The notes under the pieces: model-generated
What the model was told of the DNA's origin: nothing
The model's database searches: none
What the model saw: only the letters and a program-made list of their open reading frames with translations
Source of the DNA: Dyella japonica A8
Lineage (GTDB): Bacteria; Pseudomonadota; Gammaproteobacteria; Xanthomonadales; Rhodanobacteraceae
Assembly (NCBI RefSeq): GCF_000725385.1
Contig: NZ_CP008884.1
Coordinates: 1,922,001-1,986,000 of the forward strand
Reading direction: 5' to 3'
Length of the DNA: 64,000 nt
In this document: positions 1 through 64,000 of the stretch, one piece after another
How the letters are laid out: every line of letters starts with the position of its first letter
Position numbering within the stretch: position 1 is the stretch's first letter
Translations under genes and position numbers: made by a program

Positions 1-165
1 TGGGATGCCATCCGCGACCACATGCTGGCCAGTTTCTCACGCGGGGATTGGCGCAAGGGCTGCCTCGACGGCATTGCCGAAGCGCACGCACTTCTGCTGA
101 AACATTTTCCTGGCAATGACAAGGACGCACCCGACGAATTGCCGGATCGCCCGATACTGCTCTGA
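1..165 (+). CDS. C-terminal fragment of a TPM-domain-like protein
   Basis: The frame is open from the window edge to a TGA at 163-165 and encodes the last 54 residues of a protein that starts outside the window. The fragment has a helical stretch with the pattern W-x2-I-x3-M-x3-F-x2-G-x-W, then HFPG and a terminal ELPDRPILL. From memory this resembles the end of short TPM-domain proteins found next to LemA/YgcG-like genes in Xanthomonadales; I cannot confirm that without the N-terminal part. No function is assigned beyond this family resemblance. Confidence 0.5.
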   Translation, partial: WDAIRDHMLASFSRGDWRKGCLDGIAEAHALLLKHFPGNDKDAPDELPDRPILL

Positions 166-323
166 CCTCAGAGGATGAGCTTGAAGGGTGTCAAGGCGAC
201 GATGGGCGCGAAAGCTTGGGAATGGGTGGCGCTACAGCGGCCTGTGCCCGTGGCGATGCCCTGAGTTTCTTGCTCCGCGCCTTCACGTCAATCAGGGGGC
301 GCAGATACCAGGGCGCTGCCGCT

Positions 324-1010
324 TCAACGGCGCCGATGCCGCCGGTGTTCCATCATGGTTCCAATGACGCGGCCGGGGTTGTCCGCCGACACTCGAATGA
401 TGTCGAAATCCTCGTTGAGAGGCGCGAGTTCGAAGACAGGCTGGTTAGTTGGATCGATGCCACGAGGCCGATACTTCAAGAAGATGGCGCTCGTGTCGCT
501 ATCGAGCTTTGCAACGACAAAATCCCCTGGAAGGGGAGGGGTGCTCGGGTCGACGATGACGATATCGCCTGGTCGAAACTCGCTCAGCATCGCCTCGTCC
601 TGAATTTCCAGGGCAAACGCGAATTGGCTCAAGCGCTCTGCCAGTTCGCCCCCGATGACCAGCGGCCGCAGGCCATCATACTTTGAAGAGCCTTGCCCCC
701 TCGGCCATTCGCCGGCCTGCGCATGGGAGAGGATGGGTATCAGCCTGGTCTCGTCCTTGACGGCATGGCGGCTGGCAGCGGGGCCAGCATATCCTCCTGA
801 GCCCTTTCCCGTTTTCAGGTAGGCGACAGTGACGCCTAGCGCGTCTGCCGCCGCCTGAAGCGCGGCATTCCGGATGTTCTCCGGATCAGTTGTTCCGTCC
901 TCCCAATACTTGATCGAGGTCCCGGTGACTCCGGCTTTCACGCCAAGGGCGCGCTGCGAGAGCCCACTGGCGGCGCGGGCAGCCTTGAGTCGATCGCCGA
1001 ATCTTTTCAT
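324..1010 (-). CDS. Phage-type repressor: XRE HTH + S24/LexA-like domain, catalytic Ser replaced
   Basis: This 228-residue protein has the lambda CI/LexA architecture. An N-terminal helix-turn-helix of the XRE type (about residues 4-65) is followed by a C-terminal S24 peptidase-like domain (about 88-220). A CI-style self-cleavage site is present (SHAQAG, Ala99-Gly100) and a candidate general-base Lys lies at 179 in IFLKY. The position of the nucleophilic Ser in the usual G-[DN]-S-M motif reads DEAM, so it is Ala140 (codon GCG at 591-593). The family represses promoters and is inactivated by RecA-stimulated autocleavage; this copy should bind DNA but may not cleave itself. Two palindromic operator-like sites lie just upstream of the ATG and overlap its probable -10, implying autorepression. 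No other phage genes are visible. Confidence 0.85.
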   Translation of the reverse strand: MKRFGDRLKAARAASGLSQRALGVKAGVTGTSIKYWEDGTTDPENIRNAALQAAADALGVTVAYLKTGKGSGGYAGPAASRHAVKDETRLIPILSHAQAGEWPRGQGSSKYDGLRPLVIGGELAERLSQFAFALEIQDEAMLSEFRPGDIVIVDPSTPPLPGDFVVAKLDSDTSAIFLKYRPRGIDPTNQPVFELAPLNEDFDIIRVSADNPGRVIGTMMEHRRHRRR

Positions 1011-1037
1011 GGCAATAAGACTACTTGCCAGAGCGAA

Positions 1038-1070
1038 AAGTATACTTTCCTTTGATTGGAAAGTGTACTT
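1038..1070. promoter_or_regulatory. Paired palindromic operators upstream of the repressor gene
   Basis: AAGTATACTT (1038-1047) is a perfect 10-bp palindrome and AAGTGTACTT (1061-1070) is the same site with one substitution. Their centres are 23 bp apart, about two helical turns. Together with flanking TTCC/GGAA they form a larger inverted repeat with 13-bp arms (1038-1050 and 1058-1070). On the minus strand the first site contains TATACT, a good -10 placed about 29 bp upstream of the repressor ATG. The most likely ligand is the adjacent XRE repressor. Confidence 0.6.
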
Positions 1071-1267
1071 ATCATCAGGGATATTTACCTTCTCACCATG
1101 CCTTTGCCACTGATTCTCTACGGCTCCCTAAGGGGGCGGGGCGCTGACTGGCAAAAAGAAGGCGAGCGATTGGTTATGACGCCTCCCTGCGAAGCGAGGC
1201 GATGGCGAGGCTTGGAGCGTATCAGCCCAACGTTGGGAGCAAAACATTGATGTTCGTGGAGCGGAGT

Positions 1268-2353
1268 ATGAAAACGACATGCCATCCATGCGATCGGCAC
1301 CTTGACTCATCAGAGCGCGCTGTTGGGCAGTTCCTCCCACATCGGCACTGCCAAGCCTGGCTGCAGGCCATCCTTTTCCTCATCTCGCTGCTCGCCAGCA
1401 ACGCCCTTTGGGCGACGGGATGCAGCAGCCTCAATGGCAACCCGAAGACATTCACCATCAACCTGGGTGGCGGAAGCGTCATGATTCCACGCGACACCGC
1501 GACGGGTGCGGTGCTCTATACGGTCAATGGTCCCCAGCTACCCCAGGGCTCGGTAGCGGACACCAGCAGCTGGATAGCGCAATGCACAAACGGCAACGGC
1601 ATCACGAACGGCGTGCTGATGACCACGCCCTGGCCGGCGGTTAGCCCTGGGTTGTACGCCACCAATGTGAGTGGCATTGCTGTGCGGATCAAGCGATTTG
1701 CGAACACGTTTCCCTTTAGCTACGCATATACGCCGGCAAGCTTCACCGGAGGTGGCCCGCCCTACGGCTGGTACTTCAACGCTGGCCCCATCGTCACCTA
1801 CAGCTTCGAAAAAACGGGTCCCATCTCCGGCGGTACCGTCACCGCCGCCGATATCGCTAACGTGGGGATGAACTACGACGGCACGGTCTATGCCTTCTAT
1901 ACCAACACAAGCGGACAGCTCACCTTCACTGTGGGGGCATGCGTGACGCCGGACATACAGGTGCCGCTAGACCCGATGCCGACATCGGCATTCAGCGGAG
2001 CCGGCAGCACGGCGGGAGCCAAGCCCTTCAGTATTGCCGTGAACGGTTGCCCGCCTGGTTTGAACTCGGTGATGTACCAGTTGGATGCGGCGTCAGGCAT
2101 CAGTGTGATCAACGCGGCTCAGGGCGTCATCGGTCTTGGCCAGAGCGCCTCGGCGACGGGCGTTGGCCTGCAGATTCGGGACGGCAGCAATAATCCGGTG
2201 AGTTTCGGCGCCATGCATGCAACAACGGGCTACAACAAGACAAGTGGCGGGAGCTTTTCCATCCCCTTGAAGGCGATGTACTACCAGACGGCCGCCAGGA
2301 TGACTGCGGGGTCGGTTGCTTCCCAGGCTGTCTTCACCATGAGTTACCAATAA
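1268..2353 (+). CDS. Two-domain type 1 fimbrial adhesin-like protein, orphan
   Basis: With the ATG at 1268 (GGAG 6 nt upstream) the product is 361 residues; an ATG at 1250, with GGGAGC upstream, is an alternative. A long N-terminal region leads into a hydrophobic signal core ending around NALWA. A mature Cys-containing N-terminal domain of about 190 residues follows. The C-terminal part has the layout of a chaperone-usher pilin domain: a Cys followed by beta-strand patterns, a second Cys, the ATGVGLQI strand, and a final FTMSYQ resembling the terminal strand recognised by fimbrial chaperones. This is the tip-adhesin arrangement. No usher or chaperone gene lies in the window, so assembly would need partners elsewhere. 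A strong terminator follows. Confidence 0.7.
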   Translation: MKTTCHPCDRHLDSSERAVGQFLPHRHCQAWLQAILFLISLLASNALWATGCSSLNGNPKTFTINLGGGSVMIPRDTATGAVLYTVNGPQLPQGSVADTSSWIAQCTNGNGITNGVLMTTPWPAVSPGLYATNVSGIAVRIKRFANTFPFSYAYTPASFTGGGPPYGWYFNAGPIVTYSFEKTGPISGGTVTAADIANVGMNYDGTVYAFYTNTSGQLTFTVGACVTPDIQVPLDPMPTSAFSGAGSTAGAKPFSIAVNGCPPGLNSVMYQLDAASGISVINAAQGVIGLGQSASATGVGLQIRDGSNNPVSFGAMHATTGYNKTSGGSFSIPLKAMYYQTAARMTAGSVASQAVFTMSYQ

Positions 2354-2915
2354 CGGCACGCGACGGCGATACGGCCCACTGGCGTGTCCTGATGACGCGC
2401 GCATGGGTGGGGTAGTTACGTAAACGTATGGGATGGAACCAAAGGCAGCCGTTGCATGCGGCTGCTTTTTTTTGGGGTGCCTCGCGAGTTTACGCCCAAT
2501 GATCGAGTCGGCCCTGTTCAAGCCAAATCCTGCAAGAAGCAGTGGCTGCAAGCCCCCTTGGCGCTCACGGGTAAGGGCCTTCCGCTCGAACCTCGCGCAA
2601 GTTAAATCAAGGCGTGAAAGGCGGCATCCATGGAACATGACGAATCACGGCGTGCGTGATGGATGACATCCATTGTGAGCACATGCCGCGACATTCGGAT
2701 TATCGCCGGATATGTGTTGCGGCAAAGATATCCGGACATGAATATGCGTAACGCCGGTGTCTCGCTGCACGATGCAATGTGGCTTGTCGCTACGGTTCGC
2801 TTGCCTGTTTGTATACCTGTTCCTTTCAGGTTCGCTCAGCGTGTCAATTCCGGCATAACAAGTCTGCGGTGATGACGCCGTTGGCAATGACCTTAAACGT
2901 AATGGGAGTCAGTCC
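2354..2915. other. Intergenic region between fimbrial gene and peptide locus
   Basis: These 562 bp contain no convincing gene apart from the short ORFs expected by chance. They hold the terminator at 2445-2473 and two small inverted repeats that could be regulatory: ATGGAT-N3-ATCCAT (2659-2673) and CCGGATAT-N14-ATATCCGG (2706-2735). The Shine-Dalgarno GGGAG (2904-2908) serves the small peptide gene. The promoter for the peptide locus should lie between about 2480 and 2880; I could not identify a strong -35/-10 pair. Confidence 0.6.
2445..2473 (+). terminator. Rho-independent terminator after the fimbrial gene
   Basis: A perfect 7-bp stem, GCAGCCG (2445-2451) with CGGCTGC (2459-2465), has a 7-nt loop and is followed directly by eight T residues (2466-2473). 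It separates the fimbrial transcript from the peptide-export locus downstream. Confidence 0.85.
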
Positions 2916-3029
2916 ATGAGGAAAATCGACAAGGCCGAACTGGCCAAGGCCGAACTGGCCGGTGGTTGCTGCAAGCGCGCGTGCACGGGCGGTGGCGGTG
3001 GCAATGGTAAAGGTGGCAACGGCGTCTAA
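2916..3029 (+). CDS. Double-glycine leader peptide precursor (candidate microcin/bacteriocin)
   Basis: This 37-residue ORF has an ATG at 2916 with GGGAG seven nt upstream and a TAA at 3027-3029. The N-terminal 17 residues read MRKIDKAELAKAELAGG, matching the short M-R-x-[IL]-…-E-L-…-G-G leaders cleaved by C39 peptidases. The predicted mature peptide is 20 residues, CCKRACTGGGGGNGKGGNGV: three Cys, three basic residues, and a Gly/Asn-rich C-terminal half. It lies about 140 bp upstream of an HlyD-like gene and a C39-peptidase ABC transporter on the same strand, the expected context for an exported peptide. No lanthipeptide, YcaO or radical-SAM enzyme is nearby. Seen: the ORF, leader and neighbours. 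Inferred: export and biological activity, which could be antibacterial or signalling. Confidence 0.75.
   Translation: MRKIDKAELAKAELAGGCCKRACTGGGGGNGKGGNGV
2931..2960 (+). repeat. Perfect 15-bp tandem duplication inside the leader
   Basis: AAGGCCGAACTGGCC occurs twice head to tail (2931-2945 and 2946-2960), in frame, giving KAELA-KAELA immediately before the Gly-Gly cleavage site. It lengthens the leader by five residues. Confidence 0.95.
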
Positions 3030-3053
3030 TCCGTCCACAGAAATCGTCGCAAG

Positions 3054-3081
3054 GTCGGCCACGACATCTGTCGTGGTCGAC
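3054..3081 (+). other. Strong stem-loop between peptide gene and exporter genes
   Basis: Arms 3054-3066 and 3069-3081 pair over 13 positions with one G-U pair (core CCACGACA/TGTCGTGG). The stem starts 24 nt after the peptide stop codon. No T-run follows, so it is not a classical terminator. Hairpins at this place in bacteriocin operons often protect the precursor mRNA or attenuate the exporter genes; either role is inference here. Confidence 0.6.
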
Positions 3082-3165
3082 GCTTGAGTTCTGTATGACA
3101 GAGGTGAATGCGGCTTACGGCGTGCGGCAAGGCGCGGCAGGCTGAAGGATGGCTAGCGACAGGGA

Positions 3166-3942
3166 GTGTCCCGTTTGGATATGCCTCATCTTCCCCGCTT
3201 TGGCGACGTGGCTTGGCGTTGGGTTGCCTACGCCTCGTCAGCGATCGTGCTTATCGCTGTTGCATCGGCGTTTCATGCAGAGATTGAACTGAAGCGCGAC
3301 GTTGCCTGTGAGGTGGTGTCGCCGTCTGTGCTGCCGATTCCGGTGCAAGGCGGGAAAGTTTCTGGTGTATACGTCCATGCGGGACAGCGGATAAGGCAAG
3401 GCGAACCCTTGCTTGCGCTGTTGTCCATCGCATCGGGAGTATCCGAGTCGGCTGGTGACGTCGATAACGTCGTCGCACCACAGGATGGTGTTGTCGCATT
3501 CGTTCATGCCCGGGTTGGGCGCTGGCTGGAACGCGGCGATGTTGCGGTGATCCTTGATACCCAGCCGGATGGGCCACTACAGGTGGTTCTGCGCATCCCT
3601 TCCGGTCAGCGCGGGTTCGTGCAGCACGGCCAGCGCGTGGGCATCAAGTTGGATGCGTTCCCCTTTTCGCGCTTTGGCGTGCGTGCGGCCACGATAGGCT
3701 CCGTGTCCGAAGTGACGACGGGTAATGCCGTTGCTGACAGTCCGCTGGAAGATTCCGGCATCGCCAAGGACGCCAGCTCGGACTATCTCGCCTGGGCCTC
3801 ATTGGGTGCCCGCACGTTTCGCTACGGCGGGGAAGAGCTCCACATTTTTCCGGGTATGCGGGGCAGGGCGTCCATCGTGGTTGAGCGACTGACGCTGGCT
3901 GAGTGGCTGTTCGCACCGCTGCTTCGCGCCGTTCGCGGTTGA
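3166..3942 (+). CDS. Short HlyD-like periplasmic adaptor for peptide export
   Basis: The product is 258 residues from the GTG at 3166. A TTG at 3175 has AGGGAG at better spacing (8 nt) and an ATG at 3181 is a third option, so the start is uncertain. One transmembrane segment lies at about residues 17-38. A lipoyl/biotinyl-like half follows (VQGGKVSGVYVHAGQRIRQG), then a second half-motif (VVAPQDGVVAFVHARVG) and a beta-barrel-like region. This is the membrane-fusion-protein plan of type I secretion. It is far shorter than CvaA- or HlyD-type adaptors (about 400 residues or more) because the coiled-coil hairpin between the two lipoyl halves is essentially missing. It lies 3 bp before the C39 ABC transporter gene and almost certainly works with it. 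Confidence 0.8.
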   Translation: MSRLDMPHLPRFGDVAWRWVAYASSAIVLIAVASAFHAEIELKRDVACEVVSPSVLPIPVQGGKVSGVYVHAGQRIRQGEPLLALLSIASGVSESAGDVDNVVAPQDGVVAFVHARVGRWLERGDVAVILDTQPDGPLQVVLRIPSGQRGFVQHGQRVGIKLDAFPFSRFGVRAATIGSVSEVTTGNAVADSPLEDSGIAKDASSDYLAWASLGARTFRYGGEELHIFPGMRGRASIVVERLTLAEWLFAPLLRAVRG

Positions 3943-3945
3943 CGC

Positions 3946-6309
3946 ATGCGCGTTATCTATCAGAACGAGGTCGCCGAGTGCGGCTATGCCTGCCTCGCCA
4001 TGGTGCTCAGTCACTTTGGCCGTGCCACGGACGTCAGGGAAATCTCGACGTTTCGGCCCATTTCTTCCAACGGGTTGACGCTGACCGACCTGTATGACGT
4101 GGCTACAGAATTTGGCCTTGAGGTGGAGGCCTATCAGTTTGGCCCCGAGCATGTGGATGAAATCCCTCGCGGTGCCATCCTGCACTTTGGTGGTGCGCAT
4201 TTCGTGGTGTTCGAAAAGGCGCGACGCGGCTACGTTCGCGTCATTGATCCAGCGGTGGGGCGGCGGCGGATCGCGATGGATGTATTTGTGGCGTCCGCAT
4301 CGGGTTACCTTCTTCAGTGCTCGCCGACGCCCGACCTGCCGCAGGTCAAGGCGCGATCGAAGGTGCGGGCCGCACTGGAGCGGGTGCGCACGCTCAATCC
4401 GCAGTTGAACTCGCGTATTCGGAAAGTCCTTTTCGTCGCCATCGGCGCGCAATTTGCGATCCTCGCGACGCCGTTCTTTGGCGGTCTCGCCCTCGATTAC
4501 GTCGTCGCGTCCGACAACATCGATCTGCTTGGGGCGCTGGTGCTTACCTTCGCCAGCATCTTCGTGGTGGGGGCCATGGGCCACTTCGTGCAGGGCTATC
4601 TCACCGAGGTGGTATTTGGCGAAGTGCGAATGAACATGACCGAGGGTCTTGTCGGTCATCTGCTGAGAAACCCCATCCCGTTTTTCGAAAAGCGCAATGT
4701 CGGCGATCTGTTCGCGAAGATCAGGATGCAGGAGGAGGTGGACGACTTCGTGACGCGTACGGCGGTAACCATGCGTATCGATGTTGCGGTTGCCCTGCTA
4801 GGCACGGGACTGATGATGCTGGCCAGCGGTACGTTGGCTGCGATCACGCTGGGCCTGTTCTTCGTCTATGTCATGGTGGCGATGGGCATTTTTGTGCGCA
4901 TGCGCGACGTGCATGCCTTGATCATGGAGGAATCAGGTCGATGTGACGACGCCCTCATTGAGACGATACGGGGTGCTTCGCTGATCAAGCTTTCGGGGGG
5001 CGAGCTGCGGCGGACCGGTCAATTCATGTCACGGTTCCGGGGCTATGTGTCGGCGGTACTGGAGCGCTCCCGTCTGGTGATTTTTCGCGAATCCATGCAG
5101 AAGCTTCTGGCCTACGTGGATGTGCTGGTCATCACCTGGCTCGCCTGCAGGCTGATGTTGTCGGGCAGCATGTCGCTGGGCGTGTTCTATTCGTTCATGA
5201 TCTACAAGTCGTTGGTGACTGAGCGGCTTACGCGCGTCATCAATGGTTTGATTGCCTACGGCATGCTGTCGGCCCCGGTGGGTCGTGTTGCCGACATCGC
5301 CGATGCCGAAGGTGAGCGTTACAGCACGCCGGATGCGTTACATCGCTCGCCGGAAACGCGCTCATTCCAGTCGCTGGAAATGCAGAACGTGAGCTTCCGC
5401 TACGGGGTTTCCGACCAGTGGATCCTCAAGGAGGTCAGCCTGACCCTGCGCAAGGGCGACAAGGTGGCCATCGTCGGACCGTCAGGCAGTGGCAAGTCGA
5501 CGATCTTCAAGCTGCTGGCGGCATCCGAGCCACTCCATGACGGCGAGATCCTGTTGAACGGCATTCGCTGGCCCAACCTCGCGGTAGATGAGATCCGTCG
5601 CCATGCGGCCCACATGCGCCAGGGCGACATCATTCTCTACGGATCCATTGCGGACAACGTCTCGATGTTCACCGGGCAGACAGACGAGGATCGCGTGCGT
5701 CAGGTGTTGGAGGACGTAGGCCTGATGGATGACGTCATGCGCTTGCCCATGCGCGCCCGGACCGTCGTGAGTGACACCATCGCCAACATCTCGGCCGGGC
5801 AGCGTCAGCGCCTCCTGCTGGCGCGGGCGCTCTATATGGACAGGGAGGTGCTGATGCTCGATGAGCCCACCTCGAACCTCGATCCATCGTCGGTGGAGCT
5901 CATTGCGCGGCTCCTGGCCGGCATCGACAGGACGGTGGTGGTCATCACACACGATCATTCCCTGGCCTCGCATTTCGATCGGCGCTTTGAGCTGAGGGAT
6001 GGTCGGTTGGTGCCCGCAGGCAAGGACGCGGTGCAGGTAGGCAAGGAAGAGGCCGGGACGGAGGGCGCCATCGCAGATGCGCCTGCTGCGGAGAGCACCG
6101 CAACGGTGGCGGCGTCGACGATGGCGGACGTCGTCGATGGTACTGAGGCAGAGGGCGGCATTCCGGTGGACGTCGCCTCACACGACGCCTCCGTGGTTAG
6201 TCCCACCAAGGTACATGCTGCCTCCGGCGCTGCGGTGAATCGCCTTGGCCCGTTGCCTGGTGCGGCAGCGGCCAGGGTAGCCGCTGGGTTTGCGCGTGAA
6301 ACGCGGTGA
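3946..6309 (+). CDS. Peptidase-C39 ABC exporter (leader-cleaving peptide transporter)
   Basis: This 787-residue protein has three modules. Residues 1-130 are a C39 peptidase with the oxyanion Gln6, catalytic Cys12 (ECGYAC), His85 (GAHFVV) and Asp101. Residues about 150-430 are an ABC-type transmembrane domain. Residues about 465-690 are the ATPase, with Walker A GPSGSGKST near 508-517, signature ISAGQRQR near 612-620 (instead of LSGGQ), Walker B VLMLDEP and the H-loop VVVITHD. The family cleaves peptide precursors after Gly-Gly and exports them across the inner membrane. An unusual tail of about 100 Ala/Val/Asp-rich residues follows the ATPase and looks disordered. The 37-residue double-glycine peptide upstream is the obvious substrate. 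Confidence 0.92.
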   Translation: MRVIYQNEVAECGYACLAMVLSHFGRATDVREISTFRPISSNGLTLTDLYDVATEFGLEVEAYQFGPEHVDEIPRGAILHFGGAHFVVFEKARRGYVRVIDPAVGRRRIAMDVFVASASGYLLQCSPTPDLPQVKARSKVRAALERVRTLNPQLNSRIRKVLFVAIGAQFAILATPFFGGLALDYVVASDNIDLLGALVLTFASIFVVGAMGHFVQGYLTEVVFGEVRMNMTEGLVGHLLRNPIPFFEKRNVGDLFAKIRMQEEVDDFVTRTAVTMRIDVAVALLGTGLMMLASGTLAAITLGLFFVYVMVAMGIFVRMRDVHALIMEESGRCDDALIETIRGASLIKLSGGELRRTGQFMSRFRGYVSAVLERSRLVIFRESMQKLLAYVDVLVITWLACRLMLSGSMSLGVFYSFMIYKSLVTERLTRVINGLIAYGMLSAPVGRVADIADAEGERYSTPDALHRSPETRSFQSLEMQNVSFRYGVSDQWILKEVSLTLRKGDKVAIVGPSGSGKSTIFKLLAASEPLHDGEILLNGIRWPNLAVDEIRRHAAHMRQGDIILYGSIADNVSMFTGQTDEDRVRQVLEDVGLMDDVMRLPMRARTVVSDTIANISAGQRQRLLLARALYMDREVLMLDEPTSNLDPSSVELIARLLAGIDRTVVVITHDHSLASHFDRRFELRDGRLVPAGKDAVQVGKEEAGTEGAIADAPAAESTATVAASTMADVVDGTEAEGGIPVDVASHDASVVSPTKVHAASGAAVNRLGPLPGAAAARVAAGFARETR

Positions 6310-6334
6310 ACTTGTTCGTCAATGCCGCCAGCGC

Positions 6335-7294
6335 ATGAATGCATGGCGGCAGGGGCTTCGCAGAGGGCATGCGAGCCTCGTGCGTGGTTGGCGGCGCCGG
6401 GTTTGCTCCGTTCAGAACGGGGTGCTGATGCACGTGTCGTTTGCCACGCTTGCACGGATGGCGAAACTGCGATGGCTCTGGCGCAGTGTGTTTGACGTGC
6501 GCTGGCGGTGGAACGGGATCATCCGTTACGAAACCGGACGAGACCTGTTCTCGCTGGGGCGCGACAAGTGGCTGACAGTCATGGCGGGCGGTGTGCAAGA
6601 GCGCCTGCTCGATCGACGCATTCATCTGGGGCAGCAAAAGTCGGATGCCGTGGAGCATTTGCCGGACCTTGTGGCAGTCGGCCGGCGCGTCGCCGATGGG
6701 GTCGCCGCTCTTTGGGCCAGCCAACCGGACCGCCTGGTGATGCTCTCACCGTTTCACTATGTGTCGCAGTACGCGAATGTGCTGGCGGTGCATGAAGTGC
6801 AACGGGCGCTCGGCGTCGCCCATATCGCGATCGTGTCCGGTGTGCCTCACGATCAGTACGGTAGCGACGCAGGCCTGACACCTGGTATCGAAGTCCTGCA
6901 CACGTTCGGCGATGGGATGCGCAACAGCCTGGGCATCCGCCTGGCGCGAGCGTTGGTGCGGGACAGGTTGGCCGTTCTGTTTGCCGATGCGGCGCCCCAT
7001 TCGATGCAGAAGTACCCGATGGATACCACGGGGGTAAGCATCCTTGGCCGGCCGTCACGCATCCACAGCGGCATATTTCGTATCGGCCAGCGCATGGGCG
7101 TGGTGCTGCTGCCGTACTACCTCACGTTTGAAAGCGGTCGTTTTGGCGTCGTATTGTTCGATCCCGTAGAACTGGCCGACGACGACGCTCCGCAGCAAGT
7201 GGCCGATTGCATCGGCAGTGCGCTGGCGCAGAACTACGAAAGCAACCTGTTCGCTGGCTATCCCACGTTGTATGGCTTTGCCGCCGTGCGTTAA
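6335..7294 (+). CDS. LpxL-like (lysophospholipid acyltransferase-fold) protein of the peptide locus
   Basis: The start is uncertain. ATG 6335 gives 319 residues; in-frame TTG 6290 or GTG 6296 would overlap the ABC gene and add an Arg-rich N-terminus. The middle and end follow the lipid A acyltransferase pattern: a hydrophobic strand ending SPFHYVSQY where LpxL has the HX4D/E box, then a long gap, then LGRPSRIHSG…GVVLLPYY like the FGxPA…G…P[VF]Y region, and a terminal helix. In place of the acidic residue of HX4D/E there is Tyr (H-Y-V-S-Q-Y), so ordinary acyl transfer may be lost or altered. Its position as last gene of the locus suggests lipidation of the peptide, a self-protecting envelope change, or a structural role. 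None of these is shown. Confidence 0.5.
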   Translation: MNAWRQGLRRGHASLVRGWRRRVCSVQNGVLMHVSFATLARMAKLRWLWRSVFDVRWRWNGIIRYETGRDLFSLGRDKWLTVMAGGVQERLLDRRIHLGQQKSDAVEHLPDLVAVGRRVADGVAALWASQPDRLVMLSPFHYVSQYANVLAVHEVQRALGVAHIAIVSGVPHDQYGSDAGLTPGIEVLHTFGDGMRNSLGIRLARALVRDRLAVLFADAAPHSMQKYPMDTTGVSILGRPSRIHSGIFRIGQRMGVVLLPYYLTFESGRFGVVLFDPVELADDDAPQQVADCIGSALAQNYESNLFAGYPTLYGFAAVR

Positions 7295-7342
7295 GCAGCG
7301 CAGGAGCAGGGCGGCCATGCGGCAAGGCGCTGCTCCGGGGCC

Positions 7343-7373
7343 AAAAAAAAGCGGGCCCGAAGGCCCGCTTTTT
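7343..7373. terminator. Bidirectional terminator between convergent genes
   Basis: Stem GCGGGCC (7351-7357) with GGCCCGC (7362-7368) and a 4-nt loop. It is flanked by A8 (7343-7350) on the left and T5 (7369-7373) on the right, so it can end both the peptide-locus transcript and the TonB receptor transcript. Confidence 0.85.
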
Positions 7374-7396
7374 CGAAGTGCTGCACTCTTTCGAAC

Positions 7397-10303
7397 TTAG
7401 AACTTCTGGTTGTACGACACGTACCAGTAACGGTCGATGTCGAAGTTCGGGTTGTACGGCGGGGAGCCGGTACCCGAGGTCGGCACGCTGTAGTAGTACG
7501 GGCCCTTCTTGTTGAAGATGTTGTTCACGCCAACGGTGAACACACCCTTCCACGGAGCCGTGTAGCGGAACTGCGCGTCGTTGAACGCCACCGAACCCTT
7601 CTGGCTCATGCCAACCGACGGCCACCAGGGGTTGGTGTAGTTCGGCGAGCTGCACTCGACGGTTGCGGTGTAGCACTGGTCCTTCAGGCCCGAGTAGTAA
7701 CGGACCGTCCAGCTGGCGCCGAACTGCTTGAAGTCCCAATCCACCTGCAGGTTGGAGCGCAGGCGGTAGATGGGGTCGTTACCGTTGGTGAAGAAGCCGA
7801 CCTGATCCTGCGGGGTAGCGCCCGGGCTGCTGACCGACTCGTACTTGGTCAGGTAGGTGCTGTCCGAAGCGATGCGGAAGCGGCCGAACGAGGTTTCCGG
7901 CAGACGGTAGTGGATACCGACGTCGTAGCCTGCGGTCTTCAGCGTGCCGAGGTTGGCTTCGCTTTCGTTGAGCTGGTTGACCGAGCCCGGGACCAGACCG
8001 GTGCTCGGGTCGGCCACGTTGCCACGGGTGAAGCGGCCGCAGTACGACGGATCGTTCTGCACGTAGCACAGGTTCAGGATCTCGCTGGCGTTGACCGACG
8101 TGATCTGGTTCTTCAGGTAGATGTTGTAGTAGTCAACCGTGAAGTCCAGGCCTTCCACGTAGTGCGGGCTGTAGACCAGGCCCAGCGTACGGGTGATCGA
8201 CTGTTCCGGCTGCAGGTTCGGGTTGGAGCCCGAGACGAACGCCACCGGGGTCTGCGTACCGGTGTTGTTCTTGATCGGCGTGCCGGAGCCGTCGACCTGG
8301 CGGTAGTTGGCCGGGACGCCAGCGGCGGAGCAGCGCTGAGCCACCTGGCTGTTGGTCGCGGCAGCACCGTAAACGGTATCGCACGGATCGATGAAGGTTT
8401 CGAAGCTCTGGCCCGGGCCACCGTACAGGTCGTTGATCGTCGGCGCACGGAAGCCGTGGGCGAACGTACCGCGGATCAGCACGTCTTCGATCGGACGGTA
8501 GCGGAAGCTGTACTTGTTGTTGGTGGTGCTGCCGAAGTTGCTGTAGTTCGAGTAGCGGCTGGCGATGTTGACGCCCAGTTCCTGGGCACCCGGCAGGTCG
8601 CGCAGCAGCGGCACGTCGAGCTCGGCGTACGCTTCGTTGGTGAAGTACTTGCCGGAGGTCGCGTTGGCGGCCAGATCGGTGGTGTTACCGGCGGCAACGT
8701 AGGCATCCGGGCGGTAGCTGCCCTTCAGACCACGGTGTTCCACGCCCAGGGCCAGGTTGACGGTGCCGGCGTTGAGCGGCATCTCGAACAGGCCGCCGGA
8801 GACGTTGGCGGTGTAGTCATCGGTGGAGCTGACCTGACGAGCGGACTCGTGGTAACCCACGTAGTCCAGCACGGACTGCGGGGTCGCACCCGGGCCGGCG
8901 AGGATGTTCCACGGCTGGCAGCCAGCAGCGCGATCGGCGGCGTTGGCGCAAGCCACCTGACCGTTGATGATCGTCGTCGGGCCCAGCGCGGCCTGTGCCT
9001 TGTTCAGGTCCAGGTTGCCGGTGGTGGTGAGGTGGATCTTGTTCTGGGCGTAGGTGTAATCCGCGTCCCAGCTCCAATCGTGGCCGAGGAACTGGAAGTA
9101 GCCCTGGGCGCCGACGTTGATGTTGTAGATCTTGGAGTGAGCCTGCGTGACGCGCGGCATTTCCACCGTGCGGCGGAAGAAGTTCACGTCTTCGCCCGGG
9201 AACGGGTTGTAAGCGTTCTGGCCGCTGATCTGCACGCCGTTCGGGAACAGGTTGCCGACGGTGTTGCCGGTCGAGAACGGATAGCCGGCGAGCTGCGAGG
9301 ACGAGTCACGCACGCTGGCATCGGCCATACCGTGCAGGGTGATGTTGTCGGTCAGCTTGTACTTGTCCTGGACGAACAGGTTCTTCAGCTTGGTGCCGGC
9401 GCGGAACGTCATGTCCTGCGTGCTGTTGTAGCGGTCGGCATTTGTGCTGCCGTCGTACAGGTGGTAGCCAGCGGGGGCACCAGCAGTCGTCGTCTGCGAA
9501 CCGTGGTTGTAAACGTACTGATCGCCGGTGGTCGGATCGACAACGCGGCCGTACGGGCCGGTGGAGCTCCAGCCGCCGTTCGGATGACGGGCACCTTCGG
9601 CGTAGCGGGTTTCCGGACGCTCGCTGTCCCACATCGGATCGGTCTGCTGCTGGGCAGCACCGATGATGATGGAGTTCTTCTCGGTGGTGTGGCCCCAGGT
9701 GAAGTCGTAGTTCTGGGTCTGGCCGTCGCCCTTGCCGTTCTGGCCGTAGTAGACGTTGGCTTCAGCGCCGTCGAACTTTTCCTTGGTGATGATGTTCACC
9801 ACGCCGCCGATGGCGTCGGAACCGTAGATGGAAGAGGCGCCATCCTTGAGGATGTCGATGCGCTCAATCATCGAGACGGGAATGGTCGACACGTCGGTCA
9901 GGCCATTGAGGCTGGTGCTCCAGCGACGGCCGTTGACCAGCACCAGCGTGCGCTGCGAACCCATGTTACGGATGTTCACATAGCGACCGCCGACGTCAGC
10001 GCCGGAGGACAGCGTGTCCTGCGGGGTGATGTCCGGCGTGCCCATGGACGGCATGCGGGCCAGGATGTCGTTGACGTTGGTCAGACCGGTCGCCTGGATG
10101 GCGGCCTTGTCCATGGTGAAGATGGGCTGCGAGGTTTCCACGTCCACGCTGCGAATGCGCGAACCGGTCACCGTGACGGTTTCGAGGCTCTTGGCCGTAC
10201 CCTGATCAGCCTGAGCGGGGGCAGCATCCTGTGCGGCCACCGACCACGTCTGCAGCACGAGCGCTGCGGCGATGGCAGTAGCCAGCAGTGTCTTTTGCTT
10301 CAT
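7397..10303 (-). CDS. TonB-dependent outer-membrane receptor
   Basis: The ATG at 10303 is chosen because GGAG lies 8 nt upstream and a signal peptide starts there (MKQKTLLATAIAAALVLQTW, cleavage near VAAQ); the frame is open further upstream but lacks these features. The 968-residue product has a TonB-box-like segment (LETVTVTGSRI), a plug domain (about 50-190, with the Val-Asn-Gly-Arg-Arg motif), a 22-strand barrel region with Tyr/Phe-rich alternating strands, and a C-terminal Phe. Such receptors take up large or scarce substrates (siderophores, oligosaccharides, peptides) using TonB energy. The substrate cannot be named, as no transport operon or FecR-type regulator accompanies it. It is transcribed alone. 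Confidence 0.92.
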   Translation of the reverse strand: MKQKTLLATAIAAALVLQTWSVAAQDAAPAQADQGTAKSLETVTVTGSRIRSVDVETSQPIFTMDKAAIQATGLTNVNDILARMPSMGTPDITPQDTLSSGADVGGRYVNIRNMGSQRTLVLVNGRRWSTSLNGLTDVSTIPVSMIERIDILKDGASSIYGSDAIGGVVNIITKEKFDGAEANVYYGQNGKGDGQTQNYDFTWGHTTEKNSIIIGAAQQQTDPMWDSERPETRYAEGARHPNGGWSSTGPYGRVVDPTTGDQYVYNHGSQTTTAGAPAGYHLYDGSTNADRYNSTQDMTFRAGTKLKNLFVQDKYKLTDNITLHGMADASVRDSSSQLAGYPFSTGNTVGNLFPNGVQISGQNAYNPFPGEDVNFFRRTVEMPRVTQAHSKIYNINVGAQGYFQFLGHDWSWDADYTYAQNKIHLTTTGNLDLNKAQAALGPTTIINGQVACANAADRAAGCQPWNILAGPGATPQSVLDYVGYHESARQVSSTDDYTANVSGGLFEMPLNAGTVNLALGVEHRGLKGSYRPDAYVAAGNTTDLAANATSGKYFTNEAYAELDVPLLRDLPGAQELGVNIASRYSNYSNFGSTTNNKYSFRYRPIEDVLIRGTFAHGFRAPTINDLYGGPGQSFETFIDPCDTVYGAAATNSQVAQRCSAAGVPANYRQVDGSGTPIKNNTGTQTPVAFVSGSNPNLQPEQSITRTLGLVYSPHYVEGLDFTVDYYNIYLKNQITSVNASEILNLCYVQNDPSYCGRFTRGNVADPSTGLVPGSVNQLNESEANLGTLKTAGYDVGIHYRLPETSFGRFRIASDSTYLTKYESVSSPGATPQDQVGFFTNGNDPIYRLRSNLQVDWDFKQFGASWTVRYYSGLKDQCYTATVECSSPNYTNPWWPSVGMSQKGSVAFNDAQFRYTAPWKGVFTVGVNNIFNKKGPYYYSVPTSGTGSPPYNPNFDIDRYWYVSYNQKF

Positions 10304-10656
10304 TGTTGGAACTCCGAACAAAAAATAGCCATCAGCCAGCTCGCGAGGGCTGGACATCTGGGTATGGGGATGGCTCGACCTCCCTGGGGAAGGGGTCCGT
10401 GCCGTGGCATCGCCGGGCTTGGGGGACAGGCGATGTAATCCCGAAGTTAAAACAAAGTGACGTGTAGGTGCAAGCCTGTTGAAACAGTCGGGTGATAGTA
10501 GGTTTTGGTGTAAAGGGGCTATTTTTTCGGTGCGGGTGACGGCCACAAAGGCTTGTCTACGCTTGACATTGCCGGCAGGCCGGTGCGTTTTTGCCGCCCC
10601 CATGCCTTCACGGGGCGCGCCCGCTACACTGACGCTTTTCCGCCGCCCGCCGACCC
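10304..10656. other. Divergent promoter region between TonB receptor and lgt
   Basis: These 353 bp hold no gene I can support. They must contain the receptor promoter (minus strand; an A/T-rich stretch lies at about 10445-10530) and the lgt promoter (plus strand). A TACACT hexamer at 10625-10630 sits 26 bp upstream of the lgt ATG and is a plausible -10, although no good -35 lies 17 bp before it. No riboswitch or Fur-like palindrome was recognised. Confidence 0.5.
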
Positions 10657-11547
10657 ATGACGCAGCCCTTCACCGTTGCCTTCGACCCCGTCGCCTTCAA
10701 GCTGGGGCCGCTACAGATTCACTGGTATGGCTTGATGTACCTGAGCGGTTTCCTTGGGGCCTGGCTGCTGGCCGAGTACCGCCGCCAGCGCGGCCGCCTG
10801 CCGGTATCGCGCGACGCGCTGGGTGACCTGGCCTTCTACGTGATGATGGGTGTGATCATCGGCGGCCGCATCTGGTACATGCTGTTCTACGCCGACATCC
10901 ACTGGATCTGGCAGGACCCGCTGGCGCTGTTCCGCGTGTGGGATGGCGGCATGAGTTTCCACGGCGGCTTGCTCGGTGTGCTTACCGCCGGCCTGTGGTG
11001 GTCGCGTCGCAACCACATGCATTTCTTCGACACGGTGGATTTCGTGGCGCCGCTGGTGCCGATCGGACTCGGTCTGGGGCGCCTGGGCAACTTCATCAAC
11101 GGTGAGCTGTGGGGCAAGCCGGACACGGTGCCGTGGGCCATGCTTTTTCCCAATGCGCATTCGGCCGATGTGGACTGGGCCGCCACGCACCCGCAGTGGC
11201 AGGCGGCGTTGGCGCAGTTCGGCGGGCTGCCGCGTCACCCCTCCCAGCTTTATGAAATGCTGCTGGAGGGCGTGGTGATGTTCACCGTGCTGTTCCTGGT
11301 GTCGCTCAAGCCGCGCCCGCGCTACCTGGTTTCCGGCCTGTTCGCGCTGATGTATGGCTGCTTCCGCTTCGGCGTGGAGTTCGTGCGCGTGCCCGATCCG
11401 CAATTGGGCTATCTCGCGTGGGGTTGGCTGACCATGGGGCAGATCCAGTCGCTGCCCTTGATCGTCATCGGCCTGGTGCTGCTGGTGATGGCCCGCAAGG
11501 CGCCGACCATGCGGCCGTACAACGTCTCGCTGCCGACCGGGGAGTAA
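10657..11547 (+). CDS. lgt: Prolipoprotein diacylglyceryl transferase
   Basis: A 296-residue polytopic inner-membrane enzyme that transfers diacylglycerol from phosphatidylglycerol to the lipobox Cys of prolipoproteins, the first step of lipoprotein maturation. The family signature [13 protein letters not shown] is present near residues 140-152. The N-terminal YGLMYLSGF segment and the [11 protein letters not shown] loop, containing the conserved His, are also visible, with seven hydrophobic segments. Length is normal for the family. The stop codon is 3 bp before thyA, the usual lgt-thyA pairing in proteobacteria, so the two are probably co-transcribed. Confidence 0.97.
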
Positions 11548-11550
11548 GCC

Positions 11551-12345
11551 ATGCGCGCCTATCTTGATCTGCTGCAGCATGTGCTTGACCACGGCGTGGA
11601 GAAGGGCGACCGCACCGGCACCGGCACGCGCAGCGTGTTCGGCTGGCAGATGCGGTTTGACCTGTCCGAAGGGTTTCCGCTGGTCACCACCAAGAAGCTG
11701 CACCTGAAGTCGATCATCCACGAGCTGATCTGGTTCCTGCGGGGCGACACCAACATTGCCTATCTCAAGGACCATGGCGTCAGCATCTGGGACGAATGGG
11801 CCGATGAGCACGGCAACCTGGGCCCCGTCTACGGCCAGCAGTGGCGCGCCTGGCCCACCGCTGACGGCGGCGTGGTGGACCAGATCCGCTGGGTGGTGGA
11901 CGAGATCAAGCGCAACCCGAATTCGCGCCGCCTGGTAGTGAGTGCATGGAACGTTGGCGAGCTGCCAAAAATGGCGCTGATGCCGTGCCATGCGCTGTTC
12001 CAGTTCTACGTGGCGGACGGCAAGCTCAGCTGCCAGCTCTACCAGCGCTCGGCGGACATTTTCCTGGGGGTGCCGTTCAACATCGCCAGCTATGCCTTGC
12101 TGACCCACCTGATTGCCCAGGAATGCGGGCTGGGCGTGGGTGATTTCGTGCACACGCTGGGCGATGCCCACCTGTACAACAACCACGTGGAGCAGGCGCG
12201 CCTGCAGCTGACCCGTGCGCCGCGGCCCCTGCCCAGGCTGCAGCTGAATCCAGACGTGCGTTCAGTGTTCGACTTCCGTTTCGAGGACATCGCCATCGTC
12301 GGCTACGAGCCGTATGGCGCCATCAAGGCCCCGGTGGCGGTATAA
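11551..12345 (+). CDS. thyA: Thymidylate synthase
   Basis: Converts dUMP and methylene-tetrahydrofolate to dTMP and dihydrofolate in the cytoplasm. The 264-residue length equals that of the E. coli enzyme, and the nucleophile is Cys146 in LMPCHALFQ. The [11 protein letters not shown] phosphate-binding loop near the N-terminus and the [11 protein letters not shown] and QLYQRSAD segments are all conserved. It follows lgt by 3 bp and precedes folA, whose product recycles the dihydrofolate made here. Confidence 0.98.
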
Positions 12346-12497
12346 CAAGGCGTTGGCCCGGGGTTCGCTGACACCGGGCATGGCGCAGGCTGTCATTTGG
12401 CGCGGATGGACGCCGGCATGCTGCTAAGATCGGCGGCGCGCGACGCCCCTGGCTGGCGGCGCGAGTGGTCAACACTGTCGATGATTCAAGGATTTCC

Positions 12498-12986
12498 ATG
12501 GCTATTTCGCTGATTGCCGCGCTGGATGAGAACTTCGCCATTGGCCGCAAGGGCCAGTTGCCCTGGCATTTGCCGGACGACCTGCGCTGGTTCAAGGAGC
12601 TCACGCTCGGCAAGTACGTGCTGATGGGCTACAACACGGCCGTGGCGATTGGCCGCCCGCTGCCGGACCGCACCAACCTGGTGCTGAGCCGCAAGCACGA
12701 GGCACCGTTTCCCGGCCAGATCACCGTGCGTTCGCTGGCCGAGGGCCACGCCCGCGCCGGTGGCACCGGCCTGATGGTGATCGGCGGTGGCGAGGTCTAC
12801 ACCGAGGCGCTGCCCACAGCGCGCCGCCTGTACCTCACCTGGGTCAACGCCGCGGTGGACGGTGCCGACACCTTCTTCCCGGGCGTGCATTTCAGCGACT
12901 GGACCGAAGTCTCCCGCGTGCATCACAAGAAGGATGCCAACCACGCGTATGACTTCGACATGGTCGAGTACATCCGCAACGACTGA
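12498..12986 (+). CDS. folA: Dihydrofolate reductase
   Basis: A 162-residue DHFR reducing dihydrofolate to tetrahydrofolate with NADPH. The ATG at 12498 (MAISLIAALDENFAIG) is preceded by AAGGA at 5 nt and matches the family N-terminus; an upstream in-frame start would add 11 unrelated residues. Conserved PWHLPDDLRWFK carries the catalytic acidic residue. The GYNTAVAIGRPLPDRTNLVLSR nucleotide-binding region is slightly unusual: the usual G-R-x-T-[WF] reads GYNTA. GGGEVYTEAL follows. It is 152 bp after thyA and 12 bp before the mutT-type gene, a nucleotide-metabolism group. Confidence 0.95.
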   Translation: MAISLIAALDENFAIGRKGQLPWHLPDDLRWFKELTLGKYVLMGYNTAVAIGRPLPDRTNLVLSRKHEAPFPGQITVRSLAEGHARAGGTGLMVIGGGEVYTEALPTARRLYLTWVNAAVDGADTFFPGVHFSDWTEVSRVHHKKDANHAYDFDMVEYIRND

Positions 12987-12998
12987 GCGGCATCCGGC

Positions 12999-13952
12999 AT
13001 GCCTGCTTCGACGGCCGGCGCCATGCATGTCATGGCCGGCGTCATGCTCGACTTCCAGGGACGCGTGCTGCTGGCGCAGCGTCCGCCCGGCAAGCACCTG
13101 GCGGGGCTGTGGGAATTTCCCGGTGGAAAGCTCGAGGTGGGCGAAACGCCTGCCGAGGGCCTCGTGCGCGAACTCCATGAAGAGCTGGGCATCGAGGCCA
13201 CGGTGGCTGAGCCCCTCATTCGCGTGCCCTGGCGTTACGGCGAACGCTCCCTGCTGCTCGACGCGCGTATCGTCCGGGCATGGCAGGGCGAGCCCGCCTC
13301 GCTGGACGGGCAGGCGCTGCAGTGGGCTGAGCCTGCCTCGGTCGACCTGAGCCTGCTGGCACCAGCGGACCGCCACATCCTGCGGGCACTCCAGTTGCCC
13401 TCGCGTTATGCCATCACGGCAGATGTGCCGCCCTCGGCGATTGAGGCGTGGCGGCAGCGCGTGCGCCACGCCATCGCTGCGGGCGAGCGGATGATCCTCC
13501 TACGCTTTCCGCAGTGGCCGCCGCAGCAGGTGAGGGCGCTGGCGGCTGATCTGTTGCCCGAGGCGCGGGCCCGGGGCGCGCATCTAGTGTTGAGCGGCGA
13601 CGTCGATGGCGCGCTGGCGCTGGGAGAGGGTGCAGGCGTGCAGCTCAAGGCGGCCCAGCTCGCCCAGTGGCGCGAAAGGCCCTTGCCCTTGATGCAATGG
13701 GTGGGGGCGAGTTGCCATCACGCAGCCGATCTCCAGCGTGCGCTGGACGTCGCGGACTTCGCCACTGTGTCGCCGGTCGCCATGACCGCAACGCATCCCG
13801 CTGCCCTGCCTTTGGGATGGACGGCGTTCGGGCATCTGGTGAATGCCTCGGCCTTGCCGGTCTATGCGTTGGGCGGCATGAGCCCGGCACAGCTCGACAT
13901 GGCGCGGCAGGCCGGTGCGCAGGGCGTGGCGGGGATCCGCGGCTTCTGGTGA
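12999..13952 (+). CDS. mutT: 8-oxo-dGTP diphosphatase MutT fused to a ThiE-like domain
   Basis: A 317-residue two-domain protein. Residues about 8-135 are a Nudix hydrolase with a complete Nudix box (GGKLEVGETPAEG…RELHEELGI), expected to remove mutagenic 8-oxo-dGTP. Residues about 145-317 resemble thiamine-phosphate synthase (ThiE/TenI fold), with QLKAAQL and the terminal VYALGGM…GAQGVAGIRGFW. This MutT-ThiE-like fusion is known in gammaproteobacteria; the ThiE half is usually taken to lack normal thiamine synthesis. The gene lies 12 bp after folA and is probably co-transcribed with it. Confidence 0.9.
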   Translation: MPASTAGAMHVMAGVMLDFQGRVLLAQRPPGKHLAGLWEFPGGKLEVGETPAEGLVRELHEELGIEATVAEPLIRVPWRYGERSLLLDARIVRAWQGEPASLDGQALQWAEPASVDLSLLAPADRHILRALQLPSRYAITADVPPSAIEAWRQRVRHAIAAGERMILLRFPQWPPQQVRALAADLLPEARARGAHLVLSGDVDGALALGEGAGVQLKAAQLAQWRERPLPLMQWVGASCHHAADLQRALDVADFATVSPVAMTATHPAALPLGWTAFGHLVNASALPVYALGGMSPAQLDMARQAGAQGVAGIRGFW

Positions 13953-13953
13953 T

Positions 13954-14577
13954 TCAGCGCCCGGCCTGGGCGAGTGCCAGATAGCGTGCGTGCAGGTCTG
14001 CCACGGCCCGGTCGAGGGCGGATTCGTCGCCGCTGTTTTCGATGACATCGTGGGCCAGCAACAGGCGGTGTTCGCGCCGCGCCTGGCGTTCGATCATGCG
14101 CCGCGCCAGTGCTTCGTCGATGCCGTCGCGCCGCATCAGGCGCTCCCTCTGGACGGCTTCGGGGGCATCGATCACCAGGACGCGATCCACCCAGCGATAG
14201 TGATCGTGGTTTTCGGCAAACAACGGAATGGCGAGCAGGCAGTAGGGGCCGCGATCGGCCATGACGCGCTCGCGCAGCCAGGCGCGCACGCGTGGGTGCG
14301 TGATGGCTTCCAGGGCCTTGCGTTCCGCATCGTTGCCGAACACCCGCTGGCGCATGGCGGCACGGTCGAGCTGTCCGCCGGCATCGAGTACGCCGGTGCC
14401 GAAATGGTCGACGATGGCCGCCAACCCTTCCGAGCCGGGGGCGACCACTTCGCGTGCGGCGACATCAGCGTCGTAGACGTGGACACCCATAGCCTCGAAG
14501 CGTCGTGATACGGCGCTTTTGCCCGCAGCGATGCCGCCGGTGAGCGCCACCACGTAGCCCGGGTGGGGCAAGGTCAC
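13954..14577 (-). CDS. coaE: Dephospho-CoA kinase
   Basis: A 207-residue kinase for the last step of coenzyme A synthesis. The P-loop GGIAAGKS lies near the N-terminus, DADVAARE and a LID-type Arg-rich segment (RMIERQARREHR) follow. The GTG start at 14577 overlaps the pilD stop by 4 bp (GTGA), which fits translational coupling; the frame is open further upstream but that region is pilD read in another frame. Its place after pilD is conserved in many gammaproteobacteria. It ends 1 bp from the convergent mutT-type gene. Confidence 0.96.
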   Translation of the reverse strand: MTLPHPGYVVALTGGIAAGKSAVSRRFEAMGVHVYDADVAAREVVAPGSEGLAAIVDHFGTGVLDAGGQLDRAAMRQRVFGNDAERKALEAITHPRVRAWLRERVMADRGPYCLLAIPLFAENHDHYRWVDRVLVIDAPEAVQRERLMRRDGIDEALARRMIERQARREHRLLLAHDVIENSGDESALDRAVADLHARYLALAQAGR

Positions 14578-15431
14578 GGCAGCCCCATCAGCTGCGAGTA
14601 CTGCTGCAGCAGCCAATCGCCGGCCACGAACCACACCCAGCCTGCCGCCGCGATGAAGGGGCCGAAGGGCATGGGGATGTCGCGGCCGTGCTTGCGCAGC
14701 GCAATCATCGCGCCGCCGATCACGGCGCCGATGAACGAAGAGAGCAGGATCACCGGCAACAAGGCCGTGGGGCCCATCCATGCGCCCAGTGCGGCCAGCA
14801 GCTTGAAGTCGCCATAGCCCATGCCCTCCTTGCCGGTCAGCAGCTTGAACAGCCAGTACACGCTCCACAGGCTGAGGTAGCCGATGGCCGCACCGAGGAT
14901 CGCCGGACTGGGCAGCACGAACATCGGCAGCAGGCTGAGCAACAGGCCGAGCCACAGCAGTGGGAAGGTCAGCTGGTCGGGCAGGTACTGCGTGCGGAAA
15001 TCGATGCCGGCGAGGGCAATGAGCATCCAGGTGAAGACCAGGCCGGCCACGGCAACGAGGTTCGGGCCGAACTTCCAGACAATCGCCGCACTGGCCAGGC
15101 CACTGAGCAATTCGACCAGCGGGTACTGGATGGAAATCGGCGCCTTGCAGTAGCGGCAGCGGCCGCCCAGCAGCAGCCAGCCGAACAGCGGAATGTTGTC
15201 GCGAGCCGCCAGCGGGTGCTTGCAGTGGGGGCAGTGCGAGGCCTCCTTGACGATGCCGGGGGGCAGCGAGGTGCTGTCGGGCTCCATCTCCAGCGTATCG
15301 AAGGCGTCCAGCCGCCACTGCGCCATCAGGCGCGCCGGCAGCCGGAGGATCACGACATTCAGAAAGCTGCCGACCAGGAGGCCGAGCACGCCGGCAACAA
15401 CGATCCAGGCCCAGGGGGGGAGTGCGAGCAT
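14574..15431 (-). CDS. pilD: Type IV prepilin peptidase / N-methyltransferase
   Basis: A 285-residue inner-membrane aspartic protease that cleaves prepilin leaders after Gly and methylates the new N-terminal Phe. The cytoplasmic zinc-binding loop has both cysteine pairs (CPHC and CRYC, about residues 68-98). Candidate catalytic aspartates are in GIDFRTQYLPD and GYGDFKLLAA. About eight hydrophobic segments are visible. Its targets in this window are the two pilins at 35.7-36.9 kb. A terminator separates it from pilC, so pilD-coaE probably uses its own promoter. Confidence 0.97.
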   Translation of the reverse strand: MLALPPWAWIVVAGVLGLLVGSFLNVVILRLPARLMAQWRLDAFDTLEMEPDSTSLPPGIVKEASHCPHCKHPLAARDNIPLFGWLLLGGRCRYCKAPISIQYPLVELLSGLASAAIVWKFGPNLVAVAGLVFTWMLIALAGIDFRTQYLPDQLTFPLLWLGLLLSLLPMFVLPSPAILGAAIGYLSLWSVYWLFKLLTGKEGMGYGDFKLLAALGAWMGPTALLPVILLSSFIGAVIGGAMIALRKHGRDIPMPFGPFIAAAGWVWFVAGDWLLQQYSQLMGLP

Positions 15432-15450
15432 GCGGACATCCGATGGTTAT

Positions 15451-15484
15451 AAAAAAGGCCCCCCTCCCGGCAGGGAGAGGGGCC
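15451..15484 (-). terminator. Rho-independent terminator after pilC
   Basis: On the minus strand a 12-bp G/C-rich stem (GGCCCCTCTCCC pairing with GGGAGGGGGGCC, one G-U pair, 4-nt loop; 15457-15484) is followed by six T residues (15456-15451). It lies 14 bp after the pilC stop. Confidence 0.85.
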
Positions 15485-15498
15485 CGGACTGCGAGAGA

Positions 15499-16761
15499 TT
15501 ACACGGTGCTGGCGAGCTTGAAGATCGGCAGGTACAGCGCGATCACCATGCCGCCGACCAGCACGCCGAGGATCACCATGATCAGCGGCTCGAGCAGGCT
15601 GGAGAGCGTATCCACCGCGTTGTTCACTTCCTCTTCGTAGAACTCGGCGACCTTGAACAGCATGTGGTCGAGCGCACCGGATTCCTCGCCGATGCCCACC
15701 ATCTGCACCATCATGTTCGGGAACAGGCCGGTCTGGCGCATCGACAGCTGCAGCTGGTGGCCGACGGCGACGTCCTCGCGCATCTGCTTCACGGCATCGC
15801 CGTAGACGATGCTGCCGGTGGCGCCGGAGACGGCATCCATCGCTTCCACCAGCGGCACACCGGCACGGAAGGTCACGCCCAGCGTGCGCGCGAAGCGCGC
15901 CAGCGCCGACTGCCGGAGGATGTTGCCGATCACCGGGAACTTCAGCAGGAAACGGTCGAGGAAGTGCGCGAACTTGGTGGAGCGCTTCTTGAAGAAGATG
16001 AGCGCCGAGACGCCGCCCACGATGCCGATGAGCAGGGCCCACCAGTAGGACTTCATGAACTCGGACATGGATACCACGACCTGCGTTGGCGCGGGCAGTG
16101 AGGTGCCGGCGTCCTTGAAGGTCTGGGCAAACACCGGCACCACGAACAGCAGCATGATGACGCAGACCAGGAAGGCCACGGCCATGACCATCACGGGGTA
16201 GAACATGGCCTTCTTGATTTTGGCCTTGATGGCTTCCGTGCGTTCCTTGTAGGTGGCCACGGTATCCAGCACCGTGTCGAGCACACCCGCCGACTCACCC
16301 GCATGCACCAGGTTGCGGTAGAGCTCGTCGAACTGGACGGGGTACTTGCCCAGGGCTTCGTGGAGCGCCGCACCACCTTCGATGGTCTGCTTCACGTCCG
16401 TCAGCATGTTCTTGAAGCGGACGTTCTTCTGGCCGTCGGCGATGATCTCGAAGGACTGCACCATCGGCACGCCGGAGGCCATCATGGTGGCGATCTGGCG
16501 GCTGAAGATCGCCACGTCGCGTGGCTGGACCGAGCTTCCCGAGGCGCCGAACAGCGGCTTGCCGCGCTCCTTCACGGTCTGCGGGTTCATGCCCTGGCGG
16601 CGCAGCTCGGCCTTGACGAGCGAGGCGTTCTTGGCCGCCATGTCGCCCTTCATGCGCTTGCCGCGCTTGTCGAGGGCGATCCAGTCGTAGGTTGTCAGCT
16701 TGCTGACCTCGGCGCGCTGGGCGCTGATCGGCTTGACGTTCTTGGCGGTGGCCGCAGCCAT
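15499..16761 (-). CDS. pilC: Type IV pilus inner-membrane platform protein
   Basis: A 420-residue GspF/PilC-family protein. It has two repeated cytoplasmic T2SSF domains (about 85-208 and 290-410) and three transmembrane segments around 186-208, 235-257 and 390-412. The N-terminal YDWIALDKRGKRMKG motif is typical of the family, and each repeat carries the characteristic G-x-P pattern (MMASGVPMVQ, TFRAGVPLVEA). PilC couples the PilB extension ATPase to pilin insertion. It lies 160 bp downstream of pilB; that gap holds small GC-rich hairpins at 16789-16809 and 16894-16912. Confidence 0.97.
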   Translation of the reverse strand: MAAATAKNVKPISAQRAEVSKLTTYDWIALDKRGKRMKGDMAAKNASLVKAELRRQGMNPQTVKERGKPLFGASGSSVQPRDVAIFSRQIATMMASGVPMVQSFEIIADGQKNVRFKNMLTDVKQTIEGGAALHEALGKYPVQFDELYRNLVHAGESAGVLDTVLDTVATYKERTEAIKAKIKKAMFYPVMVMAVAFLVCVIMLLFVVPVFAQTFKDAGTSLPAPTQVVVSMSEFMKSYWWALLIGIVGGVSALIFFKKRSTKFAHFLDRFLLKFPVIGNILRQSALARFARTLGVTFRAGVPLVEAMDAVSGATGSIVYGDAVKQMREDVAVGHQLQLSMRQTGLFPNMMVQMVGIGEESGALDHMLFKVAEFYEEEVNNAVDTLSSLLEPLIMVILGVLVGGMVIALYLPIFKLASTV

Positions 16762-16921
16762 GGCATTTCCCCCTGCTGGTACGGTCGGGCCGCCTCAGGA
16801 GGGCGGCCGTGTAATCGGTGCAGCTTAAGTCATTCCCCTGGACCAATTCGTGGCACCTGACGCAACTTCGGTGCGACGGACGGCCCATCCTCGCCGGGCG
16901 GCCGGGCCGCCCGCAAGCCTG

Positions 16922-18643
16922 TCAGTCCTTGGTGACGCGGTCGATCTCGGCCAGGCTGGTCACACCCTTCTTCACCTTCAGCAGGGCGGATGCGCGCAGG
17001 TCGTTCACACCGGCCTTGCGGGCGGCCTCGGCGATCTGCAGCGTGTTGCCGCCTTGAAGGATGATCTTCTGAATGTCTTCCAGCATGGGCATGACCTGGT
17101 AGATGCCCACGCGGCCCTTGTAGCCCTCGTTGCAGCTGTCGCAACCCACGGCCTCGTAGACGGTCAGGCCGCCGTCGATGTCTTCCTGGGTGAAGCCCGC
17201 ATCCAGCAGTGTCTGGGGCGGCAAGGTCATCGGCCGCTTGCAATCGTGCAGGCGGCGCGCCAGTCGCTGGGCGATGATCAGGGTGACCGACGAGGTGATG
17301 TTGTAGGGCGCGATGCCCATGTTCATCAGGCGCGAAATGGTCTGCGAAGCATCGTTGGTGTGCAGGGTGGACAACACCATGTGACCGGTCTGCGCGGCCT
17401 TCACGGCGATCTCGGCGGTTTCCAGGTCGCGGATTTCGCCCACCATGATCACGTCCGGGTCCTGGCGCAGGAAGGAACGCAGGGCGGCGGCGAAGGTCAT
17501 GCCGCGCTTGACGTTCTGCTGCACCTGGTTGATGCCCTCCACGCGGATTTCCACCGGGTCTTCCACCGTCGAGATGTTGCGCTCGTTGGTGTTGAGGATG
17601 TTCAGCGCCGTATACAGCGACACCGTCTTGCCCGAGCCGGTGGGGCCGGTGACCAGCACCATGCCGTAGGGCTTGTGGATGGCTTCGATGTAGAGCTGTT
17701 TCTGGACGTCCTCGTAGCCCAGGGCGTCGATGCCGAGCCTGGCGGCCGAGCCGTCCAGGATACGCAGCACGATCTTCTCGCCGAACAGCGTGGGCAACGT
17801 GCTCACGCGGAAGTCGACCGAACGGCTCTTGGACAGATTGAGCTTGATGCGGCCGTCCTGCGGTACGCGGCGTTCGGCGATATCGAGGCCCGACATCACC
17901 TTGATGCGCGAAGAAATGCGCGAGGCGAGCTTCATCGGCGGGCTGGCCACCGCGCGCAGCATGCCGTCCATGCGCAGGCGCACCCGGTACTGCGTTTCGA
18001 ACGGTTCGAAATGGATGTCGGAGGCGCCGCGCTTGATTGCGTCGACCAGGATCTTGTTGACGAACTTGACCACGGGGGCGTCGTCATTCGCATTGGCGTC
18101 GATGCCGGTGGTTTCGGCCTCGTCGTCACCGCCTTCCAGCGAGAGCTCGTCGAATTCGCTGCCGCCCATGTCGGGCACGGCGTTGCTCATGGCGGTGAGC
18201 GCGATCTCGATGGAGCGCAGCAACTGGCCGCGCTCGACCAGGATCGGTTCCACCATGCAGTTGGAGTGGAACTTGATCTCGTCCAGCGCATGCGACTGCA
18301 TCGGGTCGGCAATACCGACGAACAGACGCTTGCCGCGCTTGAACAGGGGCAGGGCGTGGTGCTTGTTGATCAGCGCCTCGCTGATCAGGTTCACCGGCAT
18401 GTTGGCCGGCACCAGCGCGCTGACGTCCATCATCGGCATGCCGAACTCGTCGGATGCGATGCGGGTGAGTCGCGCGCTCTCCACCTGGTTGTTGTCCAGC
18501 AGCCAGGCCGTGAGCGAGGCCTTGCTCTGGGTGGACTCAGCGACCGCCCGGCGTACGTCGGCTTCGGGCAGCACACCTTCCGATACCAGTCGGCGCGCAA
18601 GGCCGGTAAGGCCCGCGAGCGAAGGTTGCATTAGCGTTGACAT
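16922..18643 (-). CDS. pilB: Type IV pilus assembly ATPase
   Basis: A 573-residue GspE/PilB-family ATPase powering pilus extension. An N-terminal MshEN-type region (about 1-160, c-di-GMP-binding in some relatives) is followed by the ATPase core with Walker A GPTGSGKT (333-340), Walker B around DPDVIMVGEIRD, and the His box. The C-terminal zinc module is atypical: the second pair is normal (GCDSC, Cys501 and Cys504), but the first pair, usually CxxC, reads LHDCK with only Cys468 and a His at 466. The leader contains a 10-bp inverted repeat at 18656-18701. pilA is not next to it; a glycan cluster of about 17 kb intervenes. Confidence 0.96.
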   Translation of the reverse strand: MSTLMQPSLAGLTGLARRLVSEGVLPEADVRRAVAESTQSKASLTAWLLDNNQVESARLTRIASDEFGMPMMDVSALVPANMPVNLISEALINKHHALPLFKRGKRLFVGIADPMQSHALDEIKFHSNCMVEPILVERGQLLRSIEIALTAMSNAVPDMGGSEFDELSLEGGDDEAETTGIDANANDDAPVVKFVNKILVDAIKRGASDIHFEPFETQYRVRLRMDGMLRAVASPPMKLASRISSRIKVMSGLDIAERRVPQDGRIKLNLSKSRSVDFRVSTLPTLFGEKIVLRILDGSAARLGIDALGYEDVQKQLYIEAIHKPYGMVLVTGPTGSGKTVSLYTALNILNTNERNISTVEDPVEIRVEGINQVQQNVKRGMTFAAALRSFLRQDPDVIMVGEIRDLETAEIAVKAAQTGHMVLSTLHTNDASQTISRLMNMGIAPYNITSSVTLIIAQRLARRLHDCKRPMTLPPQTLLDAGFTQEDIDGGLTVYEAVGCDSCNEGYKGRVGIYQVMPMLEDIQKIILQGGNTLQIAEAARKAGVNDLRASALLKVKKGVTSLAEIDRVTKD

Positions 18644-18655
18644 GGCGATACTGGT

Positions 18656-18701
18656 CCAGCCCCCTGATTGGAAGGGAATTTACCCCACTTGAGGGGGCTG
18701 G
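18656..18701 (-). promoter_or_regulatory. Inverted repeat in the pilB leader/promoter
   Basis: CCAGCCCCCT (18656-18665) and AGGGGGCTGG (18692-18701) are perfect reverse complements separated by 26 bp and begin 13 bp upstream of the pilB ATG. It could form an mRNA hairpin near the ribosome site or serve as a two-half operator. No protein is assigned. Confidence 0.45.
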
Positions 18702-18873
18702 TCACCCGCCAGGATCGGGGCGTGGGGTCCGGGGGTGATGCGGCGCACAGATCCATGGCCGGTCCCGCTCCGGTTCCAGGGCATGCAACAGGCGTGCCTC
18801 ACCCATCCCGGCGTGGACGCTGCGCCGGCGTTTGCGATAGAAAGGCCGACCAGCTCGACGAATCGGACCACCT

Positions 18874-20043
18874 GTGACGCCCTCTGACCACCCCGTGCCC
18901 TTCCTGGTCTTCGGTGCCCCTCGTATCGAGGAAGATGAGATCGCCGAGGTCGAGGCCTGCCTGCGCTCGGGCTGGCTGGGCACGGGGCCACGCGTCGCAC
19001 AGTTCGAACAGGACTTTGCCCGGTGGCGCGGGGTGCGGGCGTCCCAGGTGGCGGCGGTGAATTCCTGCACGGCCGCCCTGCACGTCAGCATGGTGGCGGC
19101 CGGACTGGAGCCGGGCAGCGAAGTGATCACCACGCCGCTGACCTTCTGCGCCACGGTCAACGCGATCCTGCATGCCGGCCTCACCCCGGTGTTGGCGGAC
19201 GTGGACCCGGTCACCCAGAACATCGACCCGGACGCCATCGAGGCCGCCATCACGCCGCGCACGCGCGCCATCCTCCCTGTGCATTTCGCGGGGCGGCCCT
19301 GCGCCATGGACCGGATCATGGCGATTGCGCGAAAGCGTGGCCTGGTGGTGATCGAAGACTGCGCGCATGCCATTGAAACCGAATTCCACGGCCAGCCGGC
19401 CGGCACCTTCGGTGACTTCGGCTGCTTCAGTTTCTACGTCACCAAGAACGTCGTGACCGGCGAAGGCGGCATGATCCTGGGACGCGACGAAGAGCACGTC
19501 GCCCGTGCCAAGATGCTTGCGCTGCACGGCATGAGCAAGGACGCATGGCACCGTTTCGGCGACCAGGGCTACCGCCACTACCAGGTGGTCGAGTGCGGCT
19601 TCAAATACAACATGATGGACCTGCAGGCAGCGATCGGCATTCACCAGCTGGCCCGCGTGCAACGCAACTGGAAGCGCCGGCGCGAGCTCTGGCAGCGATA
19701 CGACGAGGCGCTTGCCGGACGGCCGATAGGCCTGCCGGCGGCGCCGGAGGAGGGGACTCGCCATGGCCATCATCTGTATACCGTCATGATCGACGCACGC
19801 TCGGGCATCGGGCGTGATGACTTCCTCGAGGCCATGAACGCGCGCCGCATCGGCACGGGCGTGCATTACCTGTCCGTTCCCGAGCACCCGTATTACCAGC
19901 AGCGCTTCGGCTGGCGGCCGGAGCAATGGCCGCAGGCGATGCGCCTGGGGCGGCAAACGGTCAGCCTGCCGCTGTCGCCTGCGATGTCCGATGGCGACAT
20001 GGAGCGGGTGGTCGAGGCTGTCCGGTCGGTTATTCCGGCCTGA
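18874..20043 (+). CDS. DegT/DnrJ/EryC1/StrS-family sugar aminotransferase
   Basis: A 389-residue PLP enzyme of the ArnB/WecE/VioA type, which transaminates nucleotide-keto-sugars to amino sugars for surface glycans. The PLP-binding Lys is K191 in YVTKNVVTGEGG; VIEDCAHAIE (cofactor Asp) and FKYNMMDLQAAIG are further family motifs. The GTG start at 18874 has only a weak ribosome site (CGGACCACCT region), so it is not certain. The exact substrate cannot be read from sequence. It is the first gene of the glycan cluster on the plus strand, 120 bp before a GT2 gene. Confidence 0.92.
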   Translation: MTPSDHPVPFLVFGAPRIEEDEIAEVEACLRSGWLGTGPRVAQFEQDFARWRGVRASQVAAVNSCTAALHVSMVAAGLEPGSEVITTPLTFCATVNAILHAGLTPVLADVDPVTQNIDPDAIEAAITPRTRAILPVHFAGRPCAMDRIMAIARKRGLVVIEDCAHAIETEFHGQPAGTFGDFGCFSFYVTKNVVTGEGGMILGRDEEHVARAKMLALHGMSKDAWHRFGDQGYRHYQVVECGFKYNMMDLQAAIGIHQLARVQRNWKRRRELWQRYDEALAGRPIGLPAAPEEGTRHGHHLYTVMIDARSGIGRDDFLEAMNARRIGTGVHYLSVPEHPYYQQRFGWRPEQWPQAMRLGRQTVSLPLSPAMSDGDMERVVEAVRSVIPA

Positions 20044-20163
20044 CGGCCAGGCGCGAGGTGGGGCGGTGTGACCCAGTGCCCGCATTTTCGTGTGGGTCAT
20101 GGGCGGCCGCGGATCGCCGCGGTGCTCAGGGTATGATGCCGGCTCACTTCCGGGGACACGCTC

Positions 20164-21018
20164 TTGAACCGTCTAAGCATCATCCTGCCCGCGAAAAACG
20201 AAGGGCCGGCGCTGAAGAATCTATTGCCACGCCTGCGCCAGGCCCAGCCAGGGGCGGAGATCATCGTGGTGGACGACGGTTCGACCGACGATACGCGTGA
20301 CATCTGCGCTGCTGCCGGCGTGACCTGCCTTTCTTCGCCGTACTCCATGGGCAATGGTGCCGCCATCAAGCGTGGCGCCCGCGCCGCCAGCGGCGACGTA
20401 CTGGTGTTCATGGATGGCGACGGGCAGCATGACCCGGCGGATATCGCGCGCCTGCTGGAGAAGTTCGCACAGGGCTACGACATGGTGGTGGGCGCGCGCG
20501 ACTGGGGCAGCCAGGCCGGTGTGGGCCGGGGCGTGGCCAATACCATCTACAATTGGCTTGCCACCCGCATGACGGGGCAGGTGGTCGAAGACCTTACCTC
20601 GGGCTACCGCGCGGTGCGGGCCGACCGGTTCCGCGAATTCCTGCACCTGTTGCCCAACGGCTTCTCTTATCCCACCACCAGCACCATGGCGTTCTTCCGC
20701 AGCGCCTACCCGGTGGCTTACCTGCCCATCAAGGCAGCGCAGCGCGTGGGCAAGAGCCACATCAAGCCGCTGAAGGATGGCATCCGCTTCCTGCTGATCA
20801 TCTTCAAGATCGCCACGCTGTATTCGCCACTCAAATTGTTCGTGCCGGCCAGCATGGTTTTCTTCCTGCTGGGCTGTGCCAACTATCTGCGCACCTTCCT
20901 TGCCTATGGCCGCCTTACCAACGGCAGCGCGTTGCTGTGGAGCGCTTCGGTCATCATTTTCCTGATTGGGCTGGTATCGGAGCAGATCACGGCATTGACC
21001 TATCGCAAGAGTGACTGA
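20164..21018 (+). CDS. GT2 polyprenyl-phosphate-sugar synthase-like glycosyltransferase
   Basis: A 284-residue protein with a TTG start preceded by CGGGGA. Residues 1-220 are a GT-A glycosyltransferase 2 domain (VVDDGSTDDTR, DGDGQHDP carrying the metal-binding Asp residues). Two C-terminal transmembrane segments follow (about 222-280). This is the plan of dolichyl-phosphate-mannose synthase, ArnC and GtrB, which make a lipid-phosphate-linked monosaccharide. Such donors are the substrates of GT-C enzymes, several of which are encoded 11-22 kb downstream, so a donor role for them is a reasonable inference. A TATGAT hexamer (20132-20137) may be its -10. Confidence 0.88.
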   Translation: MNRLSIILPAKNEGPALKNLLPRLRQAQPGAEIIVVDDGSTDDTRDICAAAGVTCLSSPYSMGNGAAIKRGARAASGDVLVFMDGDGQHDPADIARLLEKFAQGYDMVVGARDWGSQAGVGRGVANTIYNWLATRMTGQVVEDLTSGYRAVRADRFREFLHLLPNGFSYPTTSTMAFFRSAYPVAYLPIKAAQRVGKSHIKPLKDGIRFLLIIFKIATLYSPLKLFVPASMVFFLLGCANYLRTFLAYGRLTNGSALLWSASVIIFLIGLVSEQITALTYRKSD

Positions 21019-21088
21019 TCACGGGGGCGGCAGTTGGCCACCGGCGACGAAGCTGCAATTGCGGCGTAGCGATTTTGACGAGAGAACA

Positions 21089-22336
21089 ATGGTGTCGGAG
21101 ATTCGACCAAAGTTGCTTGTGCTGGCCTCGACCTATCCGAGGTGGCGTGGCGACCATGAGCCGGGATTCGTCCATGAGCTTTGCCGGCGCATGCGACATC
21201 GGTTCGACATCACTGTGCTGACATCGCACGCACGTGGGGCGCGCGCGGAGGAAATCATCGATGGCGTCAGGGTGGTGCGCTATCGCTACGCACCGGTAGC
21301 GCTGGAAACATTGGTCTACGGCGGCGGCATCGCCTCGAACCTGCGCCGCTCAGCCTGGAAGTATGGCCTGGTGCCGACGTTTCTTCTGGCGCAATACCTG
21401 CGTGCCAGGGCACTGGTGCGCAAAGAGCGCATCGATGCGATTCATGCCCATTGGCTGATTCCCCAGGGCAGCATCGCAACCGCGCTTGGCCGACGCTTGG
21501 GCATTCCGGTCATCGTGACATCGCATGGCGGCGACCTTTATGGCCTGCGCGGAAACACCCTGCGGCAGTGGAAACGCGAGGTGGCTGCTGCCGCCGCCGC
21601 GATGACGGTGGTCAGCAGTGCGATGGCGCTGGAAGCACGTGCGCAAGGGCTTCAATCCTCACGTCTGTGCGTATTGCCGATGGGCGTCGACCTTAAAGGC
21701 AAGTTCGTGCCGGATGAAGGGGTGGAGCGTCGTACCGACGAACTGTTGTTCGTGGGACGGCTGGTGCCCAAGAAGGGTTTGCGGTATCTCCTTGACGCCA
21801 TGCCCTTGATCGTGACGCAGCGGCCAGGAGTCATGCTGACCATCGCAGGATTCGGCCCCGAGGAGGCCGCACTTCGTGCGCAGGCGAGCCGCCTGGGGCT
21901 GGAAGCCCACGTGACATTCCTGGGCGCTGTGCCGCAGGACGGCCTGCCGGCTCTGTATCGCCGCGCCAGCCTGCTGGTGGCGCCGTTCGTGCGCGACGAA
22001 GGTGGAGACCAAGAGGGGTTGCCCGTGGTGCTGATGGAAGCCATTGGCTGTGGCTGCCCGGTCGTGGCCGGGCGTGTGCTGGGTGTCGAGGACCTGCTGG
22101 GTCCGTACCACGCACAACTTTCGGTGGAAGCGCGGGACCCGCTTGCGTTGATGCATGCCATCGTCGACCAATTGAATTATCCGACCGAGGCGTTGGCGCG
22201 GGCGCGCGAGCTTCGCGAGGCCGCCTTAGGCTTCATCGACTGGGATTGCATCGCTGGTGGCTACGGGGATCTCATCGTGGACTGCCTGAAGGCAAGTTCA
22301 TGCCATGCAAGCGCTCATCACGCAGGTGACAAATGA
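21089..22336 (+). CDS. Glycosyltransferase family 4
   Basis: The ATG at 21089 gives 415 residues beginning just before the first beta strand (LLVLASTYPRWRGD). An upstream in-frame start at 21011 would overlap the GT2 gene and add 26 residues without homology-like character. The GT-B fold motifs are clear: an N-terminal strand with a P-x-x-x-G-x-E-like loop, SHGGDLYGLRG, a retaining-enzyme centre (LLFVGRLVPKKG), and the E-x7-E motif in EGLPVVLMEAIGCGCPVV. The donor and acceptor are not predictable. The stop overlaps the next gene by 4 bp (ATGA). Confidence 0.9.
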   Translation: MVSEIRPKLLVLASTYPRWRGDHEPGFVHELCRRMRHRFDITVLTSHARGARAEEIIDGVRVVRYRYAPVALETLVYGGGIASNLRRSAWKYGLVPTFLLAQYLRARALVRKERIDAIHAHWLIPQGSIATALGRRLGIPVIVTSHGGDLYGLRGNTLRQWKREVAAAAAAMTVVSSAMALEARAQGLQSSRLCVLPMGVDLKGKFVPDEGVERRTDELLFVGRLVPKKGLRYLLDAMPLIVTQRPGVMLTIAGFGPEEAALRAQASRLGLEAHVTFLGAVPQDGLPALYRRASLLVAPFVRDEGGDQEGLPVVLMEAIGCGCPVVAGRVLGVEDLLGPYHAQLSVEARDPLALMHAIVDQLNYPTEALARARELREAALGFIDWDCIAGGYGDLIVDCLKASSCHASAHHAGDK

Positions 22337-23070
22337 AAAGGCAACCCAAATTGGTGCTGCGCGAGAGCTGCATCAATGACGTAACCCGCACTTGGACGCC
22401 CGGCTCGTTCGTTGAGATGGGCGCCGGAACTGGCCATATGAGCAAGATGTTTCTTGATCGTGGCTTCGACGGGGCCAGCCATGATCTGGGTGAGGATAGC
22501 CGCCAGATGATTCGCGACAACCTTGCTTACGCGGGTGATCGCATAAGTGTGCCGGAATCTTTGTCAGAGCTGGCCACAGAGTTTTTCGACAATCTGCTGG
22601 CCTTCGAAGTGCTGGAGCACATCGAGTCCGATGCCGAGGTGCTCGGAGAGTGGATGAGCTATCTCAAACCGGGTGGACGCGTGCTGATATCGGTTCCTGC
22701 GCATGCGCGGAAATACGGTCGCTCCGACGAGATCGTGGGCCACGTGCGACGCTACGAGAGGGACGAGCTTCACCGGCTTCTTGCGGGGGCGGGCGTGGAG
22801 CGGATACAGATCATCAACTATGGATTTCCTATCACGGAGTTGACCCGGCCGCTGTCGAACTGGTTGATCCGGGGCGATCGCAGTTACGAAAATATGTCGG
22901 CCGAGCAACGAAGCATTCGTAGTGCGCAGGCCAGACCGAAGGCTATCAATCGTGTGCTTGGCATGTTCAGCGACAAGTGTGTGTTGCCATTTGTTGTCAT
23001 GCAGCGATGGTTCTATCGTTTTGACCTGGGCGATGGGTATGTCGCATGGGGCGTTAAGCGGGGAGGCTAG
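22333..23070 (+). CDS. Class I SAM-dependent methyltransferase
   Basis: A 245-residue protein overlapping the preceding GT4 gene by 4 bp. The SAM-binding motif I reads VEMGAGTGHMSKMF near residues 29-42. An acidic loop and the FDNLLAFEVLEHIESD motif with the post-motif Leu-x-Pro-Gly-Gly (YLKPGGRVLI) follow. It probably methylates a sugar or lipid intermediate of the glycan cluster, as its neighbours suggest, but the substrate is unknown. It converges with the next gene, overlapping it by 4 bp at the 3' ends. Confidence 0.88.
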   Translation: MKRQPKLVLRESCINDVTRTWTPGSFVEMGAGTGHMSKMFLDRGFDGASHDLGEDSRQMIRDNLAYAGDRISVPESLSELATEFFDNLLAFEVLEHIESDAEVLGEWMSYLKPGGRVLISVPAHARKYGRSDEIVGHVRRYERDELHRLLAGAGVERIQIINYGFPITELTRPLSNWLIRGDRSYENMSAEQRSIRSAQARPKAINRVLGMFSDKCVLPFVVMQRWFYRFDLGDGYVAWGVKRGG

Positions 23071-24176
23071 TCGCACGAAGCGATTCGCAGAATTTCCGTG
23101 TTCATGCGTCCGATGATCTGCGCCCAGTCGTCGATGGATACGGCGGCTCGCCGAGGCGAGCTGGCCTGCTCTCGGATGGCACGAGCAAGGTCGTGCGCAG
23201 AGTCTGCTTCATAGAGGCAGCTCGGCACGGTGCCAAGAAGATCTGGCATCACTCCCACGCGCGCCGCCACCAATGGCAGGTCGCAGGCCATCATCTCGTA
23301 GGCCTTCTGCGGAAAGCAAAAACGCCCGAACGGCGTATCGCGCAGGTAGACTACGCCCACATCCAGCGCATTGAACAGCTTAGCCGTGCTGCCGTGCGGG
23401 AGCTGTCCCAGATAGTGAACACGATCACCGGCGGGTGGTGCCTGGTCATGCGGTCCGGCGAGAACAAGATGTGCTGTCGGGATGTCTCGAGCTATCCGTG
23501 GCCATGCCTCGTAGAGTGTCGCGATGCCTTTGTCCTGATACAGGCCGCCTGCCGTGCCGATAAGCACCGCGTCCTCAGGAAGCCCCAGTTCGCGGCGGCT
23601 CGCCTGCTTGTCATACGGGTGGAACACGTCCTTATCGACCGTGCTGGGCATGGCCATGACATGCCCTTTCGCTCGATAGGACACTTCGATGAGCTGGCGA
23701 AGCGGCTCGCTGGTTGTCGTTACCAGTGCTGCGTTGCGCACGGCCCTACGTAACGAGGCGACCATGCCGGGAATGCGGGCTTGTCCGAAACCCTCGAAGT
23801 TGTCGTAGAGATCGACGACATACGGCACGGCAAGTTTGCGCGACAACCATGCGCCTAATGCGATCTGTGGAATGTCCGAGGCACCAATAAGGATGTCCGG
23901 TTGCTGCTGTCGTAGCTGGTGTAACAGCCATGACGGATAGCGTGCCAGTCCGGGGATGACCAGCTTCCCAAGCGAACGTGAATGCCACGTCAGCTTGCCT
24001 GGATGAGCGTCATGCGTCCAATCGCCCTCGTCGTGGCCCTGATAGCTGAGGCAGAAAGCGTGGACGGTATGCCCTAGCCGGGCAAGCTGGAACGGTATTT
24101 CGTAAAGGCGAGCATAGCGATCAAGGACCACGTCCTTGCCCATGTAGCGACGTTTGCATAGAAAGGCGATGCGCAT
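23067..24176 (-). CDS. Glycosyltransferase family 4
   Basis: A 369-residue GT-B enzyme. The N-terminus MRIAFLCKRRYMGKD opens the first Rossmann strand. The acceptor domain contains LIGASDIPQIALGAWL and VPYVVDLYDNFEGFG, and the nucleotide-sugar domain has IGTAGGLYQDKGI and FPQKAYEMMACDLPLV, the E-x-M-A-C part of the E-x7-E region. It is the last gene of the minus-strand run 31361-23067. Adjacent upstream is glf, 3 bp away, so it may add or extend a galactofuranose residue; that link is by neighbourhood only. Confidence 0.88.
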   Translation of the reverse strand: MRIAFLCKRRYMGKDVVLDRYARLYEIPFQLARLGHTVHAFCLSYQGHDEGDWTHDAHPGKLTWHSRSLGKLVIPGLARYPSWLLHQLRQQQPDILIGASDIPQIALGAWLSRKLAVPYVVDLYDNFEGFGQARIPGMVASLRRAVRNAALVTTTSEPLRQLIEVSYRAKGHVMAMPSTVDKDVFHPYDKQASRRELGLPEDAVLIGTAGGLYQDKGIATLYEAWPRIARDIPTAHLVLAGPHDQAPPAGDRVHYLGQLPHGSTAKLFNALDVGVVYLRDTPFGRFCFPQKAYEMMACDLPLVAARVGVMPDLLGTVPSCLYEADSAHDLARAIREQASSPRRAAVSIDDWAQIIGRMNTEILRIASCD

Positions 24177-24179
24177 GGA

Positions 24180-25286
24180 TCAGCCAATTATCCGTTTGGC
24201 GGCTGCCGGGGCGGCACCCACTACCTGGTCCATGTTGTAGTAACGGTATTGCGCCAAGCGACCGACGAATGTGATGTTCGGTTCCTGCCTGGCAAGTTCT
24301 TCGTGACGCTTGAACAAGGCTTCGTTCTCCGCACGCGGTATGGGGTAGTACGGGGGGCCATCCTCCTGCGGATATTCGCGCACGATGGATGTTCCTGTGT
24401 GTCGTTGGCCTGTCAGGTGCTTGAATTCGGTGATGCTTGCATAGGCGTGGTCGTTCGGATAATTCACTGTGCCGACCTTCTGGTAATGCGCCACGTTCGG
24501 AAGATGCCCGTGTTCGAAGCGAAGTGAGCGGTAGGGCGGGCGGCTAAAGCAATACTTGAAGTAGGCATCAATGGGGCCGGTATAGACGGTCCGCGAAGTC
24601 TTCGCCTCGCCGCGAATGTTCTCGAAATCGACTTCCAATTCTACGGTGATGTTCGGCTGATCGAGGATGTTCTCGAACAGCTGCGTATAACCGTGTTTTG
24701 GTATAACCTGGAGGGTATCGGTGAAATATCTATCATCGATATTCGAGCGCGCCGGAATACGCGCGGCCACGCCCGCCTTCAGTTCCGAAGCATCCAGCCC
24801 CCATTGCTTGCGGGTGTGGTTAAGAAAGAACTTCTCATAAAGGTCGCGCCCGACGCTGTTGAGCACGACGTCTTCGCGGGTGAGGGCTGGCTCACGCGGT
24901 TCGCGAACGCGTTCGAAGAATGCCTCGGCGCCGCTTTCGTCGAGGTCCATGTCATAGAGCTGATTGAGCGTGTTCCGATTGATCGGGAACGGATAACGCT
25001 TGCCATCGACTATGCCAAGAACCCGGTGCTCATACGGAAGCCATTCGGTGAAGCGCGACAGGTATTCAAAGATGTGCCCGCCGTTGGTATGGAAGGTATG
25101 GGGGGCATAGCGATGTACGAGTACGCCATGGGCGTCCGTTTCATCGTAGGCATTGCCTGCGATATGCAAACGCTTGTCGATGACGCATGCCTGGTGACCC
25201 GCCTCGACAAGTTCGCGTGCAACGACGCTGCCAGCGAAACCGGCGCCGACGATCTGGGCGGGTGTAGAAGATTCTTGCGTTGGCAT
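24180..25286 (-). CDS. glf: UDP-galactopyranose mutase
   Basis: A 368-residue flavoprotein converting UDP-galactopyranose to UDP-galactofuranose. The N-terminal FAD-binding motif is IVGAGFAGSVVARELVEAGH. HRYAPHTFHTN (the conserved His-rich flavin loop), FFLNHTRKQWG, and the closing GRLAQYRYYNMDQVVGAA with the conserved Arg and Tyr residues are all present. Length is normal. It implies that the glycan made here contains Galf, a sugar of bacterial O-antigens and capsules. It lies 3 bp from a GT4 gene and 10 bp from the HAD-domain gene. Confidence 0.96.
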   Translation of the reverse strand: MPTQESSTPAQIVGAGFAGSVVARELVEAGHQACVIDKRLHIAGNAYDETDAHGVLVHRYAPHTFHTNGGHIFEYLSRFTEWLPYEHRVLGIVDGKRYPFPINRNTLNQLYDMDLDESGAEAFFERVREPREPALTREDVVLNSVGRDLYEKFFLNHTRKQWGLDASELKAGVAARIPARSNIDDRYFTDTLQVIPKHGYTQLFENILDQPNITVELEVDFENIRGEAKTSRTVYTGPIDAYFKYCFSRPPYRSLRFEHGHLPNVAHYQKVGTVNYPNDHAYASITEFKHLTGQRHTGTSIVREYPQEDGPPYYPIPRAENEALFKRHEELARQEPNITFVGRLAQYRYYNMDQVVGAAPAAAKRIIG

Positions 25287-25296
25287 GGGGTCCTGA

Positions 25297-27363
25297 TTAC
25301 GCGTTTACATCTGGCGAGCGCGGGCTTCTATTCTGGGGTGTTCTGTCCTTTAGCCAATTGTTCAAGGTGTCCATGCACAGAAGAAATTTTAGTGGGACCC
25401 GTACATGCCATGGTGATAGGGCTATGGATCCCTCAAGCCACATGAAAGAGGGGGTTTTGAAGTTCCTGGCATTGGATAGGACCATTGATATGACTGTGAG
25501 CACGTCCCTCATCGTCAATGGACGGCACAGGGGCTGAACGAAGGGGCTTTCGTGCCTCATGTCCGCAACGGTCCCGAAGGTGGCCAGCGCCAACGCATCC
25601 GCTTTTTCGGGATGTTGGAGCAATTGAGCCGCACCCGATAGGATCCCTTTTGCTTGCTCAACCAACGAGATCAACGAATTTTGGTCCGATGCAACGAGTG
25701 TTGCCGCCGAGATCGCGGCGGCGTGCAGCCGTCTCGCATAATTGAGCTCCGTTTCGTTGCGAAGCTCGGGTCCAATGACTGGTTTCGTTACGCTTCCATC
25801 GACCCGGTAGCCCTTTGTTGTGGCATGGGTGGAAGGCAGGAAGCCATGCTCTATGACGACGCGTCGCCTGGAAAAGATCGATCCGGCTTTTGAGATGAAT
25901 GGCTCGGCCACACCTGCTTGAGCAGGGCTCAAATGATCGCGTGCCAAGGCAAGATAGTAGCCCCGGGGCATTGGGTGCTCGATGCCACTGGCATCCAGGA
26001 TTCGCTTGAGCGCCGCTTGGCAGTTCAACGACCAGCCTGCGTCCACTAGAGCCCATGGAGTGCCATCGAGAAGACCTTCCTGTATGAAATAGGAGAGTGC
26101 GATCTCCCTTTCTTGCCTGGACGCCGCCAGGATATGTTCCATGGCGCTTTCGTTCCGTTGGATGTCCCCCAGAAAGGTGCGCGCACCTTCAGAGGATAGA
26201 GGCAGCACCCAATGCTCTTTGGATACACCCATCAGGCCTCTGACGGTTTCCTGTTGAGCATCGTTCATCCCCATTCGTGCGGCAATGTCACTACGGCTGC
26301 TTGCTTGGCCTGGGATCACTAGCAGTCGCTGCCATTGACTGCTTCCGGGAAGGATCGAGGGTGGCAGCCACGCGCGCCGTGACCCGTATAGATAGCGCAG
26401 CTCGATGGAATCGTCCTGCCCCTGGAGAGCTTGGGCTATCCGATACATGATCTCGCCGTCGCGGGCGACGAAATACAGGCGGCGGAGGCCGCTGCGTTTT
26501 GCCTGATCCAGGACCCACATGACGTAGATCAGAAGGAAGGGGACTACGACTCCGTGAATCAGATGGTCCAGCGGTTCGCTCGGGGCATTGAAGTGACGGT
26601 CCACCGACAATCGAAGCCGCCTCAGCAGAGCAGCCTGCATCGATCTGGCACGTTGCCTTGGTAGCCGAGGTCCAGCAAGACTGACCTCGTGGGAAGTCAG
26701 CATTCCGTATCGGAAATGGTTTGCCTGGATGCCGGCATTTCTCGCCATACGCACATCTGCACGCAGGTTGTCGCCCGTGTGCACCAATTGCGAGGCATCC
26801 AGTCCCTCACTGCGAAGAACATGCTTGAAAAGTTCACCGTGGTGTTTCGTCAGGCCGACGTCGCAGGAGACATACAATGTGTCTCCATCTTTCATCACGC
26901 CAAGCTCTCGTAGCATGGGGGTGAGAACATGTCCTGATAGATACATGTCCGAGATGAAAATCACGCGATGGCCTGAGCGGCGGAGATCATCTATATAAGC
27001 GATGACTTCGGGAATGGGATAGATGGACTCCCGTTCAAGCTCGATTTCCAGTCGCATGAGGTCGTCGAGCCCAGCGGAAAGCTCCTTGGGAATCGAGAGA
27101 TTCTTGTAGATATCGTCGATTGTTACCGTGCGGTTCGGTCTGGCGGCGCGATGGGCTCTCTTCTCGGCGCGTACGCGAAGTAATTGAAATCGTGCGGCAA
27201 ACTGATGCTTCTGCCCGCTATTCATGTCGCTGGGTGCGAGCCGAAGACCCAGCTCGTAAAAGACATCGCGAGGATAAGCGTGCGTACGGGTGATGCAGGT
27301 GTCGAAAACGTCAAAGGAGTAGCAAGTGACAGGGCCTGCAGGCAAGGATCCATCGTTTTGCAT
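25297..27363 (-). CDS. HAD-like domain protein of glycan clusters
   Basis: A 688-residue cytoplasmic protein. The N-terminal 230 residues are a HAD-superfamily hydrolase: motif I CYSFDVFDTCITR with the nucleophile and acid Asp, motif II in VIFISDMYLSG, and GDNLRADVRMA as motif IV. The middle contains a second conserved region (LYFVARDGEIMYRIA). The remainder is of unknown fold. Large HAD proteins like this recur in polysaccharide clusters, where they are often annotated as predicted HAD hydrolases (COG5610-like). Whether it acts on a sugar phosphate is unknown. It sits 10 bp from both neighbours in a tight operon. Confidence 0.8.
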   Translation of the reverse strand: MQNDGSLPAGPVTCYSFDVFDTCITRTHAYPRDVFYELGLRLAPSDMNSGQKHQFAARFQLLRVRAEKRAHRAARPNRTVTIDDIYKNLSIPKELSAGLDDLMRLEIELERESIYPIPEVIAYIDDLRRSGHRVIFISDMYLSGHVLTPMLRELGVMKDGDTLYVSCDVGLTKHHGELFKHVLRSEGLDASQLVHTGDNLRADVRMARNAGIQANHFRYGMLTSHEVSLAGPRLPRQRARSMQAALLRRLRLSVDRHFNAPSEPLDHLIHGVVVPFLLIYVMWVLDQAKRSGLRRLYFVARDGEIMYRIAQALQGQDDSIELRYLYGSRRAWLPPSILPGSSQWQRLLVIPGQASSRSDIAARMGMNDAQQETVRGLMGVSKEHWVLPLSSEGARTFLGDIQRNESAMEHILAASRQEREIALSYFIQEGLLDGTPWALVDAGWSLNCQAALKRILDASGIEHPMPRGYYLALARDHLSPAQAGVAEPFISKAGSIFSRRRVVIEHGFLPSTHATTKGYRVDGSVTKPVIGPELRNETELNYARRLHAAAISAATLVASDQNSLISLVEQAKGILSGAAQLLQHPEKADALALATFGTVADMRHESPFVQPLCRPLTMRDVLTVISMVLSNARNFKTPSFMWLEGSIALSPWHVRVPLKFLLCMDTLNNWLKDRTPQNRSPRSPDVNA

Positions 27364-27372
27364 GGCGGTGCC

Positions 27373-28560
27373 CTAAGCGACCTGGGCGCTGCTGGGGAAG
27401 GCAATAGAGCGAAGCACCTCTTCCATTCGGGAGCCAGCCTGACGCCAGTTGTGAACGCCCCCGACTTCCATGGCAGAGGATGCTAGCCGGGTAAGAAGCA
27501 GACGATCACGCGCCAATCGCACTATGGCTTGCGTGATCGAATCAATGTTCTTGGGTTCGACGATGAGGCAGTTCTCTCCGTCGACGGCGTAATCCTCCGT
27601 TCCATAGGCCGTCGTTATGACTGCCAGTCCGCTAGCCATTGCCTCGATAGGAAACAAGGGAAAGCTTTCATACCAGGAGGCGGAAAGTAGGACATCATTT
27701 TGCCGATAAGCGGCAGCCAGGGAGTTCTGGTCGAGAAGGCCAAGAGCGATGTAGGGAGTGATGGGATTGTCTGGTGGAAGCAGTGAGGTTCCGTAGACGC
27801 TCCATTGCAGGTTTACATCGGGCAGGAGCGCGCGTGCGGCCCGGACAGCCATGGCCATCTCCAGGAAGCCTTTCCATTTTGCGTCGCGGCCGCCATAGCT
27901 GATGATACGAAGCGCGCGCGCGTTCTCCTGCATCTGCGAACGATTGCCTGGTGCGCTATTGAAGTTGTCCGGATCGATCGCGTTTGTCGCCAGGTGGACA
28001 GTATCGGATGGTGCTCCCGTCGCACGCAGGCGCTGATTGAGCCGCGACTGAAGCCACGAGGAGTTGGCAATGAGTGTCAAGCCATAGGAGTAGGTGGCTT
28101 CTGCATCGCTGCTATCTACGGGATTGTCGAAGAACAACGGCTCGTAGTGTTGGCAGAAGTAGGCTTTCTTCCCCTTGCCGTACTTCGCGACAAGGGCTGC
28201 GGACTCCCACACGCTTGCGACGGTAATGTCCGAATCCGGAAGAAGTTCTGGCAGGAGGGCATGCGCTGTGGCTCGAGGGTAGTAGTCACCCTTGTAGCCA
28301 TGTGACAAGTAGTCGAGGGAGTAGCCCGCCATGGCTACGACAGCCTGCATGCCTTTCAGTCGGCTTGGCCACTTCAACGGGGAGGGAGTGATCAATGTTG
28401 CCTTTAGATCAATCCACGAGGGCGCTACGCTCTTCGGGTAGGCGACAACAGAGACATCATGGCCGCGAGATACTAATTCATTCGCATGCCGTAGAAGGCA
28501 ATAAGTGCCTCCTGTGAACTTATCGCGTTCAATTCGCGGAGCAACGAACGTAATCTTCAT
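27373..28560 (-). CDS. Glycosyltransferase family 4
   Basis: A 395-residue GT-B protein starting MKITFVAPRIERDKFTGG, the usual first strand plus glycine loop. AYFCQHYEPLFFDNP, YGGRDAKWKGFLEMAMAV (donor-binding strand and Lys) and FPLFPIEAMASGLAVITT (the E-x-M-A-S region) support a retaining glycosyltransferase. Its sequence seems less GC-rich than housekeeping genes in the window, with more A/T third positions, as in the neighbouring GT2 and ABC genes. That would fit acquisition as part of a glycan island, but I have not measured it. Confidence 0.88.
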   Translation of the reverse strand: MKITFVAPRIERDKFTGGTYCLLRHANELVSRGHDVSVVAYPKSVAPSWIDLKATLITPSPLKWPSRLKGMQAVVAMAGYSLDYLSHGYKGDYYPRATAHALLPELLPDSDITVASVWESAALVAKYGKGKKAYFCQHYEPLFFDNPVDSSDAEATYSYGLTLIANSSWLQSRLNQRLRATGAPSDTVHLATNAIDPDNFNSAPGNRSQMQENARALRIISYGGRDAKWKGFLEMAMAVRAARALLPDVNLQWSVYGTSLLPPDNPITPYIALGLLDQNSLAAAYRQNDVLLSASWYESFPLFPIEAMASGLAVITTAYGTEDYAVDGENCLIVEPKNIDSITQAIVRLARDRLLLTRLASSAMEVGGVHNWRQAGSRMEEVLRSIAFPSSAQVA

Positions 28561-28591
28561 CGTGTGGTGCCAGCCAATATCGTCGCCAGTT

Positions 28592-29566
28592 TCATTGATC
28601 GTTCCCTTCGGGGAAATCGTCTCTCGATTCCAACTCGGGATAATAGCCGGGCAAGCATAGTCTCTTCAGTCGATGACCAGCCAGATACTTGAGGGAAAGC
28701 CGAAGAGCCGTCTTTTCCTTGAGGAACGCCCGGTGGCTTGTCTTCGCGTCCAGCAGGACCGATGCAAACATCCTGGGGTCGAAATAGCTGCTGTGCCAGG
28801 CCAGCCATTTAGCCTGGGACCGCCGGGCGTAGGCCTGATGGGGGGATGGGAACTCAGCCATGGCTTTCAAGCGCAAGGCGTCCTCGGTCAGACGCATCTG
28901 CCTTTGCTGGGTGGATCGGTCAGATGCAGCCACAAGCGTAAGAGCCGTATCGTGGCGGCGATAATCCACCAGGACTTCGTCGAGATAAGTAATGTATCCC
29001 AGGCTGGCGGCGACGAAAGCCAGCCACCAGTCATGTGGGACATGTGTTATCGCGCCATCACCCGCAAGTAGGTGCTTGCGGAACAGCATGGCGTGCCCAA
29101 GAACAGAGTTACTGAACAAAAAAGGACGGGGGTCGTCGCCATCGACCATGCATAGCGTGTCGGCCACGGTATTCCCCGCCGGCTGCCCAGCCTCGTCTAC
29201 GAAGCGGCTATTGCAGTAAACAAGCAGGGCATCTCCCATGGAACTGACGAGCCGGTCCGTTTTCTCGGGGTGCCAGATGTCATCCTGATCGCAGGGTGAG
29301 ATGAGGTCCCCGTTGCACGCGGCGAAACATTGCGCAAAGTTCCTGGTGACGCCTAGTTTTTCAGCGCGAGGCAGTAGGCGTATGCGGTCATCCCGCTTGG
29401 CATAGTGATTCAGTATGTCCCATGTGGCGTCGGTCGATCCGTCATCCGAAACGACGATCTCCATGTTCCCGTACGTTTGTCCCAGCAGTGAATCCAGCTG
29501 CTGGGGCAGGTGCCTTTCACCACAATAGGTCGTTAAAGCAATGGATACGAGAGGACGATTATTCAT
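28592..29566 (-). CDS. Glycosyltransferase family 2
   Basis: A 324-residue GT-A glycosyltransferase. VSIALTTYCGERHLPQQLDS is the classic GT2 opening, with VVSDDGSTDATWDIL for nucleotide binding and SPCDQDDIWHPEK with the D-x-D metal motif. No strong transmembrane segment is seen, so it is probably a cytoplasmic enzyme adding a sugar to the lipid-linked glycan. It lies between a GT4 gene and the PglK-like flippase gene on the same strand. The substrate cannot be predicted. Confidence 0.9.
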   Translation of the reverse strand: MNNRPLVSIALTTYCGERHLPQQLDSLLGQTYGNMEIVVSDDGSTDATWDILNHYAKRDDRIRLLPRAEKLGVTRNFAQCFAACNGDLISPCDQDDIWHPEKTDRLVSSMGDALLVYCNSRFVDEAGQPAGNTVADTLCMVDGDDPRPFLFSNSVLGHAMLFRKHLLAGDGAITHVPHDWWLAFVAASLGYITYLDEVLVDYRRHDTALTLVAASDRSTQQRQMRLTEDALRLKAMAEFPSPHQAYARRSQAKWLAWHSSYFDPRMFASVLLDAKTSHRAFLKEKTALRLSLKYLAGHRLKRLCLPGYYPELESRDDFPEGNDQ

Positions 29567-29627
29567 GCAATCTTCGGAGATGGGCGCGGCATGACGTCAT
29601 GCCAGGTCGCTTGCGGTGATCGATGGC

Positions 29628-31361
29628 CTATTGGTGCTTTTCCAGAATGGCATTACCTTCCACGGTTATGATCTTCTGGCAATGTTGGAGGGACGATGTT
29701 TTATGGGCGATGACGATGATCGTCTTGTTGCCGGAAAGATTCTGGATTGCTTCATTCAACGCCTCCTCGGTTTCGCTGTCGAGCGCGCTGGTGGCTTCAT
29801 CAAGCAGTAGCACCGGTGGGTCTCGATAAAGGGCCCGCGCAATGCCAAGTCGCTGGCGTTGTCCGCCCGACAGGCGGACTCCCCGATCTCCGACGAGTGT
29901 GCTGTAACCCTGCTGCAGCTCTTTCGTGACGAAATCGTGGATCTGTGCAGCCCTGGCGGCGCGCTCCACGGCAGCGAAATCAATGTGTTCCCGGGGTACA
30001 CCGAACGCGATGTTTTCAGCGACACTGGTGTCCGACAGATAGGTATGTTGTGGGACATAGCCGATGGCTTGTTGCCATGACATCACGTTGGCAGCTGTTA
30101 TCGGCTGGCCGTCCACGCTCAGGGTGCCGTCCTGCGGGGAGAGTAGGCCCAAAAGTATGTCCATTAGCGTGCTTTTCCCTGCGCCACTCCTGCCGATAAT
30201 GCCAACGCTGGTGTTCGCATCGATCTGAAGAGTCAGGTCGCTAAATACGGGTGCATCAGGCGTCGAGGGGTAGGCGAAGCGAATGTGGTCAAGGCGGATG
30301 CGTTGCCGGAGAACGAGCATCTGGGTGGGTGGCGCACCGGGTTCGGCGGGAAGAGAGAGGTCTTCCGATATGGCATCGAGCGCAGCCGATGAGTAGCGCA
30401 GCCTTGCAAAGCCTCGATACATGATCTGCGCCGCTGGAAGCATGCGATAAGCAGCGAATCCGTAGAGGCCGAGAGCTGGCAATACATGGGCGACGTCATT
30501 TGTCCTGTGAAGAAGAACCAGTGCGATGACGATAAGTCCGGTGTAGCCGGTGGCTTCGACGATGTAGAGGGGGGACTGGCTCAACGTGTCATTGGTGGCC
30601 AGATGCCGGGAGAACAGGCGGGAAGCTGCGGCAAACTTTCCAATGTAAGTGGAAGCCGCGTGCGTGACCTTCACATCCTTGATGCCACTCAGTGCCTCAT
30701 TGCAGGATTGATAGCGCTGGCCATCTGCAGTCTGCCGCTCACGGCCAATACGATCCAGTCGCCCTCTGACAAGCCCATAGATGGCTCCATAGAGAATCGC
30801 AAGAACGATGACGATGCACAACGCAGTGACTGGGTCATAGCTGAAGATCAGCGCCGTCATCGCCAGCACTAATGCGCCTTGCGCAACCAGTTGCGACAAG
30901 GGTTGGATGAGATCGAACACCAACTGGTCGACCTCTGACAGGACATTCTTGGTGAGAATTGATGGGTTGCGCTGCAGGAAAAATTCATAAGGCTGCTGCA
31001 GGTAGTGTGATAGCAGCCGTGTACTGACGGAATGGCGTTCGAGGTGAACAAAGCGGTTCAGCGCGTGCAGAGTCACCGCCTTGAACAAAGAGGAGGCGAT
31101 GACCAGGGCGATCGAAGCCATGCCGAGCAGGAAAATGAACTGCCTTGGATCGGATGGCGTCAGCCATTGGTAAAGCGACAGAAGGGCGGGCACTTCCTGG
31201 ATGATCGCTGGCCGGCCCAGCACCGAAAGGAAGGGCATGATGGACAAAACGCTGGCGGTTTCAGCCAGCGCCATGAGGACGACCAGCAGCAGCATCCACA
31301 CTGCTTTGCGCCTCTCGGTTTGAGTGAGGATGCCCCAGATTTTCTTCAACGCATTAGACAT
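29628..31361 (-). CDS. PglK-like ABC flippase for lipid-linked glycans
   Basis: A 577-residue half-transporter with six N-terminal membrane segments (about 15-310) and a C-terminal ATPase. Walker A is GRSGAGKST, the signature is VRLSGGQRQRLGIARAL, Walker B is VLLLDEATSALD, and the H-loop reads IVIAHK. The linker region FFLQRNPSILTKNVLSEVDQLV is the type found in Campylobacter PglK, which flips lipid-linked oligosaccharides for protein glycosylation; general MsbA-like exporters are the alternative. It precedes the glycosyltransferase genes in the operon and follows a GT-C gene by 23 bp, so it probably flips the glycan built by those enzymes. Confidence 0.85.
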   Translation of the reverse strand: MSNALKKIWGILTQTERRKAVWMLLLVVLMALAETASVLSIMPFLSVLGRPAIIQEVPALLSLYQWLTPSDPRQFIFLLGMASIALVIASSLFKAVTLHALNRFVHLERHSVSTRLLSHYLQQPYEFFLQRNPSILTKNVLSEVDQLVFDLIQPLSQLVAQGALVLAMTALIFSYDPVTALCIVIVLAILYGAIYGLVRGRLDRIGRERQTADGQRYQSCNEALSGIKDVKVTHAASTYIGKFAAASRLFSRHLATNDTLSQSPLYIVEATGYTGLIVIALVLLHRTNDVAHVLPALGLYGFAAYRMLPAAQIMYRGFARLRYSSAALDAISEDLSLPAEPGAPPTQMLVLRQRIRLDHIRFAYPSTPDAPVFSDLTLQIDANTSVGIIGRSGAGKSTLMDILLGLLSPQDGTLSVDGQPITAANVMSWQQAIGYVPQHTYLSDTSVAENIAFGVPREHIDFAAVERAARAAQIHDFVTKELQQGYSTLVGDRGVRLSGGQRQRLGIARALYRDPPVLLLDEATSALDSETEEALNEAIQNLSGNKTIIVIAHKTSSLQHCQKIITVEGNAILEKHQ

Positions 31362-31384
31362 ATATTTGGTCGAGGCGAGGGTCG

Positions 31385-33436
31385 TCAGGAGCCGTGAGCG
31401 GTTTTGCCATCGATGAGCTGGCGGAGATTTTGAAGGTCGTTGTCCAGGTTGCCGCCAATATTCATCTGCTCGAGTTGGCGGTAGAGCTGCTGCGCCTCGC
31501 GGACATACCCCAGGGCAACGAGCATGCGTATCTGAGTGATGCGATACGCCGATTCCTTCGGCGCCGTTTCCACGGCCTGGTTCATCAGGCGCAGCGCCAG
31601 TTGGCGGTCGTGGAGCATGTTCCAGGCATAGTTGCTATAGGTCGCCAGCAGGCGTGCGGTGGGGCGAGGATGCGATAGTGCTGCATTGAACGCCTCGATC
31701 ATGCGCTGGGTTGGCAGGTCGCACCGCCCGTCCGACTGGCACTGTGCCAGCGCGGCCAGCGAACTTTCGTCCTGCACACCGGGGCGACGCGACTTGAGCT
31801 TCTCGATCATGCCGACCCACCAGCTGTCCTTCAACGGCAGGCCCATGCGCGAGTTCATGAAAATCAACGCTTGCTGGGGAAGGATGGATGATTCGGGAAT
31901 CGCAGCGGCTTTTTCGAGCGCCGCATAAGCCGGCTGTATGTAAGGGGACGAAGGGTTATATCCGGAATAGATGATGTAGGCCCGCCCAAGCTCATATTGC
32001 GCACGAGGGGAGTCGGGTGCGCGTTGCGCCAGCTCGCGGGCAAGCTCCAGCGGCTCGCCCCATGCAACCGCGGTGGCGGCGGTCAATGCGGTCCAGTACA
32101 CCAGCAGCCCTGCCAGAACCAGCTTCCCGATGTAGAGCAGGTGATGCCGGGGCGAGGGCGCGGCGCCGGTTGTGCTTCCTCGTGGTCGGCGCAGTGGTGC
32201 CGCGAGCAGAGGGGCCACCGCCAGCAATAGCCCAAAACTCGCGAAGTAATTGCGGTGCTCGTAAACCAGTTCGAGCGGCACGATCGTGCCAGTCAGCAAC
32301 TGTGCCGCAAGGAACAGCGCAAGGCCAAGGGAGAGCAGGGGGCGCTTCCGGCGCTGCCAGAGGATCACCGTTACCAAGACCGCAAGGAACAGCAGACTCA
32401 GCATGGTGCTCCATGGCGAGAAGAGGCTTTGCGAGATCACGAACTGGTCGTGGTAAAACGACAGATTGCTGGCTGAAGGCAGCAGCGTCCATGCCAGGTA
32501 GTCGCAGACGATCCTGGCTTCGCTCAGCAAGCGCGTCGCCAGGGTGAAGTCGCGCGTCGCCCAGCTCATGGGGCTGAGCACGCTAGGCAGCAGCCACAAC
32601 ACGCCGATCACCAGTGGCAGCGCAAGTGTGATGAAGAACAGCGCGAACAGGCGCCAGTCCTTGCCTGGGCCAGTATCGTCGGGCAACGGTAGCCGTCCAA
32701 AGCCGAACACGAACCATTCGATCAGAAAGGCGTAAAGCGGCAGCATGGCCGCGGTTTCCTTTACGCCAAGGCCAAGGCACGTTGCCACGCAGACGCTGGT
32801 GGCGCACAGGGCAAGGCCGCCGAGGTCCCGTGTGCGACTGGGCTGACCAGTGCCCGTCGCGAGCGGCGGGCGGCCTCGCCCGAGCATGTATTGGCGCCCG
32901 ATGACATAACCGATCAGCCCGGTCAGAACGAAGATGTTCGCGAGGCTTTCCTCACGCTGCACCACGTACAGTACCGCGGTGAGGTTGATGGGCAGAAGAA
33001 GCCACGCCCCGGCGATCAGGGCCGCCACGGTGCCTGCGTGAAGTCCACGCCGTGCTATCGAATCGCCGTGCTGAACCAGCAGCCGCCTGGACAGCATGAG
33101 CAACAGCGCGCCGTTGAGTAGGTGGATCACCAGGTTGGTCAGCTTCCAGCCGAACGGATCCAGGCCGTTGGTCAGGTAATTGACCGCGAAACTGAGGGAC
33201 GCCAGTGGCCGCCTGAAGTCACTTGCCGGTGACGACAGTGCGGCACGCACCAGCGAGGGCAGATTCACTTCGGAGGGCTGCACGCCATGGTTGTCGACGA
33301 TGTTGGGATAGTCGTCGAACAGCCAGCCGCCATAGAGGCCGGGCCAATAGACCAGAGCAGTAATGAGCAAGGCCAGCGCAAACAGTCGCCAGCCCGAGCT
33401 TGACGACAAAGGGTCAGCGGCCACGGGTGCAATCAC
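31385..33436 (-). CDS. GT-C-like multispanning membrane protein with C-terminal TPR region (pair A)
   Basis: A 683-residue protein with about 10-12 transmembrane segments in residues 15-440 and a soluble helical C-terminus with TPR-like pairs. The first periplasmic loop carries GGWLFDDYPNIVDN; the DD pair is where GT-C enzymes hold their acidic catalytic residue. A further motif is LELVYEHRNY. It is clearly paralogous to the next gene (33697-35652), sharing the DD-Y-P loop, KLTNLVIHL, LELV-x-EHRNY and a W-W-containing helical domain. The family resembles TMTC-type and TfpW-type GT-C proteins that use polyprenyl-phosphate sugars. Its position near pilin genes suggests a pilin glycosyltransferase; this is inference. 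Confidence 0.75.
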   Translation of the reverse strand: MIAPVAADPLSSSSGWRLFALALLITALVYWPGLYGGWLFDDYPNIVDNHGVQPSEVNLPSLVRAALSSPASDFRRPLASLSFAVNYLTNGLDPFGWKLTNLVIHLLNGALLLMLSRRLLVQHGDSIARRGLHAGTVAALIAGAWLLLPINLTAVLYVVQREESLANIFVLTGLIGYVIGRQYMLGRGRPPLATGTGQPSRTRDLGGLALCATSVCVATCLGLGVKETAAMLPLYAFLIEWFVFGFGRLPLPDDTGPGKDWRLFALFFITLALPLVIGVLWLLPSVLSPMSWATRDFTLATRLLSEARIVCDYLAWTLLPSASNLSFYHDQFVISQSLFSPWSTMLSLLFLAVLVTVILWQRRKRPLLSLGLALFLAAQLLTGTIVPLELVYEHRNYFASFGLLLAVAPLLAAPLRRPRGSTTGAAPSPRHHLLYIGKLVLAGLLVYWTALTAATAVAWGEPLELARELAQRAPDSPRAQYELGRAYIIYSGYNPSSPYIQPAYAALEKAAAIPESSILPQQALIFMNSRMGLPLKDSWWVGMIEKLKSRRPGVQDESSLAALAQCQSDGRCDLPTQRMIEAFNAALSHPRPTARLLATYSNYAWNMLHDRQLALRLMNQAVETAPKESAYRITQIRMLVALGYVREAQQLYRQLEQMNIGGNLDNDLQNLRQLIDGKTAHGS

Positions 33437-33696
33437 AGCGTCAATTGGAAAGGTGGCAGCTTACCTTGTTCGGGGCGTGAGGCCACCGCTGGCTGGCCCG
33501 GGATGGGCACGGGTTCGCCATTCCCGCGTTGCGGCAGAGGGGCTTGTTGGTCGGTGCACTCCTGGCGACGTTGGGCAGCATCGAACCGTCAGCAACAAGG
33601 AGGGCCGGGCGGGGCACTCACCCGGGGCCAGCGAAGCGCCTGTCGCGTCGTCGCGGGCAGGCAGCCGCTCCCGGGAATCGGCGCATTGCGCAGTCA

Positions 33697-35652
33697 TTAT
33701 GGGCTTCGTGCCGCTGGCGGCGCCTGGGCTGCACTCACCTGGCCCTGGGTCTTTTCCAGCCAATCGTTAAGCTTCGGGTCGCTGCGGAGTGACGGCTGCA
33801 GCTCCATGAGGGCGGCAATTACCGCCGCCGCTTCCTGATACCTATGGCTTTCCACCAGGTATTCGGTCAACCGTTTCCCATAGCTTGGCACGTCCGGGTC
33901 GAGCTTCAATGCCAAAATCCACTGTTCGCCTGCCAGTGCTGGGTTGCGTAGTACGGCGCCGGCCAGCTCAGCGTAGTCGGCATGAAGCGTCTCTCGCCAA
34001 GGTGCTTTCGCTGTGGCGATGGCATAGCAGGCCGCCAGTTGCTCAGCATCGATGCCGGTGTTGCCCGCGAGCCGCTGTTCCGTCAGTCGATGAAGCACAG
34101 CGAACGTATCGGGAATGAGCGGGCGTGTCTCCAGCTTGTAGCGGAGACTGTCCCACCATGGCTGTGTTGGCATGCCAGGGTGCGTGCTTGCCTCGGTCAA
34201 CAACGCCTCCTCCGGCATGGGGGAGGCATCCGGTAGGCGTGCCGCTCGTTCCAGCTCGGCAATGCTCATGCCGTAGTACCTGGATGTCGCATCGCCACCG
34301 GACATCGCCATCAGGCTGCGGGCCAGGTCTTGTGCTGCGCGAAGCGATCCCGGGTTGGTATGGGTCAGCTCGAAGGCCAGTCGAAAGGGGCTACCCCAGA
34401 CCGAGGCCCGCAGCACGGTGAGAAAAGCCAGCGTCAGCGCAAACGCACTTGCGAGCGTGAGAATCACGCGCGGATTGATTTTCTGGCTCAGGGCGTAGGT
34501 CACGTCAGCAAGGGCAAGCACGACGCCGAGCAGGGCGGGGTAGTTGCGATGCTCGAAGACCAGCTCCAGCGGCAGGGGCGCCGAGGTGAGTAGGTGCGCC
34601 ACAAAAAACCAGCCGATGCCAAAGGCCAGTAGCGGGCGTCGCCCGTATGTTGCGCAGGCGAGCATCAGGAGGGCCAGTAGCACTAGGCCGCCAAACAGCG
34701 TGGTGGCTGGTTGCAGCAGGCTGGTTGAGGCGACGTAGTTGTCGTAATAGAACGTGAGATGGTTGGAGAGCGGCAGGAGCATCCAGCCCAGATACATGGG
34801 GAGCACCCGCAGTTGGGTCAGCTCACGCTGCCATGCCGTAAAGTCGCGGCCGGCGAAATACCCCGAAAACACGTAGTGGGGCAGCACGTAGAACACGATG
34901 CCGGCGACCGCAGCCAGCGCACCGGCAGCATAGAACAGACGCCACAGTCGTTCGGAGCGGGGCGAGTCTGCCCTGAAGTGCAGGAGTGTGAGCTCCATCA
35001 GCATGGCGTAGCCTGGGGTGAGCGCGGCCGTTTCCTTGAAGGCAAAGCCGGCACTCGTAAGGGCCAGGGACAGCAGGAGCCAAGGCCACGCGCGTCTGCG
35101 TGCCATCTGCATGTGTCGAGCGCGCCAGTAAGCCAGCAAGGCAAGCAAAACGAATGAGAAGGCCAGCATTTCCATGCGCTGCACCACGTACATCACCGTG
35201 GATACCTGCAGCGGGTGGATCGCCCAGATGGCGGCGATTCCCAGGGACGCAAGCGAGCGCCGACGGGAATCCTGTGCAGGCCACGCAGCTTGCAGCAATC
35301 GCTGCGCAAGCAACAAGACCAGCAGCATGTTGACGAGGTGAATGACGAGATTGGTGAGCTTGAAGCCGAACGTGCTGCCGCCCATCGCGTAATTGAACGC
35401 GTAGGTCGCCATCGCCAGAGGGCGCTGGATGTTGGTGCGCGACCATTGCCACACCTTCACCCAGGAATGCCAATGCCAGCCGTCCACGTGGATGGCGTTG
35501 TTCTCGGCAAAGATCGGGTAGTCGTCGAAAATGAACCCGCCATGTAGTGCGGGCCAGAACGCTGCCGCGACGATGATGAGCGCCCCCAGTGCCAGAAGCG
35601 TCTTATGGAGGATGGGGCGTTCCGTGAACGACTTGCTGCTGATCGTGATCAT
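33697..35652 (-). CDS. GT-C-like multispanning membrane protein with C-terminal TPR region (pair A)
   Basis: A 651-residue paralogue of the preceding GT-C gene. Residues about 15-430 hold 10-12 membrane segments. The first loop has GGFIFDDYPIFAEN with the DD pair, followed by QRPLAMATYAFNYAMGG and FKLTNLVIHLVN. LELVFEHRNY lies in a later loop. The C-terminal 230 residues are helical, with repeats consistent with TPRs. It ends the run closest to pilA, 65 bp before the pilA stop codon on the same strand with the pilA terminator between. The local order (GT-C protein downstream of pilA) parallels the P. aeruginosa arrangement in which TfpW glycosylates the adjacent pilin. The sugar and target are unproven. 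Confidence 0.75.
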   Translation of the reverse strand: MITISSKSFTERPILHKTLLALGALIIVAAAFWPALHGGFIFDDYPIFAENNAIHVDGWHWHSWVKVWQWSRTNIQRPLAMATYAFNYAMGGSTFGFKLTNLVIHLVNMLLVLLLAQRLLQAAWPAQDSRRRSLASLGIAAIWAIHPLQVSTVMYVVQRMEMLAFSFVLLALLAYWRARHMQMARRRAWPWLLLSLALTSAGFAFKETAALTPGYAMLMELTLLHFRADSPRSERLWRLFYAAGALAAVAGIVFYVLPHYVFSGYFAGRDFTAWQRELTQLRVLPMYLGWMLLPLSNHLTFYYDNYVASTSLLQPATTLFGGLVLLALLMLACATYGRRPLLAFGIGWFFVAHLLTSAPLPLELVFEHRNYPALLGVVLALADVTYALSQKINPRVILTLASAFALTLAFLTVLRASVWGSPFRLAFELTHTNPGSLRAAQDLARSLMAMSGGDATSRYYGMSIAELERAARLPDASPMPEEALLTEASTHPGMPTQPWWDSLRYKLETRPLIPDTFAVLHRLTEQRLAGNTGIDAEQLAACYAIATAKAPWRETLHADYAELAGAVLRNPALAGEQWILALKLDPDVPSYGKRLTEYLVESHRYQEAAAVIAALMELQPSLRSDPKLNDWLEKTQGQVSAAQAPPAARSP

Positions 35653-35669
35653 GGTGGCTCATGAAAAGA

Positions 35670-35696
35670 CTAAGGCCGCCCTGTGGGCGGCCTTAG
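35670..35696 (-). terminator. Terminator-like hairpin after pilA
   Basis: A perfect 12-bp stem (CTAAGGCCGCCC with GGGCGGCCTTAG) has a 3-nt loop and lies 21 bp after the pilA stop. On the minus strand the sequence following it is TCTTTT, a weak U-tract. It probably ends the pilA transcript while allowing some read-through into the GT-C genes. Confidence 0.75.
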
Positions 35697-35717
35697 TGGG
35701 TTCAAGCGCTGGTTGCC

Positions 35718-36134
35718 TTACTGGCAGCTGGCCGGAGCGTACTTGGCCGTAACGGTGGTGGAGCACGACCAGCCGCCGCTGGTGTTGCGCGTCCATTTCA
35801 CCTGGGCGCCGCTCAGCGCGGAGTTGGCGTGGCTGCCGAAGTCCGCAATGATGGTGGCAGTCTGGCCGAAGGTGACCGCCGGCAGGTTGCCCGTGATCAG
35901 GTCCGACGAAGTGGCGGTGTTCACGCAGCTGGCGGGGGTGCCGAAGGTGGTGGCGCCAGCATTGAGGCAGTCTTCGACCGCAACCTTCAGGTCTCCGGCT
36001 TCGCCGATCACGCGGGTGACCTGCGAACGGACCACGTAGGTCTGGTACTGCGGAATGGCGATGGCAGCCAGAATCGCGATGATCGCCACGACGATCATCA
36101 GTTCGATCAGGGTAAAGCCCTTCTGGTTCTTCAT
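35718..36134 (-). CDS. pilA: Type IV major pilin
   Basis: A 138-residue prepilin with a short basic leader MKNQKG and the cleavage motif [21 protein letters not shown], followed by the conserved Glu5 of the mature protein. The mature pilin has a long N-terminal helix and a globular part, with a C-terminal disulfide loop ([14 protein letters not shown]) and two other Cys residues (in EDCLNAG and ASCVNT). PilD cleaves it and PilB/PilC assemble it. It has its own sigma-54-like promoter candidate at 36266-36281 and a 3' hairpin. GT-C genes flank it on both sides at a distance, and Ser/Thr residues near the C-terminus could be glycosylated. Confidence 0.97.
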
Positions 36135-36478
36135 GGTGGTTCCTCTTTATTGGTTAGCTAACCTTGGATTGTGCCCCTGAGCCCCGGTCCCGTACCCCCT
36201 AGGCGGATCCGGCCCCCTCACAACTCGCGTCGTCAGGAACGACCTGGCAGCTCGAGGCGGAGGGCAGCATGTTGCATGCCATTTCCGCCTTCGATGGGTC
36301 CCTGCCGTTAGGCAGGTGACCGGATTGTGCAAGGGTTGGCACTAATCAAACAAGCGGCATTTCCCTGCATCTTCTCATTACTGCGGACCGGTTCGCGGCT
36401 GCGGGATGAGCTTCATTCCTGCCGGGACAAGGAGTGTCAAACAGTGACGCTCCGGGTCACGTTTAGCCCCCTGGGCTC
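36135..36478 (-). other. pilA upstream region between the two pilin genes
   Basis: These 344 bp contain no gene. They hold the pilA ribosome site (AAAGAGG before the ATG), a 12-bp palindrome GGTTAGCTAACC (36152-36163), the sigma-54-like element at 36266-36281, and an AT-richer stretch with ACTAATCAAACAAG (36341-36354) that would suit upstream activation. Confidence 0.6.
36266..36281 (-). promoter_or_regulatory. Sigma-54-like promoter for pilA
   Basis: On the minus strand the sequence is TGGCATGCAACATGCT. Against the consensus TGGCACG-N4-TTGC[AT] it keeps the GG and GC dinucleotides at the right 10-bp spacing and mismatches only at C6 and T12. The predicted transcript start is about 120 nt upstream of the pilA ATG. 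pilA genes of Pseudomonas and Xanthomonas relatives are RpoN-dependent, which supports the call. Confidence 0.55.
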
Positions 36479-36910
36479 TCAGCCAGTGGTGCAACTGCTG
36501 GGCAGGTAGCGCGGACTCACATCCGAGACGCAAGACCAGGACCCCGATGAATTGCGATTGAGTTTGAGGTAGTGGGTCTTGAGCGCGACATGCCCCTGCA
36601 GCATGCAGGTGATGTTCCCGACACCGTTGGTCGGTGTTTGCGCCGAAATGCTCGAGCAGTTCGACGTGGTCTGGGCCAACCCCAGGTTATTGGCGTTGGC
36701 ATATACGGCGCCGTTGGTGACGCCTTGGTTGACCAGAGTCTCATAGGCGGTACGGCCAGGGGCGATTTCGGCCAGCGCTGCTGCCATCTCGGCCTTTGCT
36801 ACATACGTCTGGTACTGCGGAATGGCGATTGCCGCCAGGACGGCAAGGATCGCCACCACCACCATCAACTCGATCAGCGTAAAGCCTGCGGTAGTTCGCC
36901 GGCGCGACAT
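36479..36910 (-). CDS. Second type IV pilin-like protein
   Basis: A 143-residue prepilin with leader MSRRRTTAG and the motif [21 protein letters not shown], giving Glu5 in the mature form. Its N-terminal helix is nearly identical to that of the pilA product through IPQYQTYV, but the globular part differs (ITCMLQGHVALK, SWSCVSDVSPRYLPSSC with a C-terminal disulfide loop). It may be an alternative major pilin or a minor one. It is 344 bp upstream of pilA on the same strand and has its own good sigma-54-like promoter 36 bp from the ATG. Two pilins in tandem with separate promoters suggest differential expression. Confidence 0.93.
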   Translation of the reverse strand: MSRRRTTAGFTLIELMVVVAILAVLAAIAIPQYQTYVAKAEMAAALAEIAPGRTAYETLVNQGVTNGAVYANANNLGLAQTTSNCSSISAQTPTNGVGNITCMLQGHVALKTHYLKLNRNSSGSWSCVSDVSPRYLPSSCTTG

Positions 36911-36945
36911 ATGGGTTCCCCTGAGTATTCCTAGAGCAGGAGAAC

Positions 36946-36961
36946 AGCAGCTTTTGTACCA
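36946..36961 (-). promoter_or_regulatory. Sigma-54-like promoter for the second pilin gene
   Basis: On the minus strand TGGTACAAAAGCTGCT has the GG/GC pairs at the sigma-54 spacing, and TGG, AC and TGCT match the consensus. The predicted start site is about 25 nt upstream of the ATG at 36910, with AGGGGA as ribosome site between them. This is the better placed of the two sigma-54 candidates. Confidence 0.6.
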
Positions 36962-37015
36962 AGGGGGGCGAAGTCGGTGTTCCGGGGCCTGCCCACACTG
37001 CCAGAGTCATTGGTT

Positions 37016-37035
37016 TTCGTGACCCCGGTCACGAA
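37016..37035. promoter_or_regulatory. CRP/Clp-like palindrome
   Basis: TTCGTGACC and GGTCACGAA (9-bp perfect arms, 2-bp spacer) contain CGTGA-N6-TCACG, one base per half from the CRP consensus TGTGA-N6-TCACA. It lies 106 bp upstream of the second pilin ATG and 167 bp upstream of the S9 peptidase ATG. CRP-family regulators (Vfr, Clp) control pili in relatives, so it is a plausible site. No binding evidence exists. Confidence 0.5.
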
Positions 37036-37201
37036 GGATTGGCGAGGTAGCGCCCTTCGATCCTCCAAGGGGAGGGGGGTATGACGGAACGAGTCCGCCC
37101 GACTCATGCCTTGGACTCCCCCGTATTGTCGCATCGCGCCTTGCACCGGCCCCCTTGGGCCACTTACCGTCACCCCTTTCGCACCACCCAGGAACCCACC
37201 C

Positions 37202-39274
37202 ATGAAACCCCTGTTCGTCGCGCTGGCGCTCGCGCTGGCCGGTACCTCCGCCGTGGCCGCCGAGGTCGAAAACCACGGTGCCCATCCGTTCAATATCCGC
37301 GATCTGGTGATGATGGATCGCGTTGGCGACCCGCAGCTGTCGCCGGATGGCCGCCAGGCGCTCTATACCGTGCGCGCCACCGACTACGCCGCGAACAAGG
37401 GCATCACGTCGATCTACCTGCTCGACCTGGCCAAGGGCGGCACGCCCGTGAAGCTGGTGGAGAGGGCTTCCTCGCCGCGCTGGGCGCCGGATGGTTCGGC
37501 CATCTACTACGTCGCCGACAAGGACGGCGTGTCGCAGTTGTGGCGGCGTCCGCTCGGCGCCTCGGCCACGGCCGTGCAGGTGACGCACGCACCGGTCGAC
37601 GTGGATGGCTACAAGCTCTCGCCCGATGGCAAGAAGGCACTGCTCACCTTTGGCGTGTTCACCGACTGCGCTGATCTGGCCTGCACCAAGGAGCGCCTGG
37701 ATGGCCGCGCGAAAGACAAGGCTTCCGGCACGGTCTACGACAAGCTGTTCGTACGCCACTGGGATACCTGGGCTGATGGTCGCCGTGCCCAGCTCTTCAT
37801 CACTGATCTCGACCACCCGTCCGAACAACCGGTATTGCTCACGCGCGGCATCGATGGCGACTTGCCGAGCAAGCCCTTCGGTGACGATGCCGAGTTCAGC
37901 TTCTCGCCGGATGGCAAGACCGTGTACTTCGACGTGCGCATCGCCGGCAAGAGCGAGCCGTGGTCGACCAACTTCGACGTCTACAGCGTGCCGGCCGATG
38001 GTTCCGCCGCACCGCGCAACCTGACGGCGGAAAATCCGGCGTGGGATGCCTTCCCGGTACCGTCGCCGGACGGCAAGACGCTGTACTACCTCGCCATGAA
38101 GGTGCCCGTATCCGAGGCGGATCGCTTCCGCATCATGGCGCTGGACCTGGTCAGCGGCCAGAAGCGCGAAGTGGCGCCGGCATGGGATCGCTCCGCCGGT
38201 GGCATGCAGGTGTCGGCCGACGGCAAGACGCTCTTCGTCACCGCCGACGACAATGGCCAGCGTCCGCTGTTTGCCATCGATGTTGCCAGTGGCAAGGCCA
38301 CCACGCTGGTCACCAACGGCGAAGTGGGTGGTTACTCGCTCGGCAAGTCGTCGCTGCTGGTGCAGCGTGACGACTTGAAGCGTTCGGCCGACTTGTACAC
38401 CGTCGATCTGCAGGGCAAGGGCCTCAAGCAGGTGACGCACTACAACGCCGAGCGCCTCAAGAACACGCAGATGGGCGAGCCGGAGTTCTTCACCTTCAAG
38501 GGCTGGAACAACGAGACCGTGCAGGGTTACGTGGTGAAGCCGGTGGGCTACAAGGCCGGCAAGAAGTACCCGGTGGCCTTCATCATCCATGGCGGTCCGC
38601 AGGGTGCGATGAACAACGCATGGAGCTACCGCTGGAATCCGCAGACGTATGCGGGGCAGGGTTTTGCCGTGGTCACCATCAACTTCCACGGCTCCACGGG
38701 CTACGGCCAGGCGTTCACCGATTCCATCTCGGGTGACTGGGGCGGCAAGCCGCTGGAAGACCTCAAGGCCGGCTGGAGCGCCGCGCTGGCCAAGTACAGC
38801 TTCCTTGACGCAGACCGCGCCTGTGCGCTGGGCGCCAGCTACGGCGGTTACATGACGTACTGGATCGCCGGCGTGTGGAACCAGCCGTGGAAGTGCCTGG
38901 TCGACCACGATGGCGTGTTCGACACCCGCGCCATGTATTACGACACCGAAGAGCTGTGGTTCGAGGAACGCGAGAACGGCGGTACGCAGTACGAGCACCC
39001 GGAAAACTACGAGAAGTTCAACCCGCTCAACCACGTCAAGGACTGGCGCGTGCCGATGCTGGTGATCCACTCGGCCAAGGATTTTCGCATTCCCGACACG
39101 CAGGGCCTGGGTGCGTTCACGGCACTGCAGCGCCGCGGCATCCCCAGCAAGCTGCTGCACTTCCCGGACGAGAACCACTGGGTGCTCAAGCCGCAGAACA
39201 GTGTGCAGTGGCATGAGACGGTCAATGCGTGGCTGAAGGAGTGGACGGCGAAGGATGCTTCCCCAGCCCACTGA
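37202..39274 (+). CDS. Secreted S9 family prolyl oligopeptidase (DPP/acylaminoacyl-peptidase type)
   Basis: The ATG at 37202 gives 690 residues with a signal peptide (MKPLFVALALALAGTSAVAA). An upstream in-frame ATG at 37106 would hide the signal behind 32 extra residues and is not used. A beta-propeller of repeated SPDG blades occupies about 45-420 and an alpha/beta hydrolase about 430-690. The nucleophile is Ser546 in GASYGGY, with Asp in AKDFRIPD and His in DENHWV. It should cleave peptides in the periplasm. It is transcribed alone and ends at a strong bidirectional terminator. Confidence 0.94.
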   Translation: MKPLFVALALALAGTSAVAAEVENHGAHPFNIRDLVMMDRVGDPQLSPDGRQALYTVRATDYAANKGITSIYLLDLAKGGTPVKLVERASSPRWAPDGSAIYYVADKDGVSQLWRRPLGASATAVQVTHAPVDVDGYKLSPDGKKALLTFGVFTDCADLACTKERLDGRAKDKASGTVYDKLFVRHWDTWADGRRAQLFITDLDHPSEQPVLLTRGIDGDLPSKPFGDDAEFSFSPDGKTVYFDVRIAGKSEPWSTNFDVYSVPADGSAAPRNLTAENPAWDAFPVPSPDGKTLYYLAMKVPVSEADRFRIMALDLVSGQKREVAPAWDRSAGGMQVSADGKTLFVTADDNGQRPLFAIDVASGKATTLVTNGEVGGYSLGKSSLLVQRDDLKRSADLYTVDLQGKGLKQVTHYNAERLKNTQMGEPEFFTFKGWNNETVQGYVVKPVGYKAGKKYPVAFIIHGGPQGAMNNAWSYRWNPQTYAGQGFAVVTINFHGSTGYGQAFTDSISGDWGGKPLEDLKAGWSAALAKYSFLDADRACALGASYGGYMTYWIAGVWNQPWKCLVDHDGVFDTRAMYYDTEELWFEERENGGTQYEHPENYEKFNPLNHVKDWRVPMLVIHSAKDFRIPDTQGLGAFTALQRRGIPSKLLHFPDENHWVLKPQNSVQWHETVNAWLKEWTAKDASPAH

Positions 39275-39290
39275 GGGGTGCATTCAAGCA

Positions 39291-39327
39291 AAAAAAGAAC
39301 GGCGGCCATGGGCCGCCGTTCTTTTTT
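39291..39327. terminator. Bidirectional terminator after the S9 peptidase
   Basis: A 17-bp perfect stem including the A/T tracts (GAACGGCGGCC with GGCCGCCGTTC, 3-nt loop ATG) is flanked by A6 and T8. It serves the S9 peptidase gene on the plus strand and the GT-C gene ending at 39344 on the minus strand. Confidence 0.9.
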
Positions 39328-39343
39328 TTGAGTATCTGACGTT

Positions 39344-41035
39344 CTAGCGTGCCTGTGGCGCCTGGTTCCGTGCCGTTGTGATCGAAGCCAGGGCCTGCTT
39401 CGTCAACGGGTCATCAGGCACCAGCGATAAGGCCTCGCGAAGCACGTTCTCGGCATCGTCCGGCTTCCCTTGCAGGATGAGCATTTTCCCCGTGAGGAGA
39501 TAGTAACCGTGCAGTGTTTTCTTGTCGGAGTTGATCAGTGGAGATCGGCGGGCTCGCTCAAGTGCGAAAGCTGCTCTGTTTGGGTCGCCTTGGTTGACGG
39601 CCAGTTCAGCAATCTTGAGCATGCAGGTGACGCATGACGTGGGGTCAGCAAGAACCCGATCGCCGAGCTTCCGGGCAGACTGGTAATCCTTGTCGGTAAC
39701 GTAGGCGGTGAGGAGATTGGTCTTCGCGATCGTGGAGTGCGGGTATGCCGAAAGCGCCCAGTTCCATAGGGCCGTGTCGTTCGCCCAGTTGGGGGTGATG
39801 AGGCGGATGGCGACGATCGAAAAAGCAAGCCAGAGAAATATGCCAGCGCCTGCCAGCAAGCTGACCAGCTTTTCTGTTGCTCTCAGCTTGAGTCGCGCAG
39901 GAGCGCGCAGCATCGGCAACATGGAGCACGCCATGGCCAGCGCCATGGTGGTGTAGCGATCGTGGTAAAGGCTCAGTTCGAAATCCACGGGAATGATGTG
40001 GAGTACCGGCAACAGGGCTACCGTCATTGCAACGATGATGCTGCCAAAGACAGACTTAAACCGGAGCGTCGCATACAGACCGCCGGCTACGACGATGGCG
40101 GCCGCGGCCATCGCCAGCAGCGTCGTCAGCGTCGCCGGCCCCTGAAAGTCACCGGGCATATACGGATGGATGACGTTCATGCCGTCGACAGGCCAGATGA
40201 TGACCTTAAGGTAGTGCAGGTAAACCACGCTGATTTCGTACAGGTGTGCCACTAGGCCACCCGATGGGGAGGCGGCCTGGCCCGTGACGGAGCCCAGCGC
40301 AAAGTGCCGGAAAATCAAATAGCCGCTTCCTGCGAGTACTACACCCAGATAGGCGGGCCAGTTGCGTCCGAGCACCGTGGCGATTCGGGTGGTAAAGCGT
40401 GTGTCCTGATCACCTGAGAAGAGCATCCAGTCGAACAGGACCAGCAGGAACGGGAATGAAAGGGCTGCTTCCTTCGAGCAAGCGGCCAGGAAGAAGATGA
40501 CCGCAATGACGCTCGCCCGGTGTCCGCGTCGCTGGATGCCGAGATTTGCAATCAGGCCAAGAAGCACAAATAGCGTTACTACCAGGTCGAACTGGCATCC
40601 AACCCATGCGACGGTCTCAATAAGCGCTGGATGCAGCCCATAGATCAGCATGCAAAGTGGCGCCACCCAAGACCGGCGGGCCGCATCCATGTTAGTGAGC
40701 GTGGCGCAGCGCCAGGCCAGGACTCCTACCAGCGCCACATCGATCAGGTGGAGGGCGAGTGACACGACGTGCATGGGTTCCGGGGCGCTGTGGAACAGGC
40801 GCACCTGCATGGTAAAGAGCCCTACGACCAGCGGCCTGAAATAGTACGTCCAGGCGTTGAAGTCGCGGAAAATGTAATGCTTCCACTCGTCACCCTGGGT
40901 TAGCCAGGGTGTTTCGACGAAGCTGACCCAGTCATCCCAGACAAAACTGAAGTGGACGACAGGCCAATAGATAAGGGCAATCGCCAGCAGAGCGATCGCC
41001 CCGAGGCCATAAGTCAACCGGAACTGCATGCGCAC
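39344..41035 (-). CDS. GT-C-like membrane protein with TPR domain (pair B)
   Basis: A 563-residue protein with about 10 membrane segments (about 10-415) and a C-terminal helical-repeat domain. The first loop has FSFVWDDWVSFVETPWL with the DD pair of GT-C enzymes. LSLYHDRYTTMALA is a later loop motif. The C-terminus contains CVTCML, a CxxC within the TPR-like region. It is paralogous to the next gene (41271-42947) but not closely to the pair-A proteins, which have EHRNY in the equivalent place. The probable role is transfer of a sugar from a polyprenyl-phosphate donor, with the TPR domain binding a partner. The target is unknown. Confidence 0.72.
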   Translation of the reverse strand: MRMQFRLTYGLGAIALLAIALIYWPVVHFSFVWDDWVSFVETPWLTQGDEWKHYIFRDFNAWTYYFRPLVVGLFTMQVRLFHSAPEPMHVVSLALHLIDVALVGVLAWRCATLTNMDAARRSWVAPLCMLIYGLHPALIETVAWVGCQFDLVVTLFVLLGLIANLGIQRRGHRASVIAVIFFLAACSKEAALSFPFLLVLFDWMLFSGDQDTRFTTRIATVLGRNWPAYLGVVLAGSGYLIFRHFALGSVTGQAASPSGGLVAHLYEISVVYLHYLKVIIWPVDGMNVIHPYMPGDFQGPATLTTLLAMAAAAIVVAGGLYATLRFKSVFGSIIVAMTVALLPVLHIIPVDFELSLYHDRYTTMALAMACSMLPMLRAPARLKLRATEKLVSLLAGAGIFLWLAFSIVAIRLITPNWANDTALWNWALSAYPHSTIAKTNLLTAYVTDKDYQSARKLGDRVLADPTSCVTCMLKIAELAVNQGDPNRAAFALERARRSPLINSDKKTLHGYYLLTGKMLILQGKPDDAENVLREALSLVPDDPLTKQALASITTARNQAPQAR

Positions 41036-41223
41036 CCCCTGCGCTTGATGCGTTTGTTGCTGAATATCTCGTGGAATGTCGCGCCGACTGGCTGGTCATG
41101 GCCAATGCCGGGCTATTGTCCCGATAGTAGGGGAAGCCCGCGATGCTGGGCCAGCGATCATACTTGGGTGAAGCCAAATTCGTGACTTCGTTCCCGGCGG
41201 ACTTGGCGCCTCTTGCTGCGCCG

Positions 41224-41258
41224 GGTGCGTTCTCTCGTGGCGTTTGAGAGAACGCACC
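41224..41258 (-). other. Hairpin after a GT-C gene
   Basis: Perfect 13-bp arms GGTGCGTTCTCTC (41224-41236) and GAGAGAACGCACC (41246-41258) with a 9-nt loop, starting 12 bp after the stop of the gene at 41271-42947. No T-run follows on the minus strand, so it may be a Rho-dependent or mRNA-protecting structure. Confidence 0.6.
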
Positions 41259-41270
41259 GCCCGGTCCCTG

Positions 41271-42947
41271 CTATGGCATTTGCTTCGCATCGTGGATGAA
41301 GGCATTCGCCTGGGCCAGCCCGCGCTTGGCATCATTATCATCGGGCTTGAGTGCCAGTGCTGCTTCAAAGGCCTGCCTGGCGTCGTCATGGCGGCCTTGC
41401 ATGTTGAGCCATTGGCCCAGCTCGCTCAAATAGAGCTGTCGGGCTTCCGGGCTCGCCCTGACCAAGGTGGAACGACTGGCCTTTTCCAGCGCCGCTGCGG
41501 CTCGTGCGGTGTCGTTCTTGTTCAGGGCGATCTTTGCGAAGTGAAGCATGCAGGACGTACAGGTGACGGGTTCGGCCAGTAGCTGGTCGCCAAAGGAGAG
41601 CGCGCTGTCGATATCACCGCTGTCTTCATATGCCATGAGAAGGTAGTCCTTCGCCAGCAACGAATGGTGGTCCAGCGCTATGGCCCAGCGCCAAAGGGCA
41701 ATGTCATTTGCCCAGTTAGGAACAATGGTGCGGATGTCGATGATCGCAAACATCAGCCACAGGAAAAGCACGGCGGGGCCGAGCAGGCGAGCCATTCCCG
41801 TAGTGCCTTTGCTAAAGGCTGCGATGCGCGGCCACTTCAGCAACGGCAGCATGGCACAGCCAACGGCCAACGCCATGGTTGCGTAACGCTCATGGAAAAG
41901 GCTGCTGCGTTCAAAAACGACCGGCAGGATATGCAGCACCGGCAGCAGCGCACCGGTTACCGCAAGTATGACGAAGCCCAGAGGTGAGCCACGCCGGACA
42001 GCCAAATACAGACCACCCGCGACGATGCTCAGGGTGGCGAGGTCGTTCAGGATAGACGTCGCCGTGGCGTATCTGAACTGTGTCACATCCACGGGATGCA
42101 ATGGCCCCATGCCTGCAATGGGCCAGACCAGGATCCTCAGGTAACGCATGTAGACAAAGCAGATTTCCTGGAATCGCGCAAACCAGGCGGTGGTCGCGCT
42201 ACTTTGCAGGTAGTTCACCTCGCCAAGTGCCCAGTGCCGCAGTCCCAGGTAGGCGATGCCGCAGGCCAGCATGGCGGCATAGGCACGCCAGTTGCGACGA
42301 AGCACGGTGCCGATGATGGCTTGGGGCGTGCGCTCGCCGTTCTGTGCAAACAAGGCCCAGTCAAAGAGGACGACCAGCAGAGGAAAGACAGACGCAGCTT
42401 CCTTGCAGCACGCGGCCACGAAGAAGATAAAAGACAGTGCGCCTGCGCGCAGGATAGGCCTTTGTATGTAAGCGTTGGTGATCAGGCCGCATAGCGTGAC
42501 CATGGTCGTGATCTGATCGAACTGGCAGCCGATCCAGGACACTGATTCGATCAGCGCAGGATGAAGTCCGTAGACGAGCATGCAAACAAGCGCCGTCCAT
42601 GATCTACGAGATTCGGTGGCTTCTTTCAGGTATCCGATACGGTTCGCGAGCACACCGACCAGAGAGACATTGATCAGGTGGATGACCAGGAGCACTACAT
42701 GCATGGGCTCGGGCTGGCTATGGAACAGCTTGATCTGAAACGCAAAGAACGCAACCGTCAGGGGCCGGAAGTAAAGGTTCCAGCGGTTGAAATCACGAAA
42801 AACGTAGTGCAGCCACTGCTCGCCCTGGAGATCGCGGAAGCTCGGCCAGTCGTCCCACAGGAATTTGCCGTGAATCACCGGTAGATAAACGAATGCCACG
42901 GCGGCCAGGATCGCGACGGCCAAACCGCGCATCAGTCCCCTATTCAT
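41271..42947 (-). CDS. GT-C-like membrane protein with TPR domain (pair B)
   Basis: A 558-residue paralogue of the gene at 39344-41035. The first loop reads GKFLWDDWPSFRDLQG with the GT-C DD pair. Around 10 membrane segments follow, then SSLFHERYATMALA, and a soluble TPR-like end with CTSCML. The shared string of small motifs (WAND-x-ALW, LLMAY, CxxCML, RAAAALEKA) indicates tandem duplication. A 235-bp gap containing a hairpin separates the two. Both lie on the far side of the pilins from pair A, so the pilin genes and the S9 peptidase gene are enclosed by GT-C genes. Confidence 0.72.
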   Translation of the reverse strand: MNRGLMRGLAVAILAAVAFVYLPVIHGKFLWDDWPSFRDLQGEQWLHYVFRDFNRWNLYFRPLTVAFFAFQIKLFHSQPEPMHVVLLVIHLINVSLVGVLANRIGYLKEATESRRSWTALVCMLVYGLHPALIESVSWIGCQFDQITTMVTLCGLITNAYIQRPILRAGALSFIFFVAACCKEAASVFPLLVVLFDWALFAQNGERTPQAIIGTVLRRNWRAYAAMLACGIAYLGLRHWALGEVNYLQSSATTAWFARFQEICFVYMRYLRILVWPIAGMGPLHPVDVTQFRYATATSILNDLATLSIVAGGLYLAVRRGSPLGFVILAVTGALLPVLHILPVVFERSSLFHERYATMALAVGCAMLPLLKWPRIAAFSKGTTGMARLLGPAVLFLWLMFAIIDIRTIVPNWANDIALWRWAIALDHHSLLAKDYLLMAYEDSGDIDSALSFGDQLLAEPVTCTSCMLHFAKIALNKNDTARAAAALEKASRSTLVRASPEARQLYLSELGQWLNMQGRHDDARQAFEAALALKPDDNDAKRGLAQANAFIHDAKQMP

Positions 42948-43093
42948 TGCTTCCCACCCCTGCGCTTTGAGCTGTTCTTGCCTACGTCTTTAGTATGGCA
43001 ACCGGCGCGTATGGCCGGCAGCAGGTGCCCGGAGGCGCCCAATCTTGCATGGTAGGGTGCCCGGGGCGCTCAGGCCAGAGGCAGGGCGGGCCT

Positions 43094-43124
43094 GCATCGG
43101 GAACCGTGATCCGGTTCCCGATGC
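43094..43124 (-). other. Hairpin after corA
   Basis: Perfect 13-bp arms GCATCGGGAACCG (43094-43106) and CGGTTCCCGATGC (43112-43124) with a 5-nt loop, 35 bp after the corA stop. It lacks a U-tract, so intrinsic termination would be weak. Confidence 0.6.
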
Positions 43125-43159
43125 GTCTCATCAGCTTTGGTGCAGGAGATAACGAGGCG

Positions 43160-44185
43160 TCACAGCCAGCGATTACGCTTGAGCGTGATGTAGATCGTCA
43201 CCACGATCGTGAGCACAAGCCCGATGATCACGGGGTAGGCCCAGGGCTTCGCGAGCTCCGGCATGTGGGTGAAGTTCATTCCGTACCAGCTGGTGATCAG
43301 GGTAGGGGCGGCCAGCATGGCGGCGTAGCCCGCCAGGCGCTTCATGACTTCGTTCTGGCCGAAGGTGACCAGCGACAGATTGACGTTGATGGCCGCGGCG
43401 AGCATTTCGCGCATCGCGCTGATCGATTCGTTGACGCGGAAGACGTGGTCATACACGTCGCGGAAGTACGCGCGCAGTTCGTCGGGGATGAGTTGCGGAT
43501 GCTGTCGCACCAGCTGGCTGATGATGTCCTGCATGGGGGCTACGGCCAGCCTCAGCGTCATCAGGTCGCGCTGCATGTCGTACAAGCGCCGGATGGTGCT
43601 GCGCTTGAAAGTGTCAGAGAAGATGTCTTTCTCCAACTCCTGCAACTCTTCGCGGAAGTCGCGCACGATAGGTAGCAGATTGTCGACGATGAAATCGAGC
43701 ACGCCGTAAAGACCATAGGCCGGGCCCAGTGCGAGCAATTCAGGCGTGTGTTCGCAATTGCGGCGGGCGGGGGCGTAGGAAAGCGACGCGCCATGCCGCA
43801 CCGTGACCAGGTAGCGCGGCCCCAGGAACACATGCGTCTCGCCGAAGGCGATATGGCCGCTGACCAGTTGCGCCGTCTGCACTACTACGAACAAGGAGTC
43901 GCCGTAAGCCTCGATCTTGGTGCGCTGGTGCGCGTGCTGGGCGTCTTCGATCGCCAGATCGTGCAGGTCGAATTCTTCCTGCAGCTTGTGCAGCAGCGTC
44001 TCATCAGGCTCATGCAGCCCCACCCATACGAAGGTATCGGGCTGCTTCAACACCTCGCTGATATCGTCAACACTGATATCGCCGATGCGTTGACCGTCGA
44101 AGCGGTAGGCCACGCAATTGACCACCATGGCGCCGGTGGAGGGGTCTTCTTGCAACTTGGGCGGCGTGGAGTGCATGGCGTGCAT
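43160..44185 (-). CDS. corA: Magnesium/cobalt channel CorA
   Basis: A 341-residue CorA-family Mg2+ channel from the ATG at 44185, which has GGAAG 6 nt upstream; an in-frame ATG at 44236 would add 17 residues. The long N-terminal cytoplasmic domain ends in the stalk helix (ELQELEKDIF…), followed by two C-terminal transmembrane helices. The selectivity motif YGMNFTHMPEL sits between them. The positively charged C-terminus (LKRNRWL) is typical. It works as a pentamer in the inner membrane. It is divergent from the acyltransferase gene. Confidence 0.95.
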   Translation of the reverse strand: MHAMHSTPPKLQEDPSTGAMVVNCVAYRFDGQRIGDISVDDISEVLKQPDTFVWVGLHEPDETLLHKLQEEFDLHDLAIEDAQHAHQRTKIEAYGDSLFVVVQTAQLVSGHIAFGETHVFLGPRYLVTVRHGASLSYAPARRNCEHTPELLALGPAYGLYGVLDFIVDNLLPIVRDFREELQELEKDIFSDTFKRSTIRRLYDMQRDLMTLRLAVAPMQDIISQLVRQHPQLIPDELRAYFRDVYDHVFRVNESISAMREMLAAAINVNLSLVTFGQNEVMKRLAGYAAMLAAPTLITSWYGMNFTHMPELAKPWAYPVIIGLVLTIVVTIYITLKRNRWL

Positions 44186-44296
44186 GATGCCGCTTCCAGA
44201 GGTTCGGGGGCAATTTTGGTTCTTGCGGCTCAGCACAGCCCGGGTCGATGGCGGGCGCTATTATTCGAACCCTAGGGCAGGGGGCATGATAGATCC

Positions 44297-46300
44297 ATGA
44301 AGCGGGAAGACTACCGACTGGGGTACCGGGGTGATATCGAAGGGTTGCGGGCGATTGCCATCCTGCTGGTGGTCGGCGCGCATGCCGGCGTGCCCTGGCT
44401 TGCCGGTGGTTTCGTTGGTGTGGATGTGTTCTTTGTCCTTTCGGGCTTCCTGATCACGGGGCTGCTGCTCGACGAGATAAGCCGGACCGGGCGATTGGCG
44501 TTCGATGCGTTCTACCTCCGCCGATTCCGTCGCCTGCTGCCCGCGCTGATCCTGATGCTGGTGGTGGTTTCACTACTTGCCGCGGTGGTGCTTGCGCCGG
44601 GAGAGCAGCTCCAGCAAGCCAGTGCGGCGGCCATGGCAGCGCTATGGGCGAGCAACATCCATTTCGCGTTGGCACAGATGGATTACTTCGCTGCGGGAAC
44701 GGATACCAACCTGTTTCTGCATACGTGGTCCCTCGGCGTGGAGGAGCAATTTTACCTGGTCTGGCCCCTGCTGATGCTGCTGGCACTGGGAAACGGGCAC
44801 GGGCTCACGCGCATAGGACGGTTGCGCGCGGTGATGTTGGGTATTGCGTTGGTGAGCCTCGCCTCAAGTTGGCTGCTCACGTCGTGGTTTCCCCAGTTCG
44901 CCTTCTACATGATGCCGGTACGAGCCTGGGAATTCGCTGCAGGCGCGCTGGTTTGGCTTGGTTTTCGTGGTGCGGCAGAGGGCATGTCCGGACAGCGGGT
45001 CAAGCCCTGGTTGCCGTGGGTTGTCGGCTGGCTGGGGTTGGGCGCCGTGCTGACAGCGGCCGTGACGTTCGACAGTCACGTTCCCTATCCCGGCTGGCGC
45101 GCCATGGTGCCAGCGCTTGGGGCTGTGGCGATGGTCTGGGCGGGGTCGCATGGAACGGTTAGCGGTGCGGCGCGCGTGCTTTCGTTGCGCCCGCTTCAGG
45201 CGCTGGGCCGAATTTCCTACGCGTGGTACCTATGGCATTGGCCAGCGCTCCTGCTCGGCCATGCGGTAGTCGGCTCTCGCGGTCCGTGGGTGAGCGCCGC
45301 AGCTGTACTGGGTTCACTGTGCGTCGCGTGTATTTCGTACCGTTTCGTTGAGTATCCGACCCGGCATCAGGCGTGGTGGCTGAAGCGCCGGAGGCTGGCG
45401 CTCTTCGGTTGCCTTGCTGTCGTCGTGCTAGTGAACCTTCTTTCGATGCAGTGGTTCGATGTCGCGGCCGGGCGCATGGATGGCGCCGACATGCAGCGAT
45501 ATGCCCGGGCACGCAGCGATTCGCCCGTGATCTACGCCAGGGGCTGCGATGACTGGTACCGCGGAAGTGAGGTGCGGCCGTGCAGTTTTGGGCCATCGAA
45601 CGCTGATCACACCGTGGTACTGATGGGCGATAGCGTCGCCGGACAATGGTTTCCTGCGGTCTTTCGCGTTTTCGCGGATGCTGGTTGGCGTCTTGTGGTG
45701 CTCACCAAGTCGGCTTGTCCGATGGTGGACCAGCCGTTTTTTTACGCGAGGATCGGAAGGGAGTACACCGAGTGCACGATATGGCGACGGGATGCGCTGG
45801 CGCAGGTCGCCGCGATGCATCCTGATATCGTGCTGCTCAGTACGGTTGCGACCAATGGTTTCAGCCGGGCGCAGTGGGTTGACGGAACGTCGCGCGTGCT
45901 GCAACAGATCGATGGTTCCGTTGGGCGCGTCGTCATTTTGCGCGGGACGCCGCGCCTGCCGTTTGACGGGCCTGACTGCCTGTCCGAGCATGAGGGACGG
46001 CCCAAGTGGTTGGCGGCATTGCAGGCATGTGAGGCTCCCGCGTCCGATGCGCACGACACCGCCGTCTTCCAATGGCTGCAGCAAGCCGGAGCCCAATTCG
46101 GCAATGTCCGAATGGTCGACATGAATGACCTGATTTGTCCCAGCGGAATCTGCAGGGCGGAGCAGCACGGAGTCATTATTTTCCGCGATTCGCAGCACCT
46201 CACAGCCAGTTTCGCAGCGTCGTTGGCACCAGGGCTCGCGCGCCGGATAGGCGTCTTGGGCGAGGGCGCCGCACTCGTGCCTGCTACTGCGTCGCAATAA
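44297..46300 (+). CDS. OafA/YrhL-type acyltransferase with SGNH domain
   Basis: A 667-residue membrane protein. Residues 1-380 are an acyltransferase 3 domain with 10-11 transmembrane helices (RGDIEGLRAIAILLVVGAHAG and GGFVGVDVFFVLSGFLIT at the start). Residues about 400-667 are a periplasmic SGNH-hydrolase-like domain with GDSVAGQW as the Ser motif. Such proteins O-acetylate LPS O-antigen, peptidoglycan or exported glycans, taking acetyl groups across the membrane. A glycan from the cluster upstream is a possible substrate, but the gene is 13 kb from it and transcribed separately. Confidence 0.92.
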   Translation: MKREDYRLGYRGDIEGLRAIAILLVVGAHAGVPWLAGGFVGVDVFFVLSGFLITGLLLDEISRTGRLAFDAFYLRRFRRLLPALILMLVVVSLLAAVVLAPGEQLQQASAAAMAALWASNIHFALAQMDYFAAGTDTNLFLHTWSLGVEEQFYLVWPLLMLLALGNGHGLTRIGRLRAVMLGIALVSLASSWLLTSWFPQFAFYMMPVRAWEFAAGALVWLGFRGAAEGMSGQRVKPWLPWVVGWLGLGAVLTAAVTFDSHVPYPGWRAMVPALGAVAMVWAGSHGTVSGAARVLSLRPLQALGRISYAWYLWHWPALLLGHAVVGSRGPWVSAAAVLGSLCVACISYRFVEYPTRHQAWWLKRRRLALFGCLAVVVLVNLLSMQWFDVAAGRMDGADMQRYARARSDSPVIYARGCDDWYRGSEVRPCSFGPSNADHTVVLMGDSVAGQWFPAVFRVFADAGWRLVVLTKSACPMVDQPFFYARIGREYTECTIWRRDALAQVAAMHPDIVLLSTVATNGFSRAQWVDGTSRVLQQIDGSVGRVVILRGTPRLPFDGPDCLSEHEGRPKWLAALQACEAPASDAHDTAVFQWLQQAGAQFGNVRMVDMNDLICPSGICRAEQHGVIIFRDSQHLTASFAASLAPGLARRIGVLGEGAALVPATASQ

Positions 46301-46326
46301 CGAAGCGTCGACGATCGGTTTTCGCT

Positions 46327-47577
46327 TCAGGATGGCCTGTGGCGAAGCGACCACGCCATCACCAACCACACCGGCAGCGCAAACAGCAGCCACGGCTGGT
46401 TCTGCTGGACGACACCCGAAAGCAGATGCAGGGCGCAGGCGATCAGTACGGCGACCAGCTGCACGACGATCACGCCGTTGGCGAGGCGCGAGGTGGCAAG
46501 GTGCTTGCGTGAACGCCACAGGGCGCGCAGCAGGAGGAAGGCCAGCGGGTTGAACAGCAGCAGGTTGGCGTTGGCCCATGCCGAGTGGTGGGTGGTGAGC
46601 GTCCACAGGATCAGCAGCACCACGCCGACCAGGCCGGCCAGCACCAGGTAAAGCGAGCCCAGCAGGGCATAGGCCGTCGGCGCGAAGCGATGGGCGCTGG
46701 CGAGCAGCGCGGCGAGTGCCAGGCCCGCCAGGGCGAGTGGCAGGCGCAGGTCGGGCGCCTCGGCCGGCGGTGGGACGAGGCGGTTGGGCGACAGGAGGTT
46801 CTGGCTCAGCACCAGCGGCTGTGCCTTGCCGTCGATGCTGGCGACGGTGACGTGGTTGATCTCTTGCTGCAGCACCTCCGGCAGGAAGCTTTCCTGCCAG
46901 GCGTTGAGCGGCTGGTCCGCGTAGGGGCCGAGGCCGAGATCCAGGATCAGCATCAGCCATGCCTGCTGGCTCATCAGGCGGGCGGTTTGCTGGCGGAATG
47001 TCATGCCGCCGGGGCGCGCTTCGAGCTGTGGCTTCAGGGTGCCGCCCAGCGCCTTGTCCAGCGCATCGCGCACGCGCGTGGCGCAGTTGCGCACGTAGTA
47101 GTCGTATTCATAGCGCACGTTTTCCGGCTGCAGGTTCCACAGCAGGTAGTCGCGCAGGTCCGCCGCCTGTGCCGGCGTGAAGGCCAGGTGCTGCCGCGTT
47201 ACCGAGCGGCCTACTTCGGTGTAGTAGCGCTGGTCCACCTCGGATGGCGCCGCATCCATCAGGTAGTGCATCTGGCCGCGCGCGAAGTTCAGCAAGAAGC
47301 CGCTTTCGTCGAAGTCGAACACGCCGTAGTTGAACGTGACGGCTTCGCCGCTCACGGTGTCGCGCAGCTCGATGGCGTCGTGGCCGAAGCGTTCCCAGTA
47401 GGTTTCGCCCGGGCCGTAGGTGATCAGCGATACCTCGAGGTTGCTGCCCGGGGCATTGGCGACGCCGGCGCGCGCCGGCGCCGGCATCAGCAGCAGGCAG
47501 CCCAGCAACAGGCACGCGATACCGGCCATGAAGCGCCCCAGCAGCGACGGCGCTGGCGTCCTGCCGCACAGGGACAC
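46327..47577 (-). CDS. DUF4105 (Lnb-type N-terminal) periplasmic/membrane protein
   Basis: A 416-residue protein with a signal-like segment (ACLLLGCLLLMPAPARA). A DUF4105 domain follows (about 45-230: YGPGETYWERFGHDAIEL, NYGVFDFDESGFLLNFARGQ, NCATRVRDAL with a conserved Cys), and a C-terminal half with four to five transmembrane segments. The GTG start at 47577 lies 2 bp after the corC stop, indicating co-transcription. DUF4105 resembles the N-terminal part of lacto-N-biosidase and the NlpC/P60-like Cys-His fold. The catalytic function here is unknown. Confidence 0.88.
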   Translation of the reverse strand: MSLCGRTPAPSLLGRFMAGIACLLLGCLLLMPAPARAGVANAPGSNLEVSLITYGPGETYWERFGHDAIELRDTVSGEAVTFNYGVFDFDESGFLLNFARGQMHYLMDAAPSEVDQRYYTEVGRSVTRQHLAFTPAQAADLRDYLLWNLQPENVRYEYDYYVRNCATRVRDALDKALGGTLKPQLEARPGGMTFRQQTARLMSQQAWLMLILDLGLGPYADQPLNAWQESFLPEVLQQEINHVTVASIDGKAQPLVLSQNLLSPNRLVPPPAEAPDLRLPLALAGLALAALLASAHRFAPTAYALLGSLYLVLAGLVGVVLLILWTLTTHHSAWANANLLLFNPLAFLLLRALWRSRKHLATSRLANGVIVVQLVAVLIACALHLLSGVVQQNQPWLLFALPVWLVMAWSLRHRPS

Positions 47578-47579
47578 GA

Positions 47580-48428
47580 TCAGCCTTCCTGCAGCCGGGT
47601 CACGCGGAACGCCTGCACGCGACGGTCATCCGCTTCGGTGACGTGGAACAGGTAGTCGCCGATGACGATTTCCTCGCCCACTTCCGGCAGGTGGCCGAAC
47701 TCGGAGGTGCACATGCCACCCACCGTGTCGAACTCCTCGTCAGAGAAATGGGCGCCGGTCTGTTCGTTGAAGTCGGCGATCGGGGTGAGGGCGCTGACCA
47801 CCCAGCCGCCGCCCGATTGCTCGTGCATCAGCGTGGGTTCTTCCTCATCGTCGTGCTCGTCGTCGATCTCGCCGACGATCTGCTCCAGCACGTCCTCGAT
47901 GGTGATCAGGCCGGCGACGCCACCGTATTCGTCCACCACCAGGGCCATGTGGTTGCGCGTGTGGCGGAACTCCGCCAGCAGCACGTTCAAGCGCATGGAT
48001 TCGGGAATGAGCACTGCCGGGCGCAGCACGCTGGCGATGTCGAAATGGTCGCCGTTGCCCACGAGGCGGAGCAGGTCCTTGGCGAGCAGGATGCCGAGGA
48101 TGTCGTCCTTGTCCTCGCCATGCACGGGAAAGCGCGAGTGGCCGGACTCAACGACGGTGCCGAGGATCTCGGGCACGGGGGCGTCGGCGGAGATCATCAC
48201 GATCTGGGCGCGCGGGACCATCACGTCGTCCACGCTCAGCTCGGTGACCTTGATGGCACCCTCGACCATGGTCAGGGTGTCCGGAGACATCAGGCCGTTG
48301 GCCTGGGCGGTGCGCAGCTCGTCGATGAGCTCCTTCCGGTTGCGCGGCTCGCCGGAAAACATGTGGCCCAGTCGATCCCACCAACTGCGGTGGGCCGGGC
48401 CGCTGGTACTGCCAGGGTCCTCGTTCAT
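47580..48428 (-). CDS. corC: CorC/YbeX-family CBS-domain protein
   Basis: A 282-residue cytoplasmic protein with two CBS domains (about 65-190, with RFPVHGEDKDDILGILLAKDLL and MALVVDEYGGVAGLITIEDVLEQIVGEIDDEHD) and a C-terminal CorC/HlyC domain. The family is linked to Mg2+/Co2+ efflux and membrane homeostasis. In many proteobacteria it belongs to the miaB-ybeZ-ybeY-ybeX group. In this window that group is split: ybeY and phoH lie at 55-56.5 kb, with the 48.5-54.6 kb exopolysaccharide cluster inserted between them and corC. Confidence 0.95.
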   Translation of the reverse strand: MNEDPGSTSGPAHRSWWDRLGHMFSGEPRNRKELIDELRTAQANGLMSPDTLTMVEGAIKVTELSVDDVMVPRAQIVMISADAPVPEILGTVVESGHSRFPVHGEDKDDILGILLAKDLLRLVGNGDHFDIASVLRPAVLIPESMRLNVLLAEFRHTRNHMALVVDEYGGVAGLITIEDVLEQIVGEIDDEHDDEEEPTLMHEQSGGGWVVSALTPIADFNEQTGAHFSDEEFDTVGGMCTSEFGHLPEVGEEIVIGDYLFHVTEADDRRVQAFRVTRLQEG

Positions 48429-48510
48429 TACTCGTGCGGGTGCTGCCCAAAGCCGGGCGGAATAGTCAGTCTAGCGGAAAATTCGTGACGATTCAGGAAC
48501 AAGGCGCCGG

Positions 48511-48539
48511 CCCGTCCCCGGCGGGCGGCCGGGGACGGG
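48511..48539 (-). terminator. GC-rich terminator-like hairpin after the NodT-type gene
   Basis: A 12-bp stem (CCCGTCCCCGGC with GCCGGGGACGGG, 5-nt loop) lies 10 bp after the stop codon of the outer-membrane lipoprotein gene. No clear T-run follows on the minus strand, so termination strength is uncertain. Confidence 0.55.
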
Positions 48540-48548
48540 GTGTTCGGC

Positions 48549-50069
48549 TCAGCGAGCGCCAGCCACCGCCGGCGTCGGCGATACGGCCTGGGCGACGCCG
48601 GCCGGCGGGTTCGCGGCACCGTTCCAGCCACCACCCAGGGCCTTGTAGAGGTTGACCTGGTTGACCGCTTGGTCGAGCTCCAGGCTGACCAGCTTCTGCT
48701 GGGCGGCGTACAGCGAGCGCTGGGCGTCCTGCGTGGCGATGTAGTCGTCCAGGCCTTCCTTGAAGCGGACCTGGGAGATGGCATAAACGTGCTGCGATTG
48801 GTCCACCAGGTCCTGCTGCGCCTTGAGCTGCGGAACGATGTGGTCGCGCACGGCCAGCGCATCGGCCACTTCGCGGAAGGCCTGCTGCACTGCGCCTTCG
48901 TAGGCGGCCGTGGCGCCGCTGTTGCGTGCCTTGCTGGCGGACAGCTCATTCTTATTCCTGCCCCAGTCCAGCAGTGGCATGGCAGCGGAGGTGCCTGCAC
49001 TCCATGCCAGCGCCCCACCGGAGAACAGGCTGGAAAGGCCGCCGCTCAGGGTGCCCAGCGCCGCGGTAAGGGCGATGTTGGGGAAGAACGCGGCGCGGGC
49101 GCGGCCGATGTCCGCATTGGACGCACGCAGCCGGTCTTCGGCGGCCACGATGTCGGGGCGGCGATCGAGCAGCGAGGAAGGCAGCCCGGCCGGCACGTCG
49201 GTCAACAGCGGCGCCTGCCATGGGTTGGGCGTCGCGTAGCCGTTGGGGAGCTGCTGGCCGAGCAGCACTGACATGGCGTTGATGTCCTTGGCGATGCGGG
49301 TCTGCATGTCCGCCACGTCCACCTGCGCGGTGCTCACCTGCGTCTGCGAGCGGCGCATGTCGAACTCCGATACGCCGCCATCATGGAAAGCCTTCTGCAT
49401 CACCTGCGCATGCTGTTGCTGCGCATCCAGCGTCTGCTGGGCCAGCTGGAGCAGGGCGCGGTCGGCGTTGAGCGAGAGATAGGCATTGGCCACTTCGCCG
49501 ATCACCGCGATGCGCGCGGCCTGGTAATCCGCGGCACTGGCTTCGGCGAGCTTGCCGGCCTCGTGCACGGACGAGCGTTGGCGGCCGAAGAAATCCAGCT
49601 CGTAATTGGTCAGGCCCGCCTGGGCCTGGAAGGTGTTGATGGTGCTGGCCTTGGCGCGGTTGTTCTGGATCGGGCCGAGTGCGCCGTTGGCCGGCTGCTG
49701 GGTCACGCCGGGCAGGCGCTGGCGGCCTGCGTAGCCCTGCAGATCGATCTCGGGGAACAGGCTGGCGCGGGACACGCCGTAGCCGGCGCGCGCCTCGGTC
49801 ATGTTGGCGGCGGCCACGCGCAGGTCGCGGTTGTTTGCCAGCGCGATGTCGATCAGTTGCTGCAGCACCGGATCCTTGAAGAAGTCCTTCCAGTCCAGCG
49901 CGGGCAGCGCGGGCAGCGCGGGCGCCGGTGCGGGCGACGCCTGATTGGTGCTGGCCTGGGTCGGGTAGCTGTCCGGTACCGGCAGGGTGGGTCGCCGGTA
50001 GGCCGGCTCCAAGGTGCAGGCCGTGAGCAGGGCGGCCGCGACAGCGGCGGCAACAATCGAAAGCTTCAT
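48549..50069 (-). CDS. NodT/OprM-type outer-membrane efflux lipoprotein
   Basis: A 506-residue protein with a lipoprotein signal (MKLSIVAAAVAAALLTAC; lipobox LTAC). Two repeats of the outer-membrane efflux protein fold follow, with the helical-barrel pattern and the AEDRLRASNADIGRARAAFFP motif of the TolC/OprM family. It should form a trimeric channel anchored by lipid. Most relatives serve RND drug pumps, but no RND transporter lies here. Instead it is the last gene of a run with a cellulose-synthase-like enzyme and an HlyD-type adaptor, so it could be the exit channel for a polysaccharide. It lies 14 bp after the synthase gene. Confidence 0.92.
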   Translation of the reverse strand: MKLSIVAAAVAAALLTACTLEPAYRRPTLPVPDSYPTQASTNQASPAPAPALPALPALDWKDFFKDPVLQQLIDIALANNRDLRVAAANMTEARAGYGVSRASLFPEIDLQGYAGRQRLPGVTQQPANGALGPIQNNRAKASTINTFQAQAGLTNYELDFFGRQRSSVHEAGKLAEASAADYQAARIAVIGEVANAYLSLNADRALLQLAQQTLDAQQQHAQVMQKAFHDGGVSEFDMRRSQTQVSTAQVDVADMQTRIAKDINAMSVLLGQQLPNGYATPNPWQAPLLTDVPAGLPSSLLDRRPDIVAAEDRLRASNADIGRARAAFFPNIALTAALGTLSGGLSSLFSGGALAWSAGTSAAMPLLDWGRNKNELSASKARNSGATAAYEGAVQQAFREVADALAVRDHIVPQLKAQQDLVDQSQHVYAISQVRFKEGLDDYIATQDAQRSLYAAQQKLVSLELDQAVNQVNLYKALGGGWNGAANPPAGVAQAVSPTPAVAGAR

Positions 50070-50083
50070 GGAGATCTCCGGAG

Positions 50084-52054
50084 TCAGCGCGAAGAGATGG
50101 GCAGGCCGGCGAGTCGCGCCAGGCGGGAGAAGGCGCGCAGGGGGCGCGCGGCAACGGCGATGTTGTGCGGCGCCTGGCTGAAGATCAGCTCGATCAGGCG
50201 ATGGCGCAGTGCCTCGCTGGTTTCAAAGGCGACGCACAGGCGACGCCGGCTATGGCGAGTCACGCGTGCAGGCACCCAGCCCACGTCGGGCACCAGCAGC
50301 TGCAGCCGCTCGCCGGGTTGGGGCATCACCGCGGTACGCCGTAGCGCGGCGCCGCTCAGCGAAATGTCGACGAACTCGCTGGTCTCTTCATGGGCGCCAA
50401 TGCGCCAGCGGGTGGATGCCACGAACGGAAACCGCTCCTCGCCGCGCGGGCGCGGCAAGTCCACGCACGCCATGATGGCCGCCAGGTCGAGCACCAGGGC
50501 GACAACGGTCCACGCGAGGTTGAACACCGTGCCGCCGTTCATGTCGGCATGCATCACCGTGCTCACCGCGCCGGCCTGCAGGCACAGCATCAGTGCGATG
50601 AAGAAACCCGCGAGTTTCCAGTGCACCACCACCTTGCTGTTGTCCAGCCCCTTGGCGGTGACCTTGAACGGACGTCCGAACGGGCGGAACAGCGCGGAGA
50701 TCATCGTCATGGTCACGGCATAGGCCGCCACCAGTTGCGTCACCTCGGTGAAGATCGGCAGGGTTCTGCGCCCGGTGATCCACGGGCCGTAGCAGAAGGA
50801 CGCGAGCAGCGCCGGCAAGCCGAAGAACAGGAACTGCTCCGGCGTGGTGTAGAACGAAGCGATGCCGAAGTACCAGTACAGCACCGGCGCCACCAGCATC
50901 ATCAGCAGGAACGGCTTGCTGATCCAGTGCAGCATGCCGTGGGCATAGTGCAGGCGGTCGATCAGGCTGTAGCCCCTGCCGCGTAGCGGGCCATCCTTGA
51001 GCAGGGCCACCTGCACGGTGCCCAGGCACCAGCGGCCGCGCTGGTTGATGTATTCAATCAGCCCTTCGGCGGACAGGCCCACCGAGAGACGTTCGTTGAG
51101 CCAGCGCGTGATGTAGCCGCAGCGGCGCAGCAGGTAGGTGGTGTGGATGTCCTCGCACACGCTGTCGGTGGGGAAGCCGCCGGCCTCGGTGATGGCCTGG
51201 CGCGACACCACGAACGAGGTGCCGACGCAGAACGCCGAGTCCCACGCGTCGCGCGAGGGCTGGAACACGTCGAAGAACACGCGCTGCTCGTCCACCCAGC
51301 TGTCGGTGGTGCCCAGGTTGTGCTGGATCGGATCGGCGTTGTAGTAGAACTGCGGCGTCTGCACCAGGGCGACCCTGGGGTCGGCGAACAGGCCGAGCAT
51401 GCGATGGAGGATGTTCTTCTGTGGTGCGAAGTCCGCGTCCAGCACCAGGATGTAAGGCGAATTGGTCTGCCGGGCGGAAAGCCGCAGGCCGTTGTTGAGG
51501 TTGCCTGCCTTGGCGTGCGTGTTGTCGGGCCGGCGCGCATAGAACACGCCCAGGTCCGCGCAGCGGTCGCGCAGCCAGTCGCGGCGCGTATCGTCGAGTA
51601 CCCACACATTGACATGCGGGTAGTCGATCGCGCGCGCGGCGACGATGGTTTTTTCAAGAATCGGCCAGTCCTCATTATAGGTGGCGATGAACACGTCTAC
51701 GGCCGGCACGCGCTGGCCGGCTGCGCGCAGACGCGCTTCGCCTTCATCCGCCAGGGGCGCGTTGTCACGTCGCCGCACCATGACCACGATGGCCGCCAGC
51801 GTGTAGATGATCGACACCATCTCGAAGGCGTAGAACAGGTAAGCCCACACACTGGCGAAGCCGTGCGAGGCATCCGGCAGCGTGTCGCTGGTGCGCCAGA
51901 GCGCATAGCGCAACAGCAGGCCGCCCGAGAAGGCGCCGAAGACCAGCCGGTCGAAGGCGCGGTTCGGATTGGCAACGCAGGCCAGGCCGATACCCATCAT
52001 CAAGGTCAGCCCGACCACCTCAATCACGGTCGTCTGATCGAACGGGAAGCTCAT
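50084..52054 (-). CDS. Cellulose synthase-like GT2 with C-terminal PilZ domain
   Basis: The ATG at 52054 gives 656 residues beginning in a transmembrane segment; the frame is open further upstream, but that part overlaps the next gene in another frame. Processive GT2 motifs are present: DVFIATYNED, KAGNLNNGL, DADFAP, CEDIHTTYL and QRGRWCLG (the Q-x-x-R-W motif). About seven membrane segments frame the catalytic domain. Residues about 540-640 resemble PilZ (RGEERFPF…DISLSGAALRR). BcsA-type enzymes with PilZ are activated by c-di-GMP. The polymer is unknown; no bcsB, bcsZ or bcsC gene is nearby, so cellulose itself is not implied. Confidence 0.9.
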   Translation of the reverse strand: MSFPFDQTTVIEVVGLTLMMGIGLACVANPNRAFDRLVFGAFSGGLLLRYALWRTSDTLPDASHGFASVWAYLFYAFEMVSIIYTLAAIVVMVRRRDNAPLADEGEARLRAAGQRVPAVDVFIATYNEDWPILEKTIVAARAIDYPHVNVWVLDDTRRDWLRDRCADLGVFYARRPDNTHAKAGNLNNGLRLSARQTNSPYILVLDADFAPQKNILHRMLGLFADPRVALVQTPQFYYNADPIQHNLGTTDSWVDEQRVFFDVFQPSRDAWDSAFCVGTSFVVSRQAITEAGGFPTDSVCEDIHTTYLLRRCGYITRWLNERLSVGLSAEGLIEYINQRGRWCLGTVQVALLKDGPLRGRGYSLIDRLHYAHGMLHWISKPFLLMMLVAPVLYWYFGIASFYTTPEQFLFFGLPALLASFCYGPWITGRRTLPIFTEVTQLVAAYAVTMTMISALFRPFGRPFKVTAKGLDNSKVVVHWKLAGFFIALMLCLQAGAVSTVMHADMNGGTVFNLAWTVVALVLDLAAIMACVDLPRPRGEERFPFVASTRWRIGAHEETSEFVDISLSGAALRRTAVMPQPGERLQLLVPDVGWVPARVTRHSRRRLCVAFETSEALRHRLIELIFSQAPHNIAVAARPLRAFSRLARLAGLPISSR

Positions 52055-52059
52055 GGCAT

Positions 52060-53313
52060 CTACTCCACGCGGGTGATCGGGCGACCCGTGAAGGGGTTCC
52101 AGCCCTTGGCTGCCAGCGCGGCCCAGGCCGTCGCACCGAGGTGCGGCTGGTGGTAGTAGAAGAAGTCGGCATACGTCGACATCGGGCCAATCGCGAAGTC
52201 GGTGGCTATGCGTGCCTGCGGCGTGGCGTAGAGCATCCCGCCGGTGCTGCGCTGGGCCGCCAGGAGTTGCCACAACGTGTCCGGCACCGGTTTGCCGCTG
52301 GCTTGCAGGGCCGTGGCGACCTGCGCCGTGCCTTCGGTCCACACGCCATCGGGCTGGCGGCGGTAGCCGTAGCCCTCGCCACTACGATGCTGCGACTCGA
52401 TCCACGGCCAAACCTGGTTCCACTCACCGGGATGGGGCTGGAATGCGAGCAGCGGCCAAGCCTGCGCGTCGAGGCCCGACTTGTCCCGCGAGAGCGTCTT
52501 GCCGTCATCCAGCGTGCCGACCAGGAAGCGATGCTCGCTCGTGTCCCACATGGACTTCACGAAGTCGCCCGCGACGGTGGCCTGCTGCGTCAACGTGGCA
52601 TCACCGCTTTCGCGGGCTGCCCATGTCGCGGCTGCATAGACGTCCAGATTGTGCTCAGTGGCTTTCCAGTGCTGCGGACGCTGCGCGTTGTCGTAGCCGA
52701 ACACGCCGCCTTCATAAGCCGCCGGTGCGGTACCGAGTGTGTGCGCCTGTATCCAGTGCAGTTGTGCCACGGCGCCACCGAGGTAGCGTCGGTCGTGCGT
52801 GTTGTCGTACACCGTCAGCAGCAGCAGCGCCGCCCACGCGGAATTGCCGGTGGCGGTTCCTGTCTGGTACGGGTCCTGGCTCCAGTAATTGCCCTGGCTC
52901 TGCCAGTAACCCGGTAGTTCGACTTTGTCGTTGACGATCGCGCCGCTGCGATAGGCATTGCGTAGGCGACCGTCATGGAAGTTGGGGTCGTGCGAGGCGG
53001 CGAGCAGCACGGCGTCGGCAATGCGTCTGGCTTGCGCGGCATCGCCGCACGCGGTGAGCGCGATACCGGCCAGTGCGTTGTCATACACAAAGGCCACGTT
53101 TTCCAGCGCTTTCTCCGCGCCGGGCTGCAGGCTGGGGTAGCTCGGCAGGAACATCGGCCCCTGGCCGGGCACGGCCGCTGCCGCAGCGCGCAGCGCCGTG
53201 CAGGTGGACTGCGCGAGTGGCTGTCGCTGGGTATCGGTGGCGGGGGCGGGCCGGGCGACGATCATCGCCAAAGCCACGCCGATACCCAGGAAATAGTGTC
53301 GTCGCATGGACAT
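52060..53313 (-). CDS. Periplasmic alpha/alpha-barrel protein of the exopolysaccharide cluster
   Basis: The ATG at 53313 (GGAGG five nt upstream) gives 417 residues with a signal peptide (FLGIGVALAMIVARPAPA). Aromatic- and Gly-rich helical repeats follow (GYWQSQGNYWSQDPYQTG, EHNLDVYAAATWAARES, YGYRRQPDGVWTEGTAQV, MLYATPQARIATDF). The pattern resembles the (alpha/alpha)6-barrel of glycoside hydrolases and polysaccharide-processing proteins, but I recognise no complete active site. It lies 5 bp before the synthase gene and 19 bp after the HlyD-type gene, so a role in trimming, modifying or guiding the nascent polymer is the likeliest reading. Confidence 0.65.
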   Translation of the reverse strand: MSMRRHYFLGIGVALAMIVARPAPATDTQRQPLAQSTCTALRAAAAAVPGQGPMFLPSYPSLQPGAEKALENVAFVYDNALAGIALTACGDAAQARRIADAVLLAASHDPNFHDGRLRNAYRSGAIVNDKVELPGYWQSQGNYWSQDPYQTGTATGNSAWAALLLLTVYDNTHDRRYLGGAVAQLHWIQAHTLGTAPAAYEGGVFGYDNAQRPQHWKATEHNLDVYAAATWAARESGDATLTQQATVAGDFVKSMWDTSEHRFLVGTLDDGKTLSRDKSGLDAQAWPLLAFQPHPGEWNQVWPWIESQHRSGEGYGYRRQPDGVWTEGTAQVATALQASGKPVPDTLWQLLAAQRSTGGMLYATPQARIATDFAIGPMSTYADFFYYHQPHLGATAWAALAAKGWNPFTGRPITRVE

Positions 53314-53332
53314 GGAAGCCTCCATCGATCGT

Positions 53333-54607
53333 TCAGCGCAGGCTGGCCGTGACGCTACGGCCTGGCGTGCAGGGTGCTGGGCCTGCCGTGGTGCCGTCCT
53401 GGTCGTCCCATTGCGCAAGCGCGTAGACGGAGCCGTCCTCAGCATACGGGAAGGGGGCGCTGTAGGTATTCTGCAGCGCTTCGTTGACGGTGGGCAACAA
53501 CTGCGTGATGTGCGCGTCGTGGGGCTGCGCCGAACCATCGATCTTCACGCGCAGGCGCGTGCCGACATTCAGGCGGCCGGCCATCCGCGAGGGGAACACG
53601 GCAACGACATTCGTCTTGCTGCAATCGGTGGCACGCACGAGCGTCGCACCCGCGGTGACCTGGGTGCCGACCGGCGCCACGATCTCCTGCGCCGTACCCG
53701 TGCCCACCGCCTTCACCACGTAGTCGGACAGCGTCTGCACACGATCCTGTTCATGCCCGACCAGGGTGTTGAGATCGCTCAATTGCTTGGTCAGGGCATC
53801 GATCTGCGCCTTTTCACCCGTGATGCTGCTCTGCAGGTCGGTGCGTCGCTGCGCCAGCTGGGTGAGCTGGTCGTTGCTGCTCTGGCCCGATGCGACGTAT
53901 ACGCCACCTTGTGCGGCCTTCAGGCTCTGGCCGAGGCCAAGGGCGCTCTTGTCCAGCGCGTCGGCTTCGGCGCGCGCAGCGTCGGCCTCGGCGCGGGCAG
54001 CCGATACGGTGGCGGCACTGACCGCGCCGTCACGCTCCAGGTTCATGGCGCGCTGGTACTTCGTATCCAGTGCCTCGAGTTTTGCCTCGGCGGCACTTTG
54101 CTGTGCTTGCATGGAGGCGTAGGCGTTCTTGAGCTGCGCGACGTTTGCGCCCTGGTATTGCTGGTACTGGTTGTTGGCGTACTCGAGCAGGCGCTGGTCG
54201 GCTACGACGCGGTTGTTGACGTCGTCCAGCCGGCTCTGCAATTCCAGCCGCTGGGTGAGCAGGGTGGTCAGCGCATCGCGGGCCACGGTGCCGTTCTTCA
54301 CCACCGCGATGGTTTGTCCCGGTTCGATGGGCTGGCCGTTCTGCGCGTGCAGTTCGCTGACCGTGCCGCTGATGGGCGTGGTGATGAGCATCGCCGGCGC
54401 GTTGAGCACGGCGCGCGTCGCCTGGTTGGAGAGCCAGGGTTCGAGCAGCGTGGAAATGAGCAGCCATGCGATGAAGCCAAGCACGGCATAGCCGGCCAGG
54501 CGGGGAACCGCGGCGAGCGGTGATGGCCGGGGAGGCGGCGCCAATTTTCGTCGCGGCTCCGGCGTGATGTGAGGCAAACGGTCGGTCGGCAGGAGTTCGG
54601 TCTTCAA
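53333..54607 (-). CDS. HlyD-type membrane-fusion protein of the exopolysaccharide cluster
   Basis: A TTG at 54607 with AAAGGCG 6 nt upstream gives 424 residues; an ATG at 54682 without a ribosome site would add 25. One transmembrane segment (VLGFIAWLLISTLLEPWL, about 47-64) is followed by a lipoyl half (ITTPISGTVSELHAQNGQPIEPGQ), a coiled-coil hairpin of about 200 residues rich in Ala/Glu/Gln, the second lipoyl half (APVGTQVTAGATL) and a beta-barrel end. This is the full-length adaptor of tripartite exporters, unlike the short one at 3.2-3.9 kb. It heads a four-gene minus-strand run with tight spacing and probably bridges the synthase and the outer-membrane channel. Confidence 0.9.
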   Translation of the reverse strand: MKTELLPTDRLPHITPEPRRKLAPPPRPSPLAAVPRLAGYAVLGFIAWLLISTLLEPWLSNQATRAVLNAPAMLITTPISGTVSELHAQNGQPIEPGQTIAVVKNGTVARDALTTLLTQRLELQSRLDDVNNRVVADQRLLEYANNQYQQYQGANVAQLKNAYASMQAQQSAAEAKLEALDTKYQRAMNLERDGAVSAATVSAARAEADAARAEADALDKSALGLGQSLKAAQGGVYVASGQSSNDQLTQLAQRRTDLQSSITGEKAQIDALTKQLSDLNTLVGHEQDRVQTLSDYVVKAVGTGTAQEIVAPVGTQVTAGATLVRATDCSKTNVVAVFPSRMAGRLNVGTRLRVKIDGSAQPHDAHITQLLPTVNEALQNTYSAPFPYAEDGSVYALAQWDDQDGTTAGPAPCTPGRSVTASLR

Positions 54608-55033
54608 AACATTCGCCTTTGCAAAAGGACGTCGCGCAGACGCCTGCGCCCGTACGCCGAAGCGGGGCGGGAGGAAGCACATCTCAGGGAGACGGCGGCC
54701 GGTGATTTGATGTCCGGGAAGTGGTGGCGACCTTGCCGCGCGTCGGGGGAAGACGTTCCTGGTTGATGCAATGCGTCAGTGGCCGGACCCGTGAAGGAAT
54801 AGTTCGTCGGCGATGAACATCGCCTGTATTCATCCGGCGAAATGATGAAGAGCGGTCAGTTGTCGGTTCAAAAAATGAACGTGCGACGCGCGCATGGCGC
54901 ATGCGAGCGACGACAAACTTTCGCATTGCAGCAGTGCTGGCGGCGGCGACACGCCGGCGATCAACGCCTTGCGCGTGATCGTTTCAACACGATGACGCAT
55001 CGCGCGATGAGATCGCGCGAGCGATGACTTTGT
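54608..55033. other. Intergenic region upstream of the exopolysaccharide cluster, with inverted repeat
   Basis: These 426 bp hold no gene I can support. They must carry the promoter of the minus-strand cluster. Next to ybeY there is a perfect 21-bp inverted repeat: TCGCGCGAT (55000-55008), GAG, ATCGCGCGA (55012-55020), 13 bp after the ybeY stop on the minus strand. It has no U-tract. The rest is rich in GCGAT and CGCATG words. Confidence 0.55.
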
Positions 55034-55510
55034 TCAGCCTGCGTCGTCGATGGTGTAGGGATCATCGATACCCAGGCCGGCGAGGATGCGCGTTTCCAGC
55101 GCCTCCATTTCCTCGGCTTCGGCGTCCTCGATGTGGTCGTACCCCAGCAGATGGAGTACGCCGTGCACCGTCATGTGCGCCCAATGATGGCGGGCGGGCT
55201 TGTCCTGCTCGGCGGCCTCGCGCGTCACCACCGGCGCGCAGATCACCAGGTCGCCGATCAGCGGCAGCTTCACCCCAGGCGGAAGCTCGACCGGGAACGA
55301 CAACACGTTGGTGGCGTAGTCCTTGCCGCGGTAGTCGTGGTTGAGCTGGCGGCCTTCCTTGGTATCCACGATGCGGATGGACAGCTCCGTCGCCTTGCGC
55401 CGTTTCGCGCCACGCAGCGCGGCCTCCACCCACTGGTGGAAGCTGGCCGAGGTGGGCACGCCCTTGCGCGAAGCGGCGTAACCGACATTGATGGTCAGTG
55501 GCGTGCTCAC
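55034..55510 (-). CDS. ybeY: Endoribonuclease YbeY (16S rRNA maturation)
   Basis: A 158-residue metal-dependent RNase acting in rRNA 3'-end processing and 70S quality control. The zinc motif H-x3-H-x5-H reads [15 protein letters not shown]. The upstream [17 protein letters not shown] segment is also conserved. Start at 55510 overlaps the phoH stop by 4 bp. Length is normal. The miaB-phoH-ybeY order is the standard gammaproteobacterial one, except that the GNAT gene is inserted and corC is displaced. Confidence 0.96.
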
Positions 55511-56493
55511 TTGGGCTGCTCCTCGGAAGCTTGCTCAAAGGCTTCATAGGCGCGCACGATCTTCGCCACCAGCGGATGGCGCACCACGTCGCGCGAGGTG
55601 AAGAAGGTGAAGCTGATGCCGTCCACGCCGCGCAGCACTTCGATGGCGTGGCGCAGGCCCGAGCGCACGTTGCGCGGCAGGTCGATCTGGCTGACGTCGC
55701 CGGTGATCACCGCGACCGAACCAAAGCCGATACGGGTGAGGAACATCTTCATCTGCTCGACGGTGGTGTTCTGCGCCTCGTCGAGGATGACGTAGGAGTC
55801 GTTGAGCGTGCGGCCGCGCATGTAGGCGAGCGGGGCGATTTCGATCACGTTGCGCTCGATCAGCTTGGCCACTTTTTCGAAGCCGAGCATTTCGTACAGC
55901 GCGTCGTAGAGCGGGCGCAGGTACGGGTCGACCTTCTGCGAGAGATCGCCAGGCAGGAAGCCCAGCTTCTCGCCGGCTTCCACGGCGGGGCGCACCAGCA
56001 GCAGGCGTTGCACGCGGTTGGCTTCCAGCGCCTCGACGGCGCTGGCCACGGCGAGATAGGTCTTGCCCGTGCCCGCCGGGCCGACGCCGAAGCTGATGTC
56101 GTGCGTGGTGATGGCGTGCAGGTAGCGGGCCTGGTTGGGGCCGCGTCCCTTGATCACGCCGCGCTTCACCTTGATGGCGACTTCCTGCGCGCTTTCGGCG
56201 ACGTCGTTGACGATGGCGTCGATGCCGGAGTCGGCCAGGTGCAGGTTGATCTTCGCGCCGTTGAGCGATTCGTTCTCGGTCACGGCGTAAAGCGCGCGCA
56301 GCACTTTCTCCGCCACGCGCGAGGCGCCTTCCTCGCCGATCACCTGGAACAGGCTGCCGCGGTGGTTGATCTCCACGCCCAGGCGCAGCTCGATCTGGCG
56401 CAGGTGCTCGTCGAAGGGGCCGCAGAGGTTGGACAGCCGGGCGTTGTCTTCCGGCTCGAGGGAGAAGTCGCGTTGATTCAGGCCGTTATTCAT
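55507..56493 (-). CDS. phoH: PhoH-family ATPase (YbeZ)
   Basis: The ATG at 56493 gives 328 residues. A KH-like N-terminal region is followed by a P-loop ATPase of the PhoH type: Walker A GPAGTGKT (about 145-152), [18 protein letters not shown], Walker [12 protein letters not shown], and [10 protein letters not shown]. YbeZ partners with YbeY in ribosome and RNA metabolism. An in-frame upstream extension to 56697 overlaps the GNAT gene in another frame and is not real. The gene overlaps ybeY by 4 bp, so the two are translationally coupled. Confidence 0.95.
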
Positions 56494-56501
56494 GGGAAGT
56501 G

Positions 56502-56996
56502 TCAAAGATGCCGGTGCATCACGTAGACATCGGTGGGGCCGTGTGCCGCGTGGCGGAATGCGCCCGGTACCTGCCCGACGATGCGGAAGCCGAGGCGCTG
56601 CCACAGGCGCACCGCGGTGGTATTGGTCGAGACAACAAAGTTGAACTGCATGGCGGTGAAGCCCGCGTCGCGAGCCTGCGCCATCGAATGCTCGCACATG
56701 GCCGAGGCCACGCCCTGCCCACGCGCCGCCGCTGAAACCATGTAGCCGGCGTTGGCGACGTGGTCACCCAGTCCTGGTTGATTGGGGCGAAGCATGTAAC
56801 AACCAAGCACCAGCTTGTGGCGTTCGGCAATGAAGCAACGGGTGGGCGGCGAGGTCCACCAGTCGCGCGCCTGCTCGAACGTGAGGTCAGGTGGGTAGCT
56901 GTAGGTGTCGCCGGCAGCGACCACGCTGTGGAACAGCGGCCAGACGAGGGAGAACTCGTCGGCCGCGATTTCGCGTATCGACAGGGCTGCCGTCAC
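56502..56996 (-). CDS. GNAT-family N-acetyltransferase
   Basis: A 164-residue acetyltransferase with the acetyl-CoA-binding motif V-x-x-x-x-R-G-x-G-x-[AG] visible as [17 protein letters not shown]. The typical beta4/beta5 region ([18 protein letters not shown]) and the closing [23 protein letters not shown] are also present. The ATG at 56996 overlaps the miaB stop by 4 bp, and the stop is 8 bp before the phoH start, so it is part of the miaB-phoH-ybeY operon. The substrate is not predictable; it may be small-molecule or protein N-acetylation. Confidence 0.92.
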
Positions 56997-58345
56997 GAGG
57001 CCAGTGCGACGCCGTCGTCAGCCAGCTTCAGGCGACCGCGCAGCGAGTTGCTCATCGCCTCGGTGATCACCACATCGACGAACTGGCCGATCATGCGGGT
57101 GTGGCCGGGGAAGTTCACGAAGCGCATGTTCTCGGTGCGGCCGGTGAGCTCGTTGGCGTTCTTTTTGCTGACCTTTTCCACCAGCACGCGCTGCACCGTG
57201 CCGACCATCGCCTCGTTGATCTGGCGGGCGTTGTCGTTGAGCTTGGCCTGCAGGCGCGCCAGGCGCGCGTGCTTCACCTCGGACGAGGTGTCGTCGGCGA
57301 GATTGGCAGCCGGGGTGCCGGGGCGGGAGGAGAAGATGAAGGAGAAGCTCTGGTCGAAGCCCACGTCCTCGATCAGCTTCATGGTCTTCTCGAAATCCTC
57401 GTCCGTCTCGCCGGGGAAGCCCACGATGAAGTCCGAGGAAATGCAGATGTCAGGACGCACCGCGCGCAGCTTGCGGATCTTCTGCTTGAACTCCAGCGCC
57501 GTGTAGCCGCGCTTCATCGCCGTCAGGATGCGGTCGGAGCCGGCCTGCACGGGCAGGTGCAGGAAATTGCACAGTTGCGGCACGTTGGCGTAGGCCTCGA
57601 TCAGCGAGTCGGAGAACTCCAGCGGGTGCGAGGTCGTGAAGCGGATGCGGCCGATGCCCTCGATCTGCGCGATGGCGTGGATCAGCACGGCGAGGTCGGC
57701 GGTGCCGCCGTCATGCGTGGGGCCGCGATAGGCGTTGACGTTCTGGCCGAGCAGGGTGACTTCGCGCACGCCCTGTTCGGCGAGCTGGGCGATCTCCACG
57801 ATCACGTCGTCGAACGGGCGGCTGATCTCCTCGCCGCGGGTGTAGGGCACCACGCAGTAGGAGCAGTACTTGGAACAGCCTTCCATGATCGACACAAAGG
57901 CGGTCGGACCTTCGGCACGCGGCTCGGGCAGGCGGTCGAACTTCTCGATCTCCGGGAAGCTGATATCCACCTGCGGCTTGCCAGTGGCGCGCTTGGCTTC
58001 GATCAGCTCCGGCAGACGGTGCAGCGTCTGCGGGCCGAACACCAGGTCCACGTACGGCGCGCGCTTGATGATGTCCTGGCCTTCCTGCGAGGCCACGCAG
58101 CCGCCTACGCCGATCAGCACCGGCTTGCCGCCCTGCTTGTGCTCCTTCCAGCGGCCGAGCTGGCTGAAGACCTTTTCCTGCGCCTTTTCGCGGATGGAGC
58201 AGGTGTTGATCAGGATGACGTCCGCCTCCGACTCGTCCTGGGTCAGTTCCAGACCGTGCGAGGCCTTGAGCACGTCGGCCATCTTGGCCGAGTCGTACTC
58301 GTTCATCTGGCAGCCGTGGGTTTTGATGAAAAGCTTGCCGGTCAT
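56993..58345 (-). CDS. miaB: tRNA-2-methylthio-N6-dimethylallyladenosine synthase
   Basis: A 450-residue radical-SAM methylthiotransferase modifying A37 of tRNAs. The ATG at 58345 is at [18 protein letters not shown], the family N-terminus carrying the first of three Cys residues for the auxiliary cluster (with NTCSIRE and GGCVAS). The radical-SAM motif is [10 protein letters not shown]-terminal TRAM domain (about 380-445) includes [11 protein letters not shown]. The in-frame upstream extension of 34 residues has no such features. Divergent from the lytic transglycosylase gene. Confidence 0.97.
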
Positions 58346-58663
58346 GGGCGCAGTACCGTGGTTCTTGGGGCGGCTGGGTGCTCGCCGAACCGCACAGTTT
58401 ACGCGCCCGGGAGCCCTGTTGCCACTGGATCCGTCGAGGCAGATCAATCACTTGCGTGCCGACCGGGGCTTTGTGAGGCCCGGAAACGGGCGCTGACGCA
58501 CGAATCGGCCCTGTCCTGCTTGGCGGGCGGCCAGCGCGGGAGCACACTGCCGCCGGGCCCGGTACTTGCCATGCATACCGGGAGGAGTCGGCGAAGGGGG
58601 ATCGATGTCGGTGCACGACCGGGATGAGGCCGCCGCCAAGGCTGGGCGGCCCGAGGGAAGTCC
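58346..58663. other. Divergent promoter region between miaB and the lytic transglycosylase
   Basis: These 318 bp carry no supported gene. They should hold promoters in both directions. A ribosome-site-like GAGGGAAG precedes the GTG at 58664. I see no strong inverted repeat or tRNA-like fold. Confidence 0.5.
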
Positions 58664-59779
58664 GTGAGCGGGCTGCCCCCATCGCGGCTGCGCGCACCGA
58701 TGCGGCGGCTGGTGGCCGCCTGCGCGATGCTCGCCGGCTTATCGATATGGCCGGCGGCGGGACACGCGGGCGCGCTTTACCGGTGCACCGGTTCCTCGGG
58801 TGAGGTCGTCTTCAGCAGCAGCGCCGCGGGCTACCAGGGCTGCAGCCGCATCGCCGGGGCGCCCGAGCCCGTACGCAAAAAGCCGGCAACCACGACGGTT
58901 GCGGCCCCTTCATTTGCCGGGGTAAAGGGTTCGGTGGGTACCACGGCCGGCAAGGTCGCGCCGGTGAGTGCACCGCAATCCGCCTCGCTCGCGTGGGTGC
59001 AGGATTCCGTGGCAACGACCGCGCGCGTGGTTGCGCCCGCGCCTGCTCCGGCACCTGCCGGCAAGCCGGGGCAGTGGAGCTACAGCGAGGCCAGTCCCGC
59101 CCGAACCAGTTCGGCGCCGGACAAGCCCGTCGCCAACGTCGCCGATGACGGCAGCCGTGTATTGCGCGGCGCGGTCTATCGCGTGGTGCGTAAGGATGGC
59201 AGCGTGGAGTACACCAACCTTCGGCCGGCGGGCGAGCATGGTCGCGACGTGACCATGCTCTTCAGCTACATCGCTACCTGCGTCGCGTGCAACCTGCACT
59301 CCAACATCCGCTGGGACTCGGTGGCGCTGAACCTGGAGGCCTATGCGGACGTGATCCGTCTGGCCAGCCAGGAGTCGGGCGTCGACGAAGCCTTCCTGCG
59401 CGCGATCATCCATGCGGAGAGTGCGTTCAATCCGCGGGCGCTCTCCATCAAGGGGGCGCAGGGCCTGATGCAGTTGATGCCAGCCACGGCGACCGACATG
59501 GGCGTGCGCGATGCGTTCGATACCGCGCAGAACATACGCGGTGGCGCGCGCTATCTCGGCATGCTGATACGTACCTTCAATGGCGATGAGCGCCTCGCGG
59601 CGGCGGCATACAACTCCGGCCCGGCGAACGTGCAGAAATACAACGGCGTGCCGCCGTTCGCCGAAACGCAGGTTTACGTCGAGCGCGTGGGCACGCTGCG
59701 CAGGCGTTACGGTCTGGCCATCCATCCGTCCGGCGGCCGCGTGCCGGTCGCGGCCGCCAGGGTGTCAGCCATCCAGTGA
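58664..59779 (+). CDS. Lytic transglycosylase (SLT domain) with N-terminal DUF4124-like region
   Basis: A 371-residue exported protein. The GTG at 58664 has GAGGGAAG close upstream; an ATG at 58700 is the alternative. The signal peptide (LVAACAMLAGLSIWPAAGHA) precedes a Cys-containing DUF4124-like segment (LYRCTGSSGEVVFSSS), a Pro/Ala linker, and a second such motif (VYRVVRKDGSVEYTNL). An SLT catalytic domain lies at about 235-350 with the Glu in IIHAESAFNPRALS, then GAQGLMQLMPATA and the AAYNSGPANVQ motif. It cleaves peptidoglycan glycosidic bonds. It converges with the protease gene, and the two 3' ends overlap by 15 bp. Confidence 0.93.
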   Translation: MSGLPPSRLRAPMRRLVAACAMLAGLSIWPAAGHAGALYRCTGSSGEVVFSSSAAGYQGCSRIAGAPEPVRKKPATTTVAAPSFAGVKGSVGTTAGKVAPVSAPQSASLAWVQDSVATTARVVAPAPAPAPAGKPGQWSYSEASPARTSSAPDKPVANVADDGSRVLRGAVYRVVRKDGSVEYTNLRPAGEHGRDVTMLFSYIATCVACNLHSNIRWDSVALNLEAYADVIRLASQESGVDEAFLRAIIHAESAFNPRALSIKGAQGLMQLMPATATDMGVRDAFDTAQNIRGGARYLGMLIRTFNGDERLAAAAYNSGPANVQKYNGVPPFAETQVYVERVGTLRRRYGLAIHPSGGRVPVAAARVSAIQ

Positions 59780-60946
59780 TGCCGTTGGCGTCATCGGCGG
59801 ACGCTGGGCAAGAATGACTTCGGTGTGGAACGGTGCGCCGTTGCGCAGGCCGGAGACTTCCACCTTGCTGCCGGGCTTGAATGCCGCTTCATGTCGGCGC
59901 AAGTCAGCCGGATCGACGATGTCTTCCGACCCGATGCGCAGCAGGATGTCGTGAGGCTGGATGCCGGCCTGCGCCGCGGGGCCGCCGGGATAGACGTCGG
60001 TCACCTGCGCGCCGCGCGCCGCCGCCGGCAGGCCGCTGTCGGCGGCGACGGGAACGAAGGTGTAGTCGGCACCCATCCAGCCCCGCACCACGTGGCCGGT
60101 GTCGATGATCTGGTCGAGCACGCGCTTGGCGCTGGCCACGGGAATGGCGAAGCTGATGCCTTCCGCGTTGGCGGCCTTGCCGATCAGCAGCGTGTTGATG
60201 CCGACCAGTTCGCCTTCGGTGTTGACCAGTGCGCCGCCGGAGTTGCCAAGATTGATCGCCGCATCCGTCTGGATGAAGTCCTCGGGGCTCGATGTGTTGA
60301 GCTGACGGCCGATGGCGCTGATGATGCCCATGGTCACCGTCTGGTTGAGGCCCAGCGGATTGCCGATGGCCAGCACCACGTCGCCGGTGCGCGAGGGGTG
60401 TTGGTCGGCGATATGGATCACCGGCAGGTTGCCTGCGTCGATCCGCAGCACGGCGAGGTCGGTCTCCACGTCGGCGCCAACCACGGTGGCCTTGGCCACG
60501 CGGCCGTCGTACAGCAGCACCTGGATGTCGTCGGCGTTGGCGATCACGTGGTTGTTGGTAAGCACATAGCCCTGCTGGACGATCACGCCCGAACCCAGGC
60601 TCTGCTCGCGCCGCTTGTAGGCGGGGCCGGCGGGGCGGCCGCCGAAGAGGCGCTGCAGCACGGGGTCGGTGTACATCTGCACCGCCTGCTCGGTCACCAT
60701 CTTGTTGGCGTAGATGTTCACCACGGATGGCGCCGCCTTAGCGACGGCATCGGCATACGAGATCGGGCCGCCGGTGCGCACGGGTGCCGGTGCGCCTGTC
60801 TGCTCCGTGGTGGTGTGCGAAACCCCGAACCGTTCTCTCAGACGATTGCCCACATTGGGCCAGGCGAGGCTGATGACAAAGGCAGCCGCCAGCCCGAGCA
60901 CGACGAAGCGGGCGATGAATGCGAGCGTGCCAGCGGCATGTTTCAT
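59765..60946 (-). CDS. DegS/HtrA-family periplasmic serine protease
   Basis: A 393-residue protein with one N-terminal transmembrane segment (about 8-28), a trypsin-like domain and one PDZ domain (about 290-375), the DegS plan; two PDZ domains would indicate DegP. The catalytic triad is His in LTNNHV, Asp in ETDLAVL and Ser in GNSGGALV. DegS starts the sigma-E stress cascade by cleaving RseA when unfolded outer-membrane proteins bind its PDZ. The MucD-like role is an alternative. It converges with the transglycosylase gene and is divergent from petABC. Confidence 0.93.
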   Translation of the reverse strand: MKHAAGTLAFIARFVVLGLAAAFVISLAWPNVGNRLRERFGVSHTTTEQTGAPAPVRTGGPISYADAVAKAAPSVVNIYANKMVTEQAVQMYTDPVLQRLFGGRPAGPAYKRREQSLGSGVIVQQGYVLTNNHVIANADDIQVLLYDGRVAKATVVGADVETDLAVLRIDAGNLPVIHIADQHPSRTGDVVLAIGNPLGLNQTVTMGIISAIGRQLNTSSPEDFIQTDAAINLGNSGGALVNTEGELVGINTLLIGKAANAEGISFAIPVASAKRVLDQIIDTGHVVRGWMGADYTFVPVAADSGLPAAARGAQVTDVYPGGPAAQAGIQPHDILLRIGSEDIVDPADLRRHEAAFKPGSKVEVSGLRNGAPFHTEVILAQRPPMTPTASLDG

Positions 60947-61016
60947 GTCGTTAAAGCGTTTCGCGGCAAGGTGTTAGAGAGCGGTGTGTACAGGTGTCGC
61001 AGGCGCGGCGGTTTTA

Positions 61017-61045
61017 TTGTACGAGCCATGCCCTGTCGCTACACT
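61017..61045 (+). promoter_or_regulatory. Sigma-70-like promoter for petABC
   Basis: TTGTAC (61017-61022) and TACACT (61040-61045) are separated by 17 bp, the ideal spacing, and match the -35 and -10 consensus at four and four positions. Start of transcription would be near 61052, giving a leader of about 275 nt before petA. Confidence 0.5.
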
Positions 61046-61090
61046 AACCCGATTTGCGGGAGCCAGACTCTACTGGCGCTTGCGAAGCGG

Positions 61091-61131
61091 GTTGTCCCGG
61101 GGTTGCCCCGGTGCGCTAGGCGCCAGACAAC
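61091..61131 (+). ncRNA. Putative three-way-junction RNA element in the petABC leader
   Basis: GTTGTC (61091-61096) pairs with GACAAC (61126-61131). Enclosed are two hairpins: CCGGGG-TTG-CCCCGG (61097-61111) and GCGC-TAG-GCGC (61113-61123). All three helices are perfect. It could be a cis-regulatory RNA fold or chance in GC-rich DNA. It does not match any riboswitch I know. Confidence 0.4.
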
Positions 61132-61326
61132 GGAAGCCTGTGGCTCTGCTGCATGCTCATCGTGCCGGTACCGCGCGTGCCTGCTGTTCTCTAAGGGGGA
61201 GACTTAGGGGGATTTTCCGGTCGCAGCATGTAATCTCATGCTGTCGGACTTGATCGACGCGCTTGGCAAGCACCTGTGGAACTCATTAAGTTCCGCGTCT
61301 CAATGGCATAAGTACCGGAGAGCCTG

Positions 61327-61932
61327 ATGGCGAACGAAGTCGTCGATCACGGCCGCCGCCGCTTCCTCACAGCGACCACGGCCGTGGTCGGTGGTGTGGG
61401 AGTCGTCACGGCAGTCGTGCCCTTCATCAAGTCGTGGGAACCCAGTGCGCGGGCCAAGTCCGCGGGCGCCCCCGTCACCGTCGACATCAGCAAGATCGAA
61501 GAAGGCCAGCGGGTGACTTACCCCTGGCGCGGTCTGCCGGTCTTCGTGGTCAACCGCACCAAGGCGCAGCTCGATGCGTTGCCCAGCCAGGATGCACGCC
61601 TGGTGGACGCCAAGTCCGACTCCGGTTCGGCAGAGCAGCAGCCCAAGTACGCGCAGAACGAAACACGTTCCATCAAGCCCGAGTGGCTGGTGCTGGTGGG
61701 CCTTTGCACCCACCTGGGTTGCGTGCCCGATTTCGTGCCGGTGATGAAGCCCGAGCCGTTCGATCCGGACTGGAAGGGCGGCTTCTACTGCCCCTGCCAC
61801 AAGTCGCGCTACGACATGTCCGGTCGCGTCTATCAGGGCGTTCCGGCACCGAAGAACCTGCTGGTGCCTCCGTACCATTTCGTTGACGACACGCACATCC
61901 AGGTTGGCGTGGATCCGAAGGAGGCAGGCTGA
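61327..61932 (+). CDS. petA: Ubiquinol-cytochrome c reductase iron-sulfur (Rieske) subunit
   Basis: A 201-residue Rieske protein of the bc1 complex. An N-terminal twin-Arg-type signal/anchor (GRRRFLTATTAVVGGVG) leads a single transmembrane helix. The 2Fe-2S cluster ligands are in CTHLGCVPDF and CPCHKSRYD. It passes electrons from ubiquinol to cytochrome c1. Its stop overlaps the petB start (TGATGG). petA, petB and petC form one operon transcribed toward the window end. Confidence 0.97.
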   Translation: MANEVVDHGRRRFLTATTAVVGGVGVVTAVVPFIKSWEPSARAKSAGAPVTVDISKIEEGQRVTYPWRGLPVFVVNRTKAQLDALPSQDARLVDAKSDSGSAEQQPKYAQNETRSIKPEWLVLVGLCTHLGCVPDFVPVMKPEPFDPDWKGGFYCPCHKSRYDMSGRVYQGVPAPKNLLVPPYHFVDDTHIQVGVDPKEAG

Positions 61933-63233
61933 TGGCCAACGTGATCACGCGAATCGGCGATTGGGTCAACGAGCGGGCGCCGGGCCTCATGCCCATGTAC
62001 CGCAAGCACATGACCGAGTACTACGCGCCGAAGAACTTCAATCTTTGGTACTACTTCGGCTCGCTCGCACTGGTGGTGCTGGTCAACCAGATCGTCACCG
62101 GCATCTTCCTCACCATGAACTACAAGACGAGTGCGGCGGAAGCCTTCAACTCGGTCGAGTACATCATGCGCGACGTGGAGTGGGGCTGGCTGATCCGCTA
62201 CATGCACTCCACGGGTGCCTCGCTGTTCTTCGTGGTGGTGTTCCTGCACATGTTCCGCGGCCTGATGTACGGCTCGTACCAGAAGCCGCGCGAGCTGGTG
62301 TGGCTGCTGGGCATGCTGATCTTCCTCGCGCTGATGGCCGAGGCCTTCATGGGCTACGTGCTGCCGTGGGGCAACATGTCGTTCTGGGGCGCCAAGGTGA
62401 TCATCTCGCTGTTCGGCACCATTCCGGTGATCGGCGGCTCGCTGGTCGAGTGGATCATGGGCGACTACCTGCCGGCCGATGCCACGCTCAACCGCTTCTT
62501 CGCACTGCACGTGATCGCGCTGCCGATCGTGCTGCTGCTGCTGGTGGTGCTGCACCTGGCCGCGCTGCATGAAGTGGGTTCGAACAACCCGGACGGCGTC
62601 GACACCAAGCATGGCCCGAAGGGCAATCGCTGGGATCCGAAGGCGCCGCTCGATGGCATTCCCTTCCATCCGTACTACACGGTGAAGGATACCTTCGGTG
62701 TTGGCTTCTTCCTGATCATCGCGGCGTTCATCATCTTCTTCGCGCCGACCTTCGGTGGCTGGTTCCTGGAACACGACAACTTCGTTCCGGCCAACAACCT
62801 GGTGACGCCGACGCACATCAAGCCGTCGTGGTACTTCACCCCGTTCTACGCGATCCTGCGCATGATCCCGTCATTCTTCGGCACGGCCTTCTGGGGCGTG
62901 CTGGGCATGTTCGGCGCCATTGCGCTGCTGTTCCTGCTGCCGTGGATCGATGCGGGCAAGGTGCGTTCCATCCGTTACCGCGGCACCGGCTTCAAGGTGG
63001 CGCTGATGGCCTTTGCCGCTTCCTTCATTGGCCTGGCCATGGTGGGTGCGGGCGTGATCGGTGAGCTGGCGCTCGAATGGTTCCCGGCTGACGCTACGGC
63101 CGCCGAGAACGCCTTCGGCCGCGTGATGACCTTCATCTACTTCGGGTACTTCGTGTTCCTGTGGTTCTACACGCGCGGTGGCAGGGAAAAGACCAAGCCG
63201 GTCCCGGAGCGGGTGGTGTTTGACCATGACTAA
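61932..63233 (+). CDS. petB: Cytochrome b of the bc1 complex
   Basis: A 433-residue integral membrane protein with eight or nine transmembrane helices. The four heme-ligand His residues are recognisable in MHSTGASLFFVVVFLHMF and FALHVIALPIVLLLLVVLHL. GYVLPWGNMSFWGAKVI and the PEWY-like loop, here KPSWYFTPFYAILR, mark the quinol site. Full length for proteobacterial cytochrome b with the C-terminal domain included. It overlaps petC by 8 bp. Confidence 0.97.
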   Translation: MANVITRIGDWVNERAPGLMPMYRKHMTEYYAPKNFNLWYYFGSLALVVLVNQIVTGIFLTMNYKTSAAEAFNSVEYIMRDVEWGWLIRYMHSTGASLFFVVVFLHMFRGLMYGSYQKPRELVWLLGMLIFLALMAEAFMGYVLPWGNMSFWGAKVIISLFGTIPVIGGSLVEWIMGDYLPADATLNRFFALHVIALPIVLLLLVVLHLAALHEVGSNNPDGVDTKHGPKGNRWDPKAPLDGIPFHPYYTVKDTFGVGFFLIIAAFIIFFAPTFGGWFLEHDNFVPANNLVTPTHIKPSWYFTPFYAILRMIPSFFGTAFWGVLGMFGAIALLFLLPWIDAGKVRSIRYRGTGFKVALMAFAASFIGLAMVGAGVIGELALEWFPADATAAENAFGRVMTFIYFGYFVFLWFYTRGGREKTKPVPERVVFDHD

Positions 63234-63981
63234 GCGACTGTTCCCGATGAAGAAGATCTTTATCTCGTTCGCGCTCACCGTTGGACTGGTTGCCGGCGTC
63301 ACCACCACGGTGGCGGCGGAAGAGGGTGGCTTCCAGGCCGCGGGCAACAACATCCGCGACCAGGCCTCCCTGCAGCGTGGTGCCAAGCTGTTCTTCAACT
63401 ACTGCGTCGGCTGCCACTCGCTGAAGTACGTGCGCTACTCGCGCATGGCCGAGGACCTGGGCCTGTCCGAAGACGAGGTGATGAAGAACCTCAACTTCAC
63501 CGGCGCCAAGTTCGGCGACCCGGTGATCTCGCACATGCCCGAGGATTCCGGCCAGCAGTTCTTCGGCAAGGCGCCGCCGGACCTGTCGCTGGAAGTCCGC
63601 GCCAAGGAGCAGGGGCCCGACTGGGTGTTCTCCTACCTCAACTCGTTCTATGTCGACCCGACCCGTCCGGTGGGCTGGAACAACACGGTGTTCCCGAATG
63701 CCTCGATGCCGTTCCCTCTGTGGGAGCTGCAGGGCATCCAGACGGCCGTGAAGAAGGAAGGCAGCGACGACGTCGAGAAACTGGAGCTCTCGCAGCCGGG
63801 CAAGCTCACGCCGGCCCAGTACCAGCAGGCGGCCCGTGACCTGACCAACTTCCTGGAATACGCCTCCGAGCCTGCCGCCCTCCAGCGCCAGCGCTACGGC
63901 ATCTGGGTACTCCTCTTCCTGGCGGGCTTCACTTTCCTGGCATATCTGCTAAAGAAGGAGTACTGGAAGGACGTCCACTAA
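63226..63981 (+). CDS. petC: Cytochrome c1
   Basis: A 251-residue cytochrome c1 from the ATG at 63226, inside the end of petB; an ATG at 63247 is possible and would shorten only the signal peptide (FISFALTVGLVAGVTTTVAA). The c-type heme motif is CVGCH. The axial Met is probably in the later SHMPEDSG or NASMPFPLWELQ segment. A C-terminal membrane anchor (IWVLLFLAGFTFLAYLL) ends the protein. It completes the bc1 operon; the stop at 63981 is 19 bp from the window edge. Confidence 0.96.
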   Translation: MTKRLFPMKKIFISFALTVGLVAGVTTTVAAEEGGFQAAGNNIRDQASLQRGAKLFFNYCVGCHSLKYVRYSRMAEDLGLSEDEVMKNLNFTGAKFGDPVISHMPEDSGQQFFGKAPPDLSLEVRAKEQGPDWVFSYLNSFYVDPTRPVGWNNTVFPNASMPFPLWELQGIQTAVKKEGSDDVEKLELSQPGKLTPAQYQQAARDLTNFLEYASEPAALQRQRYGIWVLLFLAGFTFLAYLLKKEYWKDVH

Positions 63982-64000
63982 GGCGTCACTTTCGGGAGCC

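Follow-up and report, generated by a model that had tools for sequence, protein, structure and literature searches.

In class II microcins, for example MccV with CvaAB, a Gly-Gly leader is combined with a C39-type T1SS, and mycobacterial PatA and the lipid A acyltransferase LpxM act on lipids. The raxX–raxSTAB locus of Xanthomonas is presented as a 5-kb cluster of a Gly-Gly precursor, a sulfotransferase, an HlyD adaptor and a C39-type ABC transporter (PMC6637879). The lipidated RiPPs discussed in a second source (selidamides, nostolysamides and others) are lanthipeptides, and the lipidating enzymes discussed there are GNATs (PMC13060382). Here we analysed a 64,000-nucleotide stretch of Dyella japonica A8 DNA (the window) and found that a 37-codon gene within it is real and is a member of a large, overlooked family of exported peptides. 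We consider it fairly probable that the locus is a dedicated cassette that makes and exports a small, probably fatty-acylated peptide (Table 1).

Table 1 Features of the locus and its surroundings in the window
Feature	Position	Strand	Basis or remark
Fimbrial adhesin-like gene	1202..2353	+	PF00419 and MrkD-like N-terminal domain
Ribosome-binding site GGGAG, precursor gene	2904..2908	+	Read in the sequence; putative function; 7 bases 5' of ATG
Leader MRKIDKAELAKAELAGG, 17 residues, conserved leader type	2916..2966	+	Sequence comparison of precursors
Core CCKRACTGGGGGNGKGGNGV, Cys+1/Lys+3 conserved, variable tail	2967..3026	+	Comparison of 85 precursors
12-bp stem-loop 3' of precursor gene	3054..3081	+	z -3.26 for 3027-3165
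HlyD-like membrane fusion protein, 258 aa, without periplasmic helical hairpin	3166..3942	+	PF13437, E 5.7e-14
C39-peptidase ABC exporter, 787 aa	3946..6309	+	PF03412, PF00664, PF00005
LABLAT-fold acyltransferase-like protein, 334 aa	6290..7294	+	Predicted PatA/LpxM fold; constant cassette partner
GC-rich palindrome between acyltransferase gene and convergent TonB receptor gene	7351..7368	.	Terminator-like by eye; absent from scan listing

The precursor gene, read from the sequence and the list of open reading frames (ORFs), starts with ATG and encodes 37 amino acids on the plus strand (2916-3029). A sequence-only reading of the window had reported this frame, its good ribosome site, a 20-residue core rich in Cys and Gly, and an adjoining C39 exporter expected to cleave and export the product; each of these was borne out. 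Its main refutation test, co-conservation of the small ORF with homologous exporters, was run, and the gene passed. A chance ORF is rejected on three lines of evidence. First, a profile of 32 precursors, searched against 20 genomes of the window's genus, matched at E <= 3e-10 in three genomes only (next best, 0.02), and these three are the ones with an exporter that is at least 60% identical (18 of the 20 genomes were searched for the exporter). Second, a leader-pattern search that admitted GTG and TTG starts and broader leader forms found 85 leader-type ORFs on the plus strand in 67 of 68 loci, every one 5' of the cassette genes, versus 4 matches on the minus strand; the set comprises 66 related loci (63 from Burkholderiales), the window and one genus-mate, and the distant Clostridium rows L074 and L076 were left out of all counts. 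Third, leader codons differ 16907, 9304 and 30156 times at positions 1, 2 and 3, and single-difference codons are synonymous in 15969 cases and nonsynonymous in 7031. Because the differences fall mainly at synonymous sites, it is also unlikely that the frame is retained merely as a by-product of another feature.

Each locus encodes one to four precursors, 84 of the 85 appear intact, and all share a single conserved leader type ending in Gly-Gly, with a length of 17 residues in 82/85. Cys occupies core position +1 in 67/85 precursors and Lys position +3 in 76/85, with differing tails; the nine cores without Lys+3 have Lys at +2 (three), +4 (two) or +6 (two), and the remaining two are a core with no Lys nearby and one from a degraded gene. 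The cores are short, variable and of low complexity. Loci with two to four differing cores still have one enzyme gene. The cassette is present in 66 of 144 Paraburkholderia-type genomes. The earlier statement that no family had been described holds for the literature, in that we found no description of the cassette in open-licence papers; the precursor itself does belong to a family.

Downstream on the same strand, the short HlyD-like adaptor, the C39 exporter and the acyltransferase-like gene of the sequence-only reading were confirmed. The exporter has the previously noted Q6, C12, H85 and D101, together with Walker A, SAGQRQR and LMLDE; its three Pfam domains and Cys/His/Asp triad identify it as a C39-peptidase ABC exporter, and the short conserved leader beside it, ending in Gly-Gly, marks the peptide as a Gly-Gly leader peptide. 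The best NCBIfam match, the NHLP exporter NHLM_micro_ABC1 (TIGR03796), scored 341.8 bits, below the curated cut-off of 853.3, and this assignment was rejected. Cassettes of Burkholderiales and Pseudomonas contain TolC and an HlyD with a hairpin; in the window's lineage the adaptor has no helical hairpin and the cassette has no TolC gene. The absence of both suggests delivery to the periplasm, so that the product probably ends up there or in the envelope. An exporter tree (33/68 exporters passed a start-and-no-stop filter, and 18 of these and 3 outgroups were used) did not separate one from two losses of the hairpin and TolC; a topology grouping the four loci could not be rejected (p-AU 0.10).

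The fourth gene encodes a probable peptide acyltransferase; its predicted fold is of the PatA/LpxM (LABLAT) type in a VIA-align structure comparison, with lipid acyltransferases as the nearest structural relatives. The earlier view that no modification enzyme of a known RiPP class is adjacent thus needs revision, as the gene with this fold is a constant partner: across the 144 Paraburkholderia-type genomes, each unbroken enzyme copy found adjoins the exporter. The window's enzyme matched no Pfam family at E <= 0.1 and did not reach the gathering score of PF03279, a family matched weakly by only 3 of 45 relatives; a PDB sequence search with a profile of the gene returned 0 matches. Databases name these enzymes 'lauroyl/myristoyl acyltransferase', 'hypothetical' or even 'ABC transporter'.

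Unlike the housekeeping LABLAT members, which keep the catalytic HX4(D/E) (ambiguous row L179 left out of this comparison), the cassette enzymes have replaced this motif, with HX3Q in the window and Burkholderiales form and E instead of Q in Pseudomonas. None of 66 enzymes has an acid at +5; among the 66 stop-free copies, 63 carry Tyr at position 161, two carry Phe and one carries Cys. Activity could therefore be altered or lost, and the loss of the acid would suit an enzyme-like protein that has given up catalysis and serves as a chaperone or adaptor handing the leader peptide to the exporter. We regard that role as very doubtful, given that His156 (65/66; the exception is fragment L064), Asp233 (66/66) and His259 (66/66) remain fixed and that a sister branch keeps HX3D, with the acid at +4, in 16/16 enzymes, beside an ACP gene.

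This sister clade, probably enterobacterial, combines the same enzyme type, found in 15/149 genomes, with Gly-Gly peptides and dedicated fatty-acid synthesis (FAS) genes, including ACP/KS genes; one of its enzymes (L116) scores above the PF03279 cut-off. Its DUF4762 (PF15959) precursors, for which we found no papers in the open-licence literature, share with the family described here the Gly-Gly leader, the related acyltransferase, a C39 exporter, TolC and fimbrial neighbours, but have a longer Cys-rich core with DKxG and are accompanied by a DsbA-like gene, MacAB and the FAS genes; the Burkholderiales/Dyella form showed no FAS genes. A sister exporter split into two ORFs was considered and rejected, as it is one open frame in 14/16 loci; the other two are L116, where the frame is interrupted by an internal stop, and L161, which has one stop.

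The locus had been called microcin-type, which would make the product an unmodified or disulfide-bonded class II toxin, with the acyltransferase-like gene protecting the producer through its envelope lipids. The Gly-Gly leader and C39 exporter, shared with MccV/CvaAB, fit that account, as do the variable cores and the enzyme's lipid-acylating relatives. However, single-linkage clustering of ORFs of at least 110 aa across 69 loci found no conserved immunity gene, and apart from the enzyme and export genes no distinct gene was shared by all or nearly all loci; the cores are short and of low complexity, up to four precursors share one enzyme gene, and the sister branch pairs that enzyme with ACP/KS genes. 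With a probable modification enzyme next to the precursor and no conserved immunity gene among ORFs of this size, we do not favour 'microcin' and judge it unlikely; a simple lone microcin was set aside on the second ground.

The locus also shares its architecture with raxX–raxSTAB, as PMC6637879 describes it: a Gly-Gly precursor, one tailoring enzyme, HlyD and a C39-type ABC transporter, with TolC from elsewhere. A RaxX-like signal, acting with its tailoring enzyme on a eukaryotic host or on kin, nevertheless seems improbable: the fourth protein is PatA-like and without a Pfam match instead of a tyrosine sulfotransferase, none of which was seen at the locus, the core is another one and such cores vary freely past the first residues, and the window's lineage appears to have no outer-membrane route of its own. 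Fimbrial neighbours and the hairpin-less adaptor are features of the window's side of this comparison. Like the selidamides and nostolysamides (PMC13060382), the product would be a ribosomal peptide with a fatty acyl group, which those peptides carry on Lys/Orn or at the N terminus. The acyltransferase fold here is unrelated to GNAT, and hmmscan of proteins at the locus (7 against Pfam and 6 against NCBIfam) detected neither a GNAT nor a lanthionine synthetase.

We favour a dedicated acylation and export cassette in which the precursor would be translated from its 37-codon frame and the LABLAT-fold enzyme would act in the cytoplasm, ahead of export, acylating the core with acyl-ACP or acyl-CoA as the donor. 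The product would most likely be a lipopeptide whose acyl group sits close to the N terminus, and Lys+3 is the proposed site and most likely target, with Cys+1/+2 as alternatives. The C39 domain would cleave after Gly-Gly and the ABC exporter would carry the core across the inner membrane; cassettes with TolC and a hairpin HlyD would secrete it.

Chaperone-usher fimbrial genes lie beside the cassette in 23/69 stretches, co-directional in each best match; homologues of the window's adhesin-like gene adjoin the cassette in the same orientation in other loci, and in 8/15 sister loci a pilin gene lies within 1.3 kb of the precursor. Their recurrence hints that the product takes part in adhesion or in colonising surfaces. 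They would also suit a peptide that is itself a structural or assembly accessory of the fimbriae, which we consider a slim prospect, as 46/69 stretches show no fimbrial genes within ~6 kb on each side and the window has a lone adhesin-like gene near the cassette, with the genome's three usher genes elsewhere. A broader reading of the acylation cassette is tentative, and we hold it at somewhat below even: a clade of the LpxL/PatA fold may have turned from lipids to Gly-Gly peptides, using a shifted catalytic motif and, in the Burkholderiales/Dyella form, acylating close to Lys+3; the products may make up a class of lipidated ribosomal peptides acting in concert with chaperone-usher fimbriae, and the Rhodanobacteraceae system may have been converted from secretion to periplasmic delivery by loss of TolC and the hairpin.

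These acyltransferase-linked exported peptides suggest that fat-tagged peptides can be made in a new way; a peptide acyltransferase of the LABLAT fold, if confirmed, would be a different route from the GNAT lipidation of ribosomal peptides discussed in PMC13060382. The single conserved leader, the tolerant core and the simple organisation in four genes would suit peptide engineering, and the clusters are common, with precursors short enough to be easily missed in annotation. The fimbrial link yields a testable prediction on surface colonisation, and the joint absence of the hairpin and of TolC provides a natural experiment in T1SS adaptor docking.

A promoter scan of the locus gave nothing above shuffles. 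The stem-loop behind the precursor gene (Table 1) may be an mRNA stabiliser or partial terminator, and in most relatives, too, the precursor gene has a strong stem-loop behind it (median z -3.27 over 84 precursors versus -0.10 to -1.11 for controls).

The open reading frame at positions 2916–3029, its ribosome site and Gly-Gly leader, and the short HlyD adaptor, C39 exporter and fourth gene that follow, as described in the sequence-only reading, were all found in the sequence. The genome of the window comprises 4.83 Mb in one contig. Using the exporter as a query over one genome per species, we recovered 68 loci and excluded two Clostridium rows, leaving 66 loci in which the exporters share 53–65% identity (best segment). 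Most hosts belong to Paraburkholderia or Caballeronia and some to Burkholderia; Cupriavidus, Pseudomonas, Rhodanobacter and Dyella contribute a single locus each. A leader-pattern search of these 66 loci, the window (L001) and the locus of a genus-mate (G179, locus L115) identified 85 plus-strand precursors in 67 of the 68 loci, one to four in each and every one 5′ of the cassette genes; 4 minus-strand matches were unlike precursors. The pattern found no precursor in one of the 68 loci, L070, from a Candidatus symbiont, and the copy in L056, from another, is degraded. The cassette is broken in L056, L064 and L070 (enzyme fragmented or with stops, or precursor absent), the records of which name symbionts or Candidatus species. 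Within the genus of the window, the precursor profile was significant in only 3 of 20 genomes, and exporters at least 60% identical were confined to these 3 among the 18 of the 20 that were also searched for the exporter.

Of the 85 precursors, 82 have a leader of 17 residues. Counted from the predicted cleavage site, conservation within the core is highest for Lys+3 (76/85), followed by Cys+1 (67/85), and Cys+2 occurs in 55/85. Beyond these first positions the cores vary in length and composition: those of Paraburkholderia are frequently Pro/Thr/Ala-rich, those of Caballeronia are Ser/Thr-rich with a beta-branched end, and those of the window and G179 are Gly/Asn-rich.

Searching a phylum sample of 398 genomes with a profile of the acyltransferase-like enzyme gave 4 matches: the window's genome, two of the same type and the divergent G568 (E = 1.8e-13). 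The locus of G568 encodes, in order, a Gly-Gly peptide, an acyltransferase that matches PF03279 above the cut-off, a C39 exporter, MacA, MacB, TolC, a ketosynthase, a MaoC-like protein, an acyl carrier protein and a ketoreductase. Its exporter gene (L116:10680–12809) contains a single in-frame stop that may have inactivated this copy. This sister enzyme is present in 15 of 149 genomes of the family to which G568 belongs, G568 included. In all 15 further loci (14 other genomes, one with two copies), the enzyme, C39 exporter, MacA, MacB, TolC, ketosynthase, MaoC-like protein, acyl carrier protein and a DsbA-like gene are present; the ketoreductase was seen in 13, and one stretch stops before it. 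Gly-Gly precursors occur in 16/16 sister loci, and two of the three tested match DUF4762. Plasmid records that match the enzyme come mostly from Escherichia and Salmonella (E. coli accounts for 10 of 15), so the family is probably Enterobacteriaceae. E. coli plasmid pCFSAN083828_2 carries a cluster of the sister type, known from annotation alone, with the enzyme labelled ‘ABC transporter’. A conjugative IncF E. coli plasmid (L182; CP070400.1, 126229–150978) has a sister-type row by annotation: DsbA, ‘ABC transporter’ (the enzyme), ABC protein (688 amino acids), adaptor, ABC protein, TolC, ketosynthase, hypothetical protein, acyl carrier protein and SDR.

In a tree built from 16 window-group enzymes (out of 66), 16 sister enzymes and 13 housekeeping LABLATs, a branch with support 100/100 separates all peptide-linked enzymes from the housekeeping ones. 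Housekeeping LABLATs carry HX4(D/E), sister enzymes HX3D (16/16) and window-group enzymes HX3Q (64/66; E in Pseudomonas, A in the L064 fragment). An invariant His-x-Gly is common to both peptide-linked groups (24/24 and 16/16 aligned rows, respectively). Together, the acyltransferase fold, the strict linkage to peptide and exporter, and the sister clade’s own acyl carrier protein and chain-building enzymes point to putative peptide acylation ahead of export. If modification comes before leader removal, the acyl acceptor would be a side chain; by conservation, Lys+3 would be the first candidate and Cys+1 the second. By architecture, the nearest known system is raxX–raxSTAB. In presumed product, lipidated RiPPs come closest, and GNATs are the enzymes discussed for them (PMC13060382). 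By membership tests, the cassette belongs to neither. Searches of open-licence PMC papers brought up no description of it.

Adaptor hairpins of type I secretion systems reach TolC. Downstream of the exporter, 63 of 66 loci carry a TolC-family gene (the L021 stretch ends short of that position); it is absent there from L034 (Rhodanobacter), L054 (Dyella) and G179, and was not found in window positions 1–16000. HlyD is 258–289 amino acids long in these three and the window, versus at least 396 elsewhere; the exceptions are L070, where the copy is broken, and L060, where HlyD and exporter form one merged and truncated frame. The short forms lack around 150 residues of helical hairpin between two lipoyl halves, and a model of the window’s HlyD has one transmembrane helix, an all-beta body and a mere loop at the hairpin site (pLDDT 75, pTM 0.53). 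As both hairpin and TolC gene are missing, we infer that the product of this lineage is delivered to the periplasm. The window and G179 exporters (787–790 amino acids) have an Ala-rich C-terminal extension; relatives align only to around residue 690–720.

A strong stem-loop lies 3′ of the precursor in most loci (median z −3.27 for 84 precursors; stem of at least 8 pairs in 60/84). Control regions gave −0.43 and 18/66 after the enzyme gene, −0.10 and 9/68 after HlyD, and −1.11 and 21/84 upstream of the precursor. The stem-loop probably raises precursor mRNA relative to exporter mRNA.

Features in and around the cassette of the window
Feature	Position	Strand	Remark
S24-peptidase/HTH repressor-like gene	324–1010	minus	upstream of adhesin-like gene
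Lone adhesin-like gene	1202–2353		
Stem-loop	3054–3081		12-bp stem, after precursor gene
Ala-rich exporter extension	6010–6309		
TonB-dependent receptor gene	7397–10603		convergent with cassette

Of 69 stretches, window and G179 among them, 23 have fimbrial genes next to the cassette (adhesin or pilin in 21 loci, ushers in 15). The 23 stretches span Dyella, Rhodanobacter, Caballeronia, Burkholderia, Cupriavidus, Paraburkholderia and Pseudomonas; in Pseudomonas the genes lie downstream of the cassette. These genes might hitchhike with the cassette; the best fimbrial match is co-oriented with it in every one of the 23 stretches. Of 15 sister-branch loci, 8 have a pilin gene no more than 1.3 kb upstream of the precursor and a ninth has one 7.6 kb away, co-directional by coordinates. 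We read the linkage as functional. The fimbrial neighbour in the window is the lone adhesin-like gene at 1202–2353, and the three usher genes of the window’s genome are located away from the cassette. A small frame (121–129 amino acids) separates usher and adhesin genes in L012 (2901–3266; no Pfam match) and L034 (2633–3022). The TonB-dependent receptor gene was not seen in the 14-kb stretch of L054 and occupies the same place in G179 (77% identity). Four Paraburkholderia loci (L032, L040, L052 and L063) have, upstream of their precursors, a minus-strand gene of around 220–250 amino acids that by eye resembles a response regulator.
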